Assembly: GCA_023665085.1 (NCBI GenBank) | Contig: JAMPEQ010000003.1 | Span: 124,001-188,000, forward strand | Direction of reading: 5' to 3' | DNA length: 64,000 nt | From: Bacteroides sp. | Lineage (GTDB): Bacteria; Bacillota; Clostridia; Oscillospirales; Acutalibacteraceae | Shown: piece after piece, positions 1-64,000 of the stretch | Position numbering within the stretch: position 1 is the first letter of the stretch | Layout: the number at the start of each line of letters is the position of its first letter | Made by a program: the position numbers and the translations under genes | The notes under the pieces: model-generated | Seen by the model: only the letters and a program-made list of their open reading frames with translations | The model's database searches: none | What the model was told of the DNA's origin: nothing

Positions 1-110
1 GTTACTGTAACGGCAGAAGAAACTTCGTTACTTTTGTCAGTTGTTTTTGAGCATGCACAAAAGCCTGCAATTAATACAACTGATAATGCTATTGCTATGT
101 ATTTTTTCAT
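1..110 (-). CDS. Lipoprotein, N-terminal part (runs off window)
   Basis: Only the first 36 codons are inside the window. The translation starts MKKYIAIALSVVLIAGFCAC and continues into a Ser/Thr/Lys-rich stretch, which is a lipoprotein signal peptide: two lysines, a hydrophobic core, and a cysteine in a small-residue context as the probable lipidation site. The start codon overlaps the stop codon of the upstream sfsA gene in an ATGA arrangement, so the two are likely translationally coupled. The rest of the protein is outside the window, so no function can be given. Confidence 0.7.
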   Translation of the reverse strand, partial: MKKYIAIALSVVLIAGFCACSKTTDKSNEVSSAVTV

Positions 111-787
111 AAGCACACCTCAATTTTTTTATCAATAATCATACTGTCTTCGGTTACTTTGCAGTCAACAGCAATTATTTCAACATCATTATCATACGCC
201 TTTTTAAGTTCATTTGCAAATAGCGTATCTGTTTCGTAGTTTGGCATAAATTTTGTACAGCCTTTCATTTGCACAACAAAAATTATTGCTGCTTTGTAGC
301 CTTCTTTTTTTGCTTTGATAAGCTCTGTAATATGTTTTCTGCCTCTTTCTGTAGGTGCATCGGGGAATATTGCGGTATTGCTCATTTCCAGAGTAACACC
401 TTTAACCTCAACAAAGCATTTTTCAATTTTGTTTTCAAGATAAAAGTCAAGCCTTGAACTGCCGTATTTTGCTTCAGGCTTTAAAAATGTCGGATTGCTG
501 ATTAATTCACCATTTTTCAGCCATTCGTACACAGCTTTATTAGGTGCTTGAGAATCCATGTTTATCAGAGTGCTTCCTTTATAGACAGCAATGAGATCGT
601 ATGCTGTCTTTCTATTTGGATTATCACTTTTTTGAAGAACAACTTTTGCATTAGGAATAAGAAGCTCCTTGCATCTTCCTGTATTTTTTACATGTACTGT
701 CTGCTCAGCACCTTCTGCATTTACCTTGGCAATAAATCTGTTTGGTCTGCTGATAAAACTTCCGCTAAGAGTGTTTGTATATTTCAT
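107..787 (-). CDS. sfsA: Sugar fermentation stimulation protein A homologue
   Basis: This 226-residue protein matches the SfsA family along its whole length, including the N-terminal RPNRFIAKV stretch, the HVKNTGRCKELL segment and the usual family length of about 230 residues. SfsA has an OB-like N-terminal part and a C-terminal nuclease-like fold; D114 and E127-V-K129 fit a PD-(D/E)xK metal-binding pattern. It was named for an effect on maltose metabolism in E. coli and binds DNA without clear sequence specificity, but its role in Clostridia is not settled. It is co-oriented with the lipoprotein gene that overlaps its stop codon by four bases (ATGA). The identity is secure, the function less so. 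Confidence 0.93.
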   Translation of the reverse strand: MKYTNTLSGSFISRPNRFIAKVNAEGAEQTVHVKNTGRCKELLIPNAKVVLQKSDNPNRKTAYDLIAVYKGSTLINMDSQAPNKAVYEWLKNGELISNPTFLKPEAKYGSSRLDFYLENKIEKCFVEVKGVTLEMSNTAIFPDAPTERGRKHITELIKAKKEGYKAAIIFVVQMKGCTKFMPNYETDTLFANELKKAYDNDVEIIAVDCKVTEDSMIIDKKIEVCL

Positions 788-910
788 AATATTTTTTATT
801 TTGTTCGGTTCTAGGCATTATAACGGACGAATTTATTTATATTGTATATAGATTAAGACAAATCTTTTAAGCTGTCAAGAGTTAATTGCAAGATGAGACT
901 TTATTTTCTA

Positions 911-937
911 TTGACTTTATTGTGATTATAATATAAA
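911..937 (+). promoter_or_regulatory. Candidate sigma-A promoter of the solute-binding lipoprotein gene
   Basis: TTGACT is followed by TATAAA with a 15-base spacer; an alternative TATAAT lies a few bases closer. A similar arrangement (TCTATTGACTTT, then a GTG, then ATAA-rich sequence) precedes the next lipoprotein gene near 1937-1963. The spacer is short, so the exact -10 is uncertain. Confidence 0.4.
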
Positions 938-977
938 ATTGATGTAGAATTTATTAGTTCTTTAGGAGGATAATGAT

Positions 978-1832
978 ATGACATCAATCAAAAAGATTAT
1001 TGCATTAATTCTTTGTGCAATAACAGTTGTTCTGTGCTTTGCAGGATGCTCAAAGGCAGAGGAAGCAGCTGAAATCACAGATGAAACAATGCTTATTGCT
1101 TATACAGAAGAAAAAGCACCTTTTATTTACACTGAGAATGGAAATCTTACAGGATTTGATGTAGAGATTTTTAAAGGTATCTTTAATGATATAAAAAATG
1201 AGTATAAAAATTATGAATTCGTTAAGGTTGATGAAGGATACAAGGTAGGGGAAGATCCTGCATATATTGATGCCGAAGGAAAAGAGTATATTGCTTATGT
1301 AATGATTGGCGGAGTGCAGACAAATACAGGCACTTTCAATAAGGATTTTACTTTCAGCGAAAGTGTTATTGATAACAGAATTATTACAGTAACGGCGTCA
1401 GGAAGCAAGATTGCTACATATGCTGATATGGCAGGTGCAAAAGCAGGTGTTGTAACTGATCAGGCTAAAGCTGCTCTGGATAAAAATGCTTCTATTAAAG
1501 CTTCCTGCAAAAGTGTAAAGGAATATGCAGATGTAAATACTGCACTTGCTGATCTTGATGCAGGAAAAATAGATGCAGTTGTTGTTGACGAATTTTCATT
1601 TATGGTGCTTGAGAATAAAGACAGTTATGCAATTCTTAACGGCGAGCTTGATACAATAAATTATGTATACGCATTCAAGAAAAATGACTGGTATGTTGAA
1701 TCTATTAATGAAGCTATTTATCAGCTGAAGAGTCCAAATTATAATGATGCAGATAACTTCACTCCTCTTGTTGAAAAGTATTTTAAATATAATGCATCTA
1801 ACTTTAATTTCGTACCGGATGAAAAGAAGTAA
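978..1832 (+). CDS. ABC transporter substrate-binding lipoprotein (amino-acid type)
   Basis: The 284-residue protein starts with a lipoprotein signal peptide ending in FAGC, so C24 is the likely lipidated residue and the protein sits on the outer face of the membrane. After it comes a bacterial extracellular solute-binding family 3 fold: the early LTGFDVEIFKGI segment, a central VTDQAKAALDKN-type hinge and the DLDAGKIDAVVVDEF segment are typical of amino-acid binding proteins. An AGGAGG ribosome binding site lies nine bases before the ATG, and a strong terminator follows the stop codon. No permease or ATPase gene is next to it, so it is an orphan binding protein here and its ligand cannot be read from the sequence. 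Confidence 0.85.
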   Translation: MTSIKKIIALILCAITVVLCFAGCSKAEEAAEITDETMLIAYTEEKAPFIYTENGNLTGFDVEIFKGIFNDIKNEYKNYEFVKVDEGYKVGEDPAYIDAEGKEYIAYVMIGGVQTNTGTFNKDFTFSESVIDNRIITVTASGSKIATYADMAGAKAGVVTDQAKAALDKNASIKASCKSVKEYADVNTALADLDAGKIDAVVVDEFSFMVLENKDSYAILNGELDTINYVYAFKKNDWYVESINEAIYQLKSPNYNDADNFTPLVEKYFKYNASNFNFVPDEKK

Positions 1833-1854
1833 TTAAATCATATAATTTAACAAT

Positions 1855-1894
1855 GCAGACCGATTGAAAATTTTCAGTTTGGTCTGCTTTTTTT
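1855..1894 (+). terminator. Rho-independent terminator
   Basis: A GCAGACC / GGTCTGC stem with an A/T-rich loop is followed by a run of eight T. It ends the monocistronic solute-binding protein transcript. Confidence 0.85.
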
Positions 1895-2042
1895 ATAAGC
1901 GTTTAGATATAAATAACAATAATTTTCATGATTCTATTGACTTTTTGTGGATAATGTTATAAATTTTAATTGTAATGTACTGTTATCAGCTGCATTTTTC
2001 GTCATATGAATCATATATCTGCGCTCTGAGGAGGCAATGCCT

Positions 2043-3029
2043 ATGAAAAAATTTACCAAGAGTACCGCATTAGTTATTGCTGTTATATTAGTATTGTCAT
2101 CATTTACAGGCTGTGCCAAAATCAGTTATGTAGCAGGTGGTGCAGTGAATGCTGTTCAAAAGATTAATGACGGCAGCTGGAAGGATGACTTGAAAGAAGA
2201 AATTGCTGAAGCAGGCGAGAATGAAATTGTAATTGAGACTTTTAAAGCAGGTACATACGGTTCTAAGGAATTCAAGACTGAAGAAGATGTTGTTAATTAT
2301 TATATAGAGTGCTACAATAATACAAAGGCACAGACAGCTATGTATACTGACAAGGATGGAAATTCTTTTGAATACTATGATTTTGTCAGTGAGGAAAAAT
2401 TATCTATTGATAGTATTTTGATTGACGGAACCAAGAATGATATGCTCAATAGTGTTGTTCCCGGAATTGTTGATACTGCTTTTCAAAAGGGTGTTTATGG
2501 TCTGCCGCCAAGCAATAACAGAGATCCTCTTATTGATAACACAAATATGGATGATGCAAATCCGGGTGATTATGATTTCAGAACATCGCATTTCAAACCG
2601 GAGTATTGTCTGGCATGCAATGTTACTGAAAATAGTGACGGAACAATTACAATGACTATTCAGCCTAAGGATACTTCTATGGCAGTACGCGGTGCAGATT
2701 CACAGGGAAGCTTTTTTGAAGTTCTTAAGGACTTAGGCTCAACAGTAGCAGGAATCTTTAATGATTATGATGCTTTGTCGTGGGCAAGCGGATCAACTGA
2801 GGAAAATTGCCGTGTTGACTATAAGGGCGGTACGGGAACAGTTACTATAGATCCGAAAACAAATCTTATTATTTCAGCTGACTATGAGATGAAGGTTATT
2901 GTTGAAGTAAATCATGCTAATGTTTCTGTAATTAAGGATAAGAGCGGCGCAATTTATATTACACATAATATTCATTATCCTGCATCTGATACTTACCTAA
3001 TGGAAGCTAAAGAGTTGGCAAGACAGTAA
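2043..3029 (+). CDS. Putative lipoprotein of unknown function
   Basis: The protein is about 328 residues with a clear lipoprotein signal peptide (MKKFTKST, hydrophobic stretch, SSFTGC; C24 lipidated). An ATG six bases upstream lies only two bases after the GAGGAGG ribosome binding site, whereas this ATG has an eight-base gap, so this start was chosen. The mature part has no transmembrane segment and contains a mid-region rich in Asp and Asn (NNRDPLIDNTNMDDANPGD) and alternating beta-strand-like stretches near the C-terminus. No family was recognised. It stands alone between two hairpins, with a promoter-like TTGACT/TATAAA pair near 1937-1963. Confidence 0.8.
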   Translation: MKKFTKSTALVIAVILVLSSFTGCAKISYVAGGAVNAVQKINDGSWKDDLKEEIAEAGENEIVIETFKAGTYGSKEFKTEEDVVNYYIECYNNTKAQTAMYTDKDGNSFEYYDFVSEEKLSIDSILIDGTKNDMLNSVVPGIVDTAFQKGVYGLPPSNNRDPLIDNTNMDDANPGDYDFRTSHFKPEYCLACNVTENSDGTITMTIQPKDTSMAVRGADSQGSFFEVLKDLGSTVAGIFNDYDALSWASGSTEENCRVDYKGGTGTVTIDPKTNLIISADYEMKVIVEVNHANVSVIKDKSGAIYITHNIHYPASDTYLMEAKELARQ

Positions 3030-3040
3030 AATGATAAAAG

Positions 3041-3093
3041 GTCCGTTTAGATGAAATACCATAGTAAAGTATTGGTGTATCAGCTGAACGGAC
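3041..3093 (+). terminator. Hairpin after lipoprotein gene, possible terminator
   Basis: GTCCGTT and AACGGAC form the base of a long imperfect hairpin with further partial pairing inside. There is no proper T run behind it, so termination is only a guess. Confidence 0.35.
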
Positions 3094-3150
3094 TTGCTTT
3101 ATGCTGTTGGTTACAGTATATTCTATTAAAATATGTAAAAGAGGTGCAAG

Positions 3151-4029
3151 ATGTTTGAATTAAATCAGGTGGGTGAGAATAGTTATTATATTAACTGTCC
3201 TGCAAAGATAGGTATATATAAAATAAATGATACAGAGGTTTATTTAATAGACAGCGGAAATGACAAGGATGCAGGAAAAAAGATCCACAAAATACTTGAC
3301 AGTAATGGCTGGAAGCTGAAGGGAATTATTAATACTCATTCCAATGCAGACCATATTGGCGGAAACAGATATTTGCAGCAACAGACAGATTGCAAAATAT
3401 TTGCTAAAGGTATAGAGGCTGATTTCACAAAGCATCCTATTTTAGAACCATCCTTTTTGTATGGCGGATATCCGTGCGAAGAGTTAAGGCACAAATTTCT
3501 TCTTGCCGCTGAAAGTGAAGTGCTTGATATTACAGATAATGACTTCCCTAAGGAGCTGGAGGTAATTTCTTTATCAGGACATTTTTTTGATATGATTGGT
3601 GTGCGTACACCTGATGATGTTGTTTTTCTTGCAGATTGTATAAGCAGCAAGAAAACGTTAGATAAATATCAGATTGCATTTATCTATGATGTTGAAGAAT
3701 ATCTAAAAACCTTGGATAAAGTAGAAACTATTGATGCGGATATGTTTGTTCCTGCTCATGCAGATGCTATGAAGTATATCAGTGAATTGGTACAGCTTAA
3801 CAGAGAAAAAGTTTTTGAAATAGCTGATAAAATTAAAAGTATTCTGCAAGTGCCTATGTGTTTTGAACAGCTTTTGAAAATACTTTTTGATGAATATAAT
3901 CTCACAATGAATTTTGAGCAGTATGTTCTTGTAGGAAGCACTGTGCGTTCATACTTATCATGGCTTAAAGATAATGGACAGGTTGATGTGAAATTTGAAA
4001 ATAATCTGCTTCTATGGAAAACAGTATAG
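3151..4029 (+). CDS. MBL-fold metallo-hydrolase
   Basis: This 292-residue protein has a metallo-beta-lactamase fold in its first 200 residues: the metal-binding loop NTHSNADHIGG (H63, D67, H68), a later SGHFFDMIGV, the FLADCIS strand and the VPAHAD turn in the expected order. The canonical HxHxDH motif has Asn (N65) in place of the second His, and the usual GD and GHG turns read AD and AHA, so metal binding is probably altered in this subfamily. The C-terminal 90 residues look like a helical winged-helix-type domain, as in other MBL proteins with a C-terminal extension. It is monocistronic, ending at a bidirectional terminator. Substrate unknown. Confidence 0.85.
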   Translation: MFELNQVGENSYYINCPAKIGIYKINDTEVYLIDSGNDKDAGKKIHKILDSNGWKLKGIINTHSNADHIGGNRYLQQQTDCKIFAKGIEADFTKHPILEPSFLYGGYPCEELRHKFLLAAESEVLDITDNDFPKELEVISLSGHFFDMIGVRTPDDVVFLADCISSKKTLDKYQIAFIYDVEEYLKTLDKVETIDADMFVPAHADAMKYISELVQLNREKVFEIADKIKSILQVPMCFEQLLKILFDEYNLTMNFEQYVLVGSTVRSYLSWLKDNGQVDVKFENNLLLWKTV

Positions 4030-4040
4030 AAAACAAAAAA

Positions 4041-4074
4041 GCTGATGAGGGGTGTCCCTTCATCAGCTTTTTTT
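4041..4074. terminator. Bidirectional terminator
   Basis: A perfect 12-bp stem, GCTGATGAGGGG with CCCTTCATCAGC-type pairing, is flanked by A on one side and T on the other. It ends both the MBL gene and the convergent minus-strand gene, whose last codons lie inside the stem. Confidence 0.9.
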
Positions 4075-4656
4075 AGCGTATATTTTTACGATTTTAAAAT
4101 TTTTTAATCCTTCAAAAATATTATCATATTGTGCTGTAAGATAATTGCAGTATTCTGCTATTTCTTCGGCAGTTTCTAAATTATCAAATAATTTATGCTT
4201 GTTCAGCTGCTGTTCATATTCATGCCGAACCTCATTAGATATATTTTCAAAAAACGGAAAATCATCACTGACTTCTTCATCAACCATGAATTCAATATCC
4301 TCTGAAGTGAATTCAAGATATTCCATACCTAACGGTGATGTGTAGTAATCTTCGGCACAAACATCATATCCTAAAAAATCATCTGTAGATTCATGCGGTA
4401 TTTCATCAACATCGCAGTATATAAGAATACCGGTGTCTACACCTATTTTTTTGAATTGCTGACAAAGTGCTTCTGCATAATATATTGAATATGAATTAAG
4501 CTTAATCAGCTGACTTTCAAAATCAATATATTGGTCAATATACTGAAAAACACTGTCACCGATTTTACTGTTTTCGCAATAATCTCCTAAACAGCAGGGA
4601 GTTGCAACTCCTTTGTAACTGCTTCCTTGATTTTCATAAATAATAAGACCTGTCAT
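4063..4656 (-). CDS. Hypothetical acidic protein
   Basis: The 197-residue protein is strongly acidic and cytoplasmic in appearance, with no signal peptide or membrane segment. It has an N-terminal GLIIYENQGSSYKG segment, a CC pair near residue 22, several Asp/Glu-rich stretches in the middle and a Lys-rich C-terminus. The reading frame is open, codon use matches the neighbours, and the gene closes into the shared terminator. No family was recognised. The next minus-strand gene upstream, the AI-2E-type permease, stops 31 bases before it, so the two may be co-transcribed. Confidence 0.7.
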   Translation of the reverse strand: MTGLIIYENQGSSYKGVATPCCLGDYCENSKIGDSVFQYIDQYIDFESQLIKLNSYSIYYAEALCQQFKKIGVDTGILIYCDVDEIPHESTDDFLGYDVCAEDYYTSPLGMEYLEFTSEDIEFMVDEEVSDDFPFFENISNEVRHEYEQQLNKHKLFDNLETAEEIAEYCNYLTAQYDNIFEGLKNFKIVKIYAKKS

Positions 4657-4687
4657 ATCATTACCTAATTACAGCTATAAATCTTTG

Positions 4688-5836
4688 TTAGTTTCTTTTT
4701 GGAGGATTATATAAATGAATTCGTCCTGCATCATTGAATGCTTTAATGGTTACGACACAGATAGGTACAATAAACATACCCATAAAACCAAATAGCTTAA
4801 GACCAAAATAAAGTCCTGCAAGAGTTACAATAGGATGAACACCAAGAGTTGAACCTACAATTTTCGGCTCAATATACTGACGTATTACTGAAATAATGAT
4901 ATATATTACAATTATTCCAACAGCCTGACCGATATTACCCAGAATAAGACTGACTATAGCCCATGGGATTAATATGCCGCCCGATCCTGCCACAGGCAGA
5001 ATATCAAATATTGCTATGGCTATGGCAATCATAAATACATAACTGTTGTCCATAACACCTATTAAATTCAAAATTGATAATCCTAAAAACAGTTCACAGA
5101 AGGTTATGAACATAATGATTCCATAAGCTCTTATCATTTTTAAAACTGTTGCAGAGAAAATCTGCTTGATTTCACCCAACAGATTTTTTTTATTATCAGG
5201 AAGCTGAAGCTTAATAAAACCAACAATCTGCTTATAATCCTTAGTAAAGAAAATCCATGCAATTATACCGATAACAATTGCAATAAGAGCAGCAGGAATA
5301 TTTTTTACAACGCCATATACTCCGCTTATACCGCTTGTTAAGCCTGAAGTAATTGATTTAACATCAATACCTATAGCAGATAAATCAAAATCGTTAATTG
5401 CTTTTGAAAAAAATTCATTTATTGTATCGCCTACTGCTGTGTAAGCACTGTCGGGAAGAAATTTAAGCAGTGCAAGAAGCTCTTTTTGCAGTGTTGCCAA
5501 AAAAGTTGGAATGTCGTTTAGCTGAGAGGTCAGATAAGAAATGAAATTACCTATTTCCTTGCCGATGAGTGCCAGTATTGTTACCACAGGTCCTATTATA
5601 ATTGCTACACAGACTAATACCAGCAATATTGACCATAATGCGTGGAATTTGTTGTTCGTTTTTTTATCAAGAAAGCGAAGAGGACGCTGTAAAACAACAG
5701 CAAATAAAAAAGACAGCAGAAATGGTGCTGCCACGCCGAAAATATATTTGAAAAAGACATAAGCAAGACCAAGTACCATTGCAAGAAATGCAACGTTAAT
5801 TATTGAATCTCGTCTTTTTTGAACTGCAGGACTCAT
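4688..5836 (-). CDS. AI-2E family transporter / YtvI-like membrane protein
   Basis: This 382-residue protein has about seven or eight hydrophobic segments spread as in the AI-2E (PerM) family: two N-terminal helices, a soluble middle region of roughly 150 residues, and a C-terminal bundle containing the conserved PVAGSGGILIPWA and RQYIEPKIVGSTLGVHPIV stretches. Members export small molecules or ions; in spore formers a related group is annotated as sporulation integral membrane protein YtvI. An AAGGAAG-type ribosome binding site precedes the ATG. The substrate cannot be decided from sequence. Confidence 0.85.
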   Translation of the reverse strand: MSPAVQKRRDSIINVAFLAMVLGLAYVFFKYIFGVAAPFLLSFLFAVVLQRPLRFLDKKTNNKFHALWSILLVLVCVAIIIGPVVTILALIGKEIGNFISYLTSQLNDIPTFLATLQKELLALLKFLPDSAYTAVGDTINEFFSKAINDFDLSAIGIDVKSITSGLTSGISGVYGVVKNIPAALIAIVIGIIAWIFFTKDYKQIVGFIKLQLPDNKKNLLGEIKQIFSATVLKMIRAYGIIMFITFCELFLGLSILNLIGVMDNSYVFMIAIAIAIFDILPVAGSGGILIPWAIVSLILGNIGQAVGIIVIYIIISVIRQYIEPKIVGSTLGVHPIVTLAGLYFGLKLFGFMGMFIVPICVVTIKAFNDAGRIHLYNPPKRN

Positions 5837-6021
5837 ATTTTTTACTTCCTTATCTAATTAATTAAGTATATTTTAATAAAAATACCATGATTTATCAAGT
5901 GTATATTAGTAGTTTTTATAAAATTTTAAAAATATTCTTGATAGTTCTTAATTTTTCTGTTAATATAATTAAAATGTTTTTCACAGCAAAACAAATGTCC
6001 GTGTATGGAGGACAATTTATT

Positions 6022-6453
6022 ATGGAAAAGGTTAAGTATTATTTAGTTAATTCAACCATCCTTCCTGATGTGTATTCAAAGGTCATAATGGCAAAACGAT
6101 ATATCGCTTCGGGTGAAGCATCTTCGGCTTCGCAGGCTGCAAAAATGGCAGGCATATCCAGAAGTGCATACTATAAATATAAAGATGCGATTTTTGAATA
6201 TAATGGTGACAATAGTGATGAGACTGCTTCAATAAGCGCAAAGCTAAGAGATAATGCGGGTGTTCTTTCGTCACTTATGAATGAGTTATATAAAGCGGGT
6301 GCAAATGTACTTTCTGTCAATCAGAGCGTGCCTGTTAATTCTGTGGCAGATGTTTCTGTTACAGTAAGAATTACTGAAATGATTTTGAGCAAAGCAGAGC
6401 TTATGCAAAATATAAAAAATCTTTACGGCGTCAGTGCTGTAAACATAAAATAA
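6022..6453 (+). CDS. ACT domain-containing protein (UPF0735 / PheB-like)
   Basis: The 143-residue protein has an N-terminal helix-turn-helix-like part (AAKMAGISRSAYYKYKDAIF) and a C-terminal ACT domain beginning near residue 72 (SAKLRDNAGVLSSLMNELYKAGANVLSVNQ). ACT domains bind amino acids and regulate metabolism. The frame is open further upstream, but GGAGGA lies eight bases before this ATG, which fixes the start. It is 31 bases upstream of hom, the usual neighbour of this family in Firmicutes, so it probably senses an aspartate-family or aromatic amino acid and affects this operon. Direct regulatory action is inference. Confidence 0.9.
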   Translation: MEKVKYYLVNSTILPDVYSKVIMAKRYIASGEASSASQAAKMAGISRSAYYKYKDAIFEYNGDNSDETASISAKLRDNAGVLSSLMNELYKAGANVLSVNQSVPVNSVADVSVTVRITEMILSKAELMQNIKNLYGVSAVNIK

Positions 6454-6484
6454 GATTTAATGTATTATATATAGGAGGTTAATT

Positions 6485-7702
6485 ATGAAGGTTGCAGTTA
6501 TGGGATACGGAACAGTTGGTTCCGGTGTTGTTGAAGTTATAGAATCCCATTCAGATTCCATTCCGGGAAAAATCGGCGGTGATGTGCTGGAGGTTTCTCA
6601 TATTCTTGATTTGAGAGATTTTCCTGATGATCCGCACAAGGATTTGTTTACAAAGGATTTTAATGATATTCTTAATGATGAAGAGGTTAAAATTGTTGCA
6701 GAAACAATGGGCGGTGTAAATCCTGCATTTGATTTTACAATGAAATTGCTTAAAGCAGGAAAAAGCGTTGTAACTTCAAACAAAGAGCTTGTTGCACAAA
6801 AGGGATTAGAGCTTCTTGATGCAGCAGAGGAAAGCGGAGTGAATTATCTGTTTGAGGCATCTGTAGGCGGTGGTATTCCTATTATCAGACCGCTCACCCA
6901 GTGCCTTGCAGCAAATCATATCGAGGGCATTGCAGGTATTCTTAACGGAACAACTAATTTTATTTTGACTATGATGATAGAGCAGGGAATGTCTTTTGAC
7001 GAGGCACTTAAAATTGCTCAGGATAAGGGTTATGCCGAGAAAGATCCTACTGCTGATGTTGAAGGTCATGATGCCTGCAGAAAGGTATGTATTCTTGCTT
7101 CGCTTGCTTTTGGAAAGCATGTTTATCCGTCACAGGTTGAGGCTGAGGGTATTACAAAAATTACTCTTGAGGATGTATCATATATCAATTCTGCAAACGG
7201 AGTTATTAAGCTTCTTGGTCAGATTAAGTATATCAACGAAAATGAAATTGCAGCTTTTGTAAGTCCTGCTGTAGTATATAACGGCTCACAGCTTGCATCT
7301 GTAAAAGATGTATTTAATGCTATTTTGGTAAGAGGTGATTCTGTAGGTGATGTATGCTTTTATGGTCCCGGTGCAGGAAAACTTCCCACAGCTTCTGCAG
7401 TAGTTGCTGACATAATTGACTGTGCTAAGCATACAGAGCGAAAGAAAATCTTTGGCTGGGGTGCAGGTGAAGAAGATTATGTAGTTGATTACAAAAATAC
7501 AATTAAAATGCCTTTCTATGTAAGAGCAAAGGCTGAGGCTTCAAAGATTAATGGAATTTTCTCAGAGGTTAAATATCTTTCAAGAAAAGGACAGCCGTCT
7601 GACGAGGTTGCATTCATTACAGATATTATGACAGAAAATGAGCTTGCAGAAAAGCTGCAGAGCATTGATGTTATTAATACTATAAAGGTTACAGACTATT
7701 AA
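6485..7702 (+). CDS. hom: Homoserine dehydrogenase
   Basis: The enzyme reduces aspartate-4-semialdehyde to homoserine with NAD(P)H, the branch step to threonine and methionine. The 405-residue protein has an N-terminal Rossmann fold (GYGTVGSG), the family segment GILNGTTNFILT, the catalytic-domain EKDPTADVEGHDA region, and a C-terminal ACT domain from about residue 340 that normally mediates threonine feedback. AGGAGG precedes the ATG. It lies between the ACT protein gene and the aspartate kinase gene with gaps of 31 and 22 bases, so the three form an operon. Confidence 0.97.
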   Translation: MKVAVMGYGTVGSGVVEVIESHSDSIPGKIGGDVLEVSHILDLRDFPDDPHKDLFTKDFNDILNDEEVKIVAETMGGVNPAFDFTMKLLKAGKSVVTSNKELVAQKGLELLDAAEESGVNYLFEASVGGGIPIIRPLTQCLAANHIEGIAGILNGTTNFILTMMIEQGMSFDEALKIAQDKGYAEKDPTADVEGHDACRKVCILASLAFGKHVYPSQVEAEGITKITLEDVSYINSANGVIKLLGQIKYINENEIAAFVSPAVVYNGSQLASVKDVFNAILVRGDSVGDVCFYGPGAGKLPTASAVVADIIDCAKHTERKKIFGWGAGEEDYVVDYKNTIKMPFYVRAKAEASKINGIFSEVKYLSRKGQPSDEVAFITDIMTENELAEKLQSIDVINTIKVTDY

Positions 7703-7724
7703 TTTATAAGAGGAGGACATAACA

Positions 7725-8927
7725 ATGGGTCTTATTGTTCAAAAATTTGGCGGCTCTTCTGTTGCCAATGCCCAGCGAGTTATGAATGTTGCAAAGATTG
7801 TAACAGATACTTACAAGCAGGGTAACGATGTAGTAGTTGTTGTTTCTGCACAAGGCGACACTACTGATGATCTTATTGCTAAGGCAAACGAAATTAATCC
7901 CAATGCGGCTAACAGAGAAATGGACCAGCTTCTTGCAGCAGGCGAGCAGATCTCAATTTCACTTCTTGCTATGGCTATTGAAAAGCTTGGCTTTCCTGTA
8001 ATCAGTCTTTTAGGCTGGCAGGCAGGTTTTAACACAAATTCAATTTACACTTCTGCAAGAATCAAGAACATCAAGCCTAACAGACTTCAGGCAGAAATTG
8101 CAAAGCACAATATTGTTGTTGTTGCAGGTTTTCAGGGCATTAACAGATATGATGACCTGACAACACTAGGCAGAGGCGGTTCTGATACATCTGCAGTTGC
8201 AATTGCTGCAGCACTTAAGGCAGACAAATGCCAGATATTTACTGATGTTGAAGGTGTTTACACTGCTGATCCAAGAAAGGTTGATAATGCTAAAAAGCTT
8301 AAGGAAATCACATATGATGAAATGCTTGAGCTGGCAACTCTGGGTGCACAGGTGCTTAACAACCGTTCAGTAGAAATGGCAAAAAAATATGGAGTAGAGC
8401 TTGAAGTTCTCTCATCACTTAATCCAATACCAGGCACTATCGTTAAGGAGGTAGCAAAAATGGAAAAAATGTTAATTCGCGGTGTAACTAAGGATAAGGA
8501 TGTTGCACTTGTTTCAATATTAAATTTACAGGACACACCTGGCGTAGCTTTCAAAATTTTCTCAAAGCTTTCTGCAAAGAATATCAATGTTGATATCATT
8601 CTTCAGTCTTTTGGAAGAGATGGTACAAAGGATATCGTATTTACAGTAAGCAGAGACAACGGTCCTGTTGCAGTAGAGCTTCTTGAAGATATGCTTGATG
8701 ACTGCAAAATTGTCTGCAATACTAATGTTGCTAAGGTTTCAATTGTTGGTGCCGGTATGGAATCACATCCGGGTACAGCATCAAAAATGTTTGAGGCTCT
8801 TTATGAGACAAATATTAATATCCAGATGATTTCTACATCTGAAATTAAGATTTCTGTTGTAATTGATGCAGATGATGCTGACAGAGCTGTTGCTGCTGTT
8901 CATAAGGCATTTATTCCTAATGACTGA
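7725..8927 (+). CDS. lysC: Aspartate kinase
   Basis: Aspartate kinase phosphorylates aspartate in the first step of the lysine, threonine and methionine pathway. The 400-residue protein carries the N-terminal KFGGSSVA nucleotide-binding motif, GRGGSDTSAVAIA, the EGVYTADPR segment and two C-terminal ACT domains (from about residue 255), as in monofunctional class enzymes controlled by lysine and/or threonine. A GAGGAGG site precedes the start. With the upstream hom gene it supplies the first and third steps of the pathway; asd is not in the window. Confidence 0.97.
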   Translation: MGLIVQKFGGSSVANAQRVMNVAKIVTDTYKQGNDVVVVVSAQGDTTDDLIAKANEINPNAANREMDQLLAAGEQISISLLAMAIEKLGFPVISLLGWQAGFNTNSIYTSARIKNIKPNRLQAEIAKHNIVVVAGFQGINRYDDLTTLGRGGSDTSAVAIAAALKADKCQIFTDVEGVYTADPRKVDNAKKLKEITYDEMLELATLGAQVLNNRSVEMAKKYGVELEVLSSLNPIPGTIVKEVAKMEKMLIRGVTKDKDVALVSILNLQDTPGVAFKIFSKLSAKNINVDIILQSFGRDGTKDIVFTVSRDNGPVAVELLEDMLDDCKIVCNTNVAKVSIVGAGMESHPGTASKMFEALYETNINIQMISTSEIKISVVIDADDADRAVAAVHKAFIPND

Positions 8928-8953
8928 TTGCTAGATAAAATTATTATATAAAA

Positions 8954-9000
8954 AGCGTTGAAGTTTTAGCTGATGTGCTATAACTTCAACGCTTTTTGTT
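8954..9000. terminator. Bidirectional terminator between lysC and yfbR
   Basis: AGCGTTGAAGTT and AACTTCAACGCT form a perfect 12-bp stem with an A run before and a T run after. It serves the convergent lysC and aspS-yfbR transcripts. Confidence 0.9.
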
Positions 9001-9009
9001 TATAAATAT

Positions 9010-9594
9010 CTATTTTGTATGTTCATCAAGAGTGAGATAATAGGCATGAAGGAAATTTTCTTTGAAATATTTTACTTCTTCCAAATCAATTTCCTCAATC
9101 AGTTTTTCCTGCGATTTTAAGGCTATATCAAATTCAAGATTACCCATACGGTGCTCTTCGATGCATTTGATTAATGCACTGATTTTATCTGCAGCCTTAA
9201 CCAGTTTCCAAAGCTCTTTATCACTCTCTTTATGCTCGAAGAAAGGCTCATAGTCCTCTTTGAATTCATCCGGAAGCATGGAAAGCAAACGATTTCCTGC
9301 AATACGTTCTATATCCTTGTAAACATTTTTTATGTCATCATTATAATATTTTACAGGAGTTGGCATATCGCCCGTTATAACCTCAGTAGTGTCATGATAA
9401 AGTGCAAGAAGGGCTGCACGCTGAGCATCATAATTCTTTTTGAATTTTTTGTTGCCGATAAGAGCAAGTGCATGAGAAATAACTGCAACATTATGGCTGT
9501 GCTCAGCAATGTTTTCTGTTTTGCTGTTCTGCATTAAGGCCCATCTGTCAATCAGCTTCATGCGGTTAACCATTGCAAAAAAATTGCTACTCAT
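9010..9594 (-). CDS. yfbR: 5'-deoxynucleotidase, HD-domain family (YfbR-like)
   Basis: The 194-residue protein closely follows E. coli YfbR: the N-terminal NRMKLIDRWALM segment with the R-W pair that contacts substrate, ENIAEHSHNVA with the first metal histidine, the YHDTTE HD pair followed by GDMPTPVKYYN, and a later KAADKISA metal Asp. YfbR removes phosphate from deoxynucleoside 5'-monophosphates. The frame is open 24 codons further upstream, but AGGAGG stands seven bases before this ATG. The start overlaps the end of aspS by eight bases, so translation is coupled. Confidence 0.92.
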   Translation of the reverse strand: MSSNFFAMVNRMKLIDRWALMQNSKTENIAEHSHNVAVISHALALIGNKKFKKNYDAQRAALLALYHDTTEVITGDMPTPVKYYNDDIKNVYKDIERIAGNRLLSMLPDEFKEDYEPFFEHKESDKELWKLVKAADKISALIKCIEEHRMGNLEFDIALKSQEKLIEEIDLEEVKYFKENFLHAYYLTLDEHTK

Positions 9595-11380
9595 TGTTGT
9601 CCTCCTGAACAGCAAGATTAATTCCAAGCTCATTAAGCTGAATATCGTCAATTGTGCTTGGAGCACCGCTCATTAGCTCACTGGCGTTTTGAACTTTAGG
9701 GAATGCTGTAACATCTCTTAAGCTGTCAGCACCGCAGATAATCATAGCAAGTCTGTCAAGACCTATGCCCATACCGCCGTGAGGCGGTGAAGCATAATGA
9801 TAAGCTTCAACAAGAAAGCCGAATTTAGCATCAATTTCTTCTTGTTCCATTCCAAGAAGCTCAAACATCTTGTTTTGGAGCTGGCAGTCAGTAATTCTCA
9901 TTGAGCCTGATGAAAGCTCTGTACCATTAAGTACAAGGTCAAATGCCTTTGCGCGTACCTTGCTCTTGTCAGTGTCAAGATATTCGATACATTCCTCCAT
10001 AGGCATGGTGAATGGATGATGCATAGCAATCCATTCGCCTGTTTCTTCGTCCTGTTCAAAAAACGGCATTTCTGTAATCCAAAGATAATTCCATTTACCT
10101 TTTGGTATTATGTCAAGCTCTTTTGCAATAATGAGACGAAGTGAGCCCAGTATTGACAGTGCAGAAGAGGTTTTATCTGAAACGATAAATACACAGTCTC
10201 CTTTCTTAACACCAAGCTGCTCGATAAGTGCGTCAAGCTCACCGTCTTTAAGAAATTTGTTGAAGGAGCATGAAGGAGCATCGTCTGCCCAGCGGATATA
10301 TGCAAGTCCTTTTGCACCAATGCCCTTAGCATAGTCGGTAAGTTTGTCTATTTTCTTCCTTGTATAAGTGGATGAAGCATTTTCGGCAACAATAGCCTTT
10401 ACACTGCCACCATCTGCAATTGCGTTTTTGAATACAACAAAATCAGTATTATCTGCCCAGTCTGTAATATCATTGATAAGCATATCAAATCTTGTATCAG
10501 GCTTATCTGAGCCGTATTTTGACATTGCTTCTGCAAAGGTCATTCTCGGAAGAGGCATAGGAATATCAACATTAACAGTTTCCTTCATAAGCTTTGTAAT
10601 AAATCCTTCTGCCATATCCATGATATCTTCAGTGTCAACAAAAGACATTTCAAGGTCAATCTGTGTGAACTCAGGCTGTCTGTCAGCTCTTAAGTCCTCA
10701 TCTCTGAAACAGCGTGCAAGCTGAATGTATCTGTCGAAGCCGGCTACCATGCAGAGCTGTTTGTATATTTGAGGAGATTGAGGAAGTGCATAGAATTTAC
10801 CATTGTGCACGCGTGATGGAACAACATAGTCTCTTGCACCTTCAGGGGTAGATTTTATCATCATTGGTGTTTCAATCTCAATGAAATCATTAGCGTAAAA
10901 GTATTCTCTTGCAATTTTTGCAATCTTGTGACGCATAATAAGATTTTGAGTAAGCTTCTGATTGCGAAGTTCAAGATAGCGATATTTTAAAGTAACATCA
11001 TCGCCTACTTTTTCGCTGTTTATAATCTCAAAAGGAGGAGTTTCGGCTTTTGAAATTATACGGAAATCTTTTACCACGATTTCTATATCACCTGTAGGAA
11101 GATCTTTGTTTTTGCTTTCTCTTTCACATACTGTTCCTACTGCGGCAACAACATATTCGCTTCTTACACTCTGTGCTTTAGCGAAAATTTCACGATCAGT
11201 AGTATCATTGAAAGAAAGCTGAACAAGACCGGTTCTGTCTCTTAAATCTATGAAGATAAGATTACCTAAATCACGCTGTCTCTGACACCAGCCGAAAAGA
11301 GTAACCTCTTTACCTGCATCACTTAATCTAAGCTCGCTGCAGTAGTTTGTTCTTTTTAATCCTTTAATAGAGTCTGCCAT
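9587..11380 (-). CDS. aspS: Aspartyl-tRNA synthetase
   Basis: Class II synthetase charging tRNA-Asp. The 597-residue length and domain order are those of the bacterial type: N-terminal OB-fold anticodon-binding domain (residues 1-115), motif 2 with FRDEDLRADRQPEFTQ, an inserted GAD domain at about 285-410, and motif 3 GLDRLAMI followed by LRDVTAFPK. It begins three bases after hisS and overlaps yfbR, giving a hisS-aspS-yfbR operon as is common in Firmicutes. No T-box leader is visible before hisS. Confidence 0.97.
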   Translation of the reverse strand: MADSIKGLKRTNYCSELRLSDAGKEVTLFGWCQRQRDLGNLIFIDLRDRTGLVQLSFNDTTDREIFAKAQSVRSEYVVAAVGTVCERESKNKDLPTGDIEIVVKDFRIISKAETPPFEIINSEKVGDDVTLKYRYLELRNQKLTQNLIMRHKIAKIAREYFYANDFIEIETPMMIKSTPEGARDYVVPSRVHNGKFYALPQSPQIYKQLCMVAGFDRYIQLARCFRDEDLRADRQPEFTQIDLEMSFVDTEDIMDMAEGFITKLMKETVNVDIPMPLPRMTFAEAMSKYGSDKPDTRFDMLINDITDWADNTDFVVFKNAIADGGSVKAIVAENASSTYTRKKIDKLTDYAKGIGAKGLAYIRWADDAPSCSFNKFLKDGELDALIEQLGVKKGDCVFIVSDKTSSALSILGSLRLIIAKELDIIPKGKWNYLWITEMPFFEQDEETGEWIAMHHPFTMPMEECIEYLDTDKSKVRAKAFDLVLNGTELSSGSMRITDCQLQNKMFELLGMEQEEIDAKFGFLVEAYHYASPPHGGMGIGLDRLAMIICGADSLRDVTAFPKVQNASELMSGAPSTIDDIQLNELGINLAVQEDNNE

Positions 11381-11383
11381 TTT

Positions 11384-12733
11384 TTATTCCTCCTCTTTAT
11401 TAAGTCCGAATAGTGAGCCGAAATCAAATTCTTCTCCGTTGATTTCGAGGTCAGCCAGCTGTTCCGAAAGGGAAATGTTATAAAATCCGCTTACAAAAGT
11501 ATCAAGAGCAATTTCTGTTTCCTCACCGCTTGACATATTCTTTAATTTAGCAATTCCTTCTTCAACCTCGTTATCACCGATAACAATGTTGAATTTCGCA
11601 CCAAGCTTATCTGCATATTTCATCTGAGCACGAACAGAACGCTGGTTTAAGTCCATAAGTGCGGTAAATCCCTCGGCTCTCATATCCTTGACAATTTCCA
11701 GTGCCTTCATTGTAGCTTTGTCTCCAAGAGCAACAACAAATAAATCTGCAGTGTTTGCTTCAGGGAATGGCGCATTTTGTGCTTCAAGCAGCAGCATAAG
11801 TCTTTCAAGCCCCATACCGAAACCGAGTGAATGAGTTTTCTGACCGCCAAGCTCATCTACCAGACCGTCGTAGCGTCCTCCGCCGCAGACAGTACCTTGT
11901 GCACCGATTGAGTTTGATACAAATTCAAATACTGTTTTAGTATAATAATCAAGACCTCTGACAATTTTTGGGTTTATTGTAAAATCAATATTCTGCACCT
12001 TGAGATATTTTTGTACCATATCAAAATGCTCCCTGCACTCGTCACAAAGATAATCAATAACAACGGGTGCATCCTCGGCAATTTTTGAGCACACAGGACT
12101 TTTACAGTCAAGTATGCGCATAGGATTTCTTTCAAGTCTGCCCTGACACGTTTCGCAAAGTTCATCCTTATATGAGCTGAAATATTCTTTAAGTGCCTTG
12201 TGATATTCTGCACGGCAGGTCGGACAGCCGATAGAATTTATTTCAAGGCTCAAGTCTTTTACTTCAAGGGTATCAAAAATTGATTTTGCCAGTGCGATAA
12301 GCTCTGCATCAGCAAGAGGTGACTTTGTGCCGAAGCATTCTGCACCGAACTGATGAAATTCTCTTAATCTGCCGGCCTGTGGTTTTTCATATCTGTAGCA
12401 TGATGTGAGATAACATATTTTTTGAGGAAGCACTTCGTTGCAGAGCCCGTTTTCAAGATATGCTCTTACTGCACCTGCTGTACCTTCGGGACGAAGTGTG
12501 ATTGAGCGTCCTCCTTTGTCTTCAAATGTATACATTTCTTTTTGTACTACATCAGTAGTGTCGCCTACACCGCGCTGAAAAAGCTCTGTATGCTCAAACA
12601 CAGGTGTTCTAAGCTCTTTGTAGCCGAATTTTTCAGCCATGTCAAGACAGGTGGCTTCAATATATTGATTTTTATGTACTTCAGCGGGAAGTACATCTTT
12701 TGTACCTTTTATTGCTTTAGTAATAAGTGCCAT
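11384..12733 (-). CDS. hisS: Histidyl-tRNA synthetase
   Basis: Class II synthetase charging tRNA-His. The 449-residue protein has GTKDVLP at the N-terminus, the TLRPEGTA and RYEKPQAGRLREFHQFG motif 2 region, the histidine-specific GLDYYTKTVFEF segment and a C-terminal anticodon-binding domain. It carries four CxxC-type cysteines around residues 175-225 in an inserted region. An upstream in-frame ATG exists, but GGAGG lies nine bases before the ATG used here, giving a start of MALITKAIKG. A terminator separates it from mgsA. Confidence 0.97.
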   Translation of the reverse strand: MALITKAIKGTKDVLPAEVHKNQYIEATCLDMAEKFGYKELRTPVFEHTELFQRGVGDTTDVVQKEMYTFEDKGGRSITLRPEGTAGAVRAYLENGLCNEVLPQKICYLTSCYRYEKPQAGRLREFHQFGAECFGTKSPLADAELIALAKSIFDTLEVKDLSLEINSIGCPTCRAEYHKALKEYFSSYKDELCETCQGRLERNPMRILDCKSPVCSKIAEDAPVVIDYLCDECREHFDMVQKYLKVQNIDFTINPKIVRGLDYYTKTVFEFVSNSIGAQGTVCGGGRYDGLVDELGGQKTHSLGFGMGLERLMLLLEAQNAPFPEANTADLFVVALGDKATMKALEIVKDMRAEGFTALMDLNQRSVRAQMKYADKLGAKFNIVIGDNEVEEGIAKLKNMSSGEETEIALDTFVSGFYNISLSEQLADLEINGEEFDFGSLFGLNKEEE

Positions 12734-12751
12734 AGCTATTACCTCCATATC

Positions 12752-12780
12752 AAAAAAATAGGGTGAGGATTTCTCACCCT
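12752..12780 (-). terminator. Terminator between mgsA and hisS
   Basis: On the minus strand GGGTGAG, a short loop and CTCACCC are followed by TATTTTTTT. It lies just upstream of the hisS ribosome binding site, so it either ends the mgsA transcript or attenuates read-through into hisS. Confidence 0.8.
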
Positions 12781-12792
12781 TGTTTGTTTAGT

Positions 12793-13212
12793 TTATTGTC
12801 TTGCAGGGTTATATCTTGGATTGACAATCTCTCTCCATTCAAAGTCACCGCGCTCAACGCCTCTTATAAGCGCTTCGGCAGTGGCAATATTTGTAGCAAA
12901 CGGAATATTGTGTACATCGCAGAGACGAAGCAAATCATTGTCATTCGGCTCGTGTGGCTTAGGAGAAAGAGGATCTCTGAAGAAGATGAGTAAATCTATT
13001 TCATTGCATGCAATACGGCTGGCAATCTGCTGACTTCCGCCCTGACTTCCTGCCAGAAAGCAATTGATTTTTAAACCTGTTGCTTCTGATACAAGCTTAC
13101 CGGTAGTTCCTGTTGCGCAAACATCATGTCTGCTTATGATACCGCAGTAAGCTATACAAAACTGAACAAGTAATTCTTTTTTTGCGTCATGTGCAATAAG
13201 TGCTATATTCAT
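12793..13212 (-). CDS. mgsA: Methylglyoxal synthase
   Basis: The enzyme converts dihydroxyacetone phosphate to methylglyoxal and phosphate, a bypass that relieves phosphate limitation of glycolysis. The 139-residue protein shows the N-terminal [10 protein letters not shown], the phosphate-binding GTTGKL loop, [14 protein letters not shown] and the active-site [15 protein letters not shown] segment with the conserved Asp residues. The AGGAGG site before this ATG rules out a longer upstream start in the same frame. Confidence 0.95.
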
Positions 13213-13324
13213 AAAATACCTCCTATTGTTAATTATAATTATAAGAACTAAAGTTATTAATCCAGAATATATTAACACAAATTTTGTATATATTCAATAA
13301 TTAATGTATCTTTATTAGTTTTTA

Positions 13325-15343
13325 TTATGGCAGCAGTGTGCCAACCTTTTGATTTTCCTTTGCATCAGTGTTATTTTGATACCAGTATTTTATTATTTCA
13401 GATGTCATTTCGGCTGTTTCTGAACCTGATCCTGCAAGCTCAACAACAGAAGAGATAGCAATTTCAGGATTTTTATATGGTGCATATGTGATTAAAAAGC
13501 CGTTATTTCTTTTTCTTCCGTTTACGATAACCTCTGATGTACCTGTTTTGCATGCAACCTGTGTGCTGAGTGCATTATAAATTAATGACGGACCTCCGTT
13601 TGTAGCAACGAGCCTCATGCCCTTATAGATATTTGAGAGTGTATTTTCACTTAAGTCCATTGATTCTTCAATAGATACTTCTTTTTCATCAACTATACCG
13701 GAGGATGATTTTATAACAGATTTAACAAAATGAAGCTCGTATCGTGTTCCGCCGTTAGCTATAGTTGAACAGTAGTTTGCAAGCTGTAGGGGAGTAAAGA
13801 GGTTATCACTCATGCCGATAGCAGTAAGCATTGTGTCACCGATTCTCCATTCACCGCCTGCTTTTCTTCTGTTATCAGGAGAAGAGAGATTTCCTGAGCT
13901 TTCAGCAATTTCTACACCTGTTTTTTGACCGAGGCCATATGCTGATGCATACTCGTCAATTTTATCTATACCAGTGTCAAGAGCACAGTTATAGAAAAAC
14001 ATATTGCATGAATCTCTAAGTGCGGTTCTTACGTTTTCAGTGCCGTGTGCAGTTGAACGCAGACATTTAAAAGGCTGACCGAAGAATTCTTTTGAACCCT
14101 CACAGACATATGTTGAGTCTGAATCAATAACTCCCTCTTCCATAGCCGCTGTGGCAGTCACAGGCTTAAAAGTTGATCCGGGTGCATATGTTGCCATGGC
14201 AAATCTGCTCCAAAGGGGATTTCTGGAATCTGTTGAAAGCTCTTTGTATTTGTCATAATAATCTTTTAAATCAAAAGTAGGATAGGAGGCGGCAGCAAGT
14301 AAATCACCGTTATTGCAGTCTGTAACAACAACTGCACCGGCAGAGGAATATCTGTCGACCTTATTGCAGACCTTTTCAAGATTGTTTTGAGCTAAAACCT
14401 GTAAATCTCTGTCAATGGTCAGTACTATAGTGTTACCCTGAACGGGCTTTTTGGTAACGGTTTCAGTAACATTTCCGTCATTATCAATAGTTACAGTAAG
14501 TTCTCCTGCTGTACCCTTAAGCTCAGACTCCATTGCCCTTTCTATGCCTGATTCGCCTATCTGATCAGTAATTTTATATCCGTTATCCTTGTTTTCCTCA
14601 TATTCTTCTGCATTGATTTTTCTTACTGTTCCGAGAATATGAGGAGCAATTGTTGAGTCTGTATATTCTCTGTATGCAACGACCTTTACATCTGCTCCTA
14701 GATAGCTTGTATGATCTTCCTTGATTTGTGCTACTGTTTTGTCACTTACATCGTCAGCAATAGTAACTGGATTTTCATAAGAAAACAGAAGTCTGGTCAG
14801 TTCATATCTGATATTTGCAATTTTAAGAGAAGTTTTTGCGTCATATCCTTCAATTCCGTATTTTTCTATAACTGCATCATAGCAGTTTTGTGCAGTTGCA
14901 TAAGGCTGGAGATTAAGCATGTCCTTGCTTTTCATTGTTGTGATTGCTTGTTCATCGTCAGTGAAACGTATTTTACCGCTTTTACTGAATTTCAAAGGAA
15001 GATTTTGCACAAATTCTTCTTTGTTGTGTTCAAACAGTTTTATAAGATTGAAAATAACTTTATTTCGTTCATTGTTTTCTTCAGAAGAGGGAAAATAGAT
15101 TGCATTAAGTATTATGGAATTTCCCTGTCTGTTAGTAACAAGAGAGTTACCGTTTCTGTCAACGATTTCTCCTCTTGCTGCCTCAATAGGTATTACATAT
15201 GTATCGACCGTGTTGTTGATTGATTTATAATACTCATTGTCACGTATCTGTATTGTATAGAGGTTATAAGCAAAGCCTGCAATAATAGAAAAAATCAATA
15301 TAAGAGCTATTGTGCTTCTGCTGCTTTTGTATTTGCTTTTCAA
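13325..15343 (-). CDS. mrdA: Class B penicillin-binding protein 2 (elongation transpeptidase)
   Basis: The 672-residue protein has one N-terminal transmembrane helix, a dimerisation domain (EAARGEIVDRNGN), and a C-terminal transpeptidase domain with the three active-site motifs: S-T-F-K near residue 390 (PGSTFKP), S-C-N near 445 and K-T-G-T near 599. It cross-links lateral-wall peptidoglycan. It is the last gene of the mreB-mreC-mreD-mrdA run, the standard rod-complex order. An insertion of about 120 residues between the dimerisation region and the catalytic domain is typical of clostridial PBP2 proteins. Confidence 0.93.
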   Translation of the reverse strand: MKSKYKSSRSTIALILIFSIIAGFAYNLYTIQIRDNEYYKSINNTVDTYVIPIEAARGEIVDRNGNSLVTNRQGNSIILNAIYFPSSEENNERNKVIFNLIKLFEHNKEEFVQNLPLKFSKSGKIRFTDDEQAITTMKSKDMLNLQPYATAQNCYDAVIEKYGIEGYDAKTSLKIANIRYELTRLLFSYENPVTIADDVSDKTVAQIKEDHTSYLGADVKVVAYREYTDSTIAPHILGTVRKINAEEYEENKDNGYKITDQIGESGIERAMESELKGTAGELTVTIDNDGNVTETVTKKPVQGNTIVLTIDRDLQVLAQNNLEKVCNKVDRYSSAGAVVVTDCNNGDLLAAASYPTFDLKDYYDKYKELSTDSRNPLWSRFAMATYAPGSTFKPVTATAAMEEGVIDSDSTYVCEGSKEFFGQPFKCLRSTAHGTENVRTALRDSCNMFFYNCALDTGIDKIDEYASAYGLGQKTGVEIAESSGNLSSPDNRRKAGGEWRIGDTMLTAIGMSDNLFTPLQLANYCSTIANGGTRYELHFVKSVIKSSSGIVDEKEVSIEESMDLSENTLSNIYKGMRLVATNGGPSLIYNALSTQVACKTGTSEVIVNGRKRNNGFLITYAPYKNPEIAISSVVELAGSGSETAEMTSEIIKYWYQNNTDAKENQKVGTLLP

Positions 15344-15384
15344 AATATAACCTCCTTTAAATTTTAATTTTACATTTTATATTT

Positions 15385-15903
15385 CTAATTTGTTTTATTT
15401 AGCTTTTTCTTGATAGGTTTTAAGGCAAGCCATGCAAATACAGAAATTACAATTGTATAAATTATACATGGAATGTAGAAAGAAAACAGTGTGTCATATC
15501 CTCCGTCAACGCCCTTTATTACAATGAATGAAAGCCAGTAGGCAATTGAATAAAGTATTGATGCGGCTGTTGATACTATGAAATTTGTTATAAAAATATC
15601 TCTTGCAATATAAGTAATTAATGCGGAGCATATAAAGCAGAACAGTGTAAGAAAAATACAGTTAAATCCGATATGCACCGATGCATTTAAGTCCCATAGT
15701 AAGCCGCCGAATAAGCCTAATAAAGCTCCTGCAAAAAAGTCTTCACTTCCTGACAGAAAAATAGTAACAGGTATCAGTAAAAAACATTTTGCGCCGAATA
15801 TTTCCGGAAATAAACCGGGTGTATTTTGCAGTAAATCTGCCAGCAGAATTATAACAGCGTAGCAAAAATATTTAATTGTTCGCTTTTTCCTGTTAAGTTC
15901 CAT
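15385..15903 (-). CDS. mreD: Rod shape-determining protein MreD
   Basis: A 172-residue integral membrane protein with five or six hydrophobic segments and the MreD-type SGSEDFFAGALLGLFGGLLWDL region. MreD links MreC to the elongasome enzymes. Its ATG shares one base with the stop codon of mreC (TAATG), so the two are translationally coupled. Identity rests on membrane profile plus operon position. Confidence 0.88.
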   Translation of the reverse strand: MELNRKKRTIKYFCYAVIILLADLLQNTPGLFPEIFGAKCFLLIPVTIFLSGSEDFFAGALLGLFGGLLWDLNASVHIGFNCIFLTLFCFICSALITYIARDIFITNFIVSTAASILYSIAYWLSFIVIKGVDGGYDTLFSFYIPCIIYTIVISVFAWLALKPIKKKLNKTN

Positions 15904-16751
15904 TAGTTTGCCTCATTTTGTCCGTTAAATCCTGTAAGAACCAAGCAGCTGTCAATGTCACTGATATCAGTTCCGGGCTCTATAGCTGCATAGGTTGAAA
16001 TATTTGTTTCCTCATCATTGATTTCTTTTACAGTGCCGATAATGATGTTTTTAGGCATGGTAGAGCTAATGCCGGCTGTAACAATAATTGAGCCGTAAGA
16101 AATTTTTGTTGCGGAGTCAAGATTTTCAAATTTACAGAGTCCGTCTTTTGCAAGGGAAGCATCTCCTGTAATGTAGCTAAGCTCTTTTGTGCTTAAGTCA
16201 TAAGCAGACGCACTGAAATCAGGATCTATAATTGAGCATACTACACTGTAAGTAGGATATGCTTTTTTTATTACACCGACAAGATATTTTCCGTACAGAA
16301 CAGCGTCACCGTCTTTAACACCGTTTAACGAGCCTTTGCTTATATTAAACGAAAGATACGGATTAGCACTGTCTCTGCTTATAACATCGGCCTCAAGATA
16401 TTCAAAATCAGGGTTATCATCCTTAAGCTCAAGAGCTTCTTTGTAAAGTTCATTTTGAGTTTTAAGGTTGTTATAGTCTGCAAGCTGGTTTTGAAGTTCA
16501 CCAAGCTGCTGCTGAAGTTCGTCAATTTTTTCGTTATATTCAATATCACCCTGAGCACTGTCAGTTATTTTTTCAATACCATCGGCAATCTTTGATGCTG
16601 CCCAGTGTGCAGGAGTAAAAATAGTTCCTACAATACTTGATTGTGCAGATTTTCCTATTCCGTTAGCGGCACAGATAAGCATGCCTATCATAAGCAGGGC
16701 AATAATGCTTATGATTATTTTAAAACGAGTGCTTTTGAAAAGATCTTTCAT
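15903..16751 (-). CDS. mreC: Rod shape-determining protein MreC
   Basis: The 282-residue protein has one N-terminal membrane helix, a coiled coil at about residues 70-110 (EYNEKIDELQQQLGELQNQL), and two beta-barrel domains with the family segments LEADVISRDSANPYLSFNISKGS and a second VTAGISSTMPKNIIIGTV. MreC forms an extracytoplasmic scaffold that activates PBP2. It lies between mreB and mreD with tight spacing. Confidence 0.93.
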   Translation of the reverse strand: MKDLFKSTRFKIIISIIALLMIGMLICAANGIGKSAQSSIVGTIFTPAHWAASKIADGIEKITDSAQGDIEYNEKIDELQQQLGELQNQLADYNNLKTQNELYKEALELKDDNPDFEYLEADVISRDSANPYLSFNISKGSLNGVKDGDAVLYGKYLVGVIKKAYPTYSVVCSIIDPDFSASAYDLSTKELSYITGDASLAKDGLCKFENLDSATKISYGSIIVTAGISSTMPKNIIIGTVKEINDEETNISTYAAIEPGTDISDIDSCLVLTGFNGQNEAN

Positions 16752-16777
16752 CTTTTTTGCCTTTCATGTTTGTTATT

Positions 16778-17758
16778 TTATCTTGCACGTCTCAGCTTAA
16801 CAGAAGTGCCGAGAGCAACGCATTCAACAGGTTTTTCGGGAACATGTACATCAATTCGTGCGGATTCGGATATTAATTCTGCAAGTCCTCTGAGCTGGCT
16901 TGTGCCTCCTGTAAGGTAAATTCCGCTGTCAATTATATCTGCGGCAAGTTCGGGAAGAGTAATCTCTAATGTTTCTTTTATTGCAGAAATGATTTTTGAA
17001 ACAGGAGCAGACAGCACATATCTGATTTCTTCTGATGTAACCTCAACGCTTTTAGGAAGTCCGTCAACGAGATTTCTTCCTCTTACCTCCATAGCCCCTT
17101 CACCGTCATATTCAGCAGCAGATCCTATTTTTAATTTGATCTCTTCTGCGGTGTTGCTTCCGATAAGCATATTGTGTTCTTTTTTCATGTAGTCAATAAT
17201 TGCATTGTCAAGAGCGTCACCGCCTACCTTAATGCTTTTGCATGCCGCTATTCCACCTAAGCTTACAACTGAAATATCGCATGTACCACCACCGATATCA
17301 ACAACCATAGAGCCTTTTGCTTCATATACGGGAAGCTGTGCACCCAGAGCGGCAGCCATGGGTGATTCAACCAGCTCAACATCCTGTGCACCTGCTGAAC
17401 GCACAGCATCTTCTACTGCTCTTCGCTCAACTTCGGTGACGTCACTGGGGATAGAAATTACAACTCTTGTTCTTGTAAAAAGGCTTCTTTTGCTTGAACG
17501 GTAAATGAAGCTTCTGAGCATGTCCGATGTCATGTCAAAATCAGCTATAACACCATCCTGCAAAGGCTTTACAGCAATAATAGATCCAGGTGTTCTTCCA
17601 ATCATTTCTTTGGCTTCGTTTCCTGTTGCAAGAACCCTTTTTGTTTTTACATCAACAGCTACAACGCTTGGCTCATTAATAATAACTCGTCCTCTTTTAT
17701 CACAGACAATTGTGTTTGATGTGCCGAGATCAATACCTAAATCTCTTGAAAATAACAT
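16778..17758 (-). CDS. mreB: Rod shape-determining protein MreB (actin homologue)
   Basis: The 326-residue protein has the actin-fold ATPase motifs: phosphate-1 GIDLGTSNTIV at the N-terminus, phosphate-2 VVDIGGGTCDISVV at about residue 150, and the adenosine-binding YLTGGTSQLRGL near 285. It polymerises under the membrane and directs lateral wall synthesis with the downstream mreC, mreD and mrdA products. Length is slightly below the usual 330-345 residues. As first gene of the operon it follows a 200-base region that probably holds the promoter. Confidence 0.96.
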   Translation of the reverse strand: MLFSRDLGIDLGTSNTIVCDKRGRVIINEPSVVAVDVKTKRVLATGNEAKEMIGRTPGSIIAVKPLQDGVIADFDMTSDMLRSFIYRSSKRSLFTRTRVVISIPSDVTEVERRAVEDAVRSAGAQDVELVESPMAAALGAQLPVYEAKGSMVVDIGGGTCDISVVSLGGIAACKSIKVGGDALDNAIIDYMKKEHNMLIGSNTAEEIKLKIGSAAEYDGEGAMEVRGRNLVDGLPKSVEVTSEEIRYVLSAPVSKIISAIKETLEITLPELAADIIDSGIYLTGGTSQLRGLAELISESARIDVHVPEKPVECVALGTSVKLRRAR

Positions 17759-17875
17759 AATCTTCTCTCGCTTTCAAAATTTATAAAAAGGAATAAAATG
17801 TCTACTTATCCATTATAATCAGTTAATTAAAATAATATCTATATTATATAATAGTAGTGCCTTTATAACAATAGT

Positions 17876-17917
17876 AAAATTTAAAATTTACAAAATAAAA
17901 TTTAAAATTCACAAAAT
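17876..17917. repeat. Tandem 21-bp repeat upstream of mreB
   Basis: Two adjoining copies of AAAATTTAAAATTYACAAAAT differ at one base. They lie between the start of mreB and the 3' end of the AraC-family gene, about 120 bases before the mreB start. The repeat is A/T-rich and may be a protein-binding or curved DNA site; no function is evident. Confidence 0.6.
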
Positions 17918-17972
17918 GGTAAAAAACAGTTTTTACAGAGCAAAATATTATTTTGTCAAACTCATTTTCTAA

Positions 17973-18806
17973 TCAATAATTTTTTAGTTCCTTGGGTGTA
18001 ATTCCGAATTCTTTTCTGAATGCTTTAAGAAAAACTGAATAATCCTTATATCCGCAGTGAAAGCATGCAGATTTTGCCGAATATCCGTTTTTTATCATTG
18101 ACATGGCATAAAGAAGCCGTTTAGTTTGTATGTAGGAGTGAATTGTTTTGCCAGTGGCAGTTTTGAATTTGTGCATCAAATGATATCGGCTTATGTAAAA
18201 TTCTTCAGATATTTTTTCTATAGAAAGCTCGGTGAAAAGATTACCGTTTATATATTCAATTATTTTATCAATAGTTTTATCACTTTTATAGTTTACTTGG
18301 GAATGACTGTCAATTACGAGTCTGTTAATTAAAATCATAAGCTGTAAGAAAAGACTTTTTTCCATAAGCTCACCACAGAATTTATCTTTGTCATTTTCAC
18401 ATAATTGATAGAATAAATTTATTACTTGCTTTTCATTTATTCTGATTGAATTTACTTTGTTTTTTTCAGCAGTTTCAAAGCATTCAGAAAGCATGCTGTT
18501 ATTTGTAAAAAATTCTGAATTCACCCAAATTATAATTCTTTCGTACTCAATATCCGGGTTGATAACAGGCTTATGAATATAGCCGCATGGAACTAACAGC
18601 AGATCATATGGATGAAGCTGGTATTCCTTTCCTTCCACAATGTATTTTACATCGCCTGAAATGAAAAATACTATTTTGTGAAATTCGTGATAATGGAATT
18701 CAAATGTTTCATTCTTTTTGTCTTTAATATTAAAAATTCTGAAAGGCTCTTTAAGATAGCCTCTTTTTCCGTATTCGCCGTCAGCGATATATTCTTTATT
18801 GTCCAT
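17973..18806 (-). CDS. AraC-family transcriptional regulator
   Basis: The protein of about 277 residues has an N-terminal cupin-type sensor domain (FHYHEFHKIVFFISG, then YQLHPYDLLLVPCGYIHKP) and a C-terminal pair of helix-turn-helix motifs (EISEEFYISRYHLMHKFKTATGKTIHSYI and SAKSACFHCGYKDYSVFLKAFRKEFGITPKEL). Such regulators usually respond to a sugar or small molecule. It is divergent from ddl and shares a short intergenic region with it, but the class more often controls carbohydrate genes. A GTG two codons upstream is an alternative start; neither has a strong ribosome binding site. Confidence 0.88.
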   Translation of the reverse strand: MDNKEYIADGEYGKRGYLKEPFRIFNIKDKKNETFEFHYHEFHKIVFFISGDVKYIVEGKEYQLHPYDLLLVPCGYIHKPVINPDIEYERIIIWVNSEFFTNNSMLSECFETAEKNKVNSIRINEKQVINLFYQLCENDKDKFCGELMEKSLFLQLMILINRLVIDSHSQVNYKSDKTIDKIIEYINGNLFTELSIEKISEEFYISRYHLMHKFKTATGKTIHSYIQTKRLLYAMSMIKNGYSAKSACFHCGYKDYSVFLKAFRKEFGITPKELKNY

Positions 18807-18899
18807 AATCACATTTTACAGCACTATTTGCATATTGTAAAGCATTTTTCAATATTATAATTGCAAAATGATTTCAGTATAATTAATGCAGAAGGGTTG

Positions 18900-19898
18900 G
18901 TGGTTATTATAAAAATATTAGTTTTAGCAGGAGGAAAAAGTCCTGAAAGAGATGTGTCAATGGTGTCGGCTTCAAGAATTGCCAAGGCTCTTATTGAAGA
19001 GGGCAACAGTGTTTTGGTGGTTGATTTGGCTGAGGGTGTCAATAGCCTTGATGATGCTGAATTTTCAAATGACGCAGAACAAATTTCACAGTATATTGTA
19101 CCTGAAGAAGCACCTGATATTGAAAGTATGCCTGATGAATTCGGAAATAATATAATAGAATGCTGCAAAAGTGCAGATGTTGTGTATCTTGCTCTTCATG
19201 GTTCAGTGGGAGAAAACGGAAAACTGCAGGCTTTGCTGGATATAAATAATATAAGCTATACAGGATCGGGCTTTGAAGGGTGTGCACTTGCAATGAATAA
19301 GCATATATCAAAGCTTCTGGCAAAATCAGTCGGTGTAAAAACTGCTGATTGGAGCGTCAACAAAAAGAATGCAGATATATCTTATCCCTGTGTTGTTAAG
19401 CCGTCAGGATGCGGATCAAGCGTAGGTGTGTCAATGGTAAATAATGATGATGAATGCGAAACAGCAATAAAAGAAGCATCAGTCTATGACGATTGTGTGC
19501 TTGTAGAAGAAAAAATTGAGGGCAGGGAATTTTCTGTCGGAATATTAAACGGAAGAGCACTTCCTGTTATTGAGATAGAAACAAAAAGCGGATTTTATGA
19601 TTATAAAAACAAGTATCAGCCGGGATTGACTGCAGAAACATGCCCGGCATTATTAAGAAGTGATATAGCGATTGAAATGCAGAATTCAGCATTGAAAATG
19701 CATAATGTTTTGCTTTTGGGTTATTATTCAAGAATAGATTTTATGGTTAGCAAGAGTAATGAAATTTATTTTTTGGAGGCTAATGCACTTCCTGGAATGA
19801 CACCTGCAAGCCTTCTTCCGCAGGAGGCGAGAGCAGCAGGTATCGATTATTCAAGGTTGTGTCAGCAGATTGCACTTAATCCTTTTAATAAAAAATAG
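18900..19898 (+). CDS. ddl: D-alanine--D-alanine ligase
   Basis: ATP-grasp enzyme joining two D-alanines for peptidoglycan precursors. The sequence has KILVLAGGKSPERDVS at the N-terminus, LHGSVGENGKLQALL, the VVKPSGCGSSVGVS nucleotide-binding loop, EEKIEGREFSVG and the metal-binding YFLEANALPGMTPASL. The frame is open back to a TTG 39 bases earlier, but family members start just before the KILVLAGG strand; GTG with a GAAGGG site three bases upstream is the best fit, giving 332 residues. The weak start context is unusual and leaves the exact start uncertain. Confidence 0.92.
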   Translation: MVIIKILVLAGGKSPERDVSMVSASRIAKALIEEGNSVLVVDLAEGVNSLDDAEFSNDAEQISQYIVPEEAPDIESMPDEFGNNIIECCKSADVVYLALHGSVGENGKLQALLDINNISYTGSGFEGCALAMNKHISKLLAKSVGVKTADWSVNKKNADISYPCVVKPSGCGSSVGVSMVNNDDECETAIKEASVYDDCVLVEEKIEGREFSVGILNGRALPVIEIETKSGFYDYKNKYQPGLTAETCPALLRSDIAIEMQNSALKMHNVLLLGYYSRIDFMVSKSNEIYFLEANALPGMTPASLLPQEARAAGIDYSRLCQQIALNPFNKK

Positions 19899-19910
19899 GT
19901 ATATATAAAA

Positions 19911-19947
19911 ACGGCAAAGCTGATTTGTTGTCAGCTTTGCCGTTTTT
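19911..19947. terminator. Bidirectional terminator between ddl and pdaA
   Basis: A perfect 13-bp stem, ACGGCAAAGCTGA with TCAGCTTTGCCGT, is flanked by A and T runs. It ends the convergent ddl and pdaA transcripts. Confidence 0.92.
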
Positions 19948-19957
19948 ATGATTACAA

Positions 19958-20827
19958 TTAAACTTCAGTAGTAAACTGATATCCCTGCTTGATTACTTCG
20001 TCGATTACATCACCGAGTATTTCTGCATTTGTTTTGCTGACAGCATGAAGAAGCATTATCTCTCCATTGTGAGTGTGGCTAGTTATTTGATTAAAAGCTT
20101 CTTTAGGATCAGCGGGATTGTTAACATCCCAGTCTGCATATGCAAATGACCAAAAGACACTTTTATAACCTAAATCATCTGCCAGTGCCAAGGTTTTTTC
20201 ACTGAATTCGCCTTTAGGAAAACGGAACAGTGTCATGCGGTATCTGAAATTTTCTTTCATATATTTGTCAAGAAATCGTATTTCTTCTGTTGCCTCTGCT
20301 TCACTTACCTCATCAAGAGTATAGTGTCTGTAGGTGTGGTTGCCTATGATATGCCCTTCATCAATCATTCGTTCAATAAGCTGTGGATTATCTTTAACAA
20401 AATCATAGGTAACAAAGAAAATTGCCTTGACATTTTTTTCTTTCAGCGTGTCCAGAATTGATGGCGTATATCCGTTTTCATATCCCTCATCAAATGTAAG
20501 ACAAATAAATTTATCATCATTCATAATAAACTGTCCGCCGAATTTTCCGTAGCTTTCCTGCAGTGAAACAGGATCGGCAGGACGCTGATGATTGTCGGCA
20601 AGTCCCGGTCCCCATACAATTTTTTCGTTGCTGTAGTTATTTGATGCCACACCTGTTGCCTGAATTGTAGTTTCTGCAACATTTGTAGTATTTGTTCCTG
20701 ATGTGCTGTTCGGTGCATTCTGATTTGTTGTGTTAGAAGTTGTATTATTATCAGAAGCTTTCGAACAGCCTGCAATAACCGCTGTAAAGACTATTATGCT
20801 TAGAATTAAAAATAAAAATTTTTTCAT
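19958..20827 (-). CDS. PdaA-like polysaccharide deacetylase lipoprotein
   Basis: The 289-residue protein begins with a lipoprotein signal peptide (MKKFLFLILSIIVFTAVIAGC; C21), followed by an Asn/Thr-rich linker of about 45 residues and a NodB deacetylase domain. The FICLTFDEGYENGYTP, IGNHTYRH and LFRFPKGEFSEKTL motifs and the closing LLHAVSKTNAEIL segment are those of PdaA, which deacetylates muramic acid in making the muramic delta-lactam of the spore cortex. That agrees with a spore former. The in-frame ATG six codons upstream lies before the GGGGGG ribosome binding site, so it was rejected as start. Confidence 0.88.
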   Translation of the reverse strand: MKKFLFLILSIIVFTAVIAGCSKASDNNTTSNTTNQNAPNSTSGTNTTNVAETTIQATGVASNNYSNEKIVWGPGLADNHQRPADPVSLQESYGKFGGQFIMNDDKFICLTFDEGYENGYTPSILDTLKEKNVKAIFFVTYDFVKDNPQLIERMIDEGHIIGNHTYRHYTLDEVSEAEATEEIRFLDKYMKENFRYRMTLFRFPKGEFSEKTLALADDLGYKSVFWSFAYADWDVNNPADPKEAFNQITSHTHNGEIMLLHAVSKTNAEILGDVIDEVIKQGYQFTTEV

Positions 20828-20861
20828 AAAAATCCCCCCAGACATATTTTTGTCTGAGGGG
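20828..20861 (-). terminator. Hairpin covering the pdaA ribosome binding site
   Basis: On the minus strand CCCC-T-CAGACA pairs with TGTCTGGGGG (ten pairs, one bulge), followed by ATTTTT and the pdaA start codon. It reads as a terminator for the prfB-mgtC transcript, but it also hides the only Shine-Dalgarno sequence of pdaA, so it could limit translation from read-through RNA. Confidence 0.6.
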
Positions 20862-20880
20862 TGACTATTATTTGTGGTAA

Positions 20881-21603
20881 TTAATTGTCTAATTTCCAGC
20901 CTGCTGAAATAATACCTTCATATTTTCCTATATGTGCAAGTATACTCTCAATCATGTCATTATTCTTTTTTACAGTTGAAATATATGCCTTGATTTTTAC
21001 GTATCCATCGTCATTTTGTATGCTTTCAAGATTGTGTAAAAGCACACCGTTTTTATCTCTTATTGTTTTTACAAGCTTTGAACGAACTTCAACCTCGTAA
21101 TCATCTCCGCATTTTATGGATATTTTATAAAAGCATTCCAAATTGATATCGCTTTTTTTATTATAGTGACGCAGTTTATCAATATGTGACGAAATAGGAT
21201 GAAGCACCAGATGAAGAATGACAATTGAAAATGCAACAATTACAGCATAAAAAATATTGTCAACAGTGCAGAGAATGCCTATAGCGGCAGTTGCCCATAT
21301 TGTTGCTGCAGTTGAAAGACCTCGGATATTTGTACCATCCCTTAATATCAGACCTGCACCGAGAAAGCCGATTCCGCATACAACCTGTGCAGCTATTCTT
21401 GTGACATCAATATTATCTTTACCTGCGATATATGAAAAAGCTGAATATGAAAATGCTCCGACACACACAATAACGTTAGTAAGTATGCCTGCCTGATGCT
21501 TTGTCCACTGTCTTTCCAATCCTACCATAAGTCCCAAACAGATTGAGATAAGCAGTCTTAATGAAAATCCTGAAGCAGTAGCTATATTCAGCACTTGAAG
21601 CAT
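20881..21603 (-). CDS. MgtC/SapB family membrane protein
   Basis: The 240-residue protein has an N-terminal MgtC domain of four or five helices with the family signature LGLMVGLERQWTKHQAGILTN and the GIGFLGAGLILRDG segment, followed by a cytoplasmic ACT-like C-terminal domain of about 90 residues. MgtC proteins modulate ion and membrane homeostasis. The ATG shares one base with the prfB stop codon (TAATG), so it is translationally coupled to prfB. Confidence 0.9.
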   Translation of the reverse strand: MLQVLNIATASGFSLRLLISICLGLMVGLERQWTKHQAGILTNVIVCVGAFSYSAFSYIAGKDNIDVTRIAAQVVCGIGFLGAGLILRDGTNIRGLSTAATIWATAAIGILCTVDNIFYAVIVAFSIVILHLVLHPISSHIDKLRHYNKKSDINLECFYKISIKCGDDYEVEVRSKLVKTIRDKNGVLLHNLESIQNDDGYVKIKAYISTVKKNNDMIESILAHIGKYEGIISAGWKLDN

Positions 21604-22724
21604 TATTTATTTTCAGTCCCTTCAACTGATTTCATTTTTAAATAAGCATTTATAAATCCGTCAAGGTCGCCGTCCATAACAGCATTTATATTACCCATTT
21701 CAAATCCTGTTCTGTGGTCCTTTGCCATTGTATACGGCATGAACACATAGGAACGTATCTGGCTTCCCCATGCAATTTCCTTTTGATCGCCTTTAATATC
21801 TTCTATTCTTTCAAGATTTTCTCTTTCTTTAATTTCAAGAAGCTTTGATTTAAGCATTTTCATAGCAACTTCTCTGTTTTGATGCTGGCTTCTTTCAATT
21901 TGGCAGGATACTACTATTCCTGTCGGAATGTGAGTAAGTCTTACGGCAGATGAGGTTTTGTTTACCTTCTGTCCGCCTGCACCTGATGCACGATAAACGT
22001 CCATTTTTATATCCTCTTCACGAATTTCTACTTCAACATCATCGTCAATTTCAGGCATTACCTCAAGAGATGCAAAAGAGGTATGACGTCTTCCTGAAGA
22101 GTCAAAAGGTGATACTCTTACAAGTCTGTGAATGCCCATCTCGCCTTTGAGATATCCATAAGCATTTTCACCTTCAACAAGAATAGTTGCACTTTTTACA
22201 CCTGCCACATCACCATCAAGATAATCAAGAGTTGATACCTTGTATCCATGTCTTTCGCCCCAGCGGTTATACATTCTAAAGAGCATTTCAGCCCAGTCCT
22301 GAGCTTCAGTTCCGCCTGCACCGGCATGGAATGTAAGGAGAGCGTTATTGTTGTCAAGCTCACCGCTCAAAAGGGTTGACAGAGTAAGCTCCTCAAGACG
22401 TTTTTCAATTTCTTCAACAGAGTTTGTGCAGTCCTCCAGCAAATCAGGATCTTCTTCTTCATTTGCCAGTTCAATCATGACAAGAGCATCATCGTAATCA
22501 TTTTTTACATTTTCATAGGAAGCAATTTTTGATTTAAGAGAGCCGATTTTTTGCATAACCTTCTGGCTGTTTGCCATATCATCCCAGAAATCAGCAGCAC
22601 TGCTTTGTTCTTCAAGTTCGGTTACTTCTTTTTTTAATTTTTCTATTGCAAGTGCTTCTTTAAGATTTTTTACAGTGTTTTCAGATTCAAGCAATCTGAA
22701 TCTGAGTTCTTCGTACTCAATCAT
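21603..22724 (-). CDS. prfB: Peptide chain release factor 2
   Basis: The 373-residue protein recognises UGA and UAA through the SPF tripeptide (near residue 206) and releases the peptide through the GGQ loop (near residue 250, SGAGGQKVNKT). Unlike most bacterial prfB genes it is one continuous frame: the N-terminal segment LKEALAIEKLKKEV runs through the site of the usual in-frame UGA, so the autoregulatory +1 frameshift is absent. It heads a prfB-mgtC pair. Confidence 0.96.
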   Translation of the reverse strand: MIEYEELRFRLLESENTVKNLKEALAIEKLKKEVTELEEQSSAADFWDDMANSQKVMQKIGSLKSKIASYENVKNDYDDALVMIELANEEEDPDLLEDCTNSVEEIEKRLEELTLSTLLSGELDNNNALLTFHAGAGGTEAQDWAEMLFRMYNRWGERHGYKVSTLDYLDGDVAGVKSATILVEGENAYGYLKGEMGIHRLVRVSPFDSSGRRHTSFASLEVMPEIDDDVEVEIREEDIKMDVYRASGAGGQKVNKTSSAVRLTHIPTGIVVSCQIERSQHQNREVAMKMLKSKLLEIKERENLERIEDIKGDQKEIAWGSQIRSYVFMPYTMAKDHRTGFEMGNINAVMDGDLDGFINAYLKMKSVEGTENK

Positions 22725-22822
22725 AGTATAACTCCATAATTATTTTTATATTCATATTATTATATACAACACTGCCATATATTTCAAGTTTAAAATAGAT
22801 TTACATATTTTTAATTTAATCA

Positions 22823-22851
22823 TTGATTTATTGTGCTGTTTTATTTATAAT
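22823..22851 (+). promoter_or_regulatory. Sigma-A promoter for the zinc-ribbon membrane protein gene
   Basis: TTGATT and TATAAT are separated by exactly 17 bases, 40 bases before the start codon. It probably drives the run that continues through galU, the CPBP protease and tadA. Confidence 0.65.
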
Positions 22852-22891
22852 AGATATTAATTTTATATGATATATATGAAAGGTTTTTAAA

Positions 22892-23968
22892 ATGAATTTT
22901 TCTAAAGATGAAAAATGTCCTGTATGTAATCAAATTTTTCAGGATAATGATGACATAGTAATCTGTCACCGGTGTGGTACTCCTCACCATAGGGATTGCT
23001 ATAATCAATTAGGCCATTGTGCAAATTATCAAAATCATAATATTAAAGTAGATGAGGCTTCGCCGGAAGACTGTAATAATGAATATGCAGAAGATACAGT
23101 GATTAATGACACTGCTTCTGTGCAGTCAGACAATCAAAACAGCTGCTATTACTATAATCCCGATAATAGTGCTGAGCCTGATATTAAAAGGTGCACGAAG
23201 TGTGGAGCTGAAAATGAAAAAGGTGTTGTTTTTTGCACTGAATGCGGAGAGAAATTTGATTTGAATGAGTCTGAATTCGAAAATAACAATGCAGTGCAAA
23301 TGCCTTATCAGAGCTTTGAAAATAAGCAGTATGAAAAAAGCAGTGAAACTATTGACGGTAAAAGCATTTACGATGTTGCGTGTGTAGTAAAGTCAAATTC
23401 GCGCAGATTTATTGATAAATTTAAAAAGAATAAGAAGATATCATGGAACTGGGGTGCATTTTTCTTCGGTGCATATTATTATATGTTTAGAAAGATGTAT
23501 AAAGAGGGCATAATTATCATGGCGGTTGATTTGGCTCTCAGTCTTGTAATTCAGGGAGCTTATGCTGAAAAGCTTGCTGATTTTCAGTCACTGATGATGA
23601 ATAATTTTGAAGCTTTTGCGAATAACCCTACAAATGAGCTTATAACACAGTTTATTGATATGTACAGGCAGATATTTCCAATGTTTGCAATTCTGCTTGC
23701 ATCTACCTTAATTATAAGCATATGCTGTGCATTATTTGCAGATAAAATATACAGAACCAAGGTTCTTGGCGTTATCGATAAAGTTGATGAACAGCTTAGC
23801 GAGGGCGGTAAATTCGGACAAAATCCGATGTTCGCCGTTGAAACTGATCTTTCGCAGGAGCAAATGCGGGGATTATATTTAAGCAAGCTTGGCGGTATAA
23901 GTATTTTTTCACCGCTGCTTGCATATATGGTGCTCAATTTAATATCAAGTTTGATATCAAAATTATAA
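22892..23968 (+). CDS. Zinc-ribbon and DUF2628 membrane protein
   Basis: The 358-residue protein has an N-terminal RING/PHD-like metal site (CPVCNQIF, CHRCGTPHHRDCY), a second zinc ribbon at about residues 107-123 (CTKCGAENEKGVVFCTECG), an acidic linker, then a DUF2628 membrane region with the KKISWNWGAFFFGAYYYMFRKMYKEG signature and three or four hydrophobic segments. The zinc sites would lie in the cytoplasm. Similar multi-ribbon membrane proteins are common in Clostridia but have no assigned role. The galU start follows 27 bases after the stop. Confidence 0.85.
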   Translation: MNFSKDEKCPVCNQIFQDNDDIVICHRCGTPHHRDCYNQLGHCANYQNHNIKVDEASPEDCNNEYAEDTVINDTASVQSDNQNSCYYYNPDNSAEPDIKRCTKCGAENEKGVVFCTECGEKFDLNESEFENNNAVQMPYQSFENKQYEKSSETIDGKSIYDVACVVKSNSRRFIDKFKKNKKISWNWGAFFFGAYYYMFRKMYKEGIIIMAVDLALSLVIQGAYAEKLADFQSLMMNNFEAFANNPTNELITQFIDMYRQIFPMFAILLASTLIISICCALFADKIYRTKVLGVIDKVDEQLSEGGKFGQNPMFAVETDLSQEQMRGLYLSKLGGISIFSPLLAYMVLNLISSLISKL

Positions 23969-23995
23969 ACTATGGATTTTTAGGAGGATTTTATT

Positions 23996-24871
23996 ATGAA
24001 AGTAAAAAAGGCGATTATTCCTGCAGCAGGTATGGGTACAAGAGTTCTTCCGGCTTCAAAGGCAGTTCCGAAGGAAATGCTTAATATTGTCGACAAGCCT
24101 GCTATTCAGTACATAGTGGAAGAGGCATTTGCTTCAGGTATAGAAGATGTGCTTATCATCACCAACAGAGGCAAGGGTGCTATTGAGGATCATTTTGACC
24201 ATGCATTTGAGCTTGAATCAAAGCTTGAAGGTAATGAAAGCAAGAAAAAGATTTATGATGATGTAATGCAGTGCTCAAATTTCGGTAACATCTATTTTAT
24301 TCGCCAGAAAGAGACAAAGGGACTTGGTCATGCAGTTCTTTGTGCAAAGAGTTTTGTTGGCAATGAGCCTTTTGCGGTTCTTTATGGTGATGATGTTATT
24401 ATTTCAGATACACCTGTCACAAAACAGCTTTGTGATGCTTATGAAAAGTATGGCAAAGGTGCAGTAGGTGTTAAAGAAGTTCCCGGCATGGCAATTACAA
24501 AATATTGTTCATTGGCAGTAGATCATCTTGAGGACAATTGCTACAATTGTACGGATATGATTGAAAAGCCATCACCTGAGGAGATTATGTCAAATTATTC
24601 TATCCTCGGCAGAGTTGTTATGCCGCCTGAGATTTTTGATATTCTTGAAGAAACTCCTCTCGGAGCAGGTAATGAGCTTCAGCTTACAGATGCAATGAAA
24701 ACTCTTGCTCAGACTAAGGGCGTTGTTGCAGTTGATTATGAGGGTACTCGTTATGATATGGGTAATAAGTTCGGTATTCTTCAGGCAAATATTGAGGTTG
24801 GTTTGAAGCATCCTGAAACTCAGGAGGAGCTCAAGGCATACATTAAGGAAATTGCAAAGGATTTAGATTAA
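23996..24871 (+). CDS. galU: UTP--glucose-1-phosphate uridylyltransferase
   Basis: The enzyme makes UDP-glucose for glycolipids, teichoic acid or polysaccharide. The 291-residue protein has the nucleotide-binding PAAGMGTRVLPASKAVPKEML loop, the FAVLYGDDV metal Asp, the IEKP lysine segment, GRVVMPPEIF and GTRYDMGNKFG. AGGAGG precedes the ATG. It belongs to the + strand run with the CPBP protease gene 11 bases after it. Confidence 0.96.
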   Translation: MKVKKAIIPAAGMGTRVLPASKAVPKEMLNIVDKPAIQYIVEEAFASGIEDVLIITNRGKGAIEDHFDHAFELESKLEGNESKKKIYDDVMQCSNFGNIYFIRQKETKGLGHAVLCAKSFVGNEPFAVLYGDDVIISDTPVTKQLCDAYEKYGKGAVGVKEVPGMAITKYCSLAVDHLEDNCYNCTDMIEKPSPEEIMSNYSILGRVVMPPEIFDILEETPLGAGNELQLTDAMKTLAQTKGVVAVDYEGTRYDMGNKFGILQANIEVGLKHPETQEELKAYIKEIAKDLD

Positions 24872-24882
24872 GGATTGATTAA

Positions 24883-25905
24883 ATGTCACAATATTATTAT
24901 AACCCCTTTGGTAATAGCAGTGATGTAAATGCAGCATGGGAGGCACGTTTTCAGCTTGAACAGCGTGCAAAGCAGGAGAAAAGAGAAATCAGAAAAATCA
25001 GTCTGACTATGGGCGGAGCAATAATTGCTTATTTAATTGTTCAGGTGCTTGCTGTAAAGTTGTTAGATGTTCTTGGATTGACTGAGCTGTATTCAAGCAG
25101 TCCTGTATTTCAGTATGCTTTCACAATAATAGGAATATCAGTGTGTGCAGTGGCAGTGCCTTTTGGTATAATGGCACTGATAAACAGAAAAAAGTATATT
25201 TCTCCTGTAATTCCCGGTAAAAAGATAAAACCGCTTTACTCGTTATGCTGGGTGGCATTCGGTGTGCTTTGCTGTACTGCTGCAAATATACTTGTATCAT
25301 ATATTGTTGTTCTGACAAAGCTTATTTTCGGATATGAGCTTACTCAGGGGGAGTCAGCTTCACCTGACTCGATTTTGGCATGCTTAATGCAGTTTGTTGC
25401 ATTTGCAATAGTTCCTGCGATTTGCGAAGAGTTTGCAATGCGCTGCTGTTCTCTTCAGTTGCTAAAGAAATATGGCAAGGGATTTGCGATTTTTGCTGTG
25501 AGTATAGTGTTTGGACTTCTTCACGGCAATGTAATTCAATTTATTTTTGCATTTACAATAGGCTTAATTTTAGCTTATATTACTATTAAGACTGACAATG
25601 TTCTTCCTGCAATTTTTATTCATGCAATCAACAACAGCTTATCTGTAATGCAGAGCGTAATTAAGCTGTATGGTACTGATGATATGGCAGAGAATGCTAT
25701 TATAGTTGCATATGTAGTTTTTGCCGTCTGCGGTGTACTTTCAATTATATATCTTGCTTTTAAGAAACAGTTTAAGCGAGAGAAAAAACAAGCTGATACA
25801 GTTTTGTCAAACGGCGAAAAGTTTACAGCTTTTCTATTTCCTTGGATGATAATACCTTTCCTTATGTTAATATGCATAACAATGACTACTATAAAAAAGG
25901 TATAA
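24883..25905 (+). CDS. CPBP-family intramembrane glutamic endopeptidase
   Basis: This 340-residue membrane protein has about eight hydrophobic segments and the three ABI/CPBP (Rce1-like) motifs: EEFAMR, FGLLHG and HAINNS. Such proteins cleave within or next to the membrane; in Gram-positives some act in bacteriocin self-immunity, others process prenylated or signalling proteins. The N-terminus is a charged, helical cytoplasmic stretch of about 45 residues. It sits between galU and tadA with gaps of 11 and 2 bases, so it is co-expressed with housekeeping genes. The substrate is unknown. Confidence 0.88.
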   Translation: MSQYYYNPFGNSSDVNAAWEARFQLEQRAKQEKREIRKISLTMGGAIIAYLIVQVLAVKLLDVLGLTELYSSSPVFQYAFTIIGISVCAVAVPFGIMALINRKKYISPVIPGKKIKPLYSLCWVAFGVLCCTAANILVSYIVVLTKLIFGYELTQGESASPDSILACLMQFVAFAIVPAICEEFAMRCCSLQLLKKYGKGFAIFAVSIVFGLLHGNVIQFIFAFTIGLILAYITIKTDNVLPAIFIHAINNSLSVMQSVIKLYGTDDMAENAIIVAYVVFAVCGVLSIIYLAFKKQFKREKKQADTVLSNGEKFTAFLFPWMIIPFLMLICITMTTIKKV

Positions 25906-25907
25906 TC

Positions 25908-26357
25908 ATGGAAAATGTATTTATGCAAAGAGCTATTGAGCTGGCAAAAAAAAGTGCTCTGGAGGGTGAAGTTCCCGTAGGTGCAGTTGTTGTCAGGGAT
26001 AATGAGATAGTAGGCGAGGGACGAAATCGAAGAGAGTTTGGCAAAAATGCTCTTTATCATGCAGAACTTGAGGCAATTGATAATGCATGTAAAAGGCTGG
26101 GCGGCTGGAGGCTCTGGCAGTGTGATTTGTATGTTACGCTTGAGCCATGCCCTATGTGTGCAGGAGCTATAATTAATTCAAGAATAAAAAAAGTTGTGTA
26201 TGGGGCGTCAGACAGCAAGGCAGGATCTTTCGGCTCGGTTATTAATTTCAATGATATTGCCTATAATCATAAGCCTGAAATAATTTCAGGAGTTGATGAA
26301 GAGAAATGTTCTGCACTTCTTACAGATTTTTTTATAGAATTACGAAAAAATAAGTAA
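25908..26357 (+). CDS. tadA: tRNA-specific adenosine deaminase
   Basis: TadA converts wobble adenosine-34 to inosine in tRNA-Arg. The 149-residue protein has the zinc and catalytic motifs HAELEAI and PCPMCAGAI, plus the VGAVVV and GSVINF segments of the family. The frame is open upstream into the previous gene, but an AAAAAGG site lies eight bases before this ATG and family members start here. It begins two bases after the CPBP gene. Confidence 0.95.
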   Translation: MENVFMQRAIELAKKSALEGEVPVGAVVVRDNEIVGEGRNRREFGKNALYHAELEAIDNACKRLGGWRLWQCDLYVTLEPCPMCAGAIINSRIKKVVYGASDSKAGSFGSVINFNDIAYNHKPEIISGVDEEKCSALLTDFFIELRKNK

Positions 26358-26418
26358 TGCAATGAGGTATTGCTATGTGTAATTTATTTGTACATATTCA
26401 TACAGCTAACTCTCATAT

Positions 26419-26439
26419 GCCCATGGATTTTCCATGGGC
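26419..26439 (+). terminator. Perfect hairpin after tadA
   Basis: GCCCATGG, a five-base loop and CCATGGGC form an 8-bp perfect stem, followed by a weak TTGTTTG tail. It may end the galU-tadA transcript, but the tail is poor. Confidence 0.5.
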
Positions 26440-26492
26440 TTGTTTGCGTTGTGTTCATTTAAGTATTTAGTGAATTTTGGCTATAGTATTGA

Positions 26493-26532
26493 AACCGCTG
26501 ATGAACACAATGTTTGTCAGCGGTTGTTTTTT
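26493..26532 (+). terminator. Rho-independent terminator before the GNAT gene
   Basis: AACCGCTGA and TCAGCGGTT form a 9-bp stem, extended by an inner AACA/TGTT pairing, followed by GTTTTTT. It ends transcription from the tadA side about 25 bases before the GNAT start, so the GNAT-HAD pair may depend on read-through or on a promoter between the two hairpins. Confidence 0.75.
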
Positions 26533-26555
26533 ATGTTTTAGAAAGGATGATAGAA

Positions 26556-27095
26556 ATGAGCAAAGAACCTGTTTTGGAAACAGAAAGATTATTATTACGT
26601 CCTATTACTCTTGATGATGCAGAGGCATGCTTTAGCTGGAACAGTGATGAGCGTGTTGCAAAATTTATGTCGTACACAAGGTATACGGACATAAGCAAAA
26701 CTATTGAATGGATAAAATCAACATTTGCTGATAATAATGAATGGAATTGGGCTTTTGTTCTAAAAAAAGAAAATAAAGTAATCGGTACAGGAAGTATTGG
26801 ACAGGATTCATTGATGAAAGGATACTGGGGGATAGGATATAATATCCATTATGATTACTGGAATAACGGCTATACTACTGAGGCTATGAAAGCCGTAATT
26901 GAATTCGCACATAATGAGCTTGGTGCGAATAAAATATGTTCTGAACATGCTGTAGATAATCATGCGTCAGGCAGAGTAATGGAAAAATGCGGATTAAAAT
27001 TTCACCATTATGGAGAATATACAAAGCTTGACGGCAGTCAAACATTTAAAGCAAAGTTTTATACATTGGAATTTGATGAGGAAAGGTGTGAGTGA
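26556..27095 (+). CDS. GNAT-family N-acetyltransferase (RimJ/RimL type)
   Basis: The 179-residue protein starts with the typical ETERLLLRPITLDDAEACF and carries the GNAT core with IGTGSIGQDS, GYWGIGYNIHYDYWNNGYTTEAMKAVIEFAH and the C-terminal NHASGRVMEKCGLKFHHYGEY acetyl-CoA segment. This subgroup acetylates protein N-termini or small amines; the substrate is not known. The start with an AAAGGA site was chosen over a longer upstream reading. The HAD gene starts three bases after its stop. Confidence 0.9.
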   Translation: MSKEPVLETERLLLRPITLDDAEACFSWNSDERVAKFMSYTRYTDISKTIEWIKSTFADNNEWNWAFVLKKENKVIGTGSIGQDSLMKGYWGIGYNIHYDYWNNGYTTEAMKAVIEFAHNELGANKICSEHAVDNHASGRVMEKCGLKFHHYGEYTKLDGSQTFKAKFYTLEFDEERCE

Positions 27096-27098
27096 TAC

Positions 27099-27770
27099 AT
27101 GTCAGTCATATGCTGGGATTTTGATGGTACATTGGTGTATAGTAATCCGCTTTGGAGTAATAGTGTATATATTGCTTTAAAAGAAACCGACAGCAGAGTA
27201 AAAGTAAAATTTGAAGATGTTAGAGTTCGTATGGCAAAAGGATTTACGTGGCATACACCTTATGAAAATAATGATGAACTTACAGATGATAAATGGTGGG
27301 ATTTTATGATGAATAAAATCTATAATGATTATCTATATCTTGGTGTAGATAAGTACACAGCAAAATCAGCTTCAAGAAAAGTTCCTTTGGTAATAAAAAG
27401 AAAAGAGAATTACACTCTTTATCCTGATTCAATCAAGGTGCTTGAAAAGTCAGTATATAAAGGTAATAAAAATATTCTTTTGTCAAATAATTATCCTGAT
27501 TTAACAGATGTGTTGGATGACCTGAATTTAACAAAGTATTTTGATTATATTATTATCTCAGCTAAAGTAGGATATGATAAACCGCGGAAAGAAATTTTTG
27601 ATATTGCAAAGAACCTATATCCAACAGAAGAATATATTATGATTGGCGATAGTGAAAATGCAGATATTATTGGTGGAAAAAATTCCGGAATGAAAACGGT
27701 ACTTGTACATAATGGATTTAGTGACAAGGCGGATTATTGCATTGATAATTTGAGTGATTTCAAATTTTAA
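27099..27770 (+). CDS. HAD-superfamily hydrolase
   Basis: The 223-residue protein has HAD motif I (WDFDGTLVYS), motif II around LLSNNYPD, a motif III lysine (GYDKPRKEIF) and motif IV (MIGDSENADIIGGKNSGMKTVLV). The cap domain inserted after motif I is alpha-helical, as in phosphoglycolate-phosphatase-like enzymes. It follows the GNAT gene by three bases, so the two are one operon. Substrate unknown. Confidence 0.88.
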   Translation: MSVICWDFDGTLVYSNPLWSNSVYIALKETDSRVKVKFEDVRVRMAKGFTWHTPYENNDELTDDKWWDFMMNKIYNDYLYLGVDKYTAKSASRKVPLVIKRKENYTLYPDSIKVLEKSVYKGNKNILLSNNYPDLTDVLDDLNLTKYFDYIIISAKVGYDKPRKEIFDIAKNLYPTEEYIMIGDSENADIIGGKNSGMKTVLVHNGFSDKADYCIDNLSDFKF

Positions 27771-27877
27771 TAAATGTTTAGCTAAAGAAAAATGTATTCT
27801 TTTTGCAACACTTTGACAAAGATTTTATACTATACATATGAAAGCGCCGAACATGTTTTGATAGGAAGGTGAATTTT

Positions 27878-28390
27878 ATGGACCAAAAGAATTTAGTAAA
27901 TAAGGCTAAGAATGGTGATAAGGATGCTTTTTGTGCTTTATATAATTCACATAAAGACAAGCTTTACCGCTATGCCTATTATCGTCTCGGTAAAGCGGAT
28001 GATGCTGAGGATGCAGTGTCAGATACTATTGTTTGTGCATTTGAGCGAATCAGCACTCTCAGAAATGCAAATTCTTTTTCTTCATGGATATTTAAAATTC
28101 ATTATTCAAACTGTTCAAAATATATTAAGTCTCAAATTGCTCAAAGAGAAACAGTCAATATAGCGGATTTAGAGAACAGCAACAGCTTTTCACAGTCAAT
28201 AAGTAATGATAAAACAGAGCTTTCGGAGGCGCTTAATCAGCTTAAGTCTGATGAAAGGGAGCTTGTACTTCTCGCAGTGGTGGCAGGACTTAACAGCAAG
28301 GAAATTGCAAGGATTACTGATTTAACTTCCGGCAGTGTAAGATCAAAGCTGTCGCGAAGTCTTGCAAAAATGCGAAACTTTTTAGAATAA
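27878..28390 (+). CDS. ECF-type RNA polymerase sigma factor
   Basis: The 170-residue protein has sigma region 2 (LYRYAYYRLGKADDAEDAVSDTIVCAFERI) and region 4 (LLAVVAGLNSKEIARITDLTSGSVRSKLSRSLAKMRNFL) with a short linker, the layout of extracytoplasmic-function sigma factors. AGGAAGG lies eight bases before this ATG, so a GTG three codons earlier was not used. The next gene, 12 bases downstream, encodes its probable membrane-bound anti-sigma partner. The upstream TTTGACA / TATAC region at about 27813-27835 may be its own promoter, but spacing is not standard. Confidence 0.93.
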   Translation: MDQKNLVNKAKNGDKDAFCALYNSHKDKLYRYAYYRLGKADDAEDAVSDTIVCAFERISTLRNANSFSSWIFKIHYSNCSKYIKSQIAQRETVNIADLENSNSFSQSISNDKTELSEALNQLKSDERELVLLAVVAGLNSKEIARITDLTSGSVRSKLSRSLAKMRNFLE

Positions 28391-28402
28391 AGGAGCTTTT
28401 GT

Positions 28403-30352
28403 ATGAAAAATAATGATTTTGATTTTATAAAAGAAAAGTTTGATAATGATTTCATTTCAGCGCCGAATACTCTTGATGAAAAATCGGCAAGAATAATGCT
28501 GGAAAATAAAGTGCCGTTGAAAATTAAGCTGTATCAGAAAAAGTCATTTAAAGCAGTGGCAAGTCTTGCTGCATGCTTTGCAGTTGTATTATGCTGTGTA
28601 TTATCAGTATTTCAAAATGATAAAGTCAATTTAATTCCGAGTGATGATGCACAAAGTAATTTGTCTTATTTCAGCAGCTATGATGATATAAAAAATGCTG
28701 TTGATAACAACAATAATAATTTTTTTGAAATAGCTGAATATTATTACAATAATCTTAAACTCAGCACTACTGACACAGCAAAAAATATTTCTGCTCAAAT
28801 AGGTACAGGCTCATCACATGCAGAAACATATACTCAGGTTGAAGGTATTGATGAGGCTGATATTATAAAAAATGACGGAAAATATATTTATCATTATTCA
28901 TTTTGCGATAATGTTATAAGAATTTATGAAGGTAACAAGACTAATCCTGAGTTAGTTGGAAAAATTGATGAATTTGAAGGTGAAGGATTAATTTGTGATT
29001 ATACGTCAGTGGGAGCAGAGACAAAAAGAATATGTGATATGTATTTGATTAATAATAGGCTGGTGGTAAATGTAACTGCAGGTGAATGGAAAGATGAAGA
29101 GTATTGTATTGGTACAACATATTCCTATATTTATGATGTAACTAATGCATCAAAGCCGAAAAAAATATCGTCATTTTCACAGTCAGGTGATTATATCAGC
29201 TCACGAATGATTGAAAACAAGCTATATATTGTGTCATCTAAAGAGGTTTACAAAACAAATGATAAGGATGATTATATTCCTTATACGGTAGCAGACGGCG
29301 GTCAAAAGAAATATCTTTCAGCGAAGGATATATGCTGTCCTGAATCCACAACTGAAAACAGCTTTGTTATAATCAGCTCTGTTGACATCAGCACAGGTAA
29401 AAAGTCGGCTGATTCCAAAGCAGTATTCGGAGCAGTAACAGATGTGTACTGTACAAATGAAAATATGTATATCGCAGTTAATAGGCATGGTGACGAGGCT
29501 GAAGTAGATATAATAAAGGTATCAATTAAGGATGATGATATCAAGCTTAAGAATTCCGTAACTGTAAACGGAAGTATTGACGGTCAGTTTTCAATGGATG
29601 AATATAATGGTTATTTCAGAATTGCTACAACAACAGAAAGGTATAAGAAAAGAAAAAATGGTGAAATTTACGAAATAATAAGAAACAATAATCTCTATGT
29701 CTTTAATGATAAATTTAATAAGATTGGCGAAATAACAGGATTTGCAAAAGACGAAAGCATTGAGGCTGTAAAATTTATGGGTGATATTGCTTATGTCATT
29801 ACATTTGAAACTACAGATCCGTTGTTTATAATTGATTTATCAAATCCGTCAAAGCCTGAAATTATCGGAAGTGTAAAGATAGACGGATTTTCAACGCAGT
29901 TGCTGCCTATTGGTGACAACAAGGTGCTTGGTATAGGGTTTCATGAGGCTTTAGTAAATGAGCATGAATGGGAAACAGGAATTAAGCTGGCATTATTTGA
30001 TGTGTCTGACAAAAGTAATCCGTCAGTGCTTGACAGCTATGTGTTAAAATATGGTAATTCAGAGGCACAGTCGAATCATAAAGCAATAGTAATCAATAAA
30101 GAAAAAGGTTATTTTGCAATTGATTATACTCAAAATCTTATTAGTGAAAAAGGGGATGATGAGGAGCATGCAGGTGCAATAACCTTTAAGATTGAAAATA
30201 ATAAAATCGTTGTAAATAATAAATTTGATTATATATCTGATGTAAAGGATGAAGATTATTCACCGGATGCAAGCAGATGCACTTATATTGATGATATTGT
30301 GTATGTGTTAGATATGACAGGAAATATTTATGCGTTTGAGTATGAAGATTAA
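28403..30352 (+). CDS. Anti-sigma-like membrane protein with extracellular beta-propeller
   Basis: The 649-residue protein has a cytoplasmic N-terminal segment of about 50 residues, one transmembrane helix (about residues 53-70), and a large outer region matching the secreted beta-propeller family related to WD-40 (Beta_propel, COG4880), including QVEGIDEADIIKNDGKYIY and repeated propeller blades such as YIYDVTNASKPKKISSF and FIIDLSNPSKPEIIGSV. Its position directly behind an ECF sigma factor suggests the short N-terminal part holds the sigma factor and the propeller senses an outside signal. The family is known; the sensor role is inference. Confidence 0.85.
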   Translation: MKNNDFDFIKEKFDNDFISAPNTLDEKSARIMLENKVPLKIKLYQKKSFKAVASLAACFAVVLCCVLSVFQNDKVNLIPSDDAQSNLSYFSSYDDIKNAVDNNNNNFFEIAEYYYNNLKLSTTDTAKNISAQIGTGSSHAETYTQVEGIDEADIIKNDGKYIYHYSFCDNVIRIYEGNKTNPELVGKIDEFEGEGLICDYTSVGAETKRICDMYLINNRLVVNVTAGEWKDEEYCIGTTYSYIYDVTNASKPKKISSFSQSGDYISSRMIENKLYIVSSKEVYKTNDKDDYIPYTVADGGQKKYLSAKDICCPESTTENSFVIISSVDISTGKKSADSKAVFGAVTDVYCTNENMYIAVNRHGDEAEVDIIKVSIKDDDIKLKNSVTVNGSIDGQFSMDEYNGYFRIATTTERYKKRKNGEIYEIIRNNNLYVFNDKFNKIGEITGFAKDESIEAVKFMGDIAYVITFETTDPLFIIDLSNPSKPEIIGSVKIDGFSTQLLPIGDNKVLGIGFHEALVNEHEWETGIKLALFDVSDKSNPSVLDSYVLKYGNSEAQSNHKAIVINKEKGYFAIDYTQNLISEKGDDEEHAGAITFKIENNKIVVNNKFDYISDVKDEDYSPDASRCTYIDDIVYVLDMTGNIYAFEYED

Positions 30353-30372
30353 TTGAAGAAATCGTAATCAAA

Positions 30373-30402
30373 AAAGTCACTCTTTGAAAGAGTGACTTTT
30401 TC
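30373..30402. terminator. Bidirectional terminator at the SASP 3' end
   Basis: AAGTCACTCTTT and AAAGAGTGACTT form a perfect stem with A and T runs on both sides. It ends the sigma/propeller operon on one strand and the SASP gene on the other. Confidence 0.88.
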
Positions 30403-30459
30403 TTGCTGCCCTACCGCAGCTAATTATAAGCTTAAAAAATAAACGAAAATTAAATTTGC

Positions 30460-30579
30460 TTACTTCATGCTCTCTTCGTAAGACTTAATCATTTTCTTAA
30501 CCATCTGACCGCCTACTGAGCCAGCCTGCTTAGAAGTAAGGTCACCATTGTAACCATTCTTAAGATTTACACCAACCTC
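30460..30579 (-). pseudogene. Alpha/beta-type small acid-soluble spore protein, C-terminal half
   Basis: Read on the minus strand, 39 codons end in a stop and encode EVGVNLKNGYNGDLTSKQAG followed by SVGGQMVKKMIKSYEESMK. This is the C-terminal half of an alpha/beta SASP, the DNA-coating proteins of spores; GSVGG with the following Met-Val-Lys-Lys helix and the E-x-GV-N-L segment with the germination-protease site are family hallmarks. There is no start codon or ribosome binding site. The missing first 24 codons lie 22.9 kb away at the other end of the inserted element. Fusing both at a shared TC restores a 63-residue SASP. Confidence 0.93.
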
Positions 30580-30589
30580 TTGACGCGTT
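30568..30589. other. Left attachment site of the element
   Basis: Host SASP sequence (ending ACCAACC) meets element sequence (TTGACGCGTT) around a TC at 30578-30579. The element arm is the inverted partner of the arm at the other end. Confidence 0.82.
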
Positions 30590-30610
30590 CAATGACATCT
30601 TAAAATACAC

Positions 30611-32296
30611 CTATATTGCCATTTTATACAACTCATCAGAGCTGTTTTGTCTAATTTGTTCGTTTTCTGCAAGTTTGCCGATAAATCTGTAATATATAGT
30701 GATTTTTTGCTTGTAAGGAACTTTTTTACCAGCAGCCTGATAACCCTCAGGCAATTCCTTTTTGCCGATTTCAATTCTGTCAATGAAAGTTCTGACAATT
30801 TCTTCAGTCAGTTCATCAATATGATTGTACTGTTTTGCAAGGCTGAAAAATTTTTTATAATCATCTCTAACCTTATTTCCTGTTGATTGCTCAGTTTCAA
30901 TTTTGTAAAGCTGTTTTTTCAAGTCATCTGCTTCCTTTGAAAGCTTTGAAACCATATTCGTCAGCATATCGTCAGAGATAGTACCCGATGCATTGTCACC
31001 ATATAGCTTGATTACAATTTCATCAATTGCTTTGAGCCTTTTTTCTATTGCCTTTTTGTTGTCTGTGGCATTTTGATAAACATTGACATTCCCTGATTTT
31101 TCAAGAGCATTTTTTGTAATCTGCTCAATTTCTGCATCACTTAATTTAATCAGTTCGTTAAGTTCTGCCTTGACGATTTCAACCAAATCAGAATATTTAA
31201 TCCTTGCACCATGCTCGCAATGATTTTTGGAACGTTTCGGTATGTTAAGACAACTAAGATACCAATATTTTTCTCGTTCGCCTTTATATACCGAACCTGA
31301 TGAACACATTGCTCCGCCACAGTTTGCACAGAATGTTATACCGTTAAAAATACTTGTTCTGCATCTGTCGTGTTTTTGCCAGTCTTTTGTATTCATTCCC
31401 ATATAAAGCGCAGCCTTATCAAATTGACTTTGCGTTACAAGAGGCTGATGCGTGTTCTCGGTTATGAACCATCTTTCCTCGGGCAATTCAATTTTCTTTT
31501 TTGATTTAAGGCTTGCCTTTTTTGTTTTGCCAAGCAGAGTGTGTCCGAGATAAACCTGATTTTTCAGAATACGCTTGACCGTTATGTGATTCCACTCATC
31601 AACCGCCCTTGCCGCACCTTTTTCTGTGAAGGTATCTCTGTAAAGCACTCTGTATTTCAGCGGAGTGATTACACCTTCATCAGTCAGAATATTTGCGATT
31701 GCGTGGGCAGATTTGCCGTTTTCTGCGAGTTCAAATATTCTTTGTACGATTGGTGCAGTCATAGGATCGGGAATAAGTTTGCTCTCATCCTTGGGATTTT
31801 TCATATACCCGAATGGAGGGCATACACAGTATTCGCCTTTTTTCATTTTTTGGTTGAAAACCTGTTTGATTTTCCTTGAGGTATCACGAAGGTAGACATC
31901 ATTCATCGCAAACTGGAACGGAGCCATAATATTAACCTCGTTTGAATCGAAGTTATCACTGATTGCAATGTAATGGATTCGGTGTTCGGGAAAATAAGTT
32001 TCAGCATAAAAACTTGATTCCGTCATATCCCTTCCGAGTCGTGACAGGTCTTTTGTTATTACCATATTAGCGTGACCTTGTTCGAGATGTGCTATCATTT
32101 TGGTAAAAGCAGGTCTGTTGAAATTAGAACCCGAAAAGCCGTCATCAATAAACTCATTTACGATAGTGATTCCGTTATCCTCGCAATACTGTCTTACAAT
32201 GCTCCTTTGGTTTGTAATACTCGTTGATTCGCCCTCATTTGCCTCCTCAACGGAAAGTCTGTAATATGCGTCTGCAAGCTTCAAATTAGTAAACAT
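30611..32296 (-). CDS. Large serine recombinase (integrase/excisionase)
   Basis: The 561-residue protein has a resolvase catalytic domain (DAYYRLS with catalytic S15, DDGFSGSNFNRPAF, ITKDLSRLGRD), a recombinase domain (FELAENGKSAHAIANIL, VKRILKNQVYLGHTLLGK), a zinc ribbon (FCANCGGAM with a second cysteine pair near 310-330) and a C-terminal coiled-coil segment followed by a basic tail. This is the layout of large serine integrases of Tn4451/TndX and phage type. An AAAGGAG site eight bases before the ATG fixes the start 14 codons inside the open frame. Its position next to the attachment site makes it the enzyme that moves this element. Confidence 0.95.
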   Translation of the reverse strand: MFTNLKLADAYYRLSVEEANEGESTSITNQRSIVRQYCEDNGITIVNEFIDDGFSGSNFNRPAFTKMIAHLEQGHANMVITKDLSRLGRDMTESSFYAETYFPEHRIHYIAISDNFDSNEVNIMAPFQFAMNDVYLRDTSRKIKQVFNQKMKKGEYCVCPPFGYMKNPKDESKLIPDPMTAPIVQRIFELAENGKSAHAIANILTDEGVITPLKYRVLYRDTFTEKGAARAVDEWNHITVKRILKNQVYLGHTLLGKTKKASLKSKKKIELPEERWFITENTHQPLVTQSQFDKAALYMGMNTKDWQKHDRCRTSIFNGITFCANCGGAMCSSGSVYKGEREKYWYLSCLNIPKRSKNHCEHGARIKYSDLVEIVKAELNELIKLSDAEIEQITKNALEKSGNVNVYQNATDNKKAIEKRLKAIDEIVIKLYGDNASGTISDDMLTNMVSKLSKEADDLKKQLYKIETEQSTGNKVRDDYKKFFSLAKQYNHIDELTEEIVRTFIDRIEIGKKELPEGYQAAGKKVPYKQKITIYYRFIGKLAENEQIRQNSSDELYKMAI

Positions 32297-32365
32297 TTTG
32301 TTCTCTCCTTTGAAGCACTGCGCCACAATATCCAACACAAATTATACCATAAAAAGAAGTTAATA

Positions 32366-32581
32366 TCAATTAGAATCAACCTCCTCTGATAAGGAAATAC
32401 TTTCCTCAATGATTGTGTTCAGCTCCCTGCTTTTACTGAAAATTCTGACAATTTCGTAATGGCTGTTGTCGAAGTCGTAAGCAGTGGTTTGCCTGTAGTC
32501 AGTTGAAATGTTTTCCACTTCAGCACCTCCGACATTAGTATTGTCACTGCCATTTGAAATTATGTTTTTGTTTTGTGGCAT
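32366..32581 (-). CDS. Small hypothetical protein upstream of the recombinase
   Basis: The product of about 71 residues starts MPQNKNIISNG, is Asn/Ser/Glu-rich and ends in an acidic helix (SLSEEVDSN). It is transcribed with the recombinase, whose start lies 69 bases downstream. A GTG three codons earlier is an alternative start, and the ribosome binding site is weak. Small proteins in this place in recombinase elements can be recombination directionality factors, but nothing in the sequence proves that here. Confidence 0.5.
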   Translation of the reverse strand: MPQNKNIISNGSDNTNVGGAEVENISTDYRQTTAYDFDNSHYEIVRIFSKSRELNTIIEESISLSEEVDSN

Positions 32582-32628
32582 ATTTACCACATCTTATATA
32601 TTTGTTTTCTATATCACGCTCCTATCCT

Positions 32629-32679
32629 TTAGTTATTTATTGCAGTATATAATGCATTTGTTTTAATTGTTGTTTTCAT
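32629..32679 (-). CDS. Possible 16-residue leader peptide
   Basis: An AAAGGA site eight bases before an ATG opens a reading frame of 16 codons (MKTTIKTNALYTAINN) ending in TAA. It lies just upstream of the small protein and recombinase genes on the same strand. The ribosome binding site is better than that of the next gene, so it could be a leader peptide; it may also be chance. Confidence 0.3.
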   Translation of the reverse strand: MKTTIKTNALYTAINN

Positions 32680-32693
32680 ATAAATCCTTTCTG

Positions 32694-32722
32694 CCTGCCG
32701 ATTGTTCGGCAGGACTTTTTTT
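32694..32722 (+). terminator. Hairpin with T run, element left region
   Basis: CCTGCCGA, a four-base loop and TCGGCAGG are followed by ACTTTTTTT on the + strand. No + strand gene is seen just before it, so it may insulate the recombinase operon or end an unseen RNA. Confidence 0.6.
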
Positions 32723-32846
32723 ACATACTTAACATACTTATTCCACTATTGTAATAATCTTCATACTCCTCATAGCCATCAGATTTCTGACCGTGAGCGA
32801 GCCTTTTCTCAATTTCTTTTACCTCCAAGAATATAGTGGGTTTAGG
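32721..32846 (-). pseudogene. Possible gene-tail remnant
   Basis: A minus-strand frame of 41 codons without a good start codon ends in a protein-like stretch: EVKEIEKRLAHGQKSDGYEE, then YEDYYNSGISMLSM and TAA. The amphipathic, charged composition resembles a real protein C-terminus, yet an in-frame TAG lies right before it. It may be the tail of a decayed gene. No family was recognised. Confidence 0.25.
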
Positions 32847-33424
32847 CTACGCCCAATTCATTGGGTGTCCGGACTTCCGGACGCTCTGCATTGCCCCAGA
32901 CAAAGTCTGGGATTAATACAGAAAATACAATTAAATCATATCATTATCACTTCCTATTTTTTATAAATTCCAACTACAAAACTGAATTGACAAAGCACTG
33001 AATTTTGGAGAAGAAACCCTGCTTTTTTGTTCCAAAATCCCACTACAATCGGTTTTAATTTTTAGTTGGTACACGGTGCTTACAACATAATAAAAGCTCG
33101 TTATATCGTCACACAGGGTTTATAACTTGTTTTATTTATTACCGTTCGCTACGTGACTACCTCGGTCACACATAAAACCATTCAGAATGTAATTATCCTA
33201 TCCCGGAGTTTCACCACGATGTATCTTTGCTCTCATTTAAGGTCATCGCAAATCATATACCATTCTCTCTTTATTCAATTTTTAAGATTAAAATAATTTT
33301 GTAATCACGCTTGTGATTTTAACAAGTGATTGACAGTATGGCAATAGTTTTGTGGAATGTTTATTAGAGCGATGTTAATTGTCAAAAACTAAACAGATTT
33401 ACATTTTCCAAAAAAGGAGCAATT

Positions 33425-34789
33425 ATGAAAAAAGATTATTCAGAATATAAACCTTCGGCAGAGGAGCATTACGATAATTTAAGGAAGAACAATGAGTTTA
33501 TTGAATATAACTATTTTGATAATAAAGTTTCGTATTCAGTTGATAACAAGAAAACATTTTATATCACAGTAGATTACAGCAAAGAAGATGATTTTGCAGG
33601 ATATGTTAATGACGATGATGAAGATGTTATTTTGAGAGATATTGCTCAAAATGATATGGATTTTAATAAGTTAAGTTCAAAATACAAAATTCAAAAATTC
33701 GATTGCAGAGATAAAAAAATACCACTGAACAATGTGCTCAGCGGATGCAGAATTGAAATGTCTGTTGGTGAAGGTATTCTTGATTTTATATATGCGAATT
33801 TTGATCAGCCATTTTACATGGCTATTAATTTCTATTTATCCTTCAGAGATTTACTTGAGGCAGATTTTGGTGATTTGTTTCCGAACAGGAATAAAAAGAA
33901 ACCTCCAAGAAAAATTAAAAGCAAGGAGCATGAAGATGCAATTAAATATTTGAATTATAAACATACATGTTATATGGCAAAAGGAATAAATTACTCATCA
34001 TTGTATTCATCAATCTGTCCACCTGTGTTTATGAATTATGATAAGGACGATTACCAACTTGCATTTAATTTGTATTTCGGATACTTAAAGACACTGCAGA
34101 AAGAATATTTAGAACTCATAGAGTTTTGTTTTGATGAAGAAGTCTGTACGAGTGATTTAGGAAAACTTACACCTGCAGAACGATTTTTTATTTATATAGA
34201 ATTAAAAGAATTACCATTAGAAATTAACAGAAAAGAAGAGTTTTCTTTATCAATTGCAGATGATGTGATAGATATAGAAAATGAGGACTTACAAGAATTA
34301 TCAAATAAATTTGGTATTGAAGAATCTGAATTGATTGACATTATTCAAAATCATAAATCAGTTAGTGTTAGTTACCAAGTCAGCAGCATTCGTGATATGC
34401 TTGAACTTGAATTTACAAAAATGCTTGAGCGGGATATCCGCTTCAGAAAATGCAAACGCTGCGGAAGGTATTTCATTATGAAAGGCAATTACGATACGAA
34501 TTACTGTGACAGAATTGCAGAGGGCGAAACTAAAAACTGCCAGGATATTATGGCAATGGAAAAGTATAAACAGAAAACAGAAGATATTCCGGCTATTAAA
34601 ATCTATAACAAGTATTATAAAAGATATTCTGCAAGAGTAAAAGTTCATACCATACTTGAAGATGATTTCAAGAAGTGGAAGTATCAAGCTGTAGCCAAGC
34701 GTGATGAATGTATAGATGGTAAAATTACCGAAGATGAATCTGTTAAGTGGATGGAGGATTGTTTTCCTAATAGGAATAGAAAACATTGA
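33425..34789 (+). CDS. DUF6076-like protein with zinc-binding motif
   Basis: The 454-residue protein is acidic and cytoplasmic, with a Cys-rich motif at about residues 343-375 (KCKRCGRYF ... NYCDR ... CQDI) that looks like a zinc ribbon, followed by a basic helical C-terminus (KYYKRYSARVKVHTILEDDFKKWKY). This arrangement is seen in proteins annotated DUF6076 in gut Firmicutes elements; that label is from memory of the family and not checked. It has an AAAGGAG site before the ATG. It is the first + strand cargo gene. No function is known. Confidence 0.7.
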   Translation: MKKDYSEYKPSAEEHYDNLRKNNEFIEYNYFDNKVSYSVDNKKTFYITVDYSKEDDFAGYVNDDDEDVILRDIAQNDMDFNKLSSKYKIQKFDCRDKKIPLNNVLSGCRIEMSVGEGILDFIYANFDQPFYMAINFYLSFRDLLEADFGDLFPNRNKKKPPRKIKSKEHEDAIKYLNYKHTCYMAKGINYSSLYSSICPPVFMNYDKDDYQLAFNLYFGYLKTLQKEYLELIEFCFDEEVCTSDLGKLTPAERFFIYIELKELPLEINRKEEFSLSIADDVIDIENEDLQELSNKFGIEESELIDIIQNHKSVSVSYQVSSIRDMLELEFTKMLERDIRFRKCKRCGRYFIMKGNYDTNYCDRIAEGETKNCQDIMAMEKYKQKTEDIPAIKIYNKYYKRYSARVKVHTILEDDFKKWKYQAVAKRDECIDGKITEDESVKWMEDCFPNRNRKH

Positions 34790-34912
34790 TTTAAACGATA
34801 ATTTTGTTATCTGCAGGGTCAAAGAAAAATTTGTGCTATAATAAGATTAAACACTCGCCAAAACCGAATTATTAATAAATATGATTAATATACAAGGTTT
34901 TATTATAATGTG

Positions 34913-34921
34913 TGGTATAAT
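34913..34921 (+). promoter_or_regulatory. Extended -10 promoter element
   Basis: TGGTATAAT is an extended -10 motif placed 32 bases before the start of the next gene. No clear -35 hexamer is present, which extended -10 promoters can do without. Confidence 0.5.
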
Positions 34922-34952
34922 GTTGAAAAACAAAGAAAAGGAGATTATTAAA

Positions 34953-35717
34953 ATGGATAAGTTAATAGAAAAATTGGAAACATTAATTAATAAAGACGAT
35001 AAGGACGAAATTCAAAAAATGTTACTGAAAATAGGTTCTGAATTACTTACAAAATACGAAATAAGGGTGGATAATATAATTATTGAACCTTTACGGGTGG
35101 AGCCTTATTTATTTATACCAAATGTTTTTGAAGATAAGTTTATTCATTCGGAAAATGGTGAATACGGACCACATCAACGAAATCGTTTTGGAAAATTATA
35201 TATACACAAAGGGTTTTCTGGAGTAGATATTGTTTTATCTAATAAAGATGAATATGCATTTTCCTTTTTGATAAAGAACTCACGAATTTTAATTGATAAC
35301 GAGGTAGCATATCCGTTTTTAAAACAATATGGAGTAGCAAAAATTCTTAAAGAACACGGAATTCAAAATAATTACGATGATGTTGTTTTATATAAAAAGG
35401 AATCGGCAAAGGATACTATCGTATTTAGAACTGTAAGAAAAGGATTAAAAATTGCGGAGCGAAAAGGTTTCGATAAACCGAAACAAGAGTATTATAGTAA
35501 GTTAGTGATTTCTTCTTTAATTGAATTAGAAGAGTGCTCTTCTTCACAATATGATTTTGAAACCGGATATGGAAAGCTATGGACAATAGCAAATTATTTA
35601 TATGATCATTCTGAAAAGAACAATGCTGAATGGATACATCAAGTTTTAGGTTACAATGGTTTTAATGAGATAAATAAGTATTTGAGCGAAATTATTAAAG
35701 AAAGAGAAGTCAACTAA
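34953..35717 (+). CDS. Hypothetical protein coupled to the deiminase-like gene
   Basis: The 254-residue protein starts at an ATG with AAGGAG nine bases upstream; the frame is open further back but without a ribosome binding site. It has no membrane segment. The central part has a conserved-looking block, NGEYGPHQRNRFGKLYIH then GFSGVDIVLS and YAFSFLIKNSRI, suggesting a beta-rich catalytic or binding domain, and the C-terminal third is helical. No family was recognised. It is followed one base later by the agmatine-deiminase-family gene, so the two proteins are made together and probably act together. Confidence 0.75.
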   Translation: MDKLIEKLETLINKDDKDEIQKMLLKIGSELLTKYEIRVDNIIIEPLRVEPYLFIPNVFEDKFIHSENGEYGPHQRNRFGKLYIHKGFSGVDIVLSNKDEYAFSFLIKNSRILIDNEVAYPFLKQYGVAKILKEHGIQNNYDDVVLYKKESAKDTIVFRTVRKGLKIAERKGFDKPKQEYYSKLVISSLIELEECSSSQYDFETGYGKLWTIANYLYDHSEKNNAEWIHQVLGYNGFNEINKYLSEIIKEREVN

Positions 35718-35718
35718 T

Positions 35719-36519
35719 ATGCTTTACTTTTCATCACTTTTAAAAACAATCAACGAATACAAACCTGCAGCGGAGCGGCTATTTGCCGCTCTGTCTTGTC
35801 ATAATGTGGATTTTTGCTTGTTAGATGGCACCCGAGATATTTGGTTGCGAGATTTTATGCCGATAAAAACGAAGTCTGGTAAATATGTATCCTTCCGTTA
35901 CGAGCCAAACTATTTGGAAAAATATAAACATTTACAAACTTATTTTAAGCTTGATATCAATGATAAGCTGTCTTTGCCCAATCTAATCTATTCCAATATT
36001 AATCTTGATGGTGGAAATGTAGTATTCTCGCCATCAAAACAAACAGCAATCATGAGTGATCGTATTTTTGAAGAAAACGAAAATAAAAACAAAACAGAGT
36101 TACTGCAAGAGCTTGAACAGCTGTTAGAAACACAGATAATTATTGTTCCGTCCCTGAAAAGTGATATGACAGGTCACGCTGATGGTATGGTGAGATTTGT
36201 AGATGAATGCACTGTGATCGTAAATGATACGCCATATAAAAACGGACTTGAGCAAAGAATAGCAAAAAAGCTCAAAGAATGTGGAATCAATACAATTCCT
36301 TTTTCATATTTCGGCTCATCTAAAAACAATGCAGTGGGATGTTATATCAATTACCTTGAAACAAAAGAAGCTCTATTTTTGCCTGTATTCGATGTTGATA
36401 TGGACAGCAAAGCCATTAATACAGCAAAACATATTTTCAATAAAACAATTGTCCCTGTCAATATCAATGAAATTGCAAAAGATGGTGGAGTACTCAATTG
36501 CATCAGCTGGGAGAATTAA
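35719..36519 (+). CDS. Short agmatine deiminase-family (PAD-like) protein
   Basis: The 266-residue protein carries the guanidine-modifying (peptidyl-arginine deiminase) fold motifs in order: W-L-R-D at 42-45, D-G-G-N at 97-100, G-H-A-D at 152-155 and the closing G-G-V-L-N-C with C261 as the expected nucleophile. D45, H153, D155 and C261 fit the catalytic set, so activity on a guanidino or similar group is likely. Classical agmatine deiminases are about 360 residues; this one is shorter, mostly in the N-terminal and loop regions. Its place in a defence-type element, coupled to an unknown gene, argues against ordinary agmatine catabolism. Confidence 0.85.
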   Translation: MLYFSSLLKTINEYKPAAERLFAALSCHNVDFCLLDGTRDIWLRDFMPIKTKSGKYVSFRYEPNYLEKYKHLQTYFKLDINDKLSLPNLIYSNINLDGGNVVFSPSKQTAIMSDRIFEENENKNKTELLQELEQLLETQIIIVPSLKSDMTGHADGMVRFVDECTVIVNDTPYKNGLEQRIAKKLKECGINTIPFSYFGSSKNNAVGCYINYLETKEALFLPVFDVDMDSKAINTAKHIFNKTIVPVNINEIAKDGGVLNCISWEN

Positions 36520-36555
36520 TGGTTGGTTCAGGTGTAAACAATATATTTTATCGGT

Positions 36556-36579
36556 CTATGTACCATAAATAGTACATAG
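36556..36579. repeat. Inverted repeat before the helicase gene
   Basis: CTATGTAC and GTACATAG are perfect inverted copies separated by eight bases, 37 bases before the UvrD start. It could be an operator or a weak hairpin. Confidence 0.5.
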
Positions 36580-36615
36580 CGTATGAGATAATATAGCCAA
36601 ACTATATTTAATTGG

Positions 36616-39500
36616 GTGGTTGCTATGGATTATATCAATGAGTTGAACGAAAAACAGTATGAGGCAGTTGTAGATACTGAAGGATATGTGCGTGTCATTG
36701 CAGGTGCAGGAAGCGGTAAAACAAAACTGCTTGTCAGTCGTTATGCATATATTGTCAAAGACTATGGAATAGATCCTAAAAATATTTTATGTGTTACATT
36801 CACAAATAAAGCTGCCGCAGAAATGAAAAAGCGCATTCGCAATATCATTGGTGATGGCTATGATACAACGCTTATATGCACTTATCACGGATTTTGTGCA
36901 AGATTGCTCAGAGAAAGCCCTGAAAAATTATTCCTCACCAAAAATTTTCAGATTATTGACACATCACAGCAACGTAATATATTAAGTGAAATTTATCGAA
37001 AATATGAACTTAAGCTTGATCATGCAAGTTTTGGGGATATATTGAAAAAAATCGGAGAGTTTAAGTCTGATATTGCATATGTTTCTAAAATGTGTACATC
37101 TGAAAACTTGCAGATAATAGATGATATAACAGATTTAAACAGCAAAATAATAGAAGAATATTTGCAAAGGCAAAAAGCAATCTATGCACTGGACTTTCAC
37201 GATTTATTAAGTTTTGCTCTTTATCTTCTTACCACTGATGAGAAAATCAGAAATAAGTGGCAGAATCGGCTGAATTACATTCAGGTTGACGAATTTCAGG
37301 ACAGTTCAGCAAGAGAAATGAAACTTGTAGATATTTTATCTGGAAAGCATAAAAATCTTATGATTGTAGGTGATCCTGACCAGAACATTTATGAATGGCG
37401 TGGCTCAAAGGTTGAGCTTTTAGTTGATTTTGATAAGGGGCATATTCCTACCAAAACGATATTTTTAAATCGTAATTATCGTTCAACACCGCAAATACTT
37501 ACTTGCGCTAACACGATTATTGAGAAAAACAAAATCAGATTGGAAAAAGATTTATATACCTTGTCGGAAAACGGACAAAATGTTGTTCACTTTCATTCTA
37601 AAAATGATGACGAGGAAATGAAAAGAATTGTTGGCAATATTAAATTTGTTTGCAAAAACGAAAATTACAGTTATTCGGATATTGCCATTTTATATCGTTC
37701 TTCTTTTCTTTCAAGACTGATAGAAAAGAAATTGGTCGAGAGTAATATTCCTTATGAGATTTATGGCGGTGTAAAGTTTTATCAGCGCATGGAAGTGCTC
37801 GACATCATTGCATATTTAAGATTGATTGCTTTTAATGACGACCTCTCTTTTAAGCGTATCGTCAACAAACCCCGAAGAAAATTCGGACGAGTCAAAATGG
37901 CAAATTTAGAGAATTTGCAGGAAGATGAATTTTATAACACAGATTCTAATAACCAAACTGCTCTCTATGACATTCTTAAAGACTGTTTAGATCGTAATAT
38001 GTTCAAAGGCAGCAGTGTAAATAAGCTTGTTAATTTTGTTGAAAAAATAAGAAACAGTAAAAAGAATATGCGTATCACCGAGCTTGTAAATATGGTGTGC
38101 AATGAATCGGGATACGAGGATTATATCCGAAATCTCGGTGATGAAGAGCGACTTGATAATCTCATGGAATTCAAACGCATTGCAGATGAATTTGAAAAGA
38201 ACTTTGGTGAAGATTTAAGTCTTGAGGAGTTTTTACAGCAAATTTCACTTCAGTCAAATGAAAGTGAAGAAACATCACGAGAGGCAGTTAAACTGATGAC
38301 CATTCATTCTGCAAAAGGACTTGAATTTCCGGTTGTATTTATTGTCGGATTTACAGAGGGAATATTCCGTCATCAAAGACAATTGAAGAAAGAAAAGAGG
38401 CTGGGCTTGAGGAAGAACGCAGGCTTTGCTATGTTGCAATAACCAGAGCAATGAAAAGATTATTTTTAATGGATTCTGAGGGGTATTCTCAAAATGGTAT
38501 AAAAAAACTGCCGTCAAGATTTCTGGATGAAATTGGTGTTCAAAATTATGAGCGAGTAGGAAAAATCTCAAACACCTTAAATGAGGAACAAAAGCAATAT
38601 ATTGCAAAAAGTGATATACAAAATTCAACTGTTCCTGTAAAAAATACAAACGAAGAAGTTGAACATCATATTTTCGGGAAAGGTAAAATCATTGATGTTC
38701 AGGATGATGGGCTTAGTTATCTCGTAAAATTTGATAATCTTGAACAGCCAAGAAGTATTGTCAGCAGATATTTTACTGAGGATTTTCAAAACAGAATTGT
38801 GCAAAGATATACTAATCAAAATCGTGTAGAAGATAATACTCCTGAACAGTCTGAACCACAGCTTGATTTAAAAGAAAAAAACACTATTGAAAGTGACAGT
38901 GGAAACAAAAATAATTTCAATGATTTTATATCCGAAGAAAAATTCAATATTCCTGTTTTAAAAGAACAAAAAACAAATAGTGAAAACAGTAGAGAAATAC
39001 CCGATAATTTGGCATTAAAGAAACAGCTTGCAGACAGTGAAAATTTATGGAAGCGTGACGATGTACCTAAAACAGGCTGGATATGTCAAGGTGTTACAGA
39101 TTTAGGTGAACCTGTCGGAATTTGTCAGATGTGTGGTTATCAGATAATCAGATATGTTCACCATATGTATCATAAAGACTGGGGAAATGTGGATGCTGGA
39201 TGCATCTGTGCAGGTAAGATGGAAGGCAATATTGATGCGGCAAAACAGCGTGAACGTGATATGAAAAATAAATCACAGCGCAAAGAAAAATTTTTGAATC
39301 GCAAGTGGAAAACCTCAAGAAATGGAAACACTTATATAAAAATCAAAGACCATATTGTCGTGTTATATTGCAGAAAATCAGACGGAATTTGGAAGTATTC
39401 AATAGATAATAAATTTTGCGTTGAAATTTTTGAAAGCCGTGAGACTGCAAAAGCAGCAGCTTTCGAAGCACTTGAACAAATTATAAGCAGTTCAAAATGA
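36616..39500 (+). pseudogene. UvrD/PcrA-like helicase with C-terminal zinc module, frameshifted
   Basis: The first frame has all early superfamily 1A helicase motifs: GAGSGKTK (Walker A), LCVTFTNKAA, YIQVDEFQDSS (motif II), GDPDQNIYEWRGS, LNRNYRS and TIHSAKGLEFPVVF (motif V). At 38365-38368 one base is missing: the sequence GGAATATTCCG turns GIFPSSKTIEERKEAG into a wrong frame that stops 75 bases later. The correct frame then goes on through CYVAITRAMKRL (motif VI) to 39500. The C-terminal part has a PcrA-type KGKIIDVQDDGLSYLVKFD domain, a low-complexity linker, and a zinc-type module (GICQMCGYQIIRYVHHMYH ... GCICAGKMEG). Intact length would be about 961 residues. Motifs V and VI end up on separate frames, so the product is probably inactive. 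Confidence 0.88.
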
Positions 39501-39546
39501 TTTTATGAGTAAATTTTAGCCCATAAGCTATTGTATAATACTCTTA

Positions 39547-39565
39547 AAAGTTGTAAAATAACTTT
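39547..39565. promoter_or_regulatory. Possible operator before the WYL gene
   Basis: AAAGTT and AACTTT are inverted copies seven bases apart, between a TATAAT at about 39534 and the ribosome binding site. The place suits autoregulation by the WYL protein; this is inference. Confidence 0.35.
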
Positions 39566-39577
39566 GAGGTGAGCGAT

Positions 39578-40621
39578 ATGGCAAACAAGAAAAACACGAT
39601 TATTAACATTCTTGATATTCTTAAAAGATATACAGATGAAGACCACAGGCTGTCACAAAAGGAAATTGCTGAAATTCTGAAGGATGAATACAATATGACG
39701 ATTGACAGAAAGTCAGTTAAACGCAATTTGTCAAATCTGCTGGAATTTGGTTATCCGATTGAATACAGCGAGTCAATCCGTATGGTGCCGAATAAAAAGA
39801 CAGGCGAGCTTGAGGAAAGCTATATCCTATCTGATTTCTATTTGGACCGTGATTTTTCTGACGCAGAACTCAGGTTGCTCATCGATAGTCTGCTGTTTTC
39901 AAATCATATTCCGTACAGTCAGTGCAAGGAACTGATTGAAAAATTAGAAGGACTTTCAAATAAATACTTTGAATCTAAAGTAAAGCATATCTGCACATTG
40001 CCGCAAAACAGGCCTGCAAATAAACAGTTATTTTACACCATTGATATTCTTGACGAGGCAATCAGCAAGGAACAGCAGGTCTGTTTTCATTATGGTGAAT
40101 ACGGCACAGATAAAAGACTGCATAAACGACAGAACAGCAGCGGCAAGCCAAGGGAATATATCATCAACCCATATCAGATTGTTGCTACAAACGGCAGATA
40201 TTATCTTGTTTGCAATTATGATAAATACGATGATTTGTCAAACTATCGTGTTGACAGAATTATGGATATTAAACTGCTGGACACCCCTGCAAAGCCTAAG
40301 CGTGAAGTCAAAGGTGCAGAGCATGGTTTTGACCTTGCAAAGCATATGAAAGAGCATATCTATATGTTCGCAGGCAAAAGCGTAAGAACAAAGTTTATTG
40401 CAGAAAAATATATCATCGGTGATATTATAGATTATTTCGGTGAGGATGTAATCTTTTCTGATGAAACAGAAGACAAGGTTACAGTAACCGTAACTGTCAA
40501 TGAACGCGATATGCGGTTTTGGGCGTTGCTGTACGCCCTGCAGATTAAAGTTATTGAACCCAAAAGCCTTGTTGATGATATCAAAAGTGATATACAAAAA
40601 GCAGTAGAGCAATATAAGTAA
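39578..40621 (+). CDS. WYL-domain transcriptional regulator
   Basis: The 347-residue protein has an N-terminal winged helix (LSQKEIAEILKDEYNMTIDRKSVKRNLSNLLEFG), a central WYL domain (EYIINPYQIVATNGRYYLVCNYDKYDDLSNYRVDRI) and a C-terminal WCX-type domain. WYL regulators bind nucleic-acid or nucleotide ligands and often control phage defence genes (for example BrxR/CapW-type). The GAGGTGAG site supports this ATG over an upstream GTG. It stands directly before a retron RNA and reverse transcriptase, so it may regulate the retron-nuclease run. Confidence 0.9.
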   Translation: MANKKNTIINILDILKRYTDEDHRLSQKEIAEILKDEYNMTIDRKSVKRNLSNLLEFGYPIEYSESIRMVPNKKTGELEESYILSDFYLDRDFSDAELRLLIDSLLFSNHIPYSQCKELIEKLEGLSNKYFESKVKHICTLPQNRPANKQLFYTIDILDEAISKEQQVCFHYGEYGTDKRLHKRQNSSGKPREYIINPYQIVATNGRYYLVCNYDKYDDLSNYRVDRIMDIKLLDTPAKPKREVKGAEHGFDLAKHMKEHIYMFAGKSVRTKFIAEKYIIGDIIDYFGEDVIFSDETEDKVTVTVTVNERDMRFWALLYALQIKVIEPKSLVDDIKSDIQKAVEQYK

Positions 40622-40622
40622 T

Positions 40623-40801
40623 AAAATACAGCTATGATAGCGATTACCTTAAATGTTTTAAGGTTGGGCAGCGAGTCGCTGTTCATAATATTTTAACTAA
40701 ATACAACAAATAAACAAAAGTTTCGCTGAATAGAAAATTGCTGACACAATTCAGAATTCACCTCAACTTATGTTTTATCGAATGTATCATAGCTGTATTT
40801 T
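40623..40801 (+). ncRNA. Retron non-coding RNA (msr-msd) of the decayed retron
   Basis: The ends form a perfect 17-bp inverted repeat (AAAATACAGCTATGATA at 40623-40639 and its complement at 40785-40801), matching the a1/a2 stem of retrons. Right after a1 comes TAGCGA, the context in which retrons such as Ec86 have their branching guanosine. Then follow an ACCTTAAA/TTTAAGGT hairpin (40646-40664) and a CAGCG-AGT-CGCTG hairpin (40669-40681), both msr-like, and a CTGAAT/ATTCAG hairpin (40726-40754) in the msd position. A reverse transcriptase gene starts 19 bases after a2. The assignment rests on structure and position; no homology search was done. Confidence 0.85.
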
Positions 40802-40819
40802 TTTAGAGGATAATGAATT

Positions 40820-41756
40820 ATGAATGATTTTTCAATTGAAAAAATTTTCGATATGCGTGAAAAAGAAATTTATTATGTTTCTAATAATGTTTCAAAATAC
40901 TATAAAAAATCCTTTATTCCCAAGAAAAACGGGAAAATAAGAACTTTGTATATTCCTGATGAAAAATTGAAATATATGCAAAGAGTGATTCTTAATGAAT
41001 TTTTATTAGAATATAAAATATCAAAAATGTGCAACAGCATATCATAAGGATTCAAATCTTCTATCAAATGCACAGCCTCATCTAAACAAAAAGTTTTTAT
41101 TAAAACTGGATATTAAGGATTTTTTCGGCAGTATCGCTTTTGGTAGAGTGTATAAAATGTTCTCAGCACATTTTCCTGATCAATACGCAAAGCTTTTTGC
41201 TGAATTATGCTGTTACAAAGATAAACTAGTTTAGGGTGCACCAACCTCTCCAGCCATTTCAAATATAATTATGCTGAATTTTGATGATAAAATTGAGAAA
41301 TATTGTTTAAATAACGCTATTTCATATACCAGATATTGTGATGATATAACATTATCATCCAATTCTAACTTAAATGCAGCATATTATAAAATCAAAAAAG
41401 AACTTCAGAAAAACGGATTTGAATTGAACAGCAGAAAAACACATTTTGTTAAATATACTCATCAGCAGAATGTTACCGGCATTGTTGTAAATCAGAAAAT
41501 TCAGGTATCTGCAGATTACAGAAAAACACTAAGGCAAGAACTTTATTATTTGCATAAATTTGGTGCAAGTAATGTCATTTTAAGAAATAACTATATTGAT
41601 TATATAGATGGCGATAGCACACTTGATGAAAAATATGTCAATTATCTTTTAGGCAAAATAAATTATGTGCTGCAAATCAACCCAAATGATGCCACATTTT
41701 TAAAGGAAAAAGAAAAACTTTGTGCTTATAGAAGCAACATGGTTAACGGGAAATAA
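40820..41756 (+). pseudogene. Retron-type reverse transcriptase, decayed
   Basis: An AGAGGA site precedes the ATG. After 71 codons an extra A in the A5 run at 41023-41027 shifts the frame. In the corrected frame the protein reads CATAYHKDSNLLSNAQPH (NAxxH motif), LLKLDIKDFFGSI, then a TAG at 41232-41234 where the family has the Gln of LPQG, followed by GAPTSPAISN, YTRYCDDITLS (YxDD catalytic site), NVTGIVVN (VTG motif) and NYVLQINPNDA. All are retron reverse transcriptase landmarks. Repaired length would be about 310 residues, with no C-terminal extension. With a frameshift and a stop before the catalytic motif it cannot be active. It is a diverged relative of the intact reverse transcriptase 4 kb downstream. 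Confidence 0.9.
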
Positions 41757-41805
41757 TATGAACACACCCCCCTGAAAAATAATAAATGAATTATAGGACA
41801 AATCT

Positions 41806-43284
41806 ATGACACTGAGTAAATCACAATATATAAGAGCACTGCAATGCCCAAAAATGCTTTGGATGGATATGTTTAAGCCTGACAGAGCAGCGGATACAAA
41901 TTTAGATAACATTTTTGAAACAGGTAACGAAGTCGGTGACCTTGCCCGTCAATATTTCGGCAACTACTCTCTTGTTGATTTCAGCTTTAACAAGGAACAA
42001 ATGATTGCCGATACAGAAAAGTTAGTAGATAGCGGTGCAAAGAACATTGCAGAGGCAAGCTTTATGTTTGATAATCTTTTCTGCAGTGTTGATATTCTGC
42101 ACAAAAATCCGTATGGCTGGGATATTATTGAGGTTAAAAGCTCAACACATACCACTGATGTGTATATTAACGATATGGCATTTCAGTATTATGTTTTGCG
42201 TGGTGCAGGGCTGAATATCACAGGCGTTTACAATATGCATATCAACAGTAACTATGTGCGGTACGGCGAGCTTGAACTGGCAAAACTTTTCACGATTGAG
42301 GATTACACTAAAACTGTTTTATCAAGGCAGGGAATGGTTAAATATAATATCGACGGTATCAGAAGATATATGGCAATGGCTGATGATTTTGAGCCCGAAA
42401 AGGATATTGATATTTACTGTGACAGTCCTTATGAATGTGTATATAAAAACTACTGTGGTATGCATTTGCCGACACCATCTGTTTTTGATATTCACGGTCT
42501 TGGCAAAAGGAAAAAGTATGAACTCTATCACAATGATATTGTCAGCTTTGACGATATAATCAACTGTAAACCAAAACTAAGCAAAAAGCAGATGCTGCAG
42601 GTAGAAACGCATTACTATGAATCGGAGCCGATTGTGAATAAAAAGAAAATCAAAGAGTGTATTGATGAATTTACATATCCGCTCTACTTCCTTGATTTTG
42701 AAACCTATCAGCAGGCAGTGCCGAAATATGACGGCATTTCACCATATACGCAAGTGCCTTTTCAGTATTCCCTCCATGCAATACAAAGTAAAGATGCACA
42801 GCTTGAACATTATGAATTTTTAGGTAAAGAGGGAACAGACCCAAGGCGAGCACTTGCCGAACAGCTTTGCAATGACATTCCACTTGATGTCTGCACACTT
42901 GCATACAATATGAAATTTGAAAAAATGGTTATCAAAAATCTGGCTGAAACCTATCCTGATTTATCCGAACACCTGATGAATATTCACGATAGCATCAAGG
43001 ATTTAATGGTGCCGTTTCAGAAGAAATATTATTACAGTGCCGATTTGTATGGCTCATATTCAATCAAATATGTTCTGCCTGCACTCTGTCCTGATGATCC
43101 CGAGCTTAATTATCATAATCTTGATGGAATACATAACGGCAGTGAGGCAATGACAGCCTTTGCAGAGCTTGAATACCATACACCTGAGGAGATTGAAACA
43201 ATCCGTAAAAATCTTCTTGCCTACTGCCGCCTCGACACTCTTGCAATGGTTAAGATTCTTGAGAAGTTGGAAGAAATGTGTTAG
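41806..43284 (+). CDS. DUF2779 protein: Cas4/RecB-like nuclease plus DEDD exonuclease
   Basis: The 492-residue protein has an N-terminal Cas4-like part with C14 and C205, C211, C217 placed to hold an iron-sulfur cluster, the SVDILHKNPYGWDIIEVKSST PD-(D/E)xK core, and a C-terminal DnaQ-like exonuclease with YFLDFET, AYNMKFEK and YCRLDTLAMVKI. This matches DUF2779. The predicted role is single-strand or end-processing nuclease. It lies 49 bases after the decayed reverse transcriptase and 32 bases before the DUF262 gene, so it is probably part of the same run. Whether it was the effector of the decayed retron is inference. Confidence 0.85.
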   Translation: MTLSKSQYIRALQCPKMLWMDMFKPDRAADTNLDNIFETGNEVGDLARQYFGNYSLVDFSFNKEQMIADTEKLVDSGAKNIAEASFMFDNLFCSVDILHKNPYGWDIIEVKSSTHTTDVYINDMAFQYYVLRGAGLNITGVYNMHINSNYVRYGELELAKLFTIEDYTKTVLSRQGMVKYNIDGIRRYMAMADDFEPEKDIDIYCDSPYECVYKNYCGMHLPTPSVFDIHGLGKRKKYELYHNDIVSFDDIINCKPKLSKKQMLQVETHYYESEPIVNKKKIKECIDEFTYPLYFLDFETYQQAVPKYDGISPYTQVPFQYSLHAIQSKDAQLEHYEFLGKEGTDPRRALAEQLCNDIPLDVCTLAYNMKFEKMVIKNLAETYPDLSEHLMNIHDSIKDLMVPFQKKYYYSADLYGSYSIKYVLPALCPDDPELNYHNLDGIHNGSEAMTAFAELEYHTPEEIETIRKNLLAYCRLDTLAMVKILEKLEEMC

Positions 43285-43316
43285 AATAAAACAAAATCAG
43301 TAATGGGAAATTCACT

Positions 43317-45086
43317 ATGAAATTTAACAGCATTAAAACAGAAATTATAAAACTTGAACAACTTTTTTCAAATAAAAAAAGTTATGTTGTCCCTGCTTAT
43401 CAGCGCCCATATGAATGGAGCGATAAGCAAATCGAAAGCTTACTTAACGATATAACAGAATTTTATAATTCAAATAAAGGCACGGAAAATGTATATTTGG
43501 TTAGCACAATGCAACTTACAATTAATGAGAATGGAGAATTGGAAGTTATTGATGGTCATCAAAGAATAACTACATTTTATCTGTTGAAAAAAGCGCTGCA
43601 TAGTACAATTGAATTTAAGTACAGAAATGAAATATATGGATTCAATAAAAGCTTGAATGATTTGGTGAGTGACAAAAACACGTTATACTATAAGAATTTT
43701 GACTATATAAAAAGGTATATCAATAACTTTCTGAACGATGTGAAGACAGATGAAAAATCATTTGTAAAATATCTTGATGAACATATTGTTTTTGCTTCGA
43801 TAACTTTAGCGAATAATTCTCCTATTAAAGATACTCTGCAGGTGTTTAATTCATTGAACACAACAGGATTAAATCTTGATGTTAAGGATATATTCAAAAT
43901 TAAATTTTCTAAATACTTAAATCAAGAAAATGGTTTTGATTGTTTTAATAGAATCAATAAAGCATATTCAGCAGTAATTTCTCCAATAAATAATTTGAAA
44001 GAACCAACTTCATCTGTTTATTGTTTGGAAGAAGATGATTTACTTGACACATATCGTTTTTATCTTATAAGTCAAACAGAAAAAAATTCGTACGCATCGG
44101 ATATGAGAGAAAGCAATGCAGCATTCTTTGAACGATATTTTGAAAATAATGAGAATAAAATAAAACCTGAACTTAATTTAAATACTTTTTGCGATATAGC
44201 TGAATGTATAAACAAAGTCCAAAATTTCATTTATAAAAGAGATCAAGAAACATCTGAAAGTATGAATATTATCTGCTGTTGTGCAAGAAATTTTATTATA
44301 GAAAGTGGTTATTCTAAATTAAAAAATATATATTATTATTTAATATATATACAATATAAAAATAACAAAAAAATTGATAAAGCAGTAGAGACCGCTGATA
44401 AAATAACTGACCTTTTATGGAAATACTGTTCAATCTACAGATTTTTATACTCTAAAATAATAAATCATGTTTTTTTCAAGGTTGGAGAAGCATTATTTAC
44501 AAATCGAAATATTGACAATTTACTTGAAAATGTTTCTTGTATTCTAAAAGATGATATAAGAAATAATAGTTGGAGCAACTTTGATGATTTCAATAAACTC
44601 CTCACTCATGAAGGAAATGTTATAGATTGTAATAAACCCCACTTATTAATAATTCTTAGTTATATAAACGATGCTAATAAAACTAATGTTTTTCAAATAA
44701 AAAAAGATATATTCTATAGGACATACTTTAATTCAGGAAAAAGAAAAAAATGGGATTTGGATATAGAACATATACTTAGCCGTTCATTATATGAAAATAA
44801 AACAGATGTAAATTCTATTGGTAATTTAATGTATCTTTCAAGCAGTATTAATAAAACTCTTGGAGCAAAAACAAAAGAGTTGATTGAAAAAGAAAACAAC
44901 AAGAACAATCGTAGAGAAATAGATTTTCAAAATAAAATTGATGCTTATAATACTGATGCTAAATCGCTTATTTGTGTGAACACCTTTCTTAGCAATTATA
45001 AATATAATATGAAATTTATTGATGATAGAAATGAAAAGAAATGTGAATTTTTAAAAGAGGTTTACAGTGATTTCCTTAGAAAGTAA
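43317..45086 (+). CDS. DUF262-DUF1524 protein (GmrSD/SspE-like type IV restriction candidate)
   Basis: The 589-residue protein has an N-terminal ParB-like DUF262 domain with VPAYQRPYEWSDKQIESLL and a VIDGHQRITTFYLL motif (residues 79-83, DGHQR instead of the usual DGQQR), and a C-terminal HNH-type DUF1524 domain with WDLDIEHIL near residue 483 and IGNLMYLSSSIN. In GmrSD and SspE the first domain hydrolyses nucleotides or senses modified DNA and the second cuts. The His for Gln change in the signature may affect that. It is the last gene of the run that starts with the WYL regulator. Confidence 0.88.
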   Translation: MKFNSIKTEIIKLEQLFSNKKSYVVPAYQRPYEWSDKQIESLLNDITEFYNSNKGTENVYLVSTMQLTINENGELEVIDGHQRITTFYLLKKALHSTIEFKYRNEIYGFNKSLNDLVSDKNTLYYKNFDYIKRYINNFLNDVKTDEKSFVKYLDEHIVFASITLANNSPIKDTLQVFNSLNTTGLNLDVKDIFKIKFSKYLNQENGFDCFNRINKAYSAVISPINNLKEPTSSVYCLEEDDLLDTYRFYLISQTEKNSYASDMRESNAAFFERYFENNENKIKPELNLNTFCDIAECINKVQNFIYKRDQETSESMNIICCCARNFIIESGYSKLKNIYYYLIYIQYKNNKKIDKAVETADKITDLLWKYCSIYRFLYSKIINHVFFKVGEALFTNRNIDNLLENVSCILKDDIRNNSWSNFDDFNKLLTHEGNVIDCNKPHLLIILSYINDANKTNVFQIKKDIFYRTYFNSGKRKKWDLDIEHILSRSLYENKTDVNSIGNLMYLSSSINKTLGAKTKELIEKENNKNNRREIDFQNKIDAYNTDAKSLICVNTFLSNYKYNMKFIDDRNEKKCEFLKEVYSDFLRK

Positions 45087-45091
45087 AATTT

Positions 45092-45208
45092 ATGACTTAT
45101 GTAATATCAGATCTGCATGGTTATCCGATTGAAAAAGTCTTGATTTCAAAGAATTTCATAATTAAATTTTTGCCGCATCGTATGATGTGGCTTTTTTGTG
45201 CCACCTAG
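45092..45208 (+). pseudogene. Remnant of a metallophosphoesterase gene
   Basis: A 38-codon frame begins MTYVISDLHGYPIEK, which is the N-terminus of calcineurin-like phosphoesterases with the D-x-H-G metal motif. After about 15 codons the similarity stops and a terminator hairpin lies within the frame. It is a short fossil next to the retron RNA. Confidence 0.55.
45172..45198 (+). terminator. Terminator after the DUF262 gene
   Basis: GCCGCATC and GATGTGGC form an 8-bp stem (one G-U) with a 4-base loop and a TTTTTT tail. It separates the WYL-DUF262 run from the second retron. Confidence 0.8.
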
Positions 45209-45236
45209 TGTGATATAGTGTAATCAAAGGAGATAA

Positions 45237-45378
45237 GTCGGCGGTAGCAGATTTAAGTAATTTGTAGTTAATTGCTTAAGGCAGGAGCGAGTCGCTGCTG
45301 CTAAATAAAAATAATTATATTTGCGACTCCATTGAAATTTCGTTGAAATTTCACAGCATAACATTAAGTGCCGCCGAC
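45237..45378 (+). ncRNA. Retron non-coding RNA (msr-msd) of the intact retron
   Basis: GTCGGCGGTA (45237-45246) and TGCCGCCGAC (45369-45378) pair as the a1/a2 stem. TAGC follows a1, the expected branch-G context. Next come TTTAAGTAATT/AATTGCTTAAG (45252-45280), then a GCAGGAGCG-AGT-CGCTGCTGC hairpin (45281-45301) whose AGCGAGTCGCT core is identical to the RNA of the decayed retron. TGAAATTTC-GTT-GAAATTTCA (45333-45353) is a perfect hairpin in the msd place. The reverse transcriptase start lies just behind a2. Length, order and shared core all fit a retron RNA. Confidence 0.88.
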
Positions 45379-45388
45379 ACCTTTCATT

Positions 45389-46966
45389 ATGATTAATAAC
45401 AAAGATGAATTTTCACTTGATGCAAATGAAATAGGCTTTATTGATGAAATTGGTGGAGTTAAAGAATTGTTATCTTTTATTAATTTAAAGAAATCCAATT
45501 TTGACTCTCTGTATCAACTCATATCAATTTTATTCCCGAAAATAAAAGACATTCATGAAAAAGAATATGAAATAAATGTGCTGTATTATTTAACACACAA
45601 TATAAATGAAGCTTACCAAACTGCATATGTAACCAAGTCTAACGGCAAAAAAAGAGAGATAAACAAACCCGATTTACTTATAAAAAAATATCAAAAAGCC
45701 ATATATAAAAACATATTAGCCAAAATTCCTGTATCGACTTATGCAACAGCATATCAAAAAGGTTCTTCTTTAAGATATTCCACTGCTGTTCATACAGGCA
45801 AGCCTATGATTTTAAAACTTGATATAAAAAATTTTTTCGGTAGCATTCTATACAAATTCGTGCAGGCAATGTTTATAAATCAAGGCTATGATTATTTTAT
45901 TTCAACAACGCTTGCAACACTGTGCTGTTATAAAGGACGGCTGCCACAGGGTGCATCAACTTCACCTGCTATTTCAAATATTATAATGCGTGGATTTGAT
46001 GAAATAGTTGCAGAATTTTGCAGAGAAAGAAATATTGTATACACACGATACAGTGATGATATGACCTTTTCAGGTGAATTTGATAAGGCTGAAATTATAG
46101 ACTTTGTTGAAATCAATCTGAACAAATCAGGTTTTAGATTAAATAAAAAGAAAACCAAGCTGATTAAGCAAGGTCAAAGGCAAACTGTAACAGGTGTTGT
46201 TGTAAATGAAAAACAGCAATTGCCTAAAGGTTATAGAAAAAAGATCAGGCAGGAGGTATATTACTGTCAAAAGTATTCTGTTAAATCTCATATACTGCAT
46301 GCAAATCTAACTGAGTATATTCGTCCGAATGGTGATGTTTATTACAAGGAGTATCTGCTGAATTTATATGGCAGAATAAACTATGCTCTGCAGATTAATC
46401 CGAGTGATACTGAAATGCTTAATTACAGTGTCAATGTAAAATCTGCAATGTGTCAGCTTGATATCGTTAAACGAAAAATTAATGATGAAATATTTAATTT
46501 AGATGCAGAATTTTATCAAAACGAAAATAGAGAAGATAATGACATCTATTCTTATTTGATACAATTAGGTTATACGAATGAAGAAATTGATTACAGTGGT
46601 ATAGCACAGCAACCGGAATATAAATATTATCCGGTGTACGATGATAAAGCTAATATCATAGGGTTGCTGTATTTTAATTGTAATATAATCAATAAAAATT
46701 ATGATACATTCTTCGGCTTCAGTTTTGATAAAAGTGTAAAGTGTATTATATTAACTTTGGAAAAAGAATTTGTATTTAGAGCTAAAAAGATCGGGCTGAA
46801 AAATGTTGTATCATTTTTGGCTGAGCCAAGCAATTTTGTTCTCACGCAAAGCAAACTTGATTTTATCAGGGCGTACGGAAACACAGTTGTTCTTCATGGA
46901 GAGAAGGGTGAGATATTTGAGCGAATCAGACAAATTTTAACAAGCAGAAATGTAATAGTATTATAA
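45389..46966 (+). CDS. Retron reverse transcriptase with C-terminal extension
   Basis: The 525-residue protein has the reverse transcriptase core with DIKNFFGSI (145-152), LPQGASTSPAISN (185-197), the catalytic YTRYSDDMTFSG (Y221-S-D-D224) and the retron VTG motif (267-269); the NAxxH motif reads STAVH (131-135). Retron enzymes usually end near residue 320-340. Here about 180 further residues follow, beginning with a charged helix (KRKINDEIFNLDAEF) and continuing as an alternating strand-helix domain (KYYPVYDDKANIIGLLYFNC ... CIILTLEKEFVFRAKKIGLKNVV ... IRQILTSRNVIVL). That part is not recognised and may be a fused effector. A GTG seven codons upstream overlaps the a2 repeat and was not chosen. 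No other effector gene is co-oriented downstream. Confidence 0.9.
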   Translation: MINNKDEFSLDANEIGFIDEIGGVKELLSFINLKKSNFDSLYQLISILFPKIKDIHEKEYEINVLYYLTHNINEAYQTAYVTKSNGKKREINKPDLLIKKYQKAIYKNILAKIPVSTYATAYQKGSSLRYSTAVHTGKPMILKLDIKNFFGSILYKFVQAMFINQGYDYFISTTLATLCCYKGRLPQGASTSPAISNIIMRGFDEIVAEFCRERNIVYTRYSDDMTFSGEFDKAEIIDFVEINLNKSGFRLNKKKTKLIKQGQRQTVTGVVVNEKQQLPKGYRKKIRQEVYYCQKYSVKSHILHANLTEYIRPNGDVYYKEYLLNLYGRINYALQINPSDTEMLNYSVNVKSAMCQLDIVKRKINDEIFNLDAEFYQNENREDNDIYSYLIQLGYTNEEIDYSGIAQQPEYKYYPVYDDKANIIGLLYFNCNIINKNYDTFFGFSFDKSVKCIILTLEKEFVFRAKKIGLKNVVSFLAEPSNFVLTQSKLDFIRAYGNTVVLHGEKGEIFERIRQILTSRNVIVL

Positions 46967-46968
46967 GT

Positions 46969-47000
46969 AAGCATCGCATCAAATGAATGGTGCGATGCTT
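46969..47000 (+). terminator. Hairpin between convergent genes
   Basis: AAGCATCGCA and TGCGATGCTT form a perfect 10-bp stem with a 12-base loop and a GTTTAGTTT tail, between the reverse transcriptase and the first phosphatase-like gene. Termination is likely on the + strand. Confidence 0.65.
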
Positions 47001-47007
47001 GTTTAGT

Positions 47008-47448
47008 TTATTCAGTTTTAAAGGCATTTAGTGTTTTACGATAGCAAAGCATATTGGGGAAATACATTTTGCTATTGAGTATAATTGAATTATCTTGCCC
47101 CAAGCCTTCAAGTATACCTGCTGCAACGCCTGCACTGCGGGACATTCCCATATCACAATGCACCCATATTGTATCAACTCTGTCTTTCCATTTCAGTACA
47201 AAATCTCTGATTTTAACAGCGTCATCATCAGTCATTGCAGGATATCCTTTAAAAATATCCTGCGTTTCGGTGCTTACATCATAAAAGGATAGATAAAGAA
47301 TATCTTTAATCGTGCTGTTGCCTGAATTAAATTCAGCCTTTTCATCACCGGGTGTGCGGATAGAAATAATTACTTTATCATCTGAGCAATCAGTATAACT
47401 TAACCGTTTAGCTTTAGATTTATTAAGGATAACAAATTTCATACTCAT
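47008..47448 (-). CDS. Protein tyrosine/dual-specificity phosphatase-like protein 1
   Basis: The 146-residue protein has the phosphatase P-loop HCDMGMSRSAG with C98 and R104 (CX5R), preceded by a strand (VDTIWV) and followed by a helix, as in small dual-specificity phosphatases. An Asp-rich loop around YDVSTETQD could give the general acid. The first part of the gene overlaps the end of the DnaB-like gene by 26 bases. Two in-frame ATGs are close together and neither has a strong ribosome binding site, so coupling to the upstream gene is likely. A second CX5R protein is two genes upstream. Confidence 0.8.
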   Translation of the reverse strand: MSMKFVILNKSKAKRLSYTDCSDDKVIISIRTPGDEKAEFNSGNSTIKDILYLSFYDVSTETQDIFKGYPAMTDDDAVKIRDFVLKWKDRVDTIWVHCDMGMSRSAGVAAGILEGLGQDNSIILNSKMYFPNMLCYRKTLNAFKTE

Positions 47449-48186
47449 CAATAATTAAATTATTTTTGTCTGTAAAACGAATTGCTTCACGATCAAATTC
47501 CAATTCAATAGTACCTATATCTCCATGACAGTTTTTTGCAATAATCAATTCTGTATTATTAATATCATCTTCGTCAATTGAATCAAAATAATACGAATCC
47601 CTATAAAGAAACATAATTATATTTGCATCTTGTATTAAACTATATAAACCAAAAAAGATGAAAGTGTAGGTCGGTGTTTATCCACATCAACCTGCCTTGG
47701 TAAGCTTGTAGTGCAGATAACAGGAATATTAAGTTCTTTTACCATTCTTTTAAGATCTCTTGAAATGTCATGGCCTTCCTGCATTCTGGCAGTCCTTTTT
47801 ATTTCCGGTGTAATCAATCCAAAATCATCTATAATTACACAATCTACATATTTTAAATTTACTACTTTTTGTTTCATTTCTGATACTTTTATTACGGGTT
47901 GGTCTTCAATATAAATTTCTATATCAGAATTAATTGTTGAGAATTTTTTTGCAAGATGTTCAGCAGATAAGTCTAAACTGAAAAAAACACATTTCTTTCC
48001 TGTTGCTGCTATGTTTTCTGCAAGATTAGCTGCAAAGGTTGTTTTGCCCATTGCAGGTCTGGCACCAATGTAAATCAAATCCGATTTTCTAAAACCTTGT
48101 GTAAGCTTATCAAGCTGCTTAAATCCTGTTGAAATGGATTCTTTCTCTTCCGTTTTGTTTTCAATAATATCTATAAGTTTTTTCAT
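47423..48186 (-). pseudogene. DnaB-like ATPase (RecA fold), frameshifted
   Basis: The first 180 codons match the ATPase domain of replicative helicase DnaB: STGFKQLDKLTQGFRKSDL, Walker A GARPAMGKTT (41-50), Walker B VDCVIIDD (114-121) and TTSLPRQVDVDKHRPTLS. The frame then ends because the T6 run (plus-strand A6 at 47651-47656) is one base short. In the other frame the protein goes on as GLYSLIQDANIIMFLYRDSYYFDSI and a typical DnaB C-terminus (ELIIAKNCHGDIGTIELEF). The N-terminal DnaB domain is absent, so even repaired (about 254 residues) it is a stand-alone RecA-fold ATPase and not a normal helicase. Confidence 0.85.
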
Positions 48187-48198
48187 TTAATTCTCCTT

Positions 48199-48975
48199 TT
48201 AATTTACTTTTGAAATTCTGTAAAGCGGTGATAAATCAGGTTGATAACCGTTAGAAAATATAAAGCAATTCTTAACTGCACATGTTTTATATTTCTTATC
48301 CTTCTTGTCAAAATATTCTGCCACTAGGGAATAGCAGTCATGATTATCTCCTATCTCTGTAATTTCCACTTGCTTCACAGGTGCAAACGGTCGGCAGTCA
48401 ATATTTACAATGTCGCCAACTGTAAAAGGCACAGGCAGGTTCAAATCTATTGACTCGCTAAATCGGTAATCAGGAGCTTGCAGTGCATTGTTTGTATAAA
48501 AATATTTTGTAAAATAGCACACTTCGTCCTTTATCAATATGTATTTATATACGCACCTATTAGTTTTATGTTTCGTTTTGCTTTTGAACTGAACCATCTT
48601 TTTGAGTGTGTACCAGTTTGTTTCATCGTAATACTCCCAGCATTCAGCTATTTCACCTCTGATGTGTTCTAAAACAGAATTAAAATCATAAAACGGTCTG
48701 TTTGGAAATTCTTCATAACCAAATTCGTCATCATACCAATTGTCAAACAGATAAAAATGCTCGTCATTATTCAGTTTAAGTGCATCAAGAGCCTGCTTGA
48801 TTTCGTTATGCTTATTGTCGGTTGTCCATTTCAGTTTCGTTTCAAGCGACACAGGCGCACCGAGGATTATACTTGAAATCTGTTTATTATTCAGTTTTAT
48901 ATCAGCAAGATATTTCTGCATTTCAACAGACGGAATGAAAGTATCTAATATTTCTAAATACTTTTCTTTGTCCAT
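48199..48975 (-). CDS. Hypothetical protein in the phosphatase/ATPase cluster
   Basis: The 258-residue protein is acidic, Tyr/Phe-rich and cytoplasmic in appearance. It has an N-terminal helical part (MDKEKYLEILDTFIPSVEMQKYLADIKL), a Tyr-rich centre (DNWYDDEFGYEEFPNRPFYDFNS) and a beta-rich C-terminal third (FTVGDIVNIDCRPFAPVKQVEI). No family was recognised. It is 12 bases upstream of the DnaB-like gene on the same strand and shares its run with the two CX5R proteins, so it probably belongs to the same functional unit. Confidence 0.75.
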   Translation of the reverse strand: MDKEKYLEILDTFIPSVEMQKYLADIKLNNKQISSIILGAPVSLETKLKWTTDNKHNEIKQALDALKLNNDEHFYLFDNWYDDEFGYEEFPNRPFYDFNSVLEHIRGEIAECWEYYDETNWYTLKKMVQFKSKTKHKTNRCVYKYILIKDEVCYFTKYFYTNNALQAPDYRFSESIDLNLPVPFTVGDIVNIDCRPFAPVKQVEITEIGDNHDCYSLVAEYFDKKDKKYKTCAVKNCFIFSNGYQPDLSPLYRISKVN

Positions 48976-49039
48976 ATCTAATCCTCCTTAATATATTATT
49001 AATCGATTCGGCTTTTGAATTTAGTCCGCTTTTATAATT

Positions 49040-49480
49040 TTATTGCTTCAAAGCATCATAAATTTTGTGATAAATAACTTGATTTGGATAATAGCAGTAA
49101 TCGGCAAAAACTGAAATTCCGTTTTTATTGTAATACTCTTGTATTGCAGCGGCACAGGCGGCACTGCGGCTTTGACCGTATTGACATTGACAAATAATAT
49201 CAAGTCCTTTATCGTGTGCAGTTTTAATGAATTTTGCAATATTATCAGACTCTGGTAAATAGGTTTCATAGGTTAAGCCATAGTCTTTTAAAACAGTTAT
49301 ATCAATATCATAAACCGCAACCTGAAACAACATTTCTGCTTTGCCCTTGTAGTCAACAGGATTTAAATTATCACTGCGAATACCAGCAGGGTCATAAAAG
49401 CTGATTACAGCCGTGTTTGACGGAAAACCTTCATCAATTAAATTCTCAATTTCACTTCTTGAATAAATACTGATTTTCAT
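49040..49480 (-). CDS. Protein tyrosine phosphatase-like protein 2
   Basis: The 146-residue protein has a P-loop CQYGQSRSAA with C99 and R105 (CX5R) after the strand LDIICQ and before a helix, the layout of small tyrosine phosphatases. The N-terminal half starts with a strand-helix unit (MKISIYSRSEIENLIDEGF) and a FYDPAG loop. It differs strongly in sequence from the other CX5R protein of this cluster. A GGAGG site precedes the ATG. The gene is separated from the one upstream by a terminator and starts the run that continues to the DnaB-like gene. Confidence 0.8.
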   Translation of the reverse strand: MKISIYSRSEIENLIDEGFPSNTAVISFYDPAGIRSDNLNPVDYKGKAEMLFQVAVYDIDITVLKDYGLTYETYLPESDNIAKFIKTAHDKGLDIICQCQYGQSRSAACAAAIQEYYNKNGISVFADYCYYPNQVIYHKIYDALKQ

Positions 49481-49514
49481 ACTCCATACCTCCTTGTGAT
49501 GACTTGATGATAAT

Positions 49515-49544
49515 AAAAAAGATGTGCCAAAAACGGCACATCTT
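49515..49544 (-). terminator. Terminator after the HhH-GPD-like gene
   Basis: On the minus strand AAGATGTGCC, a loop and GGCACATCTT are followed by TTTTTT. It ends the gene upstream. Confidence 0.85.
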
Positions 49545-49567
49545 AAATTTAAATATTTGTTTAAAAA

Positions 49568-50227
49568 TTATTTACTGCTCATATACTTCCAAATAATATA
49601 ATCAATTTTTCTTGCATTGATATTATTATGAGATTTTGACAATTCATCAACCACTGAGTTTATTACACTCTGAGCATCATCACAATCACATCCATATTCG
49701 TTCAAAAATCTAATAATATGTCTATCGGGTTTTATTACTTTTTCATCACCACATAATATTTTCAGATATGAAAATGTTATGCCGCTTCCTTGACCCTTAA
49801 CAGATTTAAATTCTTTTTCAATATCAGCATTTAAAAGAGAATTAAAATCGTCAATCGTTTGAATAGAATTTTTATCAAATACTTTAGCACATTCAAATAC
49901 AGCTTCTGCTTTAAGAATACCATTGGTTGATGATGTTCTTTGGGTATTCTTTACAATATTTTCAGCAAAACTCTGAATACCAATTTTTTCTATGTAATTG
50001 ATAAATTCTTTTATTGTATAATTTTCAGTTGTGTTTGATTTAAAAATTTCCAAATTATTAACATCGCAAAATCTGTCAATAACATTCTGTGTCGACTTAT
50101 AATTCGCACCAATAGAAAATATGGCATCCATCAAACATAACGGAAGGCAAAAATAATTATATTCTTCCGGTAATTCGTAATTATCTAAGTTAAAATTCGT
50201 TTCTAAAAAATTAATTATTTCTTTCAT
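49568..50227 (-). CDS. HhH-GPD-like protein (tentative)
   Basis: The 219-residue protein is helical. Residues 143-175 read VKGQGSGITFSYLKILCG then KVIKPDRHIIRFLNEYG, which resembles the helix-hairpin-helix turn and the K-P-D-R-H segment with the catalytic-type Asp of HhH-GPD DNA glycosylase folds, but the usual G-V-G hairpin is altered and no iron-sulfur cysteines follow. A role on modified bases would suit the neighbourhood but is not shown. It is transcribed alone, ending at its own terminator. Confidence 0.55.
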   Translation of the reverse strand: MKEIINFLETNFNLDNYELPEEYNYFCLPLCLMDAIFSIGANYKSTQNVIDRFCDVNNLEIFKSNTTENYTIKEFINYIEKIGIQSFAENIVKNTQRTSSTNGILKAEAVFECAKVFDKNSIQTIDDFNSLLNADIEKEFKSVKGQGSGITFSYLKILCGDEKVIKPDRHIIRFLNEYGCDCDDAQSVINSVVDELSKSHNNINARKIDYIIWKYMSSK

Positions 50228-50330
50228 TTTATTATACCTTTGACAATTTTTTATATGTGTATATTATATCATAATCAATGCGATAAAAACAACACGTCTA
50301 TAATGACCGGATTTTGATAGTGAATATATC

Positions 50331-50357
50331 TTGACTTTTTGGGGATAATATGATAAT
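50331..50357 (+). promoter_or_regulatory. Candidate promoter of the DUF4143 ATPase gene
   Basis: TTGACT and GATAAT lie 15 bases apart, about 45 bases before the start codon, in the divergent region. A TAATGT two bases later gives a 17-base spacer. Confidence 0.4.
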
Positions 50358-50401
50358 GTGAATATGTAGTTTACGATTATCATAAATTTGGAGTTGGTGT
50401 T

Positions 50402-51628
50402 ATGGAATATATTGAACGAGAACTTGAAAGAAAATTTATGGAAATGGATTCTTTTTTCAAGGCAATACTTGTTATAGGTGCAAGGCAGGTTGGCAAATCA
50501 ACAATGCTCAAGCATCTTGCAAAAGAGCAAAACAGAACTTATGTAACTATGGATGATGATTTTGCAAGAGAGCTTGCAAACAGTGATCCTGTATTGTTTT
50601 TCCAAACTTACAAACCGCCTATCCTGATTGATGAGATTCAGAAAGCTCCTGTACTCCTTGAACGCATAAAAATTATGTGTGATGAAAGCGATGAAACAGG
50701 TCGTTTTTGGTTGACAGGCTCACAAAGAAAAAAGCTTATGGAAAAATCGCAGGAGTCACTTGCAGGCAGACTTGGCATATTAAAGTTATATAGTCTTTCT
50801 CAAAGAGAAAAGGCAGGAATTCTTCACACGAGTGAGCTTGATTTTTCTTTGGATTGCTTGCAGGAAAGAGCAAAGCATTTACCCGAAAATGATATTGATG
50901 CGGTGTACGAACATATATGGCGTGGCGGATATGCAGATGTTCAGAATGCAACAAACGAGCAAATGCAGGTTTACTATCAGTCATATATCGACAACTATTT
51001 GATTGCAGATGCTGTCAATGATGAGGGGATAAGCGACACAAATTCGTTTAAAAGATTTCTGCGTTCCTGTGCTGCTCTTGTTGGTAATTTGCTCAATTAC
51101 AATACGCTTGCTGAGTCAGCAGCAGTATCTGTACCGACTGCAAGGAAATGGGTATCTATTCTTCAGGATATGGATGTCATTTATCTTCTTGAGCCGTATT
51201 CAAACAATGAACTACAACGACTTGTTAAAACACCGAAATTGTATTTTTGCGACACAGGTCTTTGTGCTTATCTTACAAGATGGCTCACGAGAGACTCTCT
51301 TCGTGACGGTGCCGCAGGCGGACATTTTTATGAAAACTATGTTGTTATGGAACTTGTAAAGAATTATGCTTATTCAAAATCAAGTGCTATTCTCACATTT
51401 TACAGAGATTCCAACGCAAAGGAAATTGATGTGTTCGTTGAAGAAAACGGCAAAGTTCATCCACTTGAAATAAAGAGGTCTGCAAATCCCGATAAACGAG
51501 AAATAAAAAAATATAATGTTCTTGATAAAACGACTGTTGAAATCGGAAACGGTGGAATAATTTGTATGTATCCAAAGCCGTTCCCGATAGACAGAATAAA
51601 CTGCTACATTCCGTCAAATTTGATTTAG
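50402..51628 (+). CDS. AAA ATPase with DUF4143 domain
   Basis: The 408-residue protein has an N-terminal AAA_14 ATPase (Walker A GARQVGKST, Walker B PILIDEIQ, sensor WLTGSQR) and a C-terminal DUF4143 domain ending in a nuclease-like part (GHFYENYVVMELVKN, FYRDSNAKEIDVFVEENGKVHPLEIKRS). The E-I-D-V and E-I-K segments resemble a PD-(D/E)xK site. These proteins are very common in anaerobe genomes, often single, and have no agreed role; a toxin-antitoxin or defence function has been suggested for some. It is monocistronic here. Confidence 0.9.
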   Translation: MEYIERELERKFMEMDSFFKAILVIGARQVGKSTMLKHLAKEQNRTYVTMDDDFARELANSDPVLFFQTYKPPILIDEIQKAPVLLERIKIMCDESDETGRFWLTGSQRKKLMEKSQESLAGRLGILKLYSLSQREKAGILHTSELDFSLDCLQERAKHLPENDIDAVYEHIWRGGYADVQNATNEQMQVYYQSYIDNYLIADAVNDEGISDTNSFKRFLRSCAALVGNLLNYNTLAESAAVSVPTARKWVSILQDMDVIYLLEPYSNNELQRLVKTPKLYFCDTGLCAYLTRWLTRDSLRDGAAGGHFYENYVVMELVKNYAYSKSSAILTFYRDSNAKEIDVFVEENGKVHPLEIKRSANPDKREIKKYNVLDKTTVEIGNGGIICMYPKPFPIDRINCYIPSNLI

Positions 51629-51637
51629 TATTCAATA

Positions 51638-51682
51638 AAAGTCTATTGCAACTAACTTTTGTCCGTCGCAACAGACTTTTAT
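51638..51682 (+). terminator. Terminator after the DUF4143 gene
   Basis: AAGTCTATTGC and GCAACAGACTT pair with one mismatch and are followed by TTTT. A moderate terminator. Confidence 0.6.
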
Positions 51683-51800
51683 CTTTGTTACAGACAATTT
51701 ATAGTGTGTTGATACTATATTTTATTAAATTTTGCTCGAAATACTTGACAAAATACAAAATTATCTCTAATCTGTGAGCTTATCCCTAAAGGGATAAAAT

Positions 51801-52803
51801 TTGATATTGGAGATGATAAAAATTACAAGCTATGAATACAGGAATGATCCGTTGTTCCTGCGAAATCAATTTAAAAGTGTTGGAATGTTTAAATTTCCTC
51901 ATGTAAAAAAACAAGAAATAAGTCTTGAAGATGTAAAACTAATCGGTTATGATAAGATTAATCAAAGTAATGATTACGAAAAAATTGTACATTTCTTTCT
52001 TGACGATTACAGGTTTGAGAGTATATACAACAATCCTGAAAAGAAAATTGAAACACTGAAACAGTATAAGGCTGTTTTGACACCCGATTTCAGTATGTTT
52101 ACGGAAATGCTGATTGCGTTGCAATTATTCAGTACATTTAAAAACAGGTGGGTTGGTGCTTATCTTCAGGAGCAGGGAATCAGCGTTATACCGACAGTTC
52201 GCTGGGGTTATTTGACAAGCTTCAATTTCTGCTTTGACGGAATTGAAAAAGGCAGCATTGTTGCCGTTTCAACAATAGGAATCAAAAAAGAAAAATCACA
52301 TTTTATGCTTGGTTATAATGAAATGCTGAACAGGATTAAGCCAAGTAAAATTATTTGCTATGGTAAACCTTTTGAAGAAATGAAAGGCGATGTAATTGAG
52401 GTTAACTATAGCGAAACAAATAATCTGAGCAAAGGATTTTTTGTAAAAAAGACATTTGTAACAACATTTGAGCCGATACATAAGGGCGGAGGTTCGGCAA
52501 GCGGTGAAAATTCTGCTAATCCCAAGCCAACATGGTATCCGAAAAAACGAGGATGCTAAAAGATTTTTAGGAAAACCTGGGGAGATTAAAGAAACTGTTG
52601 ATAAAAACGGAGAAAGGCGTTTAACAAAAATTGGTAAAGACGGAAGGGCTGAAAAAGAACGCCATTTTTAAGATCATAATCGGCCGGACAAACACACTGT
52701 TCCACACGACCACAATATTGATTGGAGCAAGGGAGTTCCAAATCCAAGTGGACCAATTAATTATCCAGACGGAAATATTCCTGAATTTAAATCAATAAAA
52801 GGA
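51801..52803 (+). pseudogene. DUF4417 protein with toxin-like C-terminus, broken twice
   Basis: The first 235 or so codons are a DUF4417 protein (MFTEMLIALQLFSTFKNRWVGAYLQ, VIPTVRWG, FDGIEKGSIVAVSTIG). After PTWYPKK the A6 run at about 52541-52546 is one base short and the frame stops. In the other frame it goes on as NEDAKRFLGKPGEIKETVDKNG, RRLTKIGKDGRAEKERHF, then a TAA (52669-52671), then DHNRPDKHTVPHDHNIDWS and PINYPDGNIPEF. That His-rich block resembles C-terminal modules of polymorphic toxins and phage head-type proteins. Start: a TTG with AAAGGG seven bases upstream, or an ATG four codons later. The final open frame runs straight into the next gene. Confidence 0.78.
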
Positions 52804-52809
52804 GTTATA

Positions 52810-53091
52810 ATGTATACTAAAAACGAACATATACTTGAATATCCTAATTATACAAGTATACAAGATTTCAAGGATAGTCTTATTTATGGTAAAGAAATAG
52901 TTATATTATGGAAGGGAATATACTTTACAATAGAATATGACGAAAAAACATTTTCTATTAGTGAAGCCTATAAACCTGAAACTGAAAGATGTTTTAAAAC
53001 TATTGATGAACTTTTGAAATTCAAACTTAATAGTGGTGATTTACTAATGGATATAATCACACAGGCTGAAGTTGAATGGAGAAATATATGA
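52810..53091 (+). CDS. Small immunity-like protein 1
   Basis: The 93-residue protein has an AAAGGAG site seven bases before the ATG. It contains a strand-rich core (KEIVILWKGIYFTIEYDEKTFSI) and a helical acidic C-terminus. The following gene encodes a similar protein with the same plan: an aromatic beta core after F-K-D/F-K-E, then a F-K-T/S-I/V-D-E/D-L/F helix. Small acidic proteins right after a toxin-type C-terminus are commonly immunity proteins, and that is the working guess. The gene is in the same frame as the broken toxin tail, without a stop between. Confidence 0.65.
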   Translation: MYTKNEHILEYPNYTSIQDFKDSLIYGKEIVILWKGIYFTIEYDEKTFSISEAYKPETERCFKTIDELLKFKLNSGDLLMDIITQAEVEWRNI

Positions 53092-53336
53092 ATAATTTTG
53101 AAGAATTCAAAGAATGGATAGACATTGGAAATGAAGTTGAATTCACATATAAAGGTGATGAATATTCTGTTACTTATGGAAAAGATAATAATGGAAATAA
53201 AATTATCTCTTTCTGTAGGTTTTATTGTAAACCTGTTGATTTCAAAAGTGTCGATGATTTTATGAATAACTCTAAAATTGAGAATGAATATCTGAAAGAT
53301 ATTTGGGATAAGGTTGTCGATATATACATTTACTAA
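53088..53336 (+). CDS. Small immunity-like protein 2
   Basis: The 82-residue protein begins at an ATG overlapping the stop codon of the previous gene (ATGA), with GGAGA upstream; a start four codons earlier is less likely. Its strand core (EVEFTYKGDEYSVTYGKDNNGNKIISF) and the FKSVDDFMNN segment resemble the preceding protein, so the two probably arose by duplication. It is the last gene of the element before the right attachment site. No named family was recognised. Confidence 0.62.
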   Translation: MNNFEEFKEWIDIGNEVEFTYKGDEYSVTYGKDNNGNKIISFCRFYCKPVDFKSVDDFMNNSKIENEYLKDIWDKVVDIYIY

Positions 53337-53426
53337 TATCGAAAATATTTGAAAAGTTTATAGTCTATCCTTTACACTGGAGAGGTGTGAGAAATAAAAA
53401 ATCAAACTTTATTCTATATTTAAAAA

Positions 53427-53459
53427 AACGCCGTAACTTGTGTAGTTACGGCGTTTTTT
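53427..53459. terminator. Bidirectional terminator inside the right end
   Basis: AACGCCGTAACT and AGTTACGGCGTT form a perfect 12-bp stem between A and T runs. It insulates the immunity-like genes from the interrupted SASP gene. Confidence 0.92.
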
Positions 53460-53509
53460 CGGATATGTAGCTGCAATGCTTATAAATATTTTAGTTTTTG
53501 ATGTGCTTG

Positions 53510-53531
53510 TACGCCTCAGTCAGCAGCGGCT
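53510..53531. other. Right attachment site of the element
   Basis: Element sequence TACGCCTCAG meets host SASP sequence AGCAGCGGCT around TC at 53520-53521. An alternative shared CCTC a few bases earlier was ruled out because it leaves a stop codon in the rejoined SASP. Confidence 0.82.
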
Positions 53532-53593
53532 TCCATCTTAAATCTGTTGAGAGCCTCTTTAGCTTCTGGAACTACATTCTTATTGCTTGACAT
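53516..53593 (-). pseudogene. Alpha/beta-type small acid-soluble spore protein, N-terminal half
   Basis: An AGAGGTG ribosome binding site precedes ATG and 24 codons of SASP sequence (MSSNKNVVPEAKEALNRFKM then EAAA), after which element sequence adds one Asp and a stop. The EAKEALNRFKMEAA helix is the family N-terminal helix. The other half lies at 30460-30579. The promoter and leader remain on this side, so after excision the rejoined gene would be expressed normally. Confidence 0.92.
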
Positions 53594-53619
53594 TTGAATA
53601 CACCTCTTTTTCTGTTTAC

Positions 53620-53677
53620 TTGCAAAAGAAGAATTTATTTATCAGCTCTTGCTGATATCTAAATTTCTCTCTTGCAA
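53620..53677. repeat. Imperfect 58-bp inverted repeat in the SASP leader
   Basis: TTGCAAAAGAAGAATTTA (53620-53637) and TAAATTTCTCTCTTGCAA (53660-53677) pair at 15 of 18 positions around an inner perfect ATCAGC/GCTGAT hairpin. It lies upstream of the SASP start and would fold into a long leader hairpin if transcription starts before it. Confidence 0.7.
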
Positions 53678-53780
53678 GTATAGTGTATGAAATGTATTCA
53701 AAATTACTATTGAAAAAATTTAGCAATTGTGTATTCTAAATTTTTGATATTAATTGTTCGGAGTCTTTAATTATTGATTT

Positions 53781-55382
53781 TTATAAATTTAAAACAAATT
53801 CATTGTTGCTTTCAATAGTTTTTATTATGCTGCCATCGATATCGCATAATGATATCTGTTTATTTCTCTCAACAGCATCATAATAAATTCCGTTTTGGCA
53901 ATTTTCAATAACATATCCGTTGCCGAGATTATCCAGAAGCGCCATATAACCTGAATAGGATTTTATTACAAAGATATTTTCGGCTTTAAGCTCAATTTCC
54001 AGTCCGGATGACATAATATCAAAGAAATCAAAAATAATAAATTTATTCTTATCTTTTGACAGCAGTTTTGCTGTATGTGCAATATCTTCAGCAAGCTGAG
54101 TGTTGCTTGCAAGCAAGTAATCAGAACCAATGCAGTCTGCAGAAATAACTACTGCGTTTAAAGTGTCAAGATTATCTATATTTAATGAATGAATAACAAG
54201 ACCTTCAATATTTCCGATAGATATTCTTTTAATATTATTGCTGTCGAAACTTTTTCGAGGGATATAATCAATCAGTGGTGCGCTTTCAAACTTATTATCA
54301 GCCTCTTCTGCGCTTGATCTAATTAAAATATTTTCAAAAATGACAGAGTAATTATCTGTAAGAAATTTATATTTGCCTTTTTTGTATTCAGGCTTTGAAG
54401 ATAAATATCCTTTATTGTCGATATAATTAATGTTGCTGCATACTGATTTTAGAAGTCTGCACCAATAGAATGTGTCATGACCTATATTGATGGCTTTATC
54501 AAATTTTAAATCACCGAAAATACGCTTCGATTCATATTTTAGTTCAGTGCTTGGAAGAAATTCATTTATGTTTGAATAATCATCAATATACGAATGCTCC
54601 TTGCGCAAAAACAGCATTTTTCTGTATATCTGAGGAGTACAGAGAATTCTTCCTTTTTTCAATATTATATTCACTTTTTTATCGAAAGATGAAAGTATAT
54701 TCTTGTATTGATTTATATACTTATTATCTATTAAAAGAGTAAGATTGTATTTATTAAAATCAAGCTGAGAGATAATGTTCATTACATAATCAAGTGAAAA
54801 TTTATAATCACTAGGATTAAAGAGTACCAATAGCTGTTTTTTACTGCAGTCTTTTATTATTTCTTTAGGCTTATCCTTTGAAACTATTTTAAGAAAATCC
54901 TTAAAGCTGTAATCGTTATCAGGATTATTGTCGTTAATAAAATAGCTGCTTTTTTGTTTTGTAAGATAAAGATTTATTCTGCTTTCAAATTCAGATTTTT
55001 GTTTTGGAATATTATTGAAAACAAACTGACCGTCACGTTTAACAAAATTTGCAAATAATGGAATTTCGGTATAAACGTACTTTGAGGTGGCAAGTGCCTC
55101 ATAATACTCATCTGTTTTTGGTTTTACAGGCTTAACAAAGCTGTATTTTTTAAAATCTTCAGCAAAATATTCTCTTACATAAACAGTTTTTTTCTTATGC
55201 TTTAATTTTTTTATGATTGCTGTAACATTATTAAGTCCGGATTTATAATTTTTGGTAAGAAGAATTACAGAGTTACTATCTATTGGTTTTGAAAACTGAT
55301 TTAAATAAGGATTTTCTTTTATTTCTTCATTGTATTCAAAAGAAAGATAATCTATACGGTTTGAGCTGAAATTGTCTGTCAT
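53781..55382 (-). CDS. Diverged surface-polymer transferase-like protein
   Basis: The 533-residue protein has no named catalytic motif I can read with certainty. Its middle region (residues 180-330) is built like the start of the glycosyltransferase half of its upstream neighbour: KKQLLVLFNPSDYKFSLDYVMNIISQLDFNKYNLTLLIDN and YESKRIFGDLKFDKAINIGHDTFYWC correspond to KKKILFHTDKILANGISMSM and YEFKRCFGDVKFDYIIDFSG. The N-terminal part resembles a shortened glycerophosphotransferase entry region. The donor-binding end of a GT4 enzyme (E-x7-E) is missing. It starts 14 bases after the upstream gene, so they form an operon. It may be an accessory or inactive relative. Confidence 0.65.
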   Translation of the reverse strand: MTDNFSSNRIDYLSFEYNEEIKENPYLNQFSKPIDSNSVILLTKNYKSGLNNVTAIIKKLKHKKKTVYVREYFAEDFKKYSFVKPVKPKTDEYYEALATSKYVYTEIPLFANFVKRDGQFVFNNIPKQKSEFESRINLYLTKQKSSYFINDNNPDNDYSFKDFLKIVSKDKPKEIIKDCSKKQLLVLFNPSDYKFSLDYVMNIISQLDFNKYNLTLLIDNKYINQYKNILSSFDKKVNIILKKGRILCTPQIYRKMLFLRKEHSYIDDYSNINEFLPSTELKYESKRIFGDLKFDKAINIGHDTFYWCRLLKSVCSNINYIDNKGYLSSKPEYKKGKYKFLTDNYSVIFENILIRSSAEEADNKFESAPLIDYIPRKSFDSNNIKRISIGNIEGLVIHSLNIDNLDTLNAVVISADCIGSDYLLASNTQLAEDIAHTAKLLSKDKNKFIIFDFFDIMSSGLEIELKAENIFVIKSYSGYMALLDNLGNGYVIENCQNGIYYDAVERNKQISLCDIDGSIIKTIESNNEFVLNL

Positions 55383-55396
55383 ATTATTACCTCCTT

Positions 55397-57916
55397 TTAG
55401 TCTAAAAGGCTTTCAAACTCAGCCAGACATTTTTCATTGTATTTTACAGGATCAAATTTGTAATTGTTAGGTACTTTTCCGTCAATAAATGCTTTAAGTC
55501 CGTTATAAATATCATCTTCTCCCATTTCTATAACCAGCTGGCCGTCAGGAAATACACTGTCGGAAATGGTGGCGAAATTCGATACTATAATCGGTAGTCC
55601 CAACATCCTTGCTTCAAGGAGGACCATAGGTTGTCCTTCATAAAAAGACGGCAACAGGAAGCAGTGACATTCTTTCATAAAGGCGAACGGATTAGTCATA
55701 TTACCTGTAAGAATAACACAATCAGTCAGCTTGTGCTTTTTTATAAGTGATCTTGTAGTTTCAAGATTAGGTCCGTTGCCGACGAGATAAAGTTTTGTAT
55801 TTTTATTCTCTTTATTGATGCGTTTAAATGCGAGAATAAGATTTTCATGGTTTTTTTCGTTTGAAAGTCTGCCTACAGTTACGAAATTAATAAAATCTTT
55901 GTCAGGCTTTTTTATGAGTGAAAGTTCAGTCATAGCACTCGACAAGCCATGAGTAATGTTTTCTACAAAATAGCTTTCATTATCTATGGATGCATCAGTG
56001 TAGTTTTCAAGGCAGTCGTATACACGGTTATAATCAATCATATTGAAAACATATTTGAATTTATCATATGTGCTTTCTGTGGCAAGATCTCTTCTGTTAT
56101 ATTCCATTGTGATTTTTGAACAGCTTACGATTTTGTCATATTTTTCATAAAGCTGGTAAATAACATCCAGATGGCTTTTGAATACTTCTTTACCCTTTGC
56201 TTTTCTGTTGTATTCAGACTGCATTACGCTGTGCATCCAAATGAATTTTTTACCGCATGGAGAATTTAAATATACATTTGCCCAGAAGGAGTTAAATCCG
56301 CTGAAATCAATGATATAGTCAAACTTAACATCGCCGAAGCATCTTTTGAATTCATACCGGTAAAATTCAGCAGGATATAATTCATTGTCGGAATCTGCAA
56401 TTCCGTTTTTATCACAGTATGCTCTTTTAGCATAGGTTTCAATATCGATGTTAGCCTCGGAATTACGGTATAATACGCGGATATTCTTCTGAATTCTGTC
56501 GATATAATTCAGTGTAGCATCGTTATTTGTACCGATAGCATAAAATGTAACATCATATTTTTCACAGTCAAGTGCATTAAGCAGATTAAGCATGGACATG
56601 CTTATGCCGTTTGCAAGAATTTTATCTGTATGGAAGAGTATTTTTTTCTTGTTATTTTTCAGGCTTATTGTGTTTGACTCGTCTCCAAAGAATACAGTGT
56701 TTACCACTCTTTCGCAGACATTTCCGTCATCATTTGAAACAAATTTTTCTTTAGCTTTTGTATATTTGGTATAGTCGAACTGGTTTTTGTAGTTATCAAA
56801 ATTACTGCACCATTCTGCCAGTTCTTCAAGGCTGGAGGTTGCAGGACCGGGGAGATCCTCTGCCGGAAAATAAAGTCCGCGTGAAGCCTTGTAGCCCTCT
56901 AAATCAGGTACATAGAAGTACAGAGGTCTGTCAGTTGTAAGAAAATCGAAAAATATGCTGGAATAATCTGAAATAAGTACATCTGTTATGCCTAAAAGTC
57001 TGTTGGTATCAACAACAGCAGGAATATAATAGTCTTTAAGCATTCCGTGCTCTTTCAGTGTTTTGTACATAATCTGATGGGGTTTAAATAAAACCTGATA
57101 TTTTTCAGTATCAATGTGCTTATTCATAACCTCAATAAACTGATCATATTCATATGTGCTGGTGTGCGGATTGTTAAACTGCATGCCTTTCCAAGTCGGA
57201 GCGTACAATATAAGCTTTTTATTCGGATCATAATTAACCCCAAAGCTTTTTAATTCTTTTTGTGCTTTTTCTTTATCGGCATTTAATGTCATGTCGATTC
57301 GGGGATAACCTGTTTCAATAATTTTACCCTCAAATATGCCGTCAAGTCTGTTAGCATCTCTGAAATTTTCGGTTGTAAATTTAACAGGGCTGATAATATA
57401 GTCAGTCATAATGTAATTACGAACAATATTTGCCACATTAATTCTGCCGTTAGGTATATCGTATCCGAGATGCTTTAACGGAATTCCATGCCATGTATTA
57501 ATCAGAACTTGTCCCTCTTTTTTTGTAAAAGAGGTATGCCATGTTGAATTATTAATCAGGTATTTTGCAGTAGAAAGATATTTAAAATATTCTTCTGTAA
57601 GGTAATCTGTAAATATAACGTTAGGATAATCCTTGTATTCTTCAATGATAGAATCTCTGAATTCACTTTCTTCAATTACCCATATATGCGTAAAATCCTT
57701 GAATCGCGGATCATTTAATAAATAGCGGAACAATGCACCGGGATTACATGTAACGGCTCTTCCGTAAAATGCCTCATACATAATTGTTTTATCGTCAATT
57801 TTATTTGATATAAGAGCAGAATAATAGTCTGCGCTTCTTTTAAATATAGGGTTTGTGTCATATTTATATTGAGCCTCGTTAATGAAGTGCTCTAAACTAT
57901 TGCTGTTGTTATCCAT
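55397..57916 (-). CDS. Bifunctional CDP-glycerol glycerophosphotransferase / GT4 glycosyltransferase
   Basis: The 839-residue protein joins two enzymes. Residues 30-400 are a TagB/TagF-type glycerophosphotransferase: YYSALISNKIDDKTIMYEAFYGR, LINNSTWHTSF, INTWHGIPLKHLGYD with the catalytic His, VLFKPHQIMY and ISDYSSIFFDFL. Residues 430-835 are a GT-B family 4 glycosyltransferase with the donor-side FVTVGRLSNEKNHENLI, LVGNGPN and PSFYEGQPMVLLEARMLGLPII (E-x7-E). It probably builds a teichoic-acid-like or glycerol-phosphate-decorated surface polymer on the inner membrane face. There is no signal peptide. Confidence 0.88.
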   Translation of the reverse strand: MDNNSNSLEHFINEAQYKYDTNPIFKRSADYYSALISNKIDDKTIMYEAFYGRAVTCNPGALFRYLLNDPRFKDFTHIWVIEESEFRDSIIEEYKDYPNVIFTDYLTEEYFKYLSTAKYLINNSTWHTSFTKKEGQVLINTWHGIPLKHLGYDIPNGRINVANIVRNYIMTDYIISPVKFTTENFRDANRLDGIFEGKIIETGYPRIDMTLNADKEKAQKELKSFGVNYDPNKKLILYAPTWKGMQFNNPHTSTYEYDQFIEVMNKHIDTEKYQVLFKPHQIMYKTLKEHGMLKDYYIPAVVDTNRLLGITDVLISDYSSIFFDFLTTDRPLYFYVPDLEGYKASRGLYFPAEDLPGPATSSLEELAEWCSNFDNYKNQFDYTKYTKAKEKFVSNDDGNVCERVVNTVFFGDESNTISLKNNKKKILFHTDKILANGISMSMLNLLNALDCEKYDVTFYAIGTNNDATLNYIDRIQKNIRVLYRNSEANIDIETYAKRAYCDKNGIADSDNELYPAEFYRYEFKRCFGDVKFDYIIDFSGFNSFWANVYLNSPCGKKFIWMHSVMQSEYNRKAKGKEVFKSHLDVIYQLYEKYDKIVSCSKITMEYNRRDLATESTYDKFKYVFNMIDYNRVYDCLENYTDASIDNESYFVENITHGLSSAMTELSLIKKPDKDFINFVTVGRLSNEKNHENLILAFKRINKENKNTKLYLVGNGPNLETTRSLIKKHKLTDCVILTGNMTNPFAFMKECHCFLLPSFYEGQPMVLLEARMLGLPIIVSNFATISDSVFPDGQLVIEMGEDDIYNGLKAFIDGKVPNNYKFDPVKYNEKCLAEFESLLD

Positions 57917-58113
57917 ATTTTACCTCTGAAAATAAAATAGAAATTTGTATGTATTATATATCAAATGTATTGATTTGTGAAGAGATAAGGAAAAATATAT
58001 TATTTTTATCAATAAATTTACAATATTCATAGTCTGTTAAAAAACATGTGGTGACTTGCTTTTTCATTCATTGTAGTATTTGACATGATATTTGTTAAAT
58101 ATTGGAAAAAGTA

Positions 58114-58142
58114 TTGACTATTTTTTACGAAATATTTATAAT
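58114..58142 (+). promoter_or_regulatory. Sigma-A promoter
   Basis: TTGACT and TATAAT are separated by exactly 17 bases, 40 bases before the next start codon. The divergent region of 266 bases otherwise shows only A/T-rich sequence. Confidence 0.8.
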
Positions 58143-58182
58143 TAAATTGTGAAAAATTTGTCGAAAAGACTGAGGTGATTGT

Positions 58183-59196
58183 ATGAATAAACGTATAATC
58201 AGCTTTATTCAGTCAATTTTAGCTTTAGTAATTGCAGCTGCATCAATAGGGTTCCCATTTTGTGCTTATGCTCTGGATGAGAATTGCCTTACCTCACGCA
58301 CTTATTTCAGTAATTGTGAAAATATGATAACATATGATGATAACGGTCTTAGCGGAGTAACAAGATATTATCTTGATGAACGTGAGGGCTGTTTTTATTT
58401 TTATATAAGCTTTCATGACAATGCTATAAATGATGGTGTTGATGATAGAATATATTTTAAATTTCACATATCCAATGAGATTGAAAGTGTAAGCTTTGAG
58501 GTTGATGAAAATGGTATGGATTCAAGCTCTGCAGAAAATCTGAAATCTAAGATTAACGTTATATCGGATTTTTATTCAACAAGCTGCCGAAATAAAGGCG
58601 GTAAGGTTGTTATTGCTTTTGAATTAAAGGATAAGGATTATAAAAAACTGCTCAACAGCATCAGGTGTGATTATTACTGCGGGAACAAAAGAAGCTATAA
58701 GTTGCTTGATGATATTTATCTCGATATGAGACTTGAAACTACAACTAAGACTGCTAAAACTACAGCTGAAAAATCCTTTGCTGAAAAAACTGAAACTAAA
58801 AATAAAACCGAGAAAAAAGAAAATAGTAAAAGTACAAAGAAATTTGATGAAAGTACAAAATTTGTACCTAGTCAAAGGCGTAACACAACTGCAAAAAGCA
58901 GTACATCACATTCAACAAAATTCGATGCGGAAAAGTATGCTCACTCTTATACGGAAAATGATTCTTCTTTCGCGAATGATGAAGAATACTGGAATCAGGT
59001 TATAAGTGATAACGTATTATCAAACAAGCATCAAAGTTTGGCAGACACAGAGGTTTCAGATAGTAATAATTTACTTATATATTCTGCAGTTGCTATGATG
59101 AGCATAGGTGTGATTGTTACATTTTATGGTTTATCCAGAGTAAATAAAAATCGTTCTGATGGGTATTTTGATGAAAGCGATGAAAAGAAAGAATAA
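58183..59196 (+). CDS. Secreted protein with C-terminal membrane anchor
   Basis: The 337-residue protein has a signal peptide (cut near FCAYA-LD, residue 30), a folded region of about 150 residues (ISFHDNAINDGVDDRIYFKFHIS and similar strands), a long Thr/Lys/Ser-rich linker (residues 185-260) typical of wall-spanning segments, and one transmembrane helix at about 297-315 followed by a short charged tail. It is therefore displayed outside the cell and held by the C-terminal helix. No LPXTG motif and no known domain was seen. GAGGTGA precedes the ATG. Confidence 0.78.
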   Translation: MNKRIISFIQSILALVIAAASIGFPFCAYALDENCLTSRTYFSNCENMITYDDNGLSGVTRYYLDEREGCFYFYISFHDNAINDGVDDRIYFKFHISNEIESVSFEVDENGMDSSSAENLKSKINVISDFYSTSCRNKGGKVVIAFELKDKDYKKLLNSIRCDYYCGNKRSYKLLDDIYLDMRLETTTKTAKTTAEKSFAEKTETKNKTEKKENSKSTKKFDESTKFVPSQRRNTTAKSSTSHSTKFDAEKYAHSYTENDSSFANDEEYWNQVISDNVLSNKHQSLADTEVSDSNNLLIYSAVAMMSIGVIVTFYGLSRVNKNRSDGYFDESDEKKE

Positions 59197-59226
59197 TAAA
59201 TTATACACTTAGTTTGAGGTTATCTT

Positions 59227-59868
59227 ATGAAATACAAATATGTTATATGGGACTGGAACGGTACGCTGTTTGATGACATAAAAATCAGCATTGATACAAT
59301 TAATGAAATGCTTAAAGTAAAGAATTATCAGCATACCATAGACGAAAAAAAGTATAAAGAAATTTTTTGCTTTCCGGTAGTCGAATATTACAAAAATGCA
59401 GGAATAGATTTGAACAAGCACAGTTTTGAAGAGATGGCGGCAATTTATATTGAACGATACGATGAAAAGCAAAAATCCTGTTGCTTATTTAAAAATGCCG
59501 AAAAAACGCTGAAAGCTTTAAACGAAAATGGTATAAATCAGCTGGTTATTTCTGTCAGCGAAAAAGAAAGACTTGAAAAACAAATCAGACGTTTTGGTAT
59601 AGTACAATACTTAAGTGCGGTATTGGGAGCTGATGATTATTATGCAGTCAGCAAAGTTGATATTGCAAAAAAATATTTTTGTGAAAACAATATTAACGCA
59701 CATGAAGTATTATTTGCAGGTGATACTGTGCATGATTACGAGGTTGCATCTGCTGTCGGATGTGACTGTATACTTATATCAGCAGGGCATCAGTGTGAAA
59801 ATGTATTAGAGCAAACAGGTACGGTTATTATTGATGATATAGAAAAAATTTTAGGATATATATGCTAG
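59227..59868 (+). CDS. HAD-family phosphatase (phosphoglycolate phosphatase-like)
   Basis: The 213-residue protein has HAD motif I with the Trp-Asn variant (IWDWNGTLFDD), motif II (LVISVSEKERL), motif III lysine (VSKVDIAKKYF) and motif IV (FAGDTVHDYEVASAVGCDCILIS). The small helical cap fits the Gph/PGP group. It follows the secreted-protein gene by 30 bases but is not obviously related in function. Substrate unknown. Confidence 0.88.
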   Translation: MKYKYVIWDWNGTLFDDIKISIDTINEMLKVKNYQHTIDEKKYKEIFCFPVVEYYKNAGIDLNKHSFEEMAAIYIERYDEKQKSCCLFKNAEKTLKALNENGINQLVISVSEKERLEKQIRRFGIVQYLSAVLGADDYYAVSKVDIAKKYFCENNINAHEVLFAGDTVHDYEVASAVGCDCILISAGHQCENVLEQTGTVIIDDIEKILGYIC

Positions 59869-60031
59869 AAACATCGAAAGTTTTATAAATTTGCTTTAAT
59901 ACTGTGCTTGAGACATTTTCAGATTACTATCGTTTGGCTAAATTTAACATATTGTTAAGATTCTTAAGAATAGTTGAGTTTTTAATTGGTTTATGCTAGA
60001 ATAGTGCATTATATACGAAAAGGAGATTAGT

Positions 60032-61597
60032 ATGCAAATAATTCCTGTTCCATATGATTTGAAGCAGGGAGTAGGATACTTCCAGCTTAGTGACAAGGTT
60101 AAAATTAAATCTGAAATTGATTTAAAGCTTGTTGAAACCGTTGATAAAAATGCAGACATAGTTATTAAAAAGGCTGATATGCCTGATGAAGAGTATAAGT
60201 TAAATGTAAACAAACAGGGAGTTGAGATATTTGCAGGCGGTGAAATTGGTGCTTATTACGCGCTTCAGTCTGTTAGACAGCTTTCTGAAAATGAGCTTGG
60301 TAAAAATAATGTTCCCTGCTGTGAGATTTATGACAAACCGAGATTTGAATGGAGAGGACTTCAGCTTGATGAGGCACGTCATTTTTTCGGAAAAGAAGTT
60401 GTAAAAGATATTCTTGATATGATGTTTATGATGAAGCTGAATGTTTTTCATTGGCATTTGACAGATGATCAGGGCTGGAGAATTGAAATTAAAAAATATC
60501 CTCTTTTGACAGCATACGGATCAAGAAGAGGGTATACTCATATTGGCGGATGGCGATGCCAAAAAATCGAGTGTGTAAGTCACTATGGTTATTATACTCA
60601 GGAGGATATTGCGGAAATTGTTTCTTATGCAAATGATAGAGGGATTATGGTAGTTCCGGAAATTGATTTTCCTGCTCACTCTGCGGCCGCCATTGCTTCT
60701 TATCCGTGGCTTGCCTGCCGTGAGATTGAATACCATGTTCCCGGATATTTTGGAAGTGTTATTCCTGAAAAATTGTTTAAGGAAAAACATTGGAACAGAA
60801 CACTTTGCATTGGAAAAGACAGAGTAAGACAGTTTGTTCTTGATGTTATTGACGAGGTAAGTGAGCTTTTCCCTGCACCGTATTTTCATATCGGAGGAGA
60901 CGAAGCACCCCGTGATGAATGGAAAAAATGCCCTTGCTGCCAGAATGTAATGAAAAATAATGGTATTGCAAGTGAAGATGATTTGCAGGGCTGGTTTAAT
61001 AATATTGTTCTTGAGCATCTGAAATCAAAGGGTAAAAGGATGATCGGCTGGAATGAAATTCTTTCGGCTGAAAATCTGGATAAAAGTGCTATTGCTCAGT
61101 ACTGGACGCCTAAAAGAGACAGAAAAGCGGAAAAGTATATTAACAGCGGCGGAAAAATGATTATGTCAAATCATCAGTCATTTTATTTTGATATGACATA
61201 TGCTCAGTATTCACTTAAAGATACATATAAATATTCGCCTGCATCATTTGGTGTAAATGAGGAGAATATAAAAAATGTTTTAGGTGTTGAGGGTGAACTT
61301 TGGACAGAGTGGATTGAAAGCAGAGATAAGCTGGAGTTAAACTATTATCCAAGGATTCAGGCACTTGCAGAGGTTGCATGGTCTGATGATAAAAATAAGG
61401 ACTGGAACAACTTTTTATTAAGGCTTGACAGGTTTAAGAAATTTTTTGAATATTTCAACATCAATTATGCAGTTGATGCTGTTTCAATGCCTAAAGGATT
61501 AATGAAAAAATTAAAAATTCAAAAGCAATTTTTTTATGGAGATCCTTATATGGAAACAAATCTCAATAAAATTTATAAAGCAAAAGGAGAAAAATAA
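60032..61597 (+). CDS. Beta-N-acetylhexosaminidase, glycoside hydrolase family 20
   Basis: The 521-residue protein has an N-terminal GH20b domain (residues 1-95) and a GH20 catalytic barrel with WHLTDDQGWRIEIKKYP, VPEIDFPAHS and the catalytic pair D290-E291 in HIGGDEAPRDEW, ending with GVEGELWTEW. It removes terminal GlcNAc or GalNAc from glycans by substrate-assisted catalysis. There is no signal peptide, so it acts in the cytoplasm on imported oligosaccharides. An AAGGAG site precedes the ATG. The next gene overlaps it by one base (TAATG). Confidence 0.94.
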   Translation: MQIIPVPYDLKQGVGYFQLSDKVKIKSEIDLKLVETVDKNADIVIKKADMPDEEYKLNVNKQGVEIFAGGEIGAYYALQSVRQLSENELGKNNVPCCEIYDKPRFEWRGLQLDEARHFFGKEVVKDILDMMFMMKLNVFHWHLTDDQGWRIEIKKYPLLTAYGSRRGYTHIGGWRCQKIECVSHYGYYTQEDIAEIVSYANDRGIMVVPEIDFPAHSAAAIASYPWLACREIEYHVPGYFGSVIPEKLFKEKHWNRTLCIGKDRVRQFVLDVIDEVSELFPAPYFHIGGDEAPRDEWKKCPCCQNVMKNNGIASEDDLQGWFNNIVLEHLKSKGKRMIGWNEILSAENLDKSAIAQYWTPKRDRKAEKYINSGGKMIMSNHQSFYFDMTYAQYSLKDTYKYSPASFGVNEENIKNVLGVEGELWTEWIESRDKLELNYYPRIQALAEVAWSDDKNKDWNNFLLRLDRFKKFFEYFNINYAVDAVSMPKGLMKKLKIQKQFFYGDPYMETNLNKIYKAKGEK

Positions 61598-62874
61598 TGA
61601 AATTTGCAGATTTTCCACAGGCGGTAATTGACGAAAATGTTGATTATACTGTACATGAGATTACAAATGTAATTAAAAAATACGGTCCGAGAGAGTCGGG
61701 TAACGAAAACTGTTTCGCAGCTCAGAAGCATATAAAAAAGGAGCTGGATACTTTTTGCGACGAAACTTCCTTTGAATCATATAAAATGTCACCAAAAGCG
61801 TTCCTTCAGTGGACTAAGCTGGTATCTGCGGCAATATTCCTTTCGGTAGTAATTTGCGGAGCACTGGCACTTTCAAGTGTTATTACAATGTTTCTTGCAC
61901 AGTGCATTGTTTGCGGTGTAGTAGCAGTAAGCCTTTTTATAACCGTTATGGAATTTCTGCTTTACAAGCAGTTTATGGATGTTTTCTACAAAAAGGTTGA
62001 AGGTCACAATCTTCTTGGTGTAAGAAAACCATCAGGCGAAGTAAAAAGAAGAATTATCATAAGCGGACATATTGATTCAGCATATGAGTGGAGACATATT
62101 TATTATGGTAAAAATTCGCCGTTGATGCTCACTCTTATGGGTGGAACAATCGGTGGTGCAGTTATTTCTTTTGTTCTTTCGGTAATTGCTATTGTTGCTA
62201 ATTTTGTTGATATGGGTGCATTTGGAAGCTTTATGAATGACTACAGCTTTTTCTTCCATTTCTTCACAGCACTTATGATGGTGACTCTTTTCCTGTTTGT
62301 TGACTTTAAAACTATTTCACCCGGTGCAAATGATAATCTTACTGGCACATATGCTGCTGTTTCGGCATTGCGTATGCTTGACATGGCAGGTGTTGATTTT
62401 GAAAATACTGAGGTTTGTGCAATGATTACTGACGGCGAAGAGGCAGGACTTCGCGGATGTAAGCAGTGGGCTAAGGATCATTATGATGAGTATGTAAACA
62501 GTGGAGTTGAAACTGCCGTTCTTTGTGTTGATACACTTACTGACTTAGAGTATCTTAATGTATATCAGAGAGATATGACAGGAACTGTTCAGCACAGCAA
62601 GGAGTTCAGTCAGCTGGTTATGGATTCTGCAATTGAAGCAGGTCATAATGATTTGAAATTTGCAAATGTATTTTTCGGCTCTTCTGATGCGGCTGCATTT
62701 ACACAGGCAGGAATTACTGCAACATGCCTTGCAGCTATGGATCCTGCTCCTGCAGACTATTATCATAACCGCAGAGACAGTTATGACAGACTTGTTCCTG
62801 AAGCTATTAAGACTGGTTATGAGGTAATTCTTTCAACAATTTTCAATTTTGATGAAAAAGGTCTAGGTAAATAA
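61597..62874 (+). CDS. M28-family metallopeptidase with membrane segments
   Basis: The 425-residue protein has the M28 zinc-peptidase core split by membrane helices: ISGHIDSAYEW (first metal His), then two hydrophobic segments at about 185-235, SPGANDNLTGTYAAVSAL (bridging Asp), TDGEEAGLRGCKQW (catalytic Glu pair) and LCVDTLTDLEYL, with SSDAAAFTQAG and YHNRRDSYDRL near the end. Two further helices lie at about 70-115. It probably removes amino acids from peptides at the membrane. Translation is coupled to the hexosaminidase gene, suggesting use of glycopeptides. Confidence 0.85.
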   Translation: MKFADFPQAVIDENVDYTVHEITNVIKKYGPRESGNENCFAAQKHIKKELDTFCDETSFESYKMSPKAFLQWTKLVSAAIFLSVVICGALALSSVITMFLAQCIVCGVVAVSLFITVMEFLLYKQFMDVFYKKVEGHNLLGVRKPSGEVKRRIIISGHIDSAYEWRHIYYGKNSPLMLTLMGGTIGGAVISFVLSVIAIVANFVDMGAFGSFMNDYSFFFHFFTALMMVTLFLFVDFKTISPGANDNLTGTYAAVSALRMLDMAGVDFENTEVCAMITDGEEAGLRGCKQWAKDHYDEYVNSGVETAVLCVDTLTDLEYLNVYQRDMTGTVQHSKEFSQLVMDSAIEAGHNDLKFANVFFGSSDAAAFTQAGITATCLAAMDPAPADYYHNRRDSYDRLVPEAIKTGYEVILSTIFNFDEKGLGK

Positions 62875-62887
62875 GGTATAAATAATC

Positions 62888-62946
62888 AATAAGTCTTGCT
62901 TTAAGCTGTATTACGATAACTCAGCTTCAGCAAGACTTATTTTTAT
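62888..62946 (+). terminator. Terminator after the M28 gene
   Basis: ATAAGTCTTGCT and AGCAAGACTTAT form a perfect 12-bp outer stem with an inner AAGCTG/CAGCTT pairing and a TTTTT tail. Confidence 0.85.
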
Positions 62947-63010
62947 CATCTTGACATGGATTGCAGTAATAAGTTATTCTATAAATACAATTAGCTTTAA
63001 GGAGAGAATT

Positions 63011-64000
63011 ATGAAAAAAACGCTGAATGAAAAATGGCTTTTTAAACAGACCGACAGCAGTGTTTGGAAAAGTGCAGTTGTTCCAGGTTGTAATTTTCTT
63101 GATTTGATGAATAATGATGATATTCCTGATCCGTTTGTTTCATTGAATGAGACTGAGGTTCAATGGGTTGGTGAGAAGGACTTTGAGTATAAAAGAATCT
63201 TTGAAATTGCTGAAGAGGATTTGTCTTTCAGTGATATTCTGTTAAACTGTAAAATGCTTGATACTATATGTGATGTATTTGTTAATGGAGAGCTGCTTTT
63301 TAACGGAAATAACTGTTTTGTTGCTTACAGCTATTCTGTAAAGAATTTTATTAAAACAGGCGAAAATGAAATAAGAATAGTTTTTTATTCACCTGTGAAT
63401 TATGTTAAAGAAAAGTATGCCGCATGTCCAACACCGGTAAATTCTAACGGACAGAATGGAATTGTGCATATTCGCAAACCACAGTGCCATTTTGGCTGGG
63501 ACTGGGGACCTGTTTTGGCTTGCAGCGGTATAACTAAGGACATAGAATTAGAGTTTGTTGGCGGCGGTAAAATTAATTATCTTAAGGTGGAACAGAAGCT
63601 TAATGATAATACTGCAATTATTAAAGCAAGTGCCGATATTACTGATTATGACAACTGTAACTGTAAAATAATATTGACCGCACCGAATGGTGATGTACTT
63701 ACTGAAAATGGAAATTCAGCCGAGTTTATTATTGAAAACCCTGAATTGTGGTGGACCAAAGAGCTTTCATGTAAAGAAAAACAGCCTTTATATACAGTCA
63801 AAGCAGTGCTTTATAATAATGGAAAAGCAGTTGACGAGACGGAAAAGAAAATAGGCGTAAGAAATATTGAGCTTGATCGTAAACGTGATAAATGGGGCAA
63901 AAATTTTCAGTTCAAATTAAATGGAGTTCCGTTGTTTATCAAGGGTGCGAATTATATTCCTCCTGATAGTTTTATTACACGTTTTGATAATGATAAGCTG
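63011..64000 (+). CDS. Beta-mannosidase, glycoside hydrolase family 2 (N-terminal part)
   Basis: The first 330 codons are in the window. The sequence begins with the GH2 sugar-binding domain (MKKTLNEKWLFKQ, VPGCNFLDLM, FVNGELLFNGNNCFVAYSYSV) and contains IRKPQCHFGWDWGPVLACSGI, which is characteristic of GH2 beta-mannosidases, then the immunoglobulin-like domain and the entry of the barrel (KLNGVPLFIKGANYIPPDSF). The catalytic Glu residues lie beyond the window. An AAGGAG site precedes the ATG. No signal peptide: it acts inside the cell, likely with the upstream hexosaminidase. Confidence 0.92.
   Translation, partial: MKKTLNEKWLFKQTDSSVWKSAVVPGCNFLDLMNNDDIPDPFVSLNETEVQWVGEKDFEYKRIFEIAEEDLSFSDILLNCKMLDTICDVFVNGELLFNGNNCFVAYSYSVKNFIKTGENEIRIVFYSPVNYVKEKYAACPTPVNSNGQNGIVHIRKPQCHFGWDWGPVLACSGITKDIELEFVGGGKINYLKVEQKLNDNTAIIKASADITDYDNCNCKIILTAPNGDVLTENGNSAEFIIENPELWWTKELSCKEKQPLYTVKAVLYNNGKAVDETEKKIGVRNIELDRKRDKWGKNFQFKLNGVPLFIKGANYIPPDSFITRFDNDKL

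Follow-up and report, generated by a model that had tools for sequence, protein, structure and literature searches.

Integrated elements that possess an origin of transfer (oriT) and lack a relaxase are an already described kind, as is a route to them by gene loss; the available excerpts of that work name them iOriTs and foresee an iMOB helper (PMC11389934). Relaxases acting in trans are also a feature of the pWBG749-type oriT plasmids of Staphylococcus aureus, for which the accessible part of the source links specificity both with an inverted repeat and with a protein of the ribbon-helix-helix type (PMC4652767), and of relaxase-free mobile genomic islands with an SXT-type oriT, which are presented in the excerpted account as chromosomal, integrase-bearing and reliant on a borrowed relaxase (PMC5704250). 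The nic sites listed in the available portion of a further source include those of Tn1549 (RYGCTTG|C) and pRJ6 (TGCTTG|CCA) (PMC7755788).

The stretch of DNA analysed here (the window, 64,000 nucleotides) is best read as holding a recently made oriT-only integrated element of the iOriT kind. Like the iOriTs of the excerpted description, the window element is integrated and has a recombinase and a candidate oriT without a relaxase (PMC11389934); unlike them, its deletion scar and presumed helper lie within one genome, and its mobilisation is a prediction. With the pWBG749-type plasmids, as far as the available text describes them, it shares an inverted repeat and a relaxase in trans, the latter predicted here (PMC4652767), whereas those plasmids have a different oriT family and are experimentally tested. 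The SXT-type islands resemble it as chromosomal elements with an integrase and a borrowed relaxase (again predicted here), but belong to the Gammaproteobacteria and use a MobH relaxase and a tyrosine integrase in the same excerpts (PMC5704250). A further comparison is with the oriTs of Tn1549 and of MOBP plasmids such as pRJ6: judged by the portion of the source at hand, the core likewise ends in TTG|C (PMC7755788), and relatives of the block accompany a MobP-type relaxase with a MobC/NikA-like partner. By contrast, the subgroup of the window has an extra A, the window itself has no mob genes, and no similarity to plasmid DNA was found in the plasmid collection. At this locus the gene-loss route can be read from the sequence, a mobilisable element having apparently become dependent on another.

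A preliminary description of this DNA had reported three perfect hairpins at 32851-32911, judged them not to be terminators, and proposed that they form a structured RNA, mark an origin of replication or transfer, or serve as an array bound by a recombinase or regulator. All three hairpins are located there, and hairpin 3 has no T run after it; perfect pairing holds for the second and third, while GCCCAA/TTGGGT contains one G-T and is perfect only in its inner form. The elements of the region are as follows.

32836..32911, + strand: candidate oriT block with three hairpins and a nic-like core, the end-to-end match of covariance model R2
32843-32847 with 32851-32855, + strand: conserved hairpin 1 (CGGGC/GCCCG in the family), weakened here to 4 of 5 pairs
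32852-32857 with 32860-32865, + strand: hairpin 1 of the preliminary description, CCCAAT/ATTGGG, which excludes conserved hairpin 1
32865..32884, + strand: full hairpin 2, nine pairs including one G-T, an inverted repeat next to the nic-like core on its 5' side
32867-32872 with 32877-32882, + strand: hairpin 2 as first described, GTCCGG/CCGGAC
32883..32897, + strand: nic-like core GCTCTGCATTGCCCC, with the predicted nick between 32893 and 32894
32895-32901 with 32905-32911, + strand: hairpin 3, CCCAGAC/GTCTGGG, which shows covariation and follows the predicted nick immediately on its 3' side

The hairpin cluster is not a product of chance. Defined as three hairpins within 65 nt whose arms measure 6 or more and each contain no fewer than 3 G/C, and whose loops measure 2-6, it is unique in the 64 kb and did not arise in any of 40 dinucleotide shuffles made of the full sequence. 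The fold of 32815-32945 has a z of -4.5 on the + strand and -3.6 on the - strand, with none of 200 shuffles equally stable on either strand, and R2 matches the block at 54.2 bits (E 3.9e-10). In relatives, the first hairpin that is conserved lies a little upstream of the one first described, with which it shares an arm; the latter can be drawn, weakly, only in the window's own subgroup, and the conserved form is also weakened in the copy that this genome carries on contig C4.

That second copy, 85% identical to the block, immediately precedes a mobilisation operon, a position in which an oriT is usually found. Among 80 genomes of the genus, six, the window's own included, gave DNA matches to the block; one of these (L010) was rejected as chance, with no block present at the locus. 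In the copies from G076, G065, G008 and G058, mobC adjoins the block and the relaxase gene stands behind mobC. Relaxase matches occurred in 29 of 300 family genomes, and the block was seen upstream of the relaxase in many, not all, of the 30 loci inspected. An independent DNA pattern (GCTCTGC, 0-1 N, TTGCCCC, N, GAC, 1-5 N, GTC, N, GGG) found 42 stretches among some 85,000 species genomes, most titled Clostridia, Oscillospiraceae or Ruminococcus and one Prevotella, and in 40 of them mobC and/or the relaxase gene stands immediately to the left; of the other two, one ends at a contig end after 8 nt. The second (L109, JAFLUM010000018.1, oriT at 6230-6258) has neither gene in the 824 nt to its left, and may be a case of mob genes hidden by a contig end or another solitary copy. 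Matches to a covariance model in 398 family genomes had mobC and/or a relaxase gene within 1.5 kb in 18 of 24 places. The pattern was found 0 times in viral contigs, the plasmid collection held no DNA match to the block of the window or of L014 and only relaxase matches below 60% identity, and the core strings recovered a single, unrelated zebrafish paper from open-licence PMC text. On family evidence we are nearly certain that the 61-base block is the oriT of a MobC/MobP mobilisation module, the candidate of the preliminary description that the evidence favours; the module is best explained as one of integrative mobilisable elements in gut bacteria of the Oscillospiraceae type. The recurrence beside serine recombinases for which the preliminary description had suggested looking is seen in the C4, G076, G065 and G008 elements, but the constant neighbour is mobC with the relaxase gene, and some copies accompany tyrosine recombinases instead.

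Hairpins 2 and 3 are separated by an unpaired, nic-like core that hardly varies, and related blocks combine a GCTCTGC(A)TTGCC core with three compensating hairpins. The family core GCTCTGCTTGCCCC (CTGCTTG|C) agrees with the listed RYGCTTG|C sites save for the purine of the Tn1549 consensus, and the window core is one base longer than these sites through an extra A (GCATTG) that it has in common with C4, L011, L012 and L013. This subdivision is mirrored in the enzymes: relaxases at extra-A pattern loci (n=3) are 83.6-88.3% identical to that of C4, against at most 59.3% at GCTTG loci with a relaxase match (n=36; three further loci had no match). Core motif and calibrated model together provide a sequence handle by which oriTs can be recognised in a large group of mobile elements from the gut.

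Comparison with C4 points to what happened to the mobilisation genes of the window. To the left of the block, 32748-32820 matches C4 about 1.6 kb further away, and between the two matched C4 pieces lie intact genes for a 114-aa MobC/NikA-like protein and a 451-aa MobA/VirD2-type relaxase (Pfam PF03432, PF21983 and PF05713). Relative to C4, the window lacks a segment of 1582 bp (~1.58 kb) bounded by two copies of a 9-base repeat, and the two also differ in length, by a smaller amount, in the interval that separates the block from the start of mobC. The junction is marked by two features.

32812..32820, no strand assigned: 9-mer ATTTCTTTT at the deletion junction, with counterparts on C4 at L004 5999 and 7581, 1582 bp apart
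32721..32828, - strand: apparent fusion scar of 35 codons, joining the first codons of mobC in frame with the relaxase tail

The window has no relaxase match, those of its own genome falling on C4 and C11 only, and we regard loss of mobC and the relaxase gene by deletion as very probable. The 23 relaxase-tail codons shared with C4 differ by five synonymous and no amino-acid changes, so the deletion is probably recent, and selection probably acted on the relaxase until not long ago. The segment from hairpin 2 through the core to hairpin 3 is identical to C4 at 48 of 49 bases, with the same hairpin 2 arms, extra A and hairpin 3, whereas the hairpin 1 part agrees at 17 of 27 and the right flank at 40/49, 80/100 and 119/140 (core versus right flank, Fisher p 0.002).

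We consider it likely that the block is a MobC/MobP module oriT left behind when its mobC and relaxase genes were deleted; it would be served in trans by the sister element. Since the enzyme genes normally beside the oriT are lost, the window element would probably depend on its sister for movement. A MobC-type protein would bind hairpin 2, and a MobP relaxase would nick the + strand after TGCATTG and before the CCCC of hairpin 3, the nicked strand leading into the right side of the element. The relaxase would most likely come from the C4 element, a putative helper that carries the same oriT subtype with intact mob genes (the genome's other relaxases are two related ones on C11). Conjugation-type loci on C11 or C30 would supply the coupling protein and the mating channel; both contigs have VirD4-type matches and AAA_10 (VirB4-type) matches above cut-off. 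In both elements a gene for a DUF6076 protein (window 33425-34789; L004 8341-9237) lies on the side of the oriT opposite to the mob genes, the side expected to enter the recipient first. Because scar, intact sister and matching oriT occur in one genome, the prediction of transfer in trans is directly testable.

Whether the window element is still mobilisable in trans appears evenly poised. The block may be a dead relic, a former oriT out of use since the mob deletion and merely not yet eroded, a reading that we take seriously while placing it somewhat below an even chance. The deletion looks recent, so an intact sequence is no proof of present use; hairpin 1 has drifted to its 17 of 27 bases; and a solitary copy in G252 (L076, see below) is already without hairpin 3. 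Against this stand the intact hairpins 2 and 3 and core of the window block, and the presence in the same genome of an element with a matching relaxase.

Solitary copies occur elsewhere as well. The search of 398 family genomes, made with model R1, whose structure string was one column off (R2 being the corrected model), returned its 24 places from 15 genomes; six had no mobC or relaxase gene within 1.5 kb, namely the window, L076, L079, L080, L081 and a doubtful L072. In G203, L080 and L081 nearly equal a mob-bearing copy of the same genome (L078) in hairpin 2 and core, and L076, with its broken hairpin 3, resembles L066 (both G252), while for L079 (G294) no mob-bearing copy of the same subtype was among the R1 matches. 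At L079, L080 and L081 a gene for a tyrosine recombinase of 405 aa, truncated in the case of L081, stands ~0.2 kb away, and the elements concerned carry 45-bp repeats that correspond to the end of a tRNA-Trp gene. In L124 4135-17165 (G203 C11) and L126 54-9896 (G294 C137), solitary copies at this distance from a tyrosine-recombinase gene, with no mob genes nearby, apparently sit in tandem units of ~6.5 kb bounded by such repeats, and these look like oriT-plus-integrase elements without relaxase. A recurrent class of relaxase-free integrated elements with this oriT in Oscillospiraceae-type gut bacteria, arising by deletion from ordinary mobilisable elements (the window) or existing as compact units of oriT and tyrosine integrase at tRNA-Trp (G203, G294), and using the relaxosome of a resident element of the same hairpin 2 subtype, is a tentative and rather unlikely generalisation.

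The preliminary description had let its reading hinge on conservation of the pairings in related elements, and compensating changes were indeed found there. Pairing statistics come from an alignment to R2 of 58 matches (55 distinct), two of them weak additional hits within L106 and L109; an alignment, A2, in which the extra A shifts hairpin 3 out of register was set aside. Of the 42 pattern loci 27 were aligned, four identical to L011-L014 and 11 judged by eye to be near-duplicates or truncated being left out. In this alignment, whose rows are fitted to the model and seven of which had built it, paired cells amount to 93.6% against 81.7% in shuffles (0/500 as high) and 44.4% in the best slid version, the covariation score is 0.286 against 0.094 (0/500 shuffles reach 0.286), and 16 of 21 pairs show changes on both sides. 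The pattern itself imposes part of hairpin 3 on the pattern loci; in the 29 rows not obtained from it, paired cells number 136/140, 207/239 and 173/178 for hairpins 1 to 3. Hairpin 2 has 41 G-T and 8 A-C cells, an excess that gives a soft hint, since the alignment method favours G-T, of folding in the + strand. To the right of the block, the conserved noncoding stretch 32912-33290 is 78-80% identical to sequence beside the oriTs of L004, L012 and, over its first 230 bp, L011; it gave no useful covariation signal (1 of 42 pairs).

Compensatory pairing, the G-T excess in hairpin 2 and the fold z of -4.5 would also fit a structured RNA, such as the leader of the mobC operon or DUF6076 gene or a small RNA belonging to one of them, but single-stranded oriT DNA folds too and gives the same signs. 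The nearly invariant, nic-like nature of the unpaired core and the mobilisation genes that partner the block throughout also speak for a transfer origin, and no Rfam family applies (0 matches at gathering score in the window, where ARAGORN likewise named nothing), making an RNA highly unlikely.

We find it extremely improbable that the block is instead the replication origin of an excised circle. Rolling-circle origins also use nicked hairpins, and an oriT may serve both purposes after excision, but the constant neighbour of the block is a mobC-relaxase pair and no Rep gene.

The transfer origin sits within an integrated element whose limits are given by four empty-site relatives.

30580..53511 (approximate ends), no strand assigned: whole integrated element, ~22.9 kb
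30437-30580 and 53511-53738: flanks holding the split spore-protein gene
30611..32338, - strand: large serine recombinase (Resolvase, Recombinase, DUF4368)

In a comparison of 12 loci, the window's own included, four genus relatives (L048, L051, L055 and L056) are continuous across 30580/53511, and the interrupted gene, an alpha/beta small acid-soluble spore protein by Pfam, is whole in all four. Five genus relatives of the recombinase (58-74% identity) have no oriT or mob match in their loci, up to ~1.5 kb on each side, so the recombinase and the oriT segment seem to be of different lineages. We give almost no credence to an array bound by the serine recombinase or some other regulator: dimers do bind inverted repeats and several copies lie near serine recombinases, but the nearest relatives of the window recombinase are without such a block within 1.5 kb, tyrosine recombinases take its place beside some copies, and the attachment sites lie elsewhere, at ~30580 and 53511. 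The element also holds defence-like cargo by PADLOC profiles (window 36616-38442, 41271-41756, 43317-45086, 45368-46966 and 50402-51628), comprising a UvrD/GajB-like helicase, two retron-type reverse transcriptases, one of them a 161 aa fragment, a DUF262/HEC-06-like protein and a PDC-S01-like ATPase.

What the first reader, a model, noticed from the sequence alone, without database searches (positions are those of the whole stretch)
40623..41756. Second, decayed retron with a perfect 17-bp a1/a2 stem still present
Seen: AAAATACAGCTATGATA and its exact complement 162 bases apart, TAGCGA after a1, msr-like hairpins, and a reverse transcriptase broken by an A-run insertion and a TAG just before the catalytic motif. 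The RNA structure is better preserved than the enzyme, which suggests recent loss or use of the RNA by the other reverse transcriptase.
Basis: partly seen in the sequence, partly recalled or inferred. Interest (0 to 1): 0.76.

Follow-up and report, generated by a model that had tools for sequence, protein, structure and literature searches.

The report
Recently broken retron, RNA still intact
This is a bacterial retron (an RNA plus a reverse transcriptase that copies it into DNA) whose enzyme was knocked out very recently by two mutations while its RNA still looks intact; it is a genuine but fairly ordinary pseudogene, interesting mainly because a second, working, distantly related retron sits 4 kb away and might or might not use the left-over RNA.

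Summary
AAAATACAGCTATGATA (40623-40639) and its exact complement (40785-40801) flank a retron msr-msd RNA. The reverse transcriptase (RT) behind it is broken by one extra A in an A-run (41023-41027) and a TAG (41232-41234) in place of the invariant Q of QGxPTSP. It is an Ec107-like (Eco5-type) solo retron: no conserved accessory gene. It sits between a WYL gene and a DUF2779 gene that lie 1-3 nt apart in three relatives, so it was probably inserted there. Outside the amber, the broken RT keeps all 30 other invariant residues, so the enzyme died very recently. That recency alone explains the well-preserved RNA. In 80 genus and 398 family genomes I found no clear case of the RNA persisting without an RT. 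Use by the neighbouring RT (532 aa, 38% identical) is possible because the invariant GCGAGTCGC msr hairpin is shared, but it is unsupported. Best reading: a freshly pseudogenised retron. New member of a known kind; moderate-low interest.

The parts
39569..40621 (+). WYL-domain regulator gene immediately upstream; stop codon one base before a1; left flank of the insertion
   Evidence: Pfam WYL E=4e-13; directly followed by DUF2779 in G030, G002, G061
40623..40639 (+). a1 arm of the retron RNA
   Evidence: perfect 17-bp complement to 40785-40801; compensatory changes in orthologues
40640..40640 (+). putative branching (2'-OH priming) guanosine, in (T/C)AG
   Evidence: AG invariant in all 32 aligned relatives; priming role inferred from known retrons, not tested
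40646..40664 (+). msr hairpin 1 (ACCTTAAA-TGT-TTTAAGGT)
   Evidence: folds; 3 of 8 pairs changed on both sides in orthologues
40665..40685 (+). msr hairpin 2 (TGGGCAGCG-AGT-CGCTGTTCA) with the clade-wide GCGAGTCGC core
   Evidence: core conserved in nearly all loci; outer stem covaries
40712..40775 (+). msd-type long hairpin (template for msDNA); exact msDNA end unknown
   Evidence: fold, similar hairpins in L004-L006
40785..40801 (+). a2 arm of the retron RNA
40820..41756 (+). broken retron reverse transcriptase (Ec107-like); region X NAQPH, YCDD and VTG all present
   Evidence: PADLOC RT_Ec107-like E=8e-15 (N piece) and 6e-50 (C piece); tree with L004-L006 at 100/98
41023..41027 (+). A-run with one extra A: frameshift; first frame ends at 41047
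41232..41234 (+). TAG in place of the invariant Q of QGxPTSP
   Evidence: TAG is also the stop of the intact neighbour ending at 43284
41806..43284 (+). DUF2779 gene; right flank of the insertion
   Evidence: Pfam DUF2779 E=9e-45; adjacent to WYL in relatives
45237..45378 (+). RNA of the second, intact retron (a1 GTCGGCGGTA / a2 TGCCGCCGAC); not part of the broken one
45368..46966 (+). intact retron RT with C-terminal extension (532 aa); candidate cross-user of the orphan RNA
   Evidence: PADLOC RT_Ec107-like E=9e-111; groups with L007 at 100/97 in the tree

Best explanation
A solo (RT + ncRNA, no partner gene) Ec107-like retron was inserted between a WYL gene and a DUF2779 gene of a defence island in a Eubacterium-like Clostridia bacterium. 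It would have worked as a normal retron: the RNA folds with a1/a2 paired, the RT binds the msr hairpins, primes on the 2'-OH of the G just after a1 and copies the msd into msDNA (inferred from known retrons). The RT gene then suffered an A-insertion frameshift and an amber mutation and makes no full enzyme. The RNA is intact because too little time has passed. Shown here: structure, covariation, orthology, lesions, site context. Inferred: mechanism, order of the lesions, absence of function.
For: Covariation with intact orthologues: 15 of 41 pairs changed on both sides, 95% of cells paired against 30-48% for slid controls, 0/500 shuffles. Independent model hit E=6e-9. RT groups with L004-L006 at 100/98 and its branch is no longer than theirs. 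30 of 31 fully invariant residues kept, the only loss being the amber. Empty site in three relatives: WYL stop and DUF2779 start 1-3 nt apart, against 1184 nt here. No conserved neighbour gene across about 44 loci. All but one of the other RTs examined have an open frame. Neighbouring genes have intact frames, so local sequence quality looks good.
Against: Only one genome of the species is held, so the lesions cannot be checked against reads or other strains; one or both could be assembly errors or strain-specific. A second RT with a frameshift in an A-run (L099, G246) could hint at slippage, or at errors in runs.
Confidence: 0.82

Rival explanations
1. The left-over RNA is reverse-transcribed in trans by the intact RT of the neighbouring retron (45368-46966), so one RT makes two msDNAs.
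For: Both RNAs share the (T/C)AG priming context and the GCGAGTCGC hairpin; msr identity is 60% against a 48% shuffle mean and 58% shuffle maximum, the low end of the two known cross-using pairs (about 60 and 75% msr identity, PMC6868368). They lie 4.4 kb apart on the same strand.
Against: Region Y, which directs msr choice in Eco1/Eco3 (PMC6868368), is 38% identical between the two RTs. Hairpin 1 and the msd differ. The RT falls in another clade. No clear orphan RNA was found in 398 family genomes.
Confidence: 0.08
2. The RT is still made, through suppression of the amber and frameshifting or transcriptional slippage at the A-run.
For: All other conserved residues are intact; another RT (L099) also breaks at an A-run.
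Against: Two events would both be needed; the run has only 5 A; TAG is used as a normal stop next door (43284); no orthologue has either feature.
Confidence: 0.03
3. One or both lesions are sequencing or assembly errors and the retron is intact.
For: Decay is otherwise undetectable; only one assembly is available.
Against: Two independent lesions of different kinds in one gene while the long neighbouring genes are intact; a single substitution inside unique sequence is not a typical assembly error.
Confidence: 0.07

Closest known systems
Retron-Eco5 (Ec107) / PADLOC RT_Ec107-like
   Same: Best profile hit for both RT pieces and all three orthologues; YCDD core as in RT-Eco5, NAXXH region X and VTG region Y as described for retrons (PMC6868368); no conserved accessory gene; inserted between genes without a mobile element in sight.
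   Different: Host is a Clostridia-type bacterium, not E. coli; no Rfam match for the RNA; the RT is broken. The Ec107 RNA itself was not compared.
Type III-A retrons (phosphoribosyltransferase + winged-helix + RT)
   Same: Second-best RT profiles; plasmid examples 35-40% identical.
   Different: No phosphoribosyltransferase or winged-helix gene here or in the orthologues; the full GCGAGTCGC hairpin is absent from the three examples read.
RT-less msr-msd repeats of Retron-Nex1 (Ne160)
   Same: Retron RNA without a working RT beside it (PMC6868368).
   Different: There the RNA is duplicated and no RT lies within a kilobase; here there is a single copy next to its own recently broken RT.

Membership tests
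Retron | RNA bracketed by an a1/a2 inverted repeat with msr hairpins and an msd hairpin upstream of the RT | tested here: met
Retron | RT with region X (NAXXH), YxDD and region Y (VTG) | tested here: met
   NAQPH, YCDD, VTG in the pieces; motif definitions PMC6868368
Retron | Intact RT reading frame | tested here: not met
   frameshift at 41023-41027 and TAG at 41232; hence a retron pseudogene, not a working retron
Retron | Production of branched msDNA | not testable with these tools
   needs nucleic-acid extraction
Ec107-like retron | RT falls in the Ec107-like profile | tested here: met
   PDLC03739 is best for both pieces and the orthologues
Ec107-like retron | No accessory/effector gene | tested here: met
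   no neighbour family shared by more than 3 of about 44 loci within about 1.5 kb
Ec107-like retron | RNA similar to that of Ec107 | not tested
   no Ec107 record was fetched
Type III-A retron | Phosphoribosyltransferase and winged-helix partner genes | tested here: not met
   absent at the window and around L004-L006

The most novel reading that the evidence does not exclude
The orphan RNA is kept as a second substrate of the neighbouring 532-aa RT, so one retron enzyme serves two msDNAs (two sensors) in a defence island.
Probability: 0.08. Interest if true: 0.75.

Novelty: new member of a known kind. Interest (0 to 1): 0.34.

Why it matters
It is a clean example of a retron caught just after loss of its enzyme, with intact relatives, an empty site and a second retron in the same island. 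It gives a concrete test of whether a retron RT can adopt a foreign RNA. The relatives also define a widespread Clostridia-type retron RNA with an invariant GCGAGTCGC msr hairpin that Rfam does not hold, and a set of solo retrons with no partner gene, whose function remains open.

Tried and rejected
Rfam at gathering thresholds: no match anywhere in the window, so no help with naming the RNA. Profile scan of genome contigs and viral contigs: only the three genus orthologues and two distant viral hits. Exact DNA patterns from the RNA and the amber region in viral contigs, and the island in plasmids: nothing. A partner gene for the solo retron: none found. Programmed frameshift or amber suppression: rejected, since no orthologue has either and TAG is a normal stop next door. 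Promoter scan: promoter-like counts equal to shuffles, uninformative. RNA hits without a strong RT hit in the family search (five genomes): one at a contig end (L092), one with a frameshifted RT (L099), two with diverged RTs (L104, L105), one weak hit with no RT and no motif, probably false (L103).

Full report
What is there. The perfect 17-bp inverted repeat 40623-40639 / 40785-40801 is the strongest inverted repeat of the region. By itself it is unlikely by chance: in 34% GC DNA I expect of the order of 0.004 such repeats within 200 nt per 64-kb window (own arithmetic from the base composition). The whole RNA folds far better than shuffles (z = -6.4): a1/a2 stem, two msr hairpins, one long msd-type hairpin.

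The enzyme. The reading frame from 40820 is a retron RT (PADLOC RT_Ec107-like best for both pieces), with NAQPH (region X), YCDD and VTG (region Y), features defined in PMC6868368. One extra A in the run 41023-41027 shifts the frame, and TAG at 41232-41234 replaces the Q of QGxPTSP. The adjacent DUF2779 gene ends in TAG at 43284, so TAG is a stop in this organism.

Orthologues. Three genomes of the same genus hold intact RTs, 51-55% identical over the aligned pieces; named records of this group are Eubacterium-like MAGs. Each carries the same RNA upstream, and the arms differ by compensatory changes (GCGGCGGTGATA, CAGCGGTGATA, AGTGGTGATA against CAGCTATGATA). On the four-sequence alignment 41 pairs are 95% paired, 15 have changes on both sides, 0/500 shuffles reach this, and slid controls drop to 30-48%. 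The four RTs form one clade at 100/98.

A wider RNA family. Nearly all of about 44 related RT loci in the order carry an msr hairpin with a GCGAGTCGC core and a covarying outer stem. A model built from 32 of them, leaving out both window RNAs, finds the window's orphan RNA (41.6 bits, E = 6e-9) and the RNA of the neighbouring retron (22.4 bits, E = 5e-4). Rfam has no matching family at its thresholds.

How recent. At the 31 columns invariant in all intact RTs compared, the broken RT differs at one only, the amber, and its branch in the tree is not lengthened. Thirty kept codons offer about 69 nonsynonymous sites, so the 95% upper bound on divergence since the enzyme died is about 4%. At that bound the 34-nt stem would have about 1.5 changes and a chance of about 0.2 of none; at smaller divergence the chance is higher (own arithmetic). 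The perfect stem is thus no evidence that the RNA is still under selection.

Where it sits. In G030, G002 and G061 the WYL stop and the DUF2779 start are 1-3 nt apart; in the window 1184 nt holding the retron lie between them. The simplest reading is insertion of an RT-RNA cassette. No target duplication is evident by eye in this AT-rich sequence. In G061 the orthologous retron RNA lies about 1.3 kb downstream of the same WYL-DUF2779 pair, so the island may be a repeated landing place. No partner gene is conserved around the retrons, as reported for Ec107, which lies in an intergenic region without mobile element (PMC6868368).

Could the neighbour use the RNA? The intact RT 45368-46966 belongs to another clade, 38% identical both before and within region Y. 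Its RNA shares the priming context and hairpin 2 but not hairpin 1 or the msd; msr identity is 60%, shuffle mean 48%, maximum 58%. The 2019 review knew cross-use for two pairs only, with about 60 and 75% msr identity (PMC6868368). So it is possible but unsupported. Against a free-living RNA: in 80 genus and 398 family genomes the RNA model hits coincide with RTs (intact, diverged or frameshifted), apart from one locus cut by a contig end and one weak, probably false hit. These large searches use stricter filters and may miss weak RNAs; the window's own second RNA was not listed.

Verdict. A real retron pseudogene, freshly broken, of the Ec107-like solo kind.

Noticed in passing
L099 (G246), 286-1388, - strand: Another Ec107-like retron with an intact-looking RNA whose RT frame is broken at a run of seven A; possibly decay, slippage or an error.
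   Followed up: partly
window 45091-45140: Remnant of a metallophosphatase start (MTYVISDLHGYPIEKV) just upstream of the second retron; a full copy follows the orthologous retron in L005 (1978-2688), next to a dual-specificity-phosphatase-like gene whose relative lies at window 47008-47451.
   Followed up: partly
window 45368-46966: Intact Ec107-like RT with a C-terminal extension of about 170 residues without a Pfam match; L007 (G020) has a similar 542-aa RT.
   Followed up: no
loci L004-L056: Solo retrons across the order share an invariant GCGAGTCGC msr hairpin; the RNA is absent from Rfam at gathering thresholds and no partner gene is conserved.
   Followed up: partly
window 39569-40621 and L065-L073: The WYL gene is followed by different genes in different relatives (DUF2779, other genes, retron), suggesting a regulator with exchangeable downstream genes.
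   Followed up: partly
window 43317-45086: GmrSD/DUF262-type gene (PADLOC HEC-06, Orf5, SspE profiles) between the two retrons; no match in nine genomes of the genus searched.
   Followed up: partly
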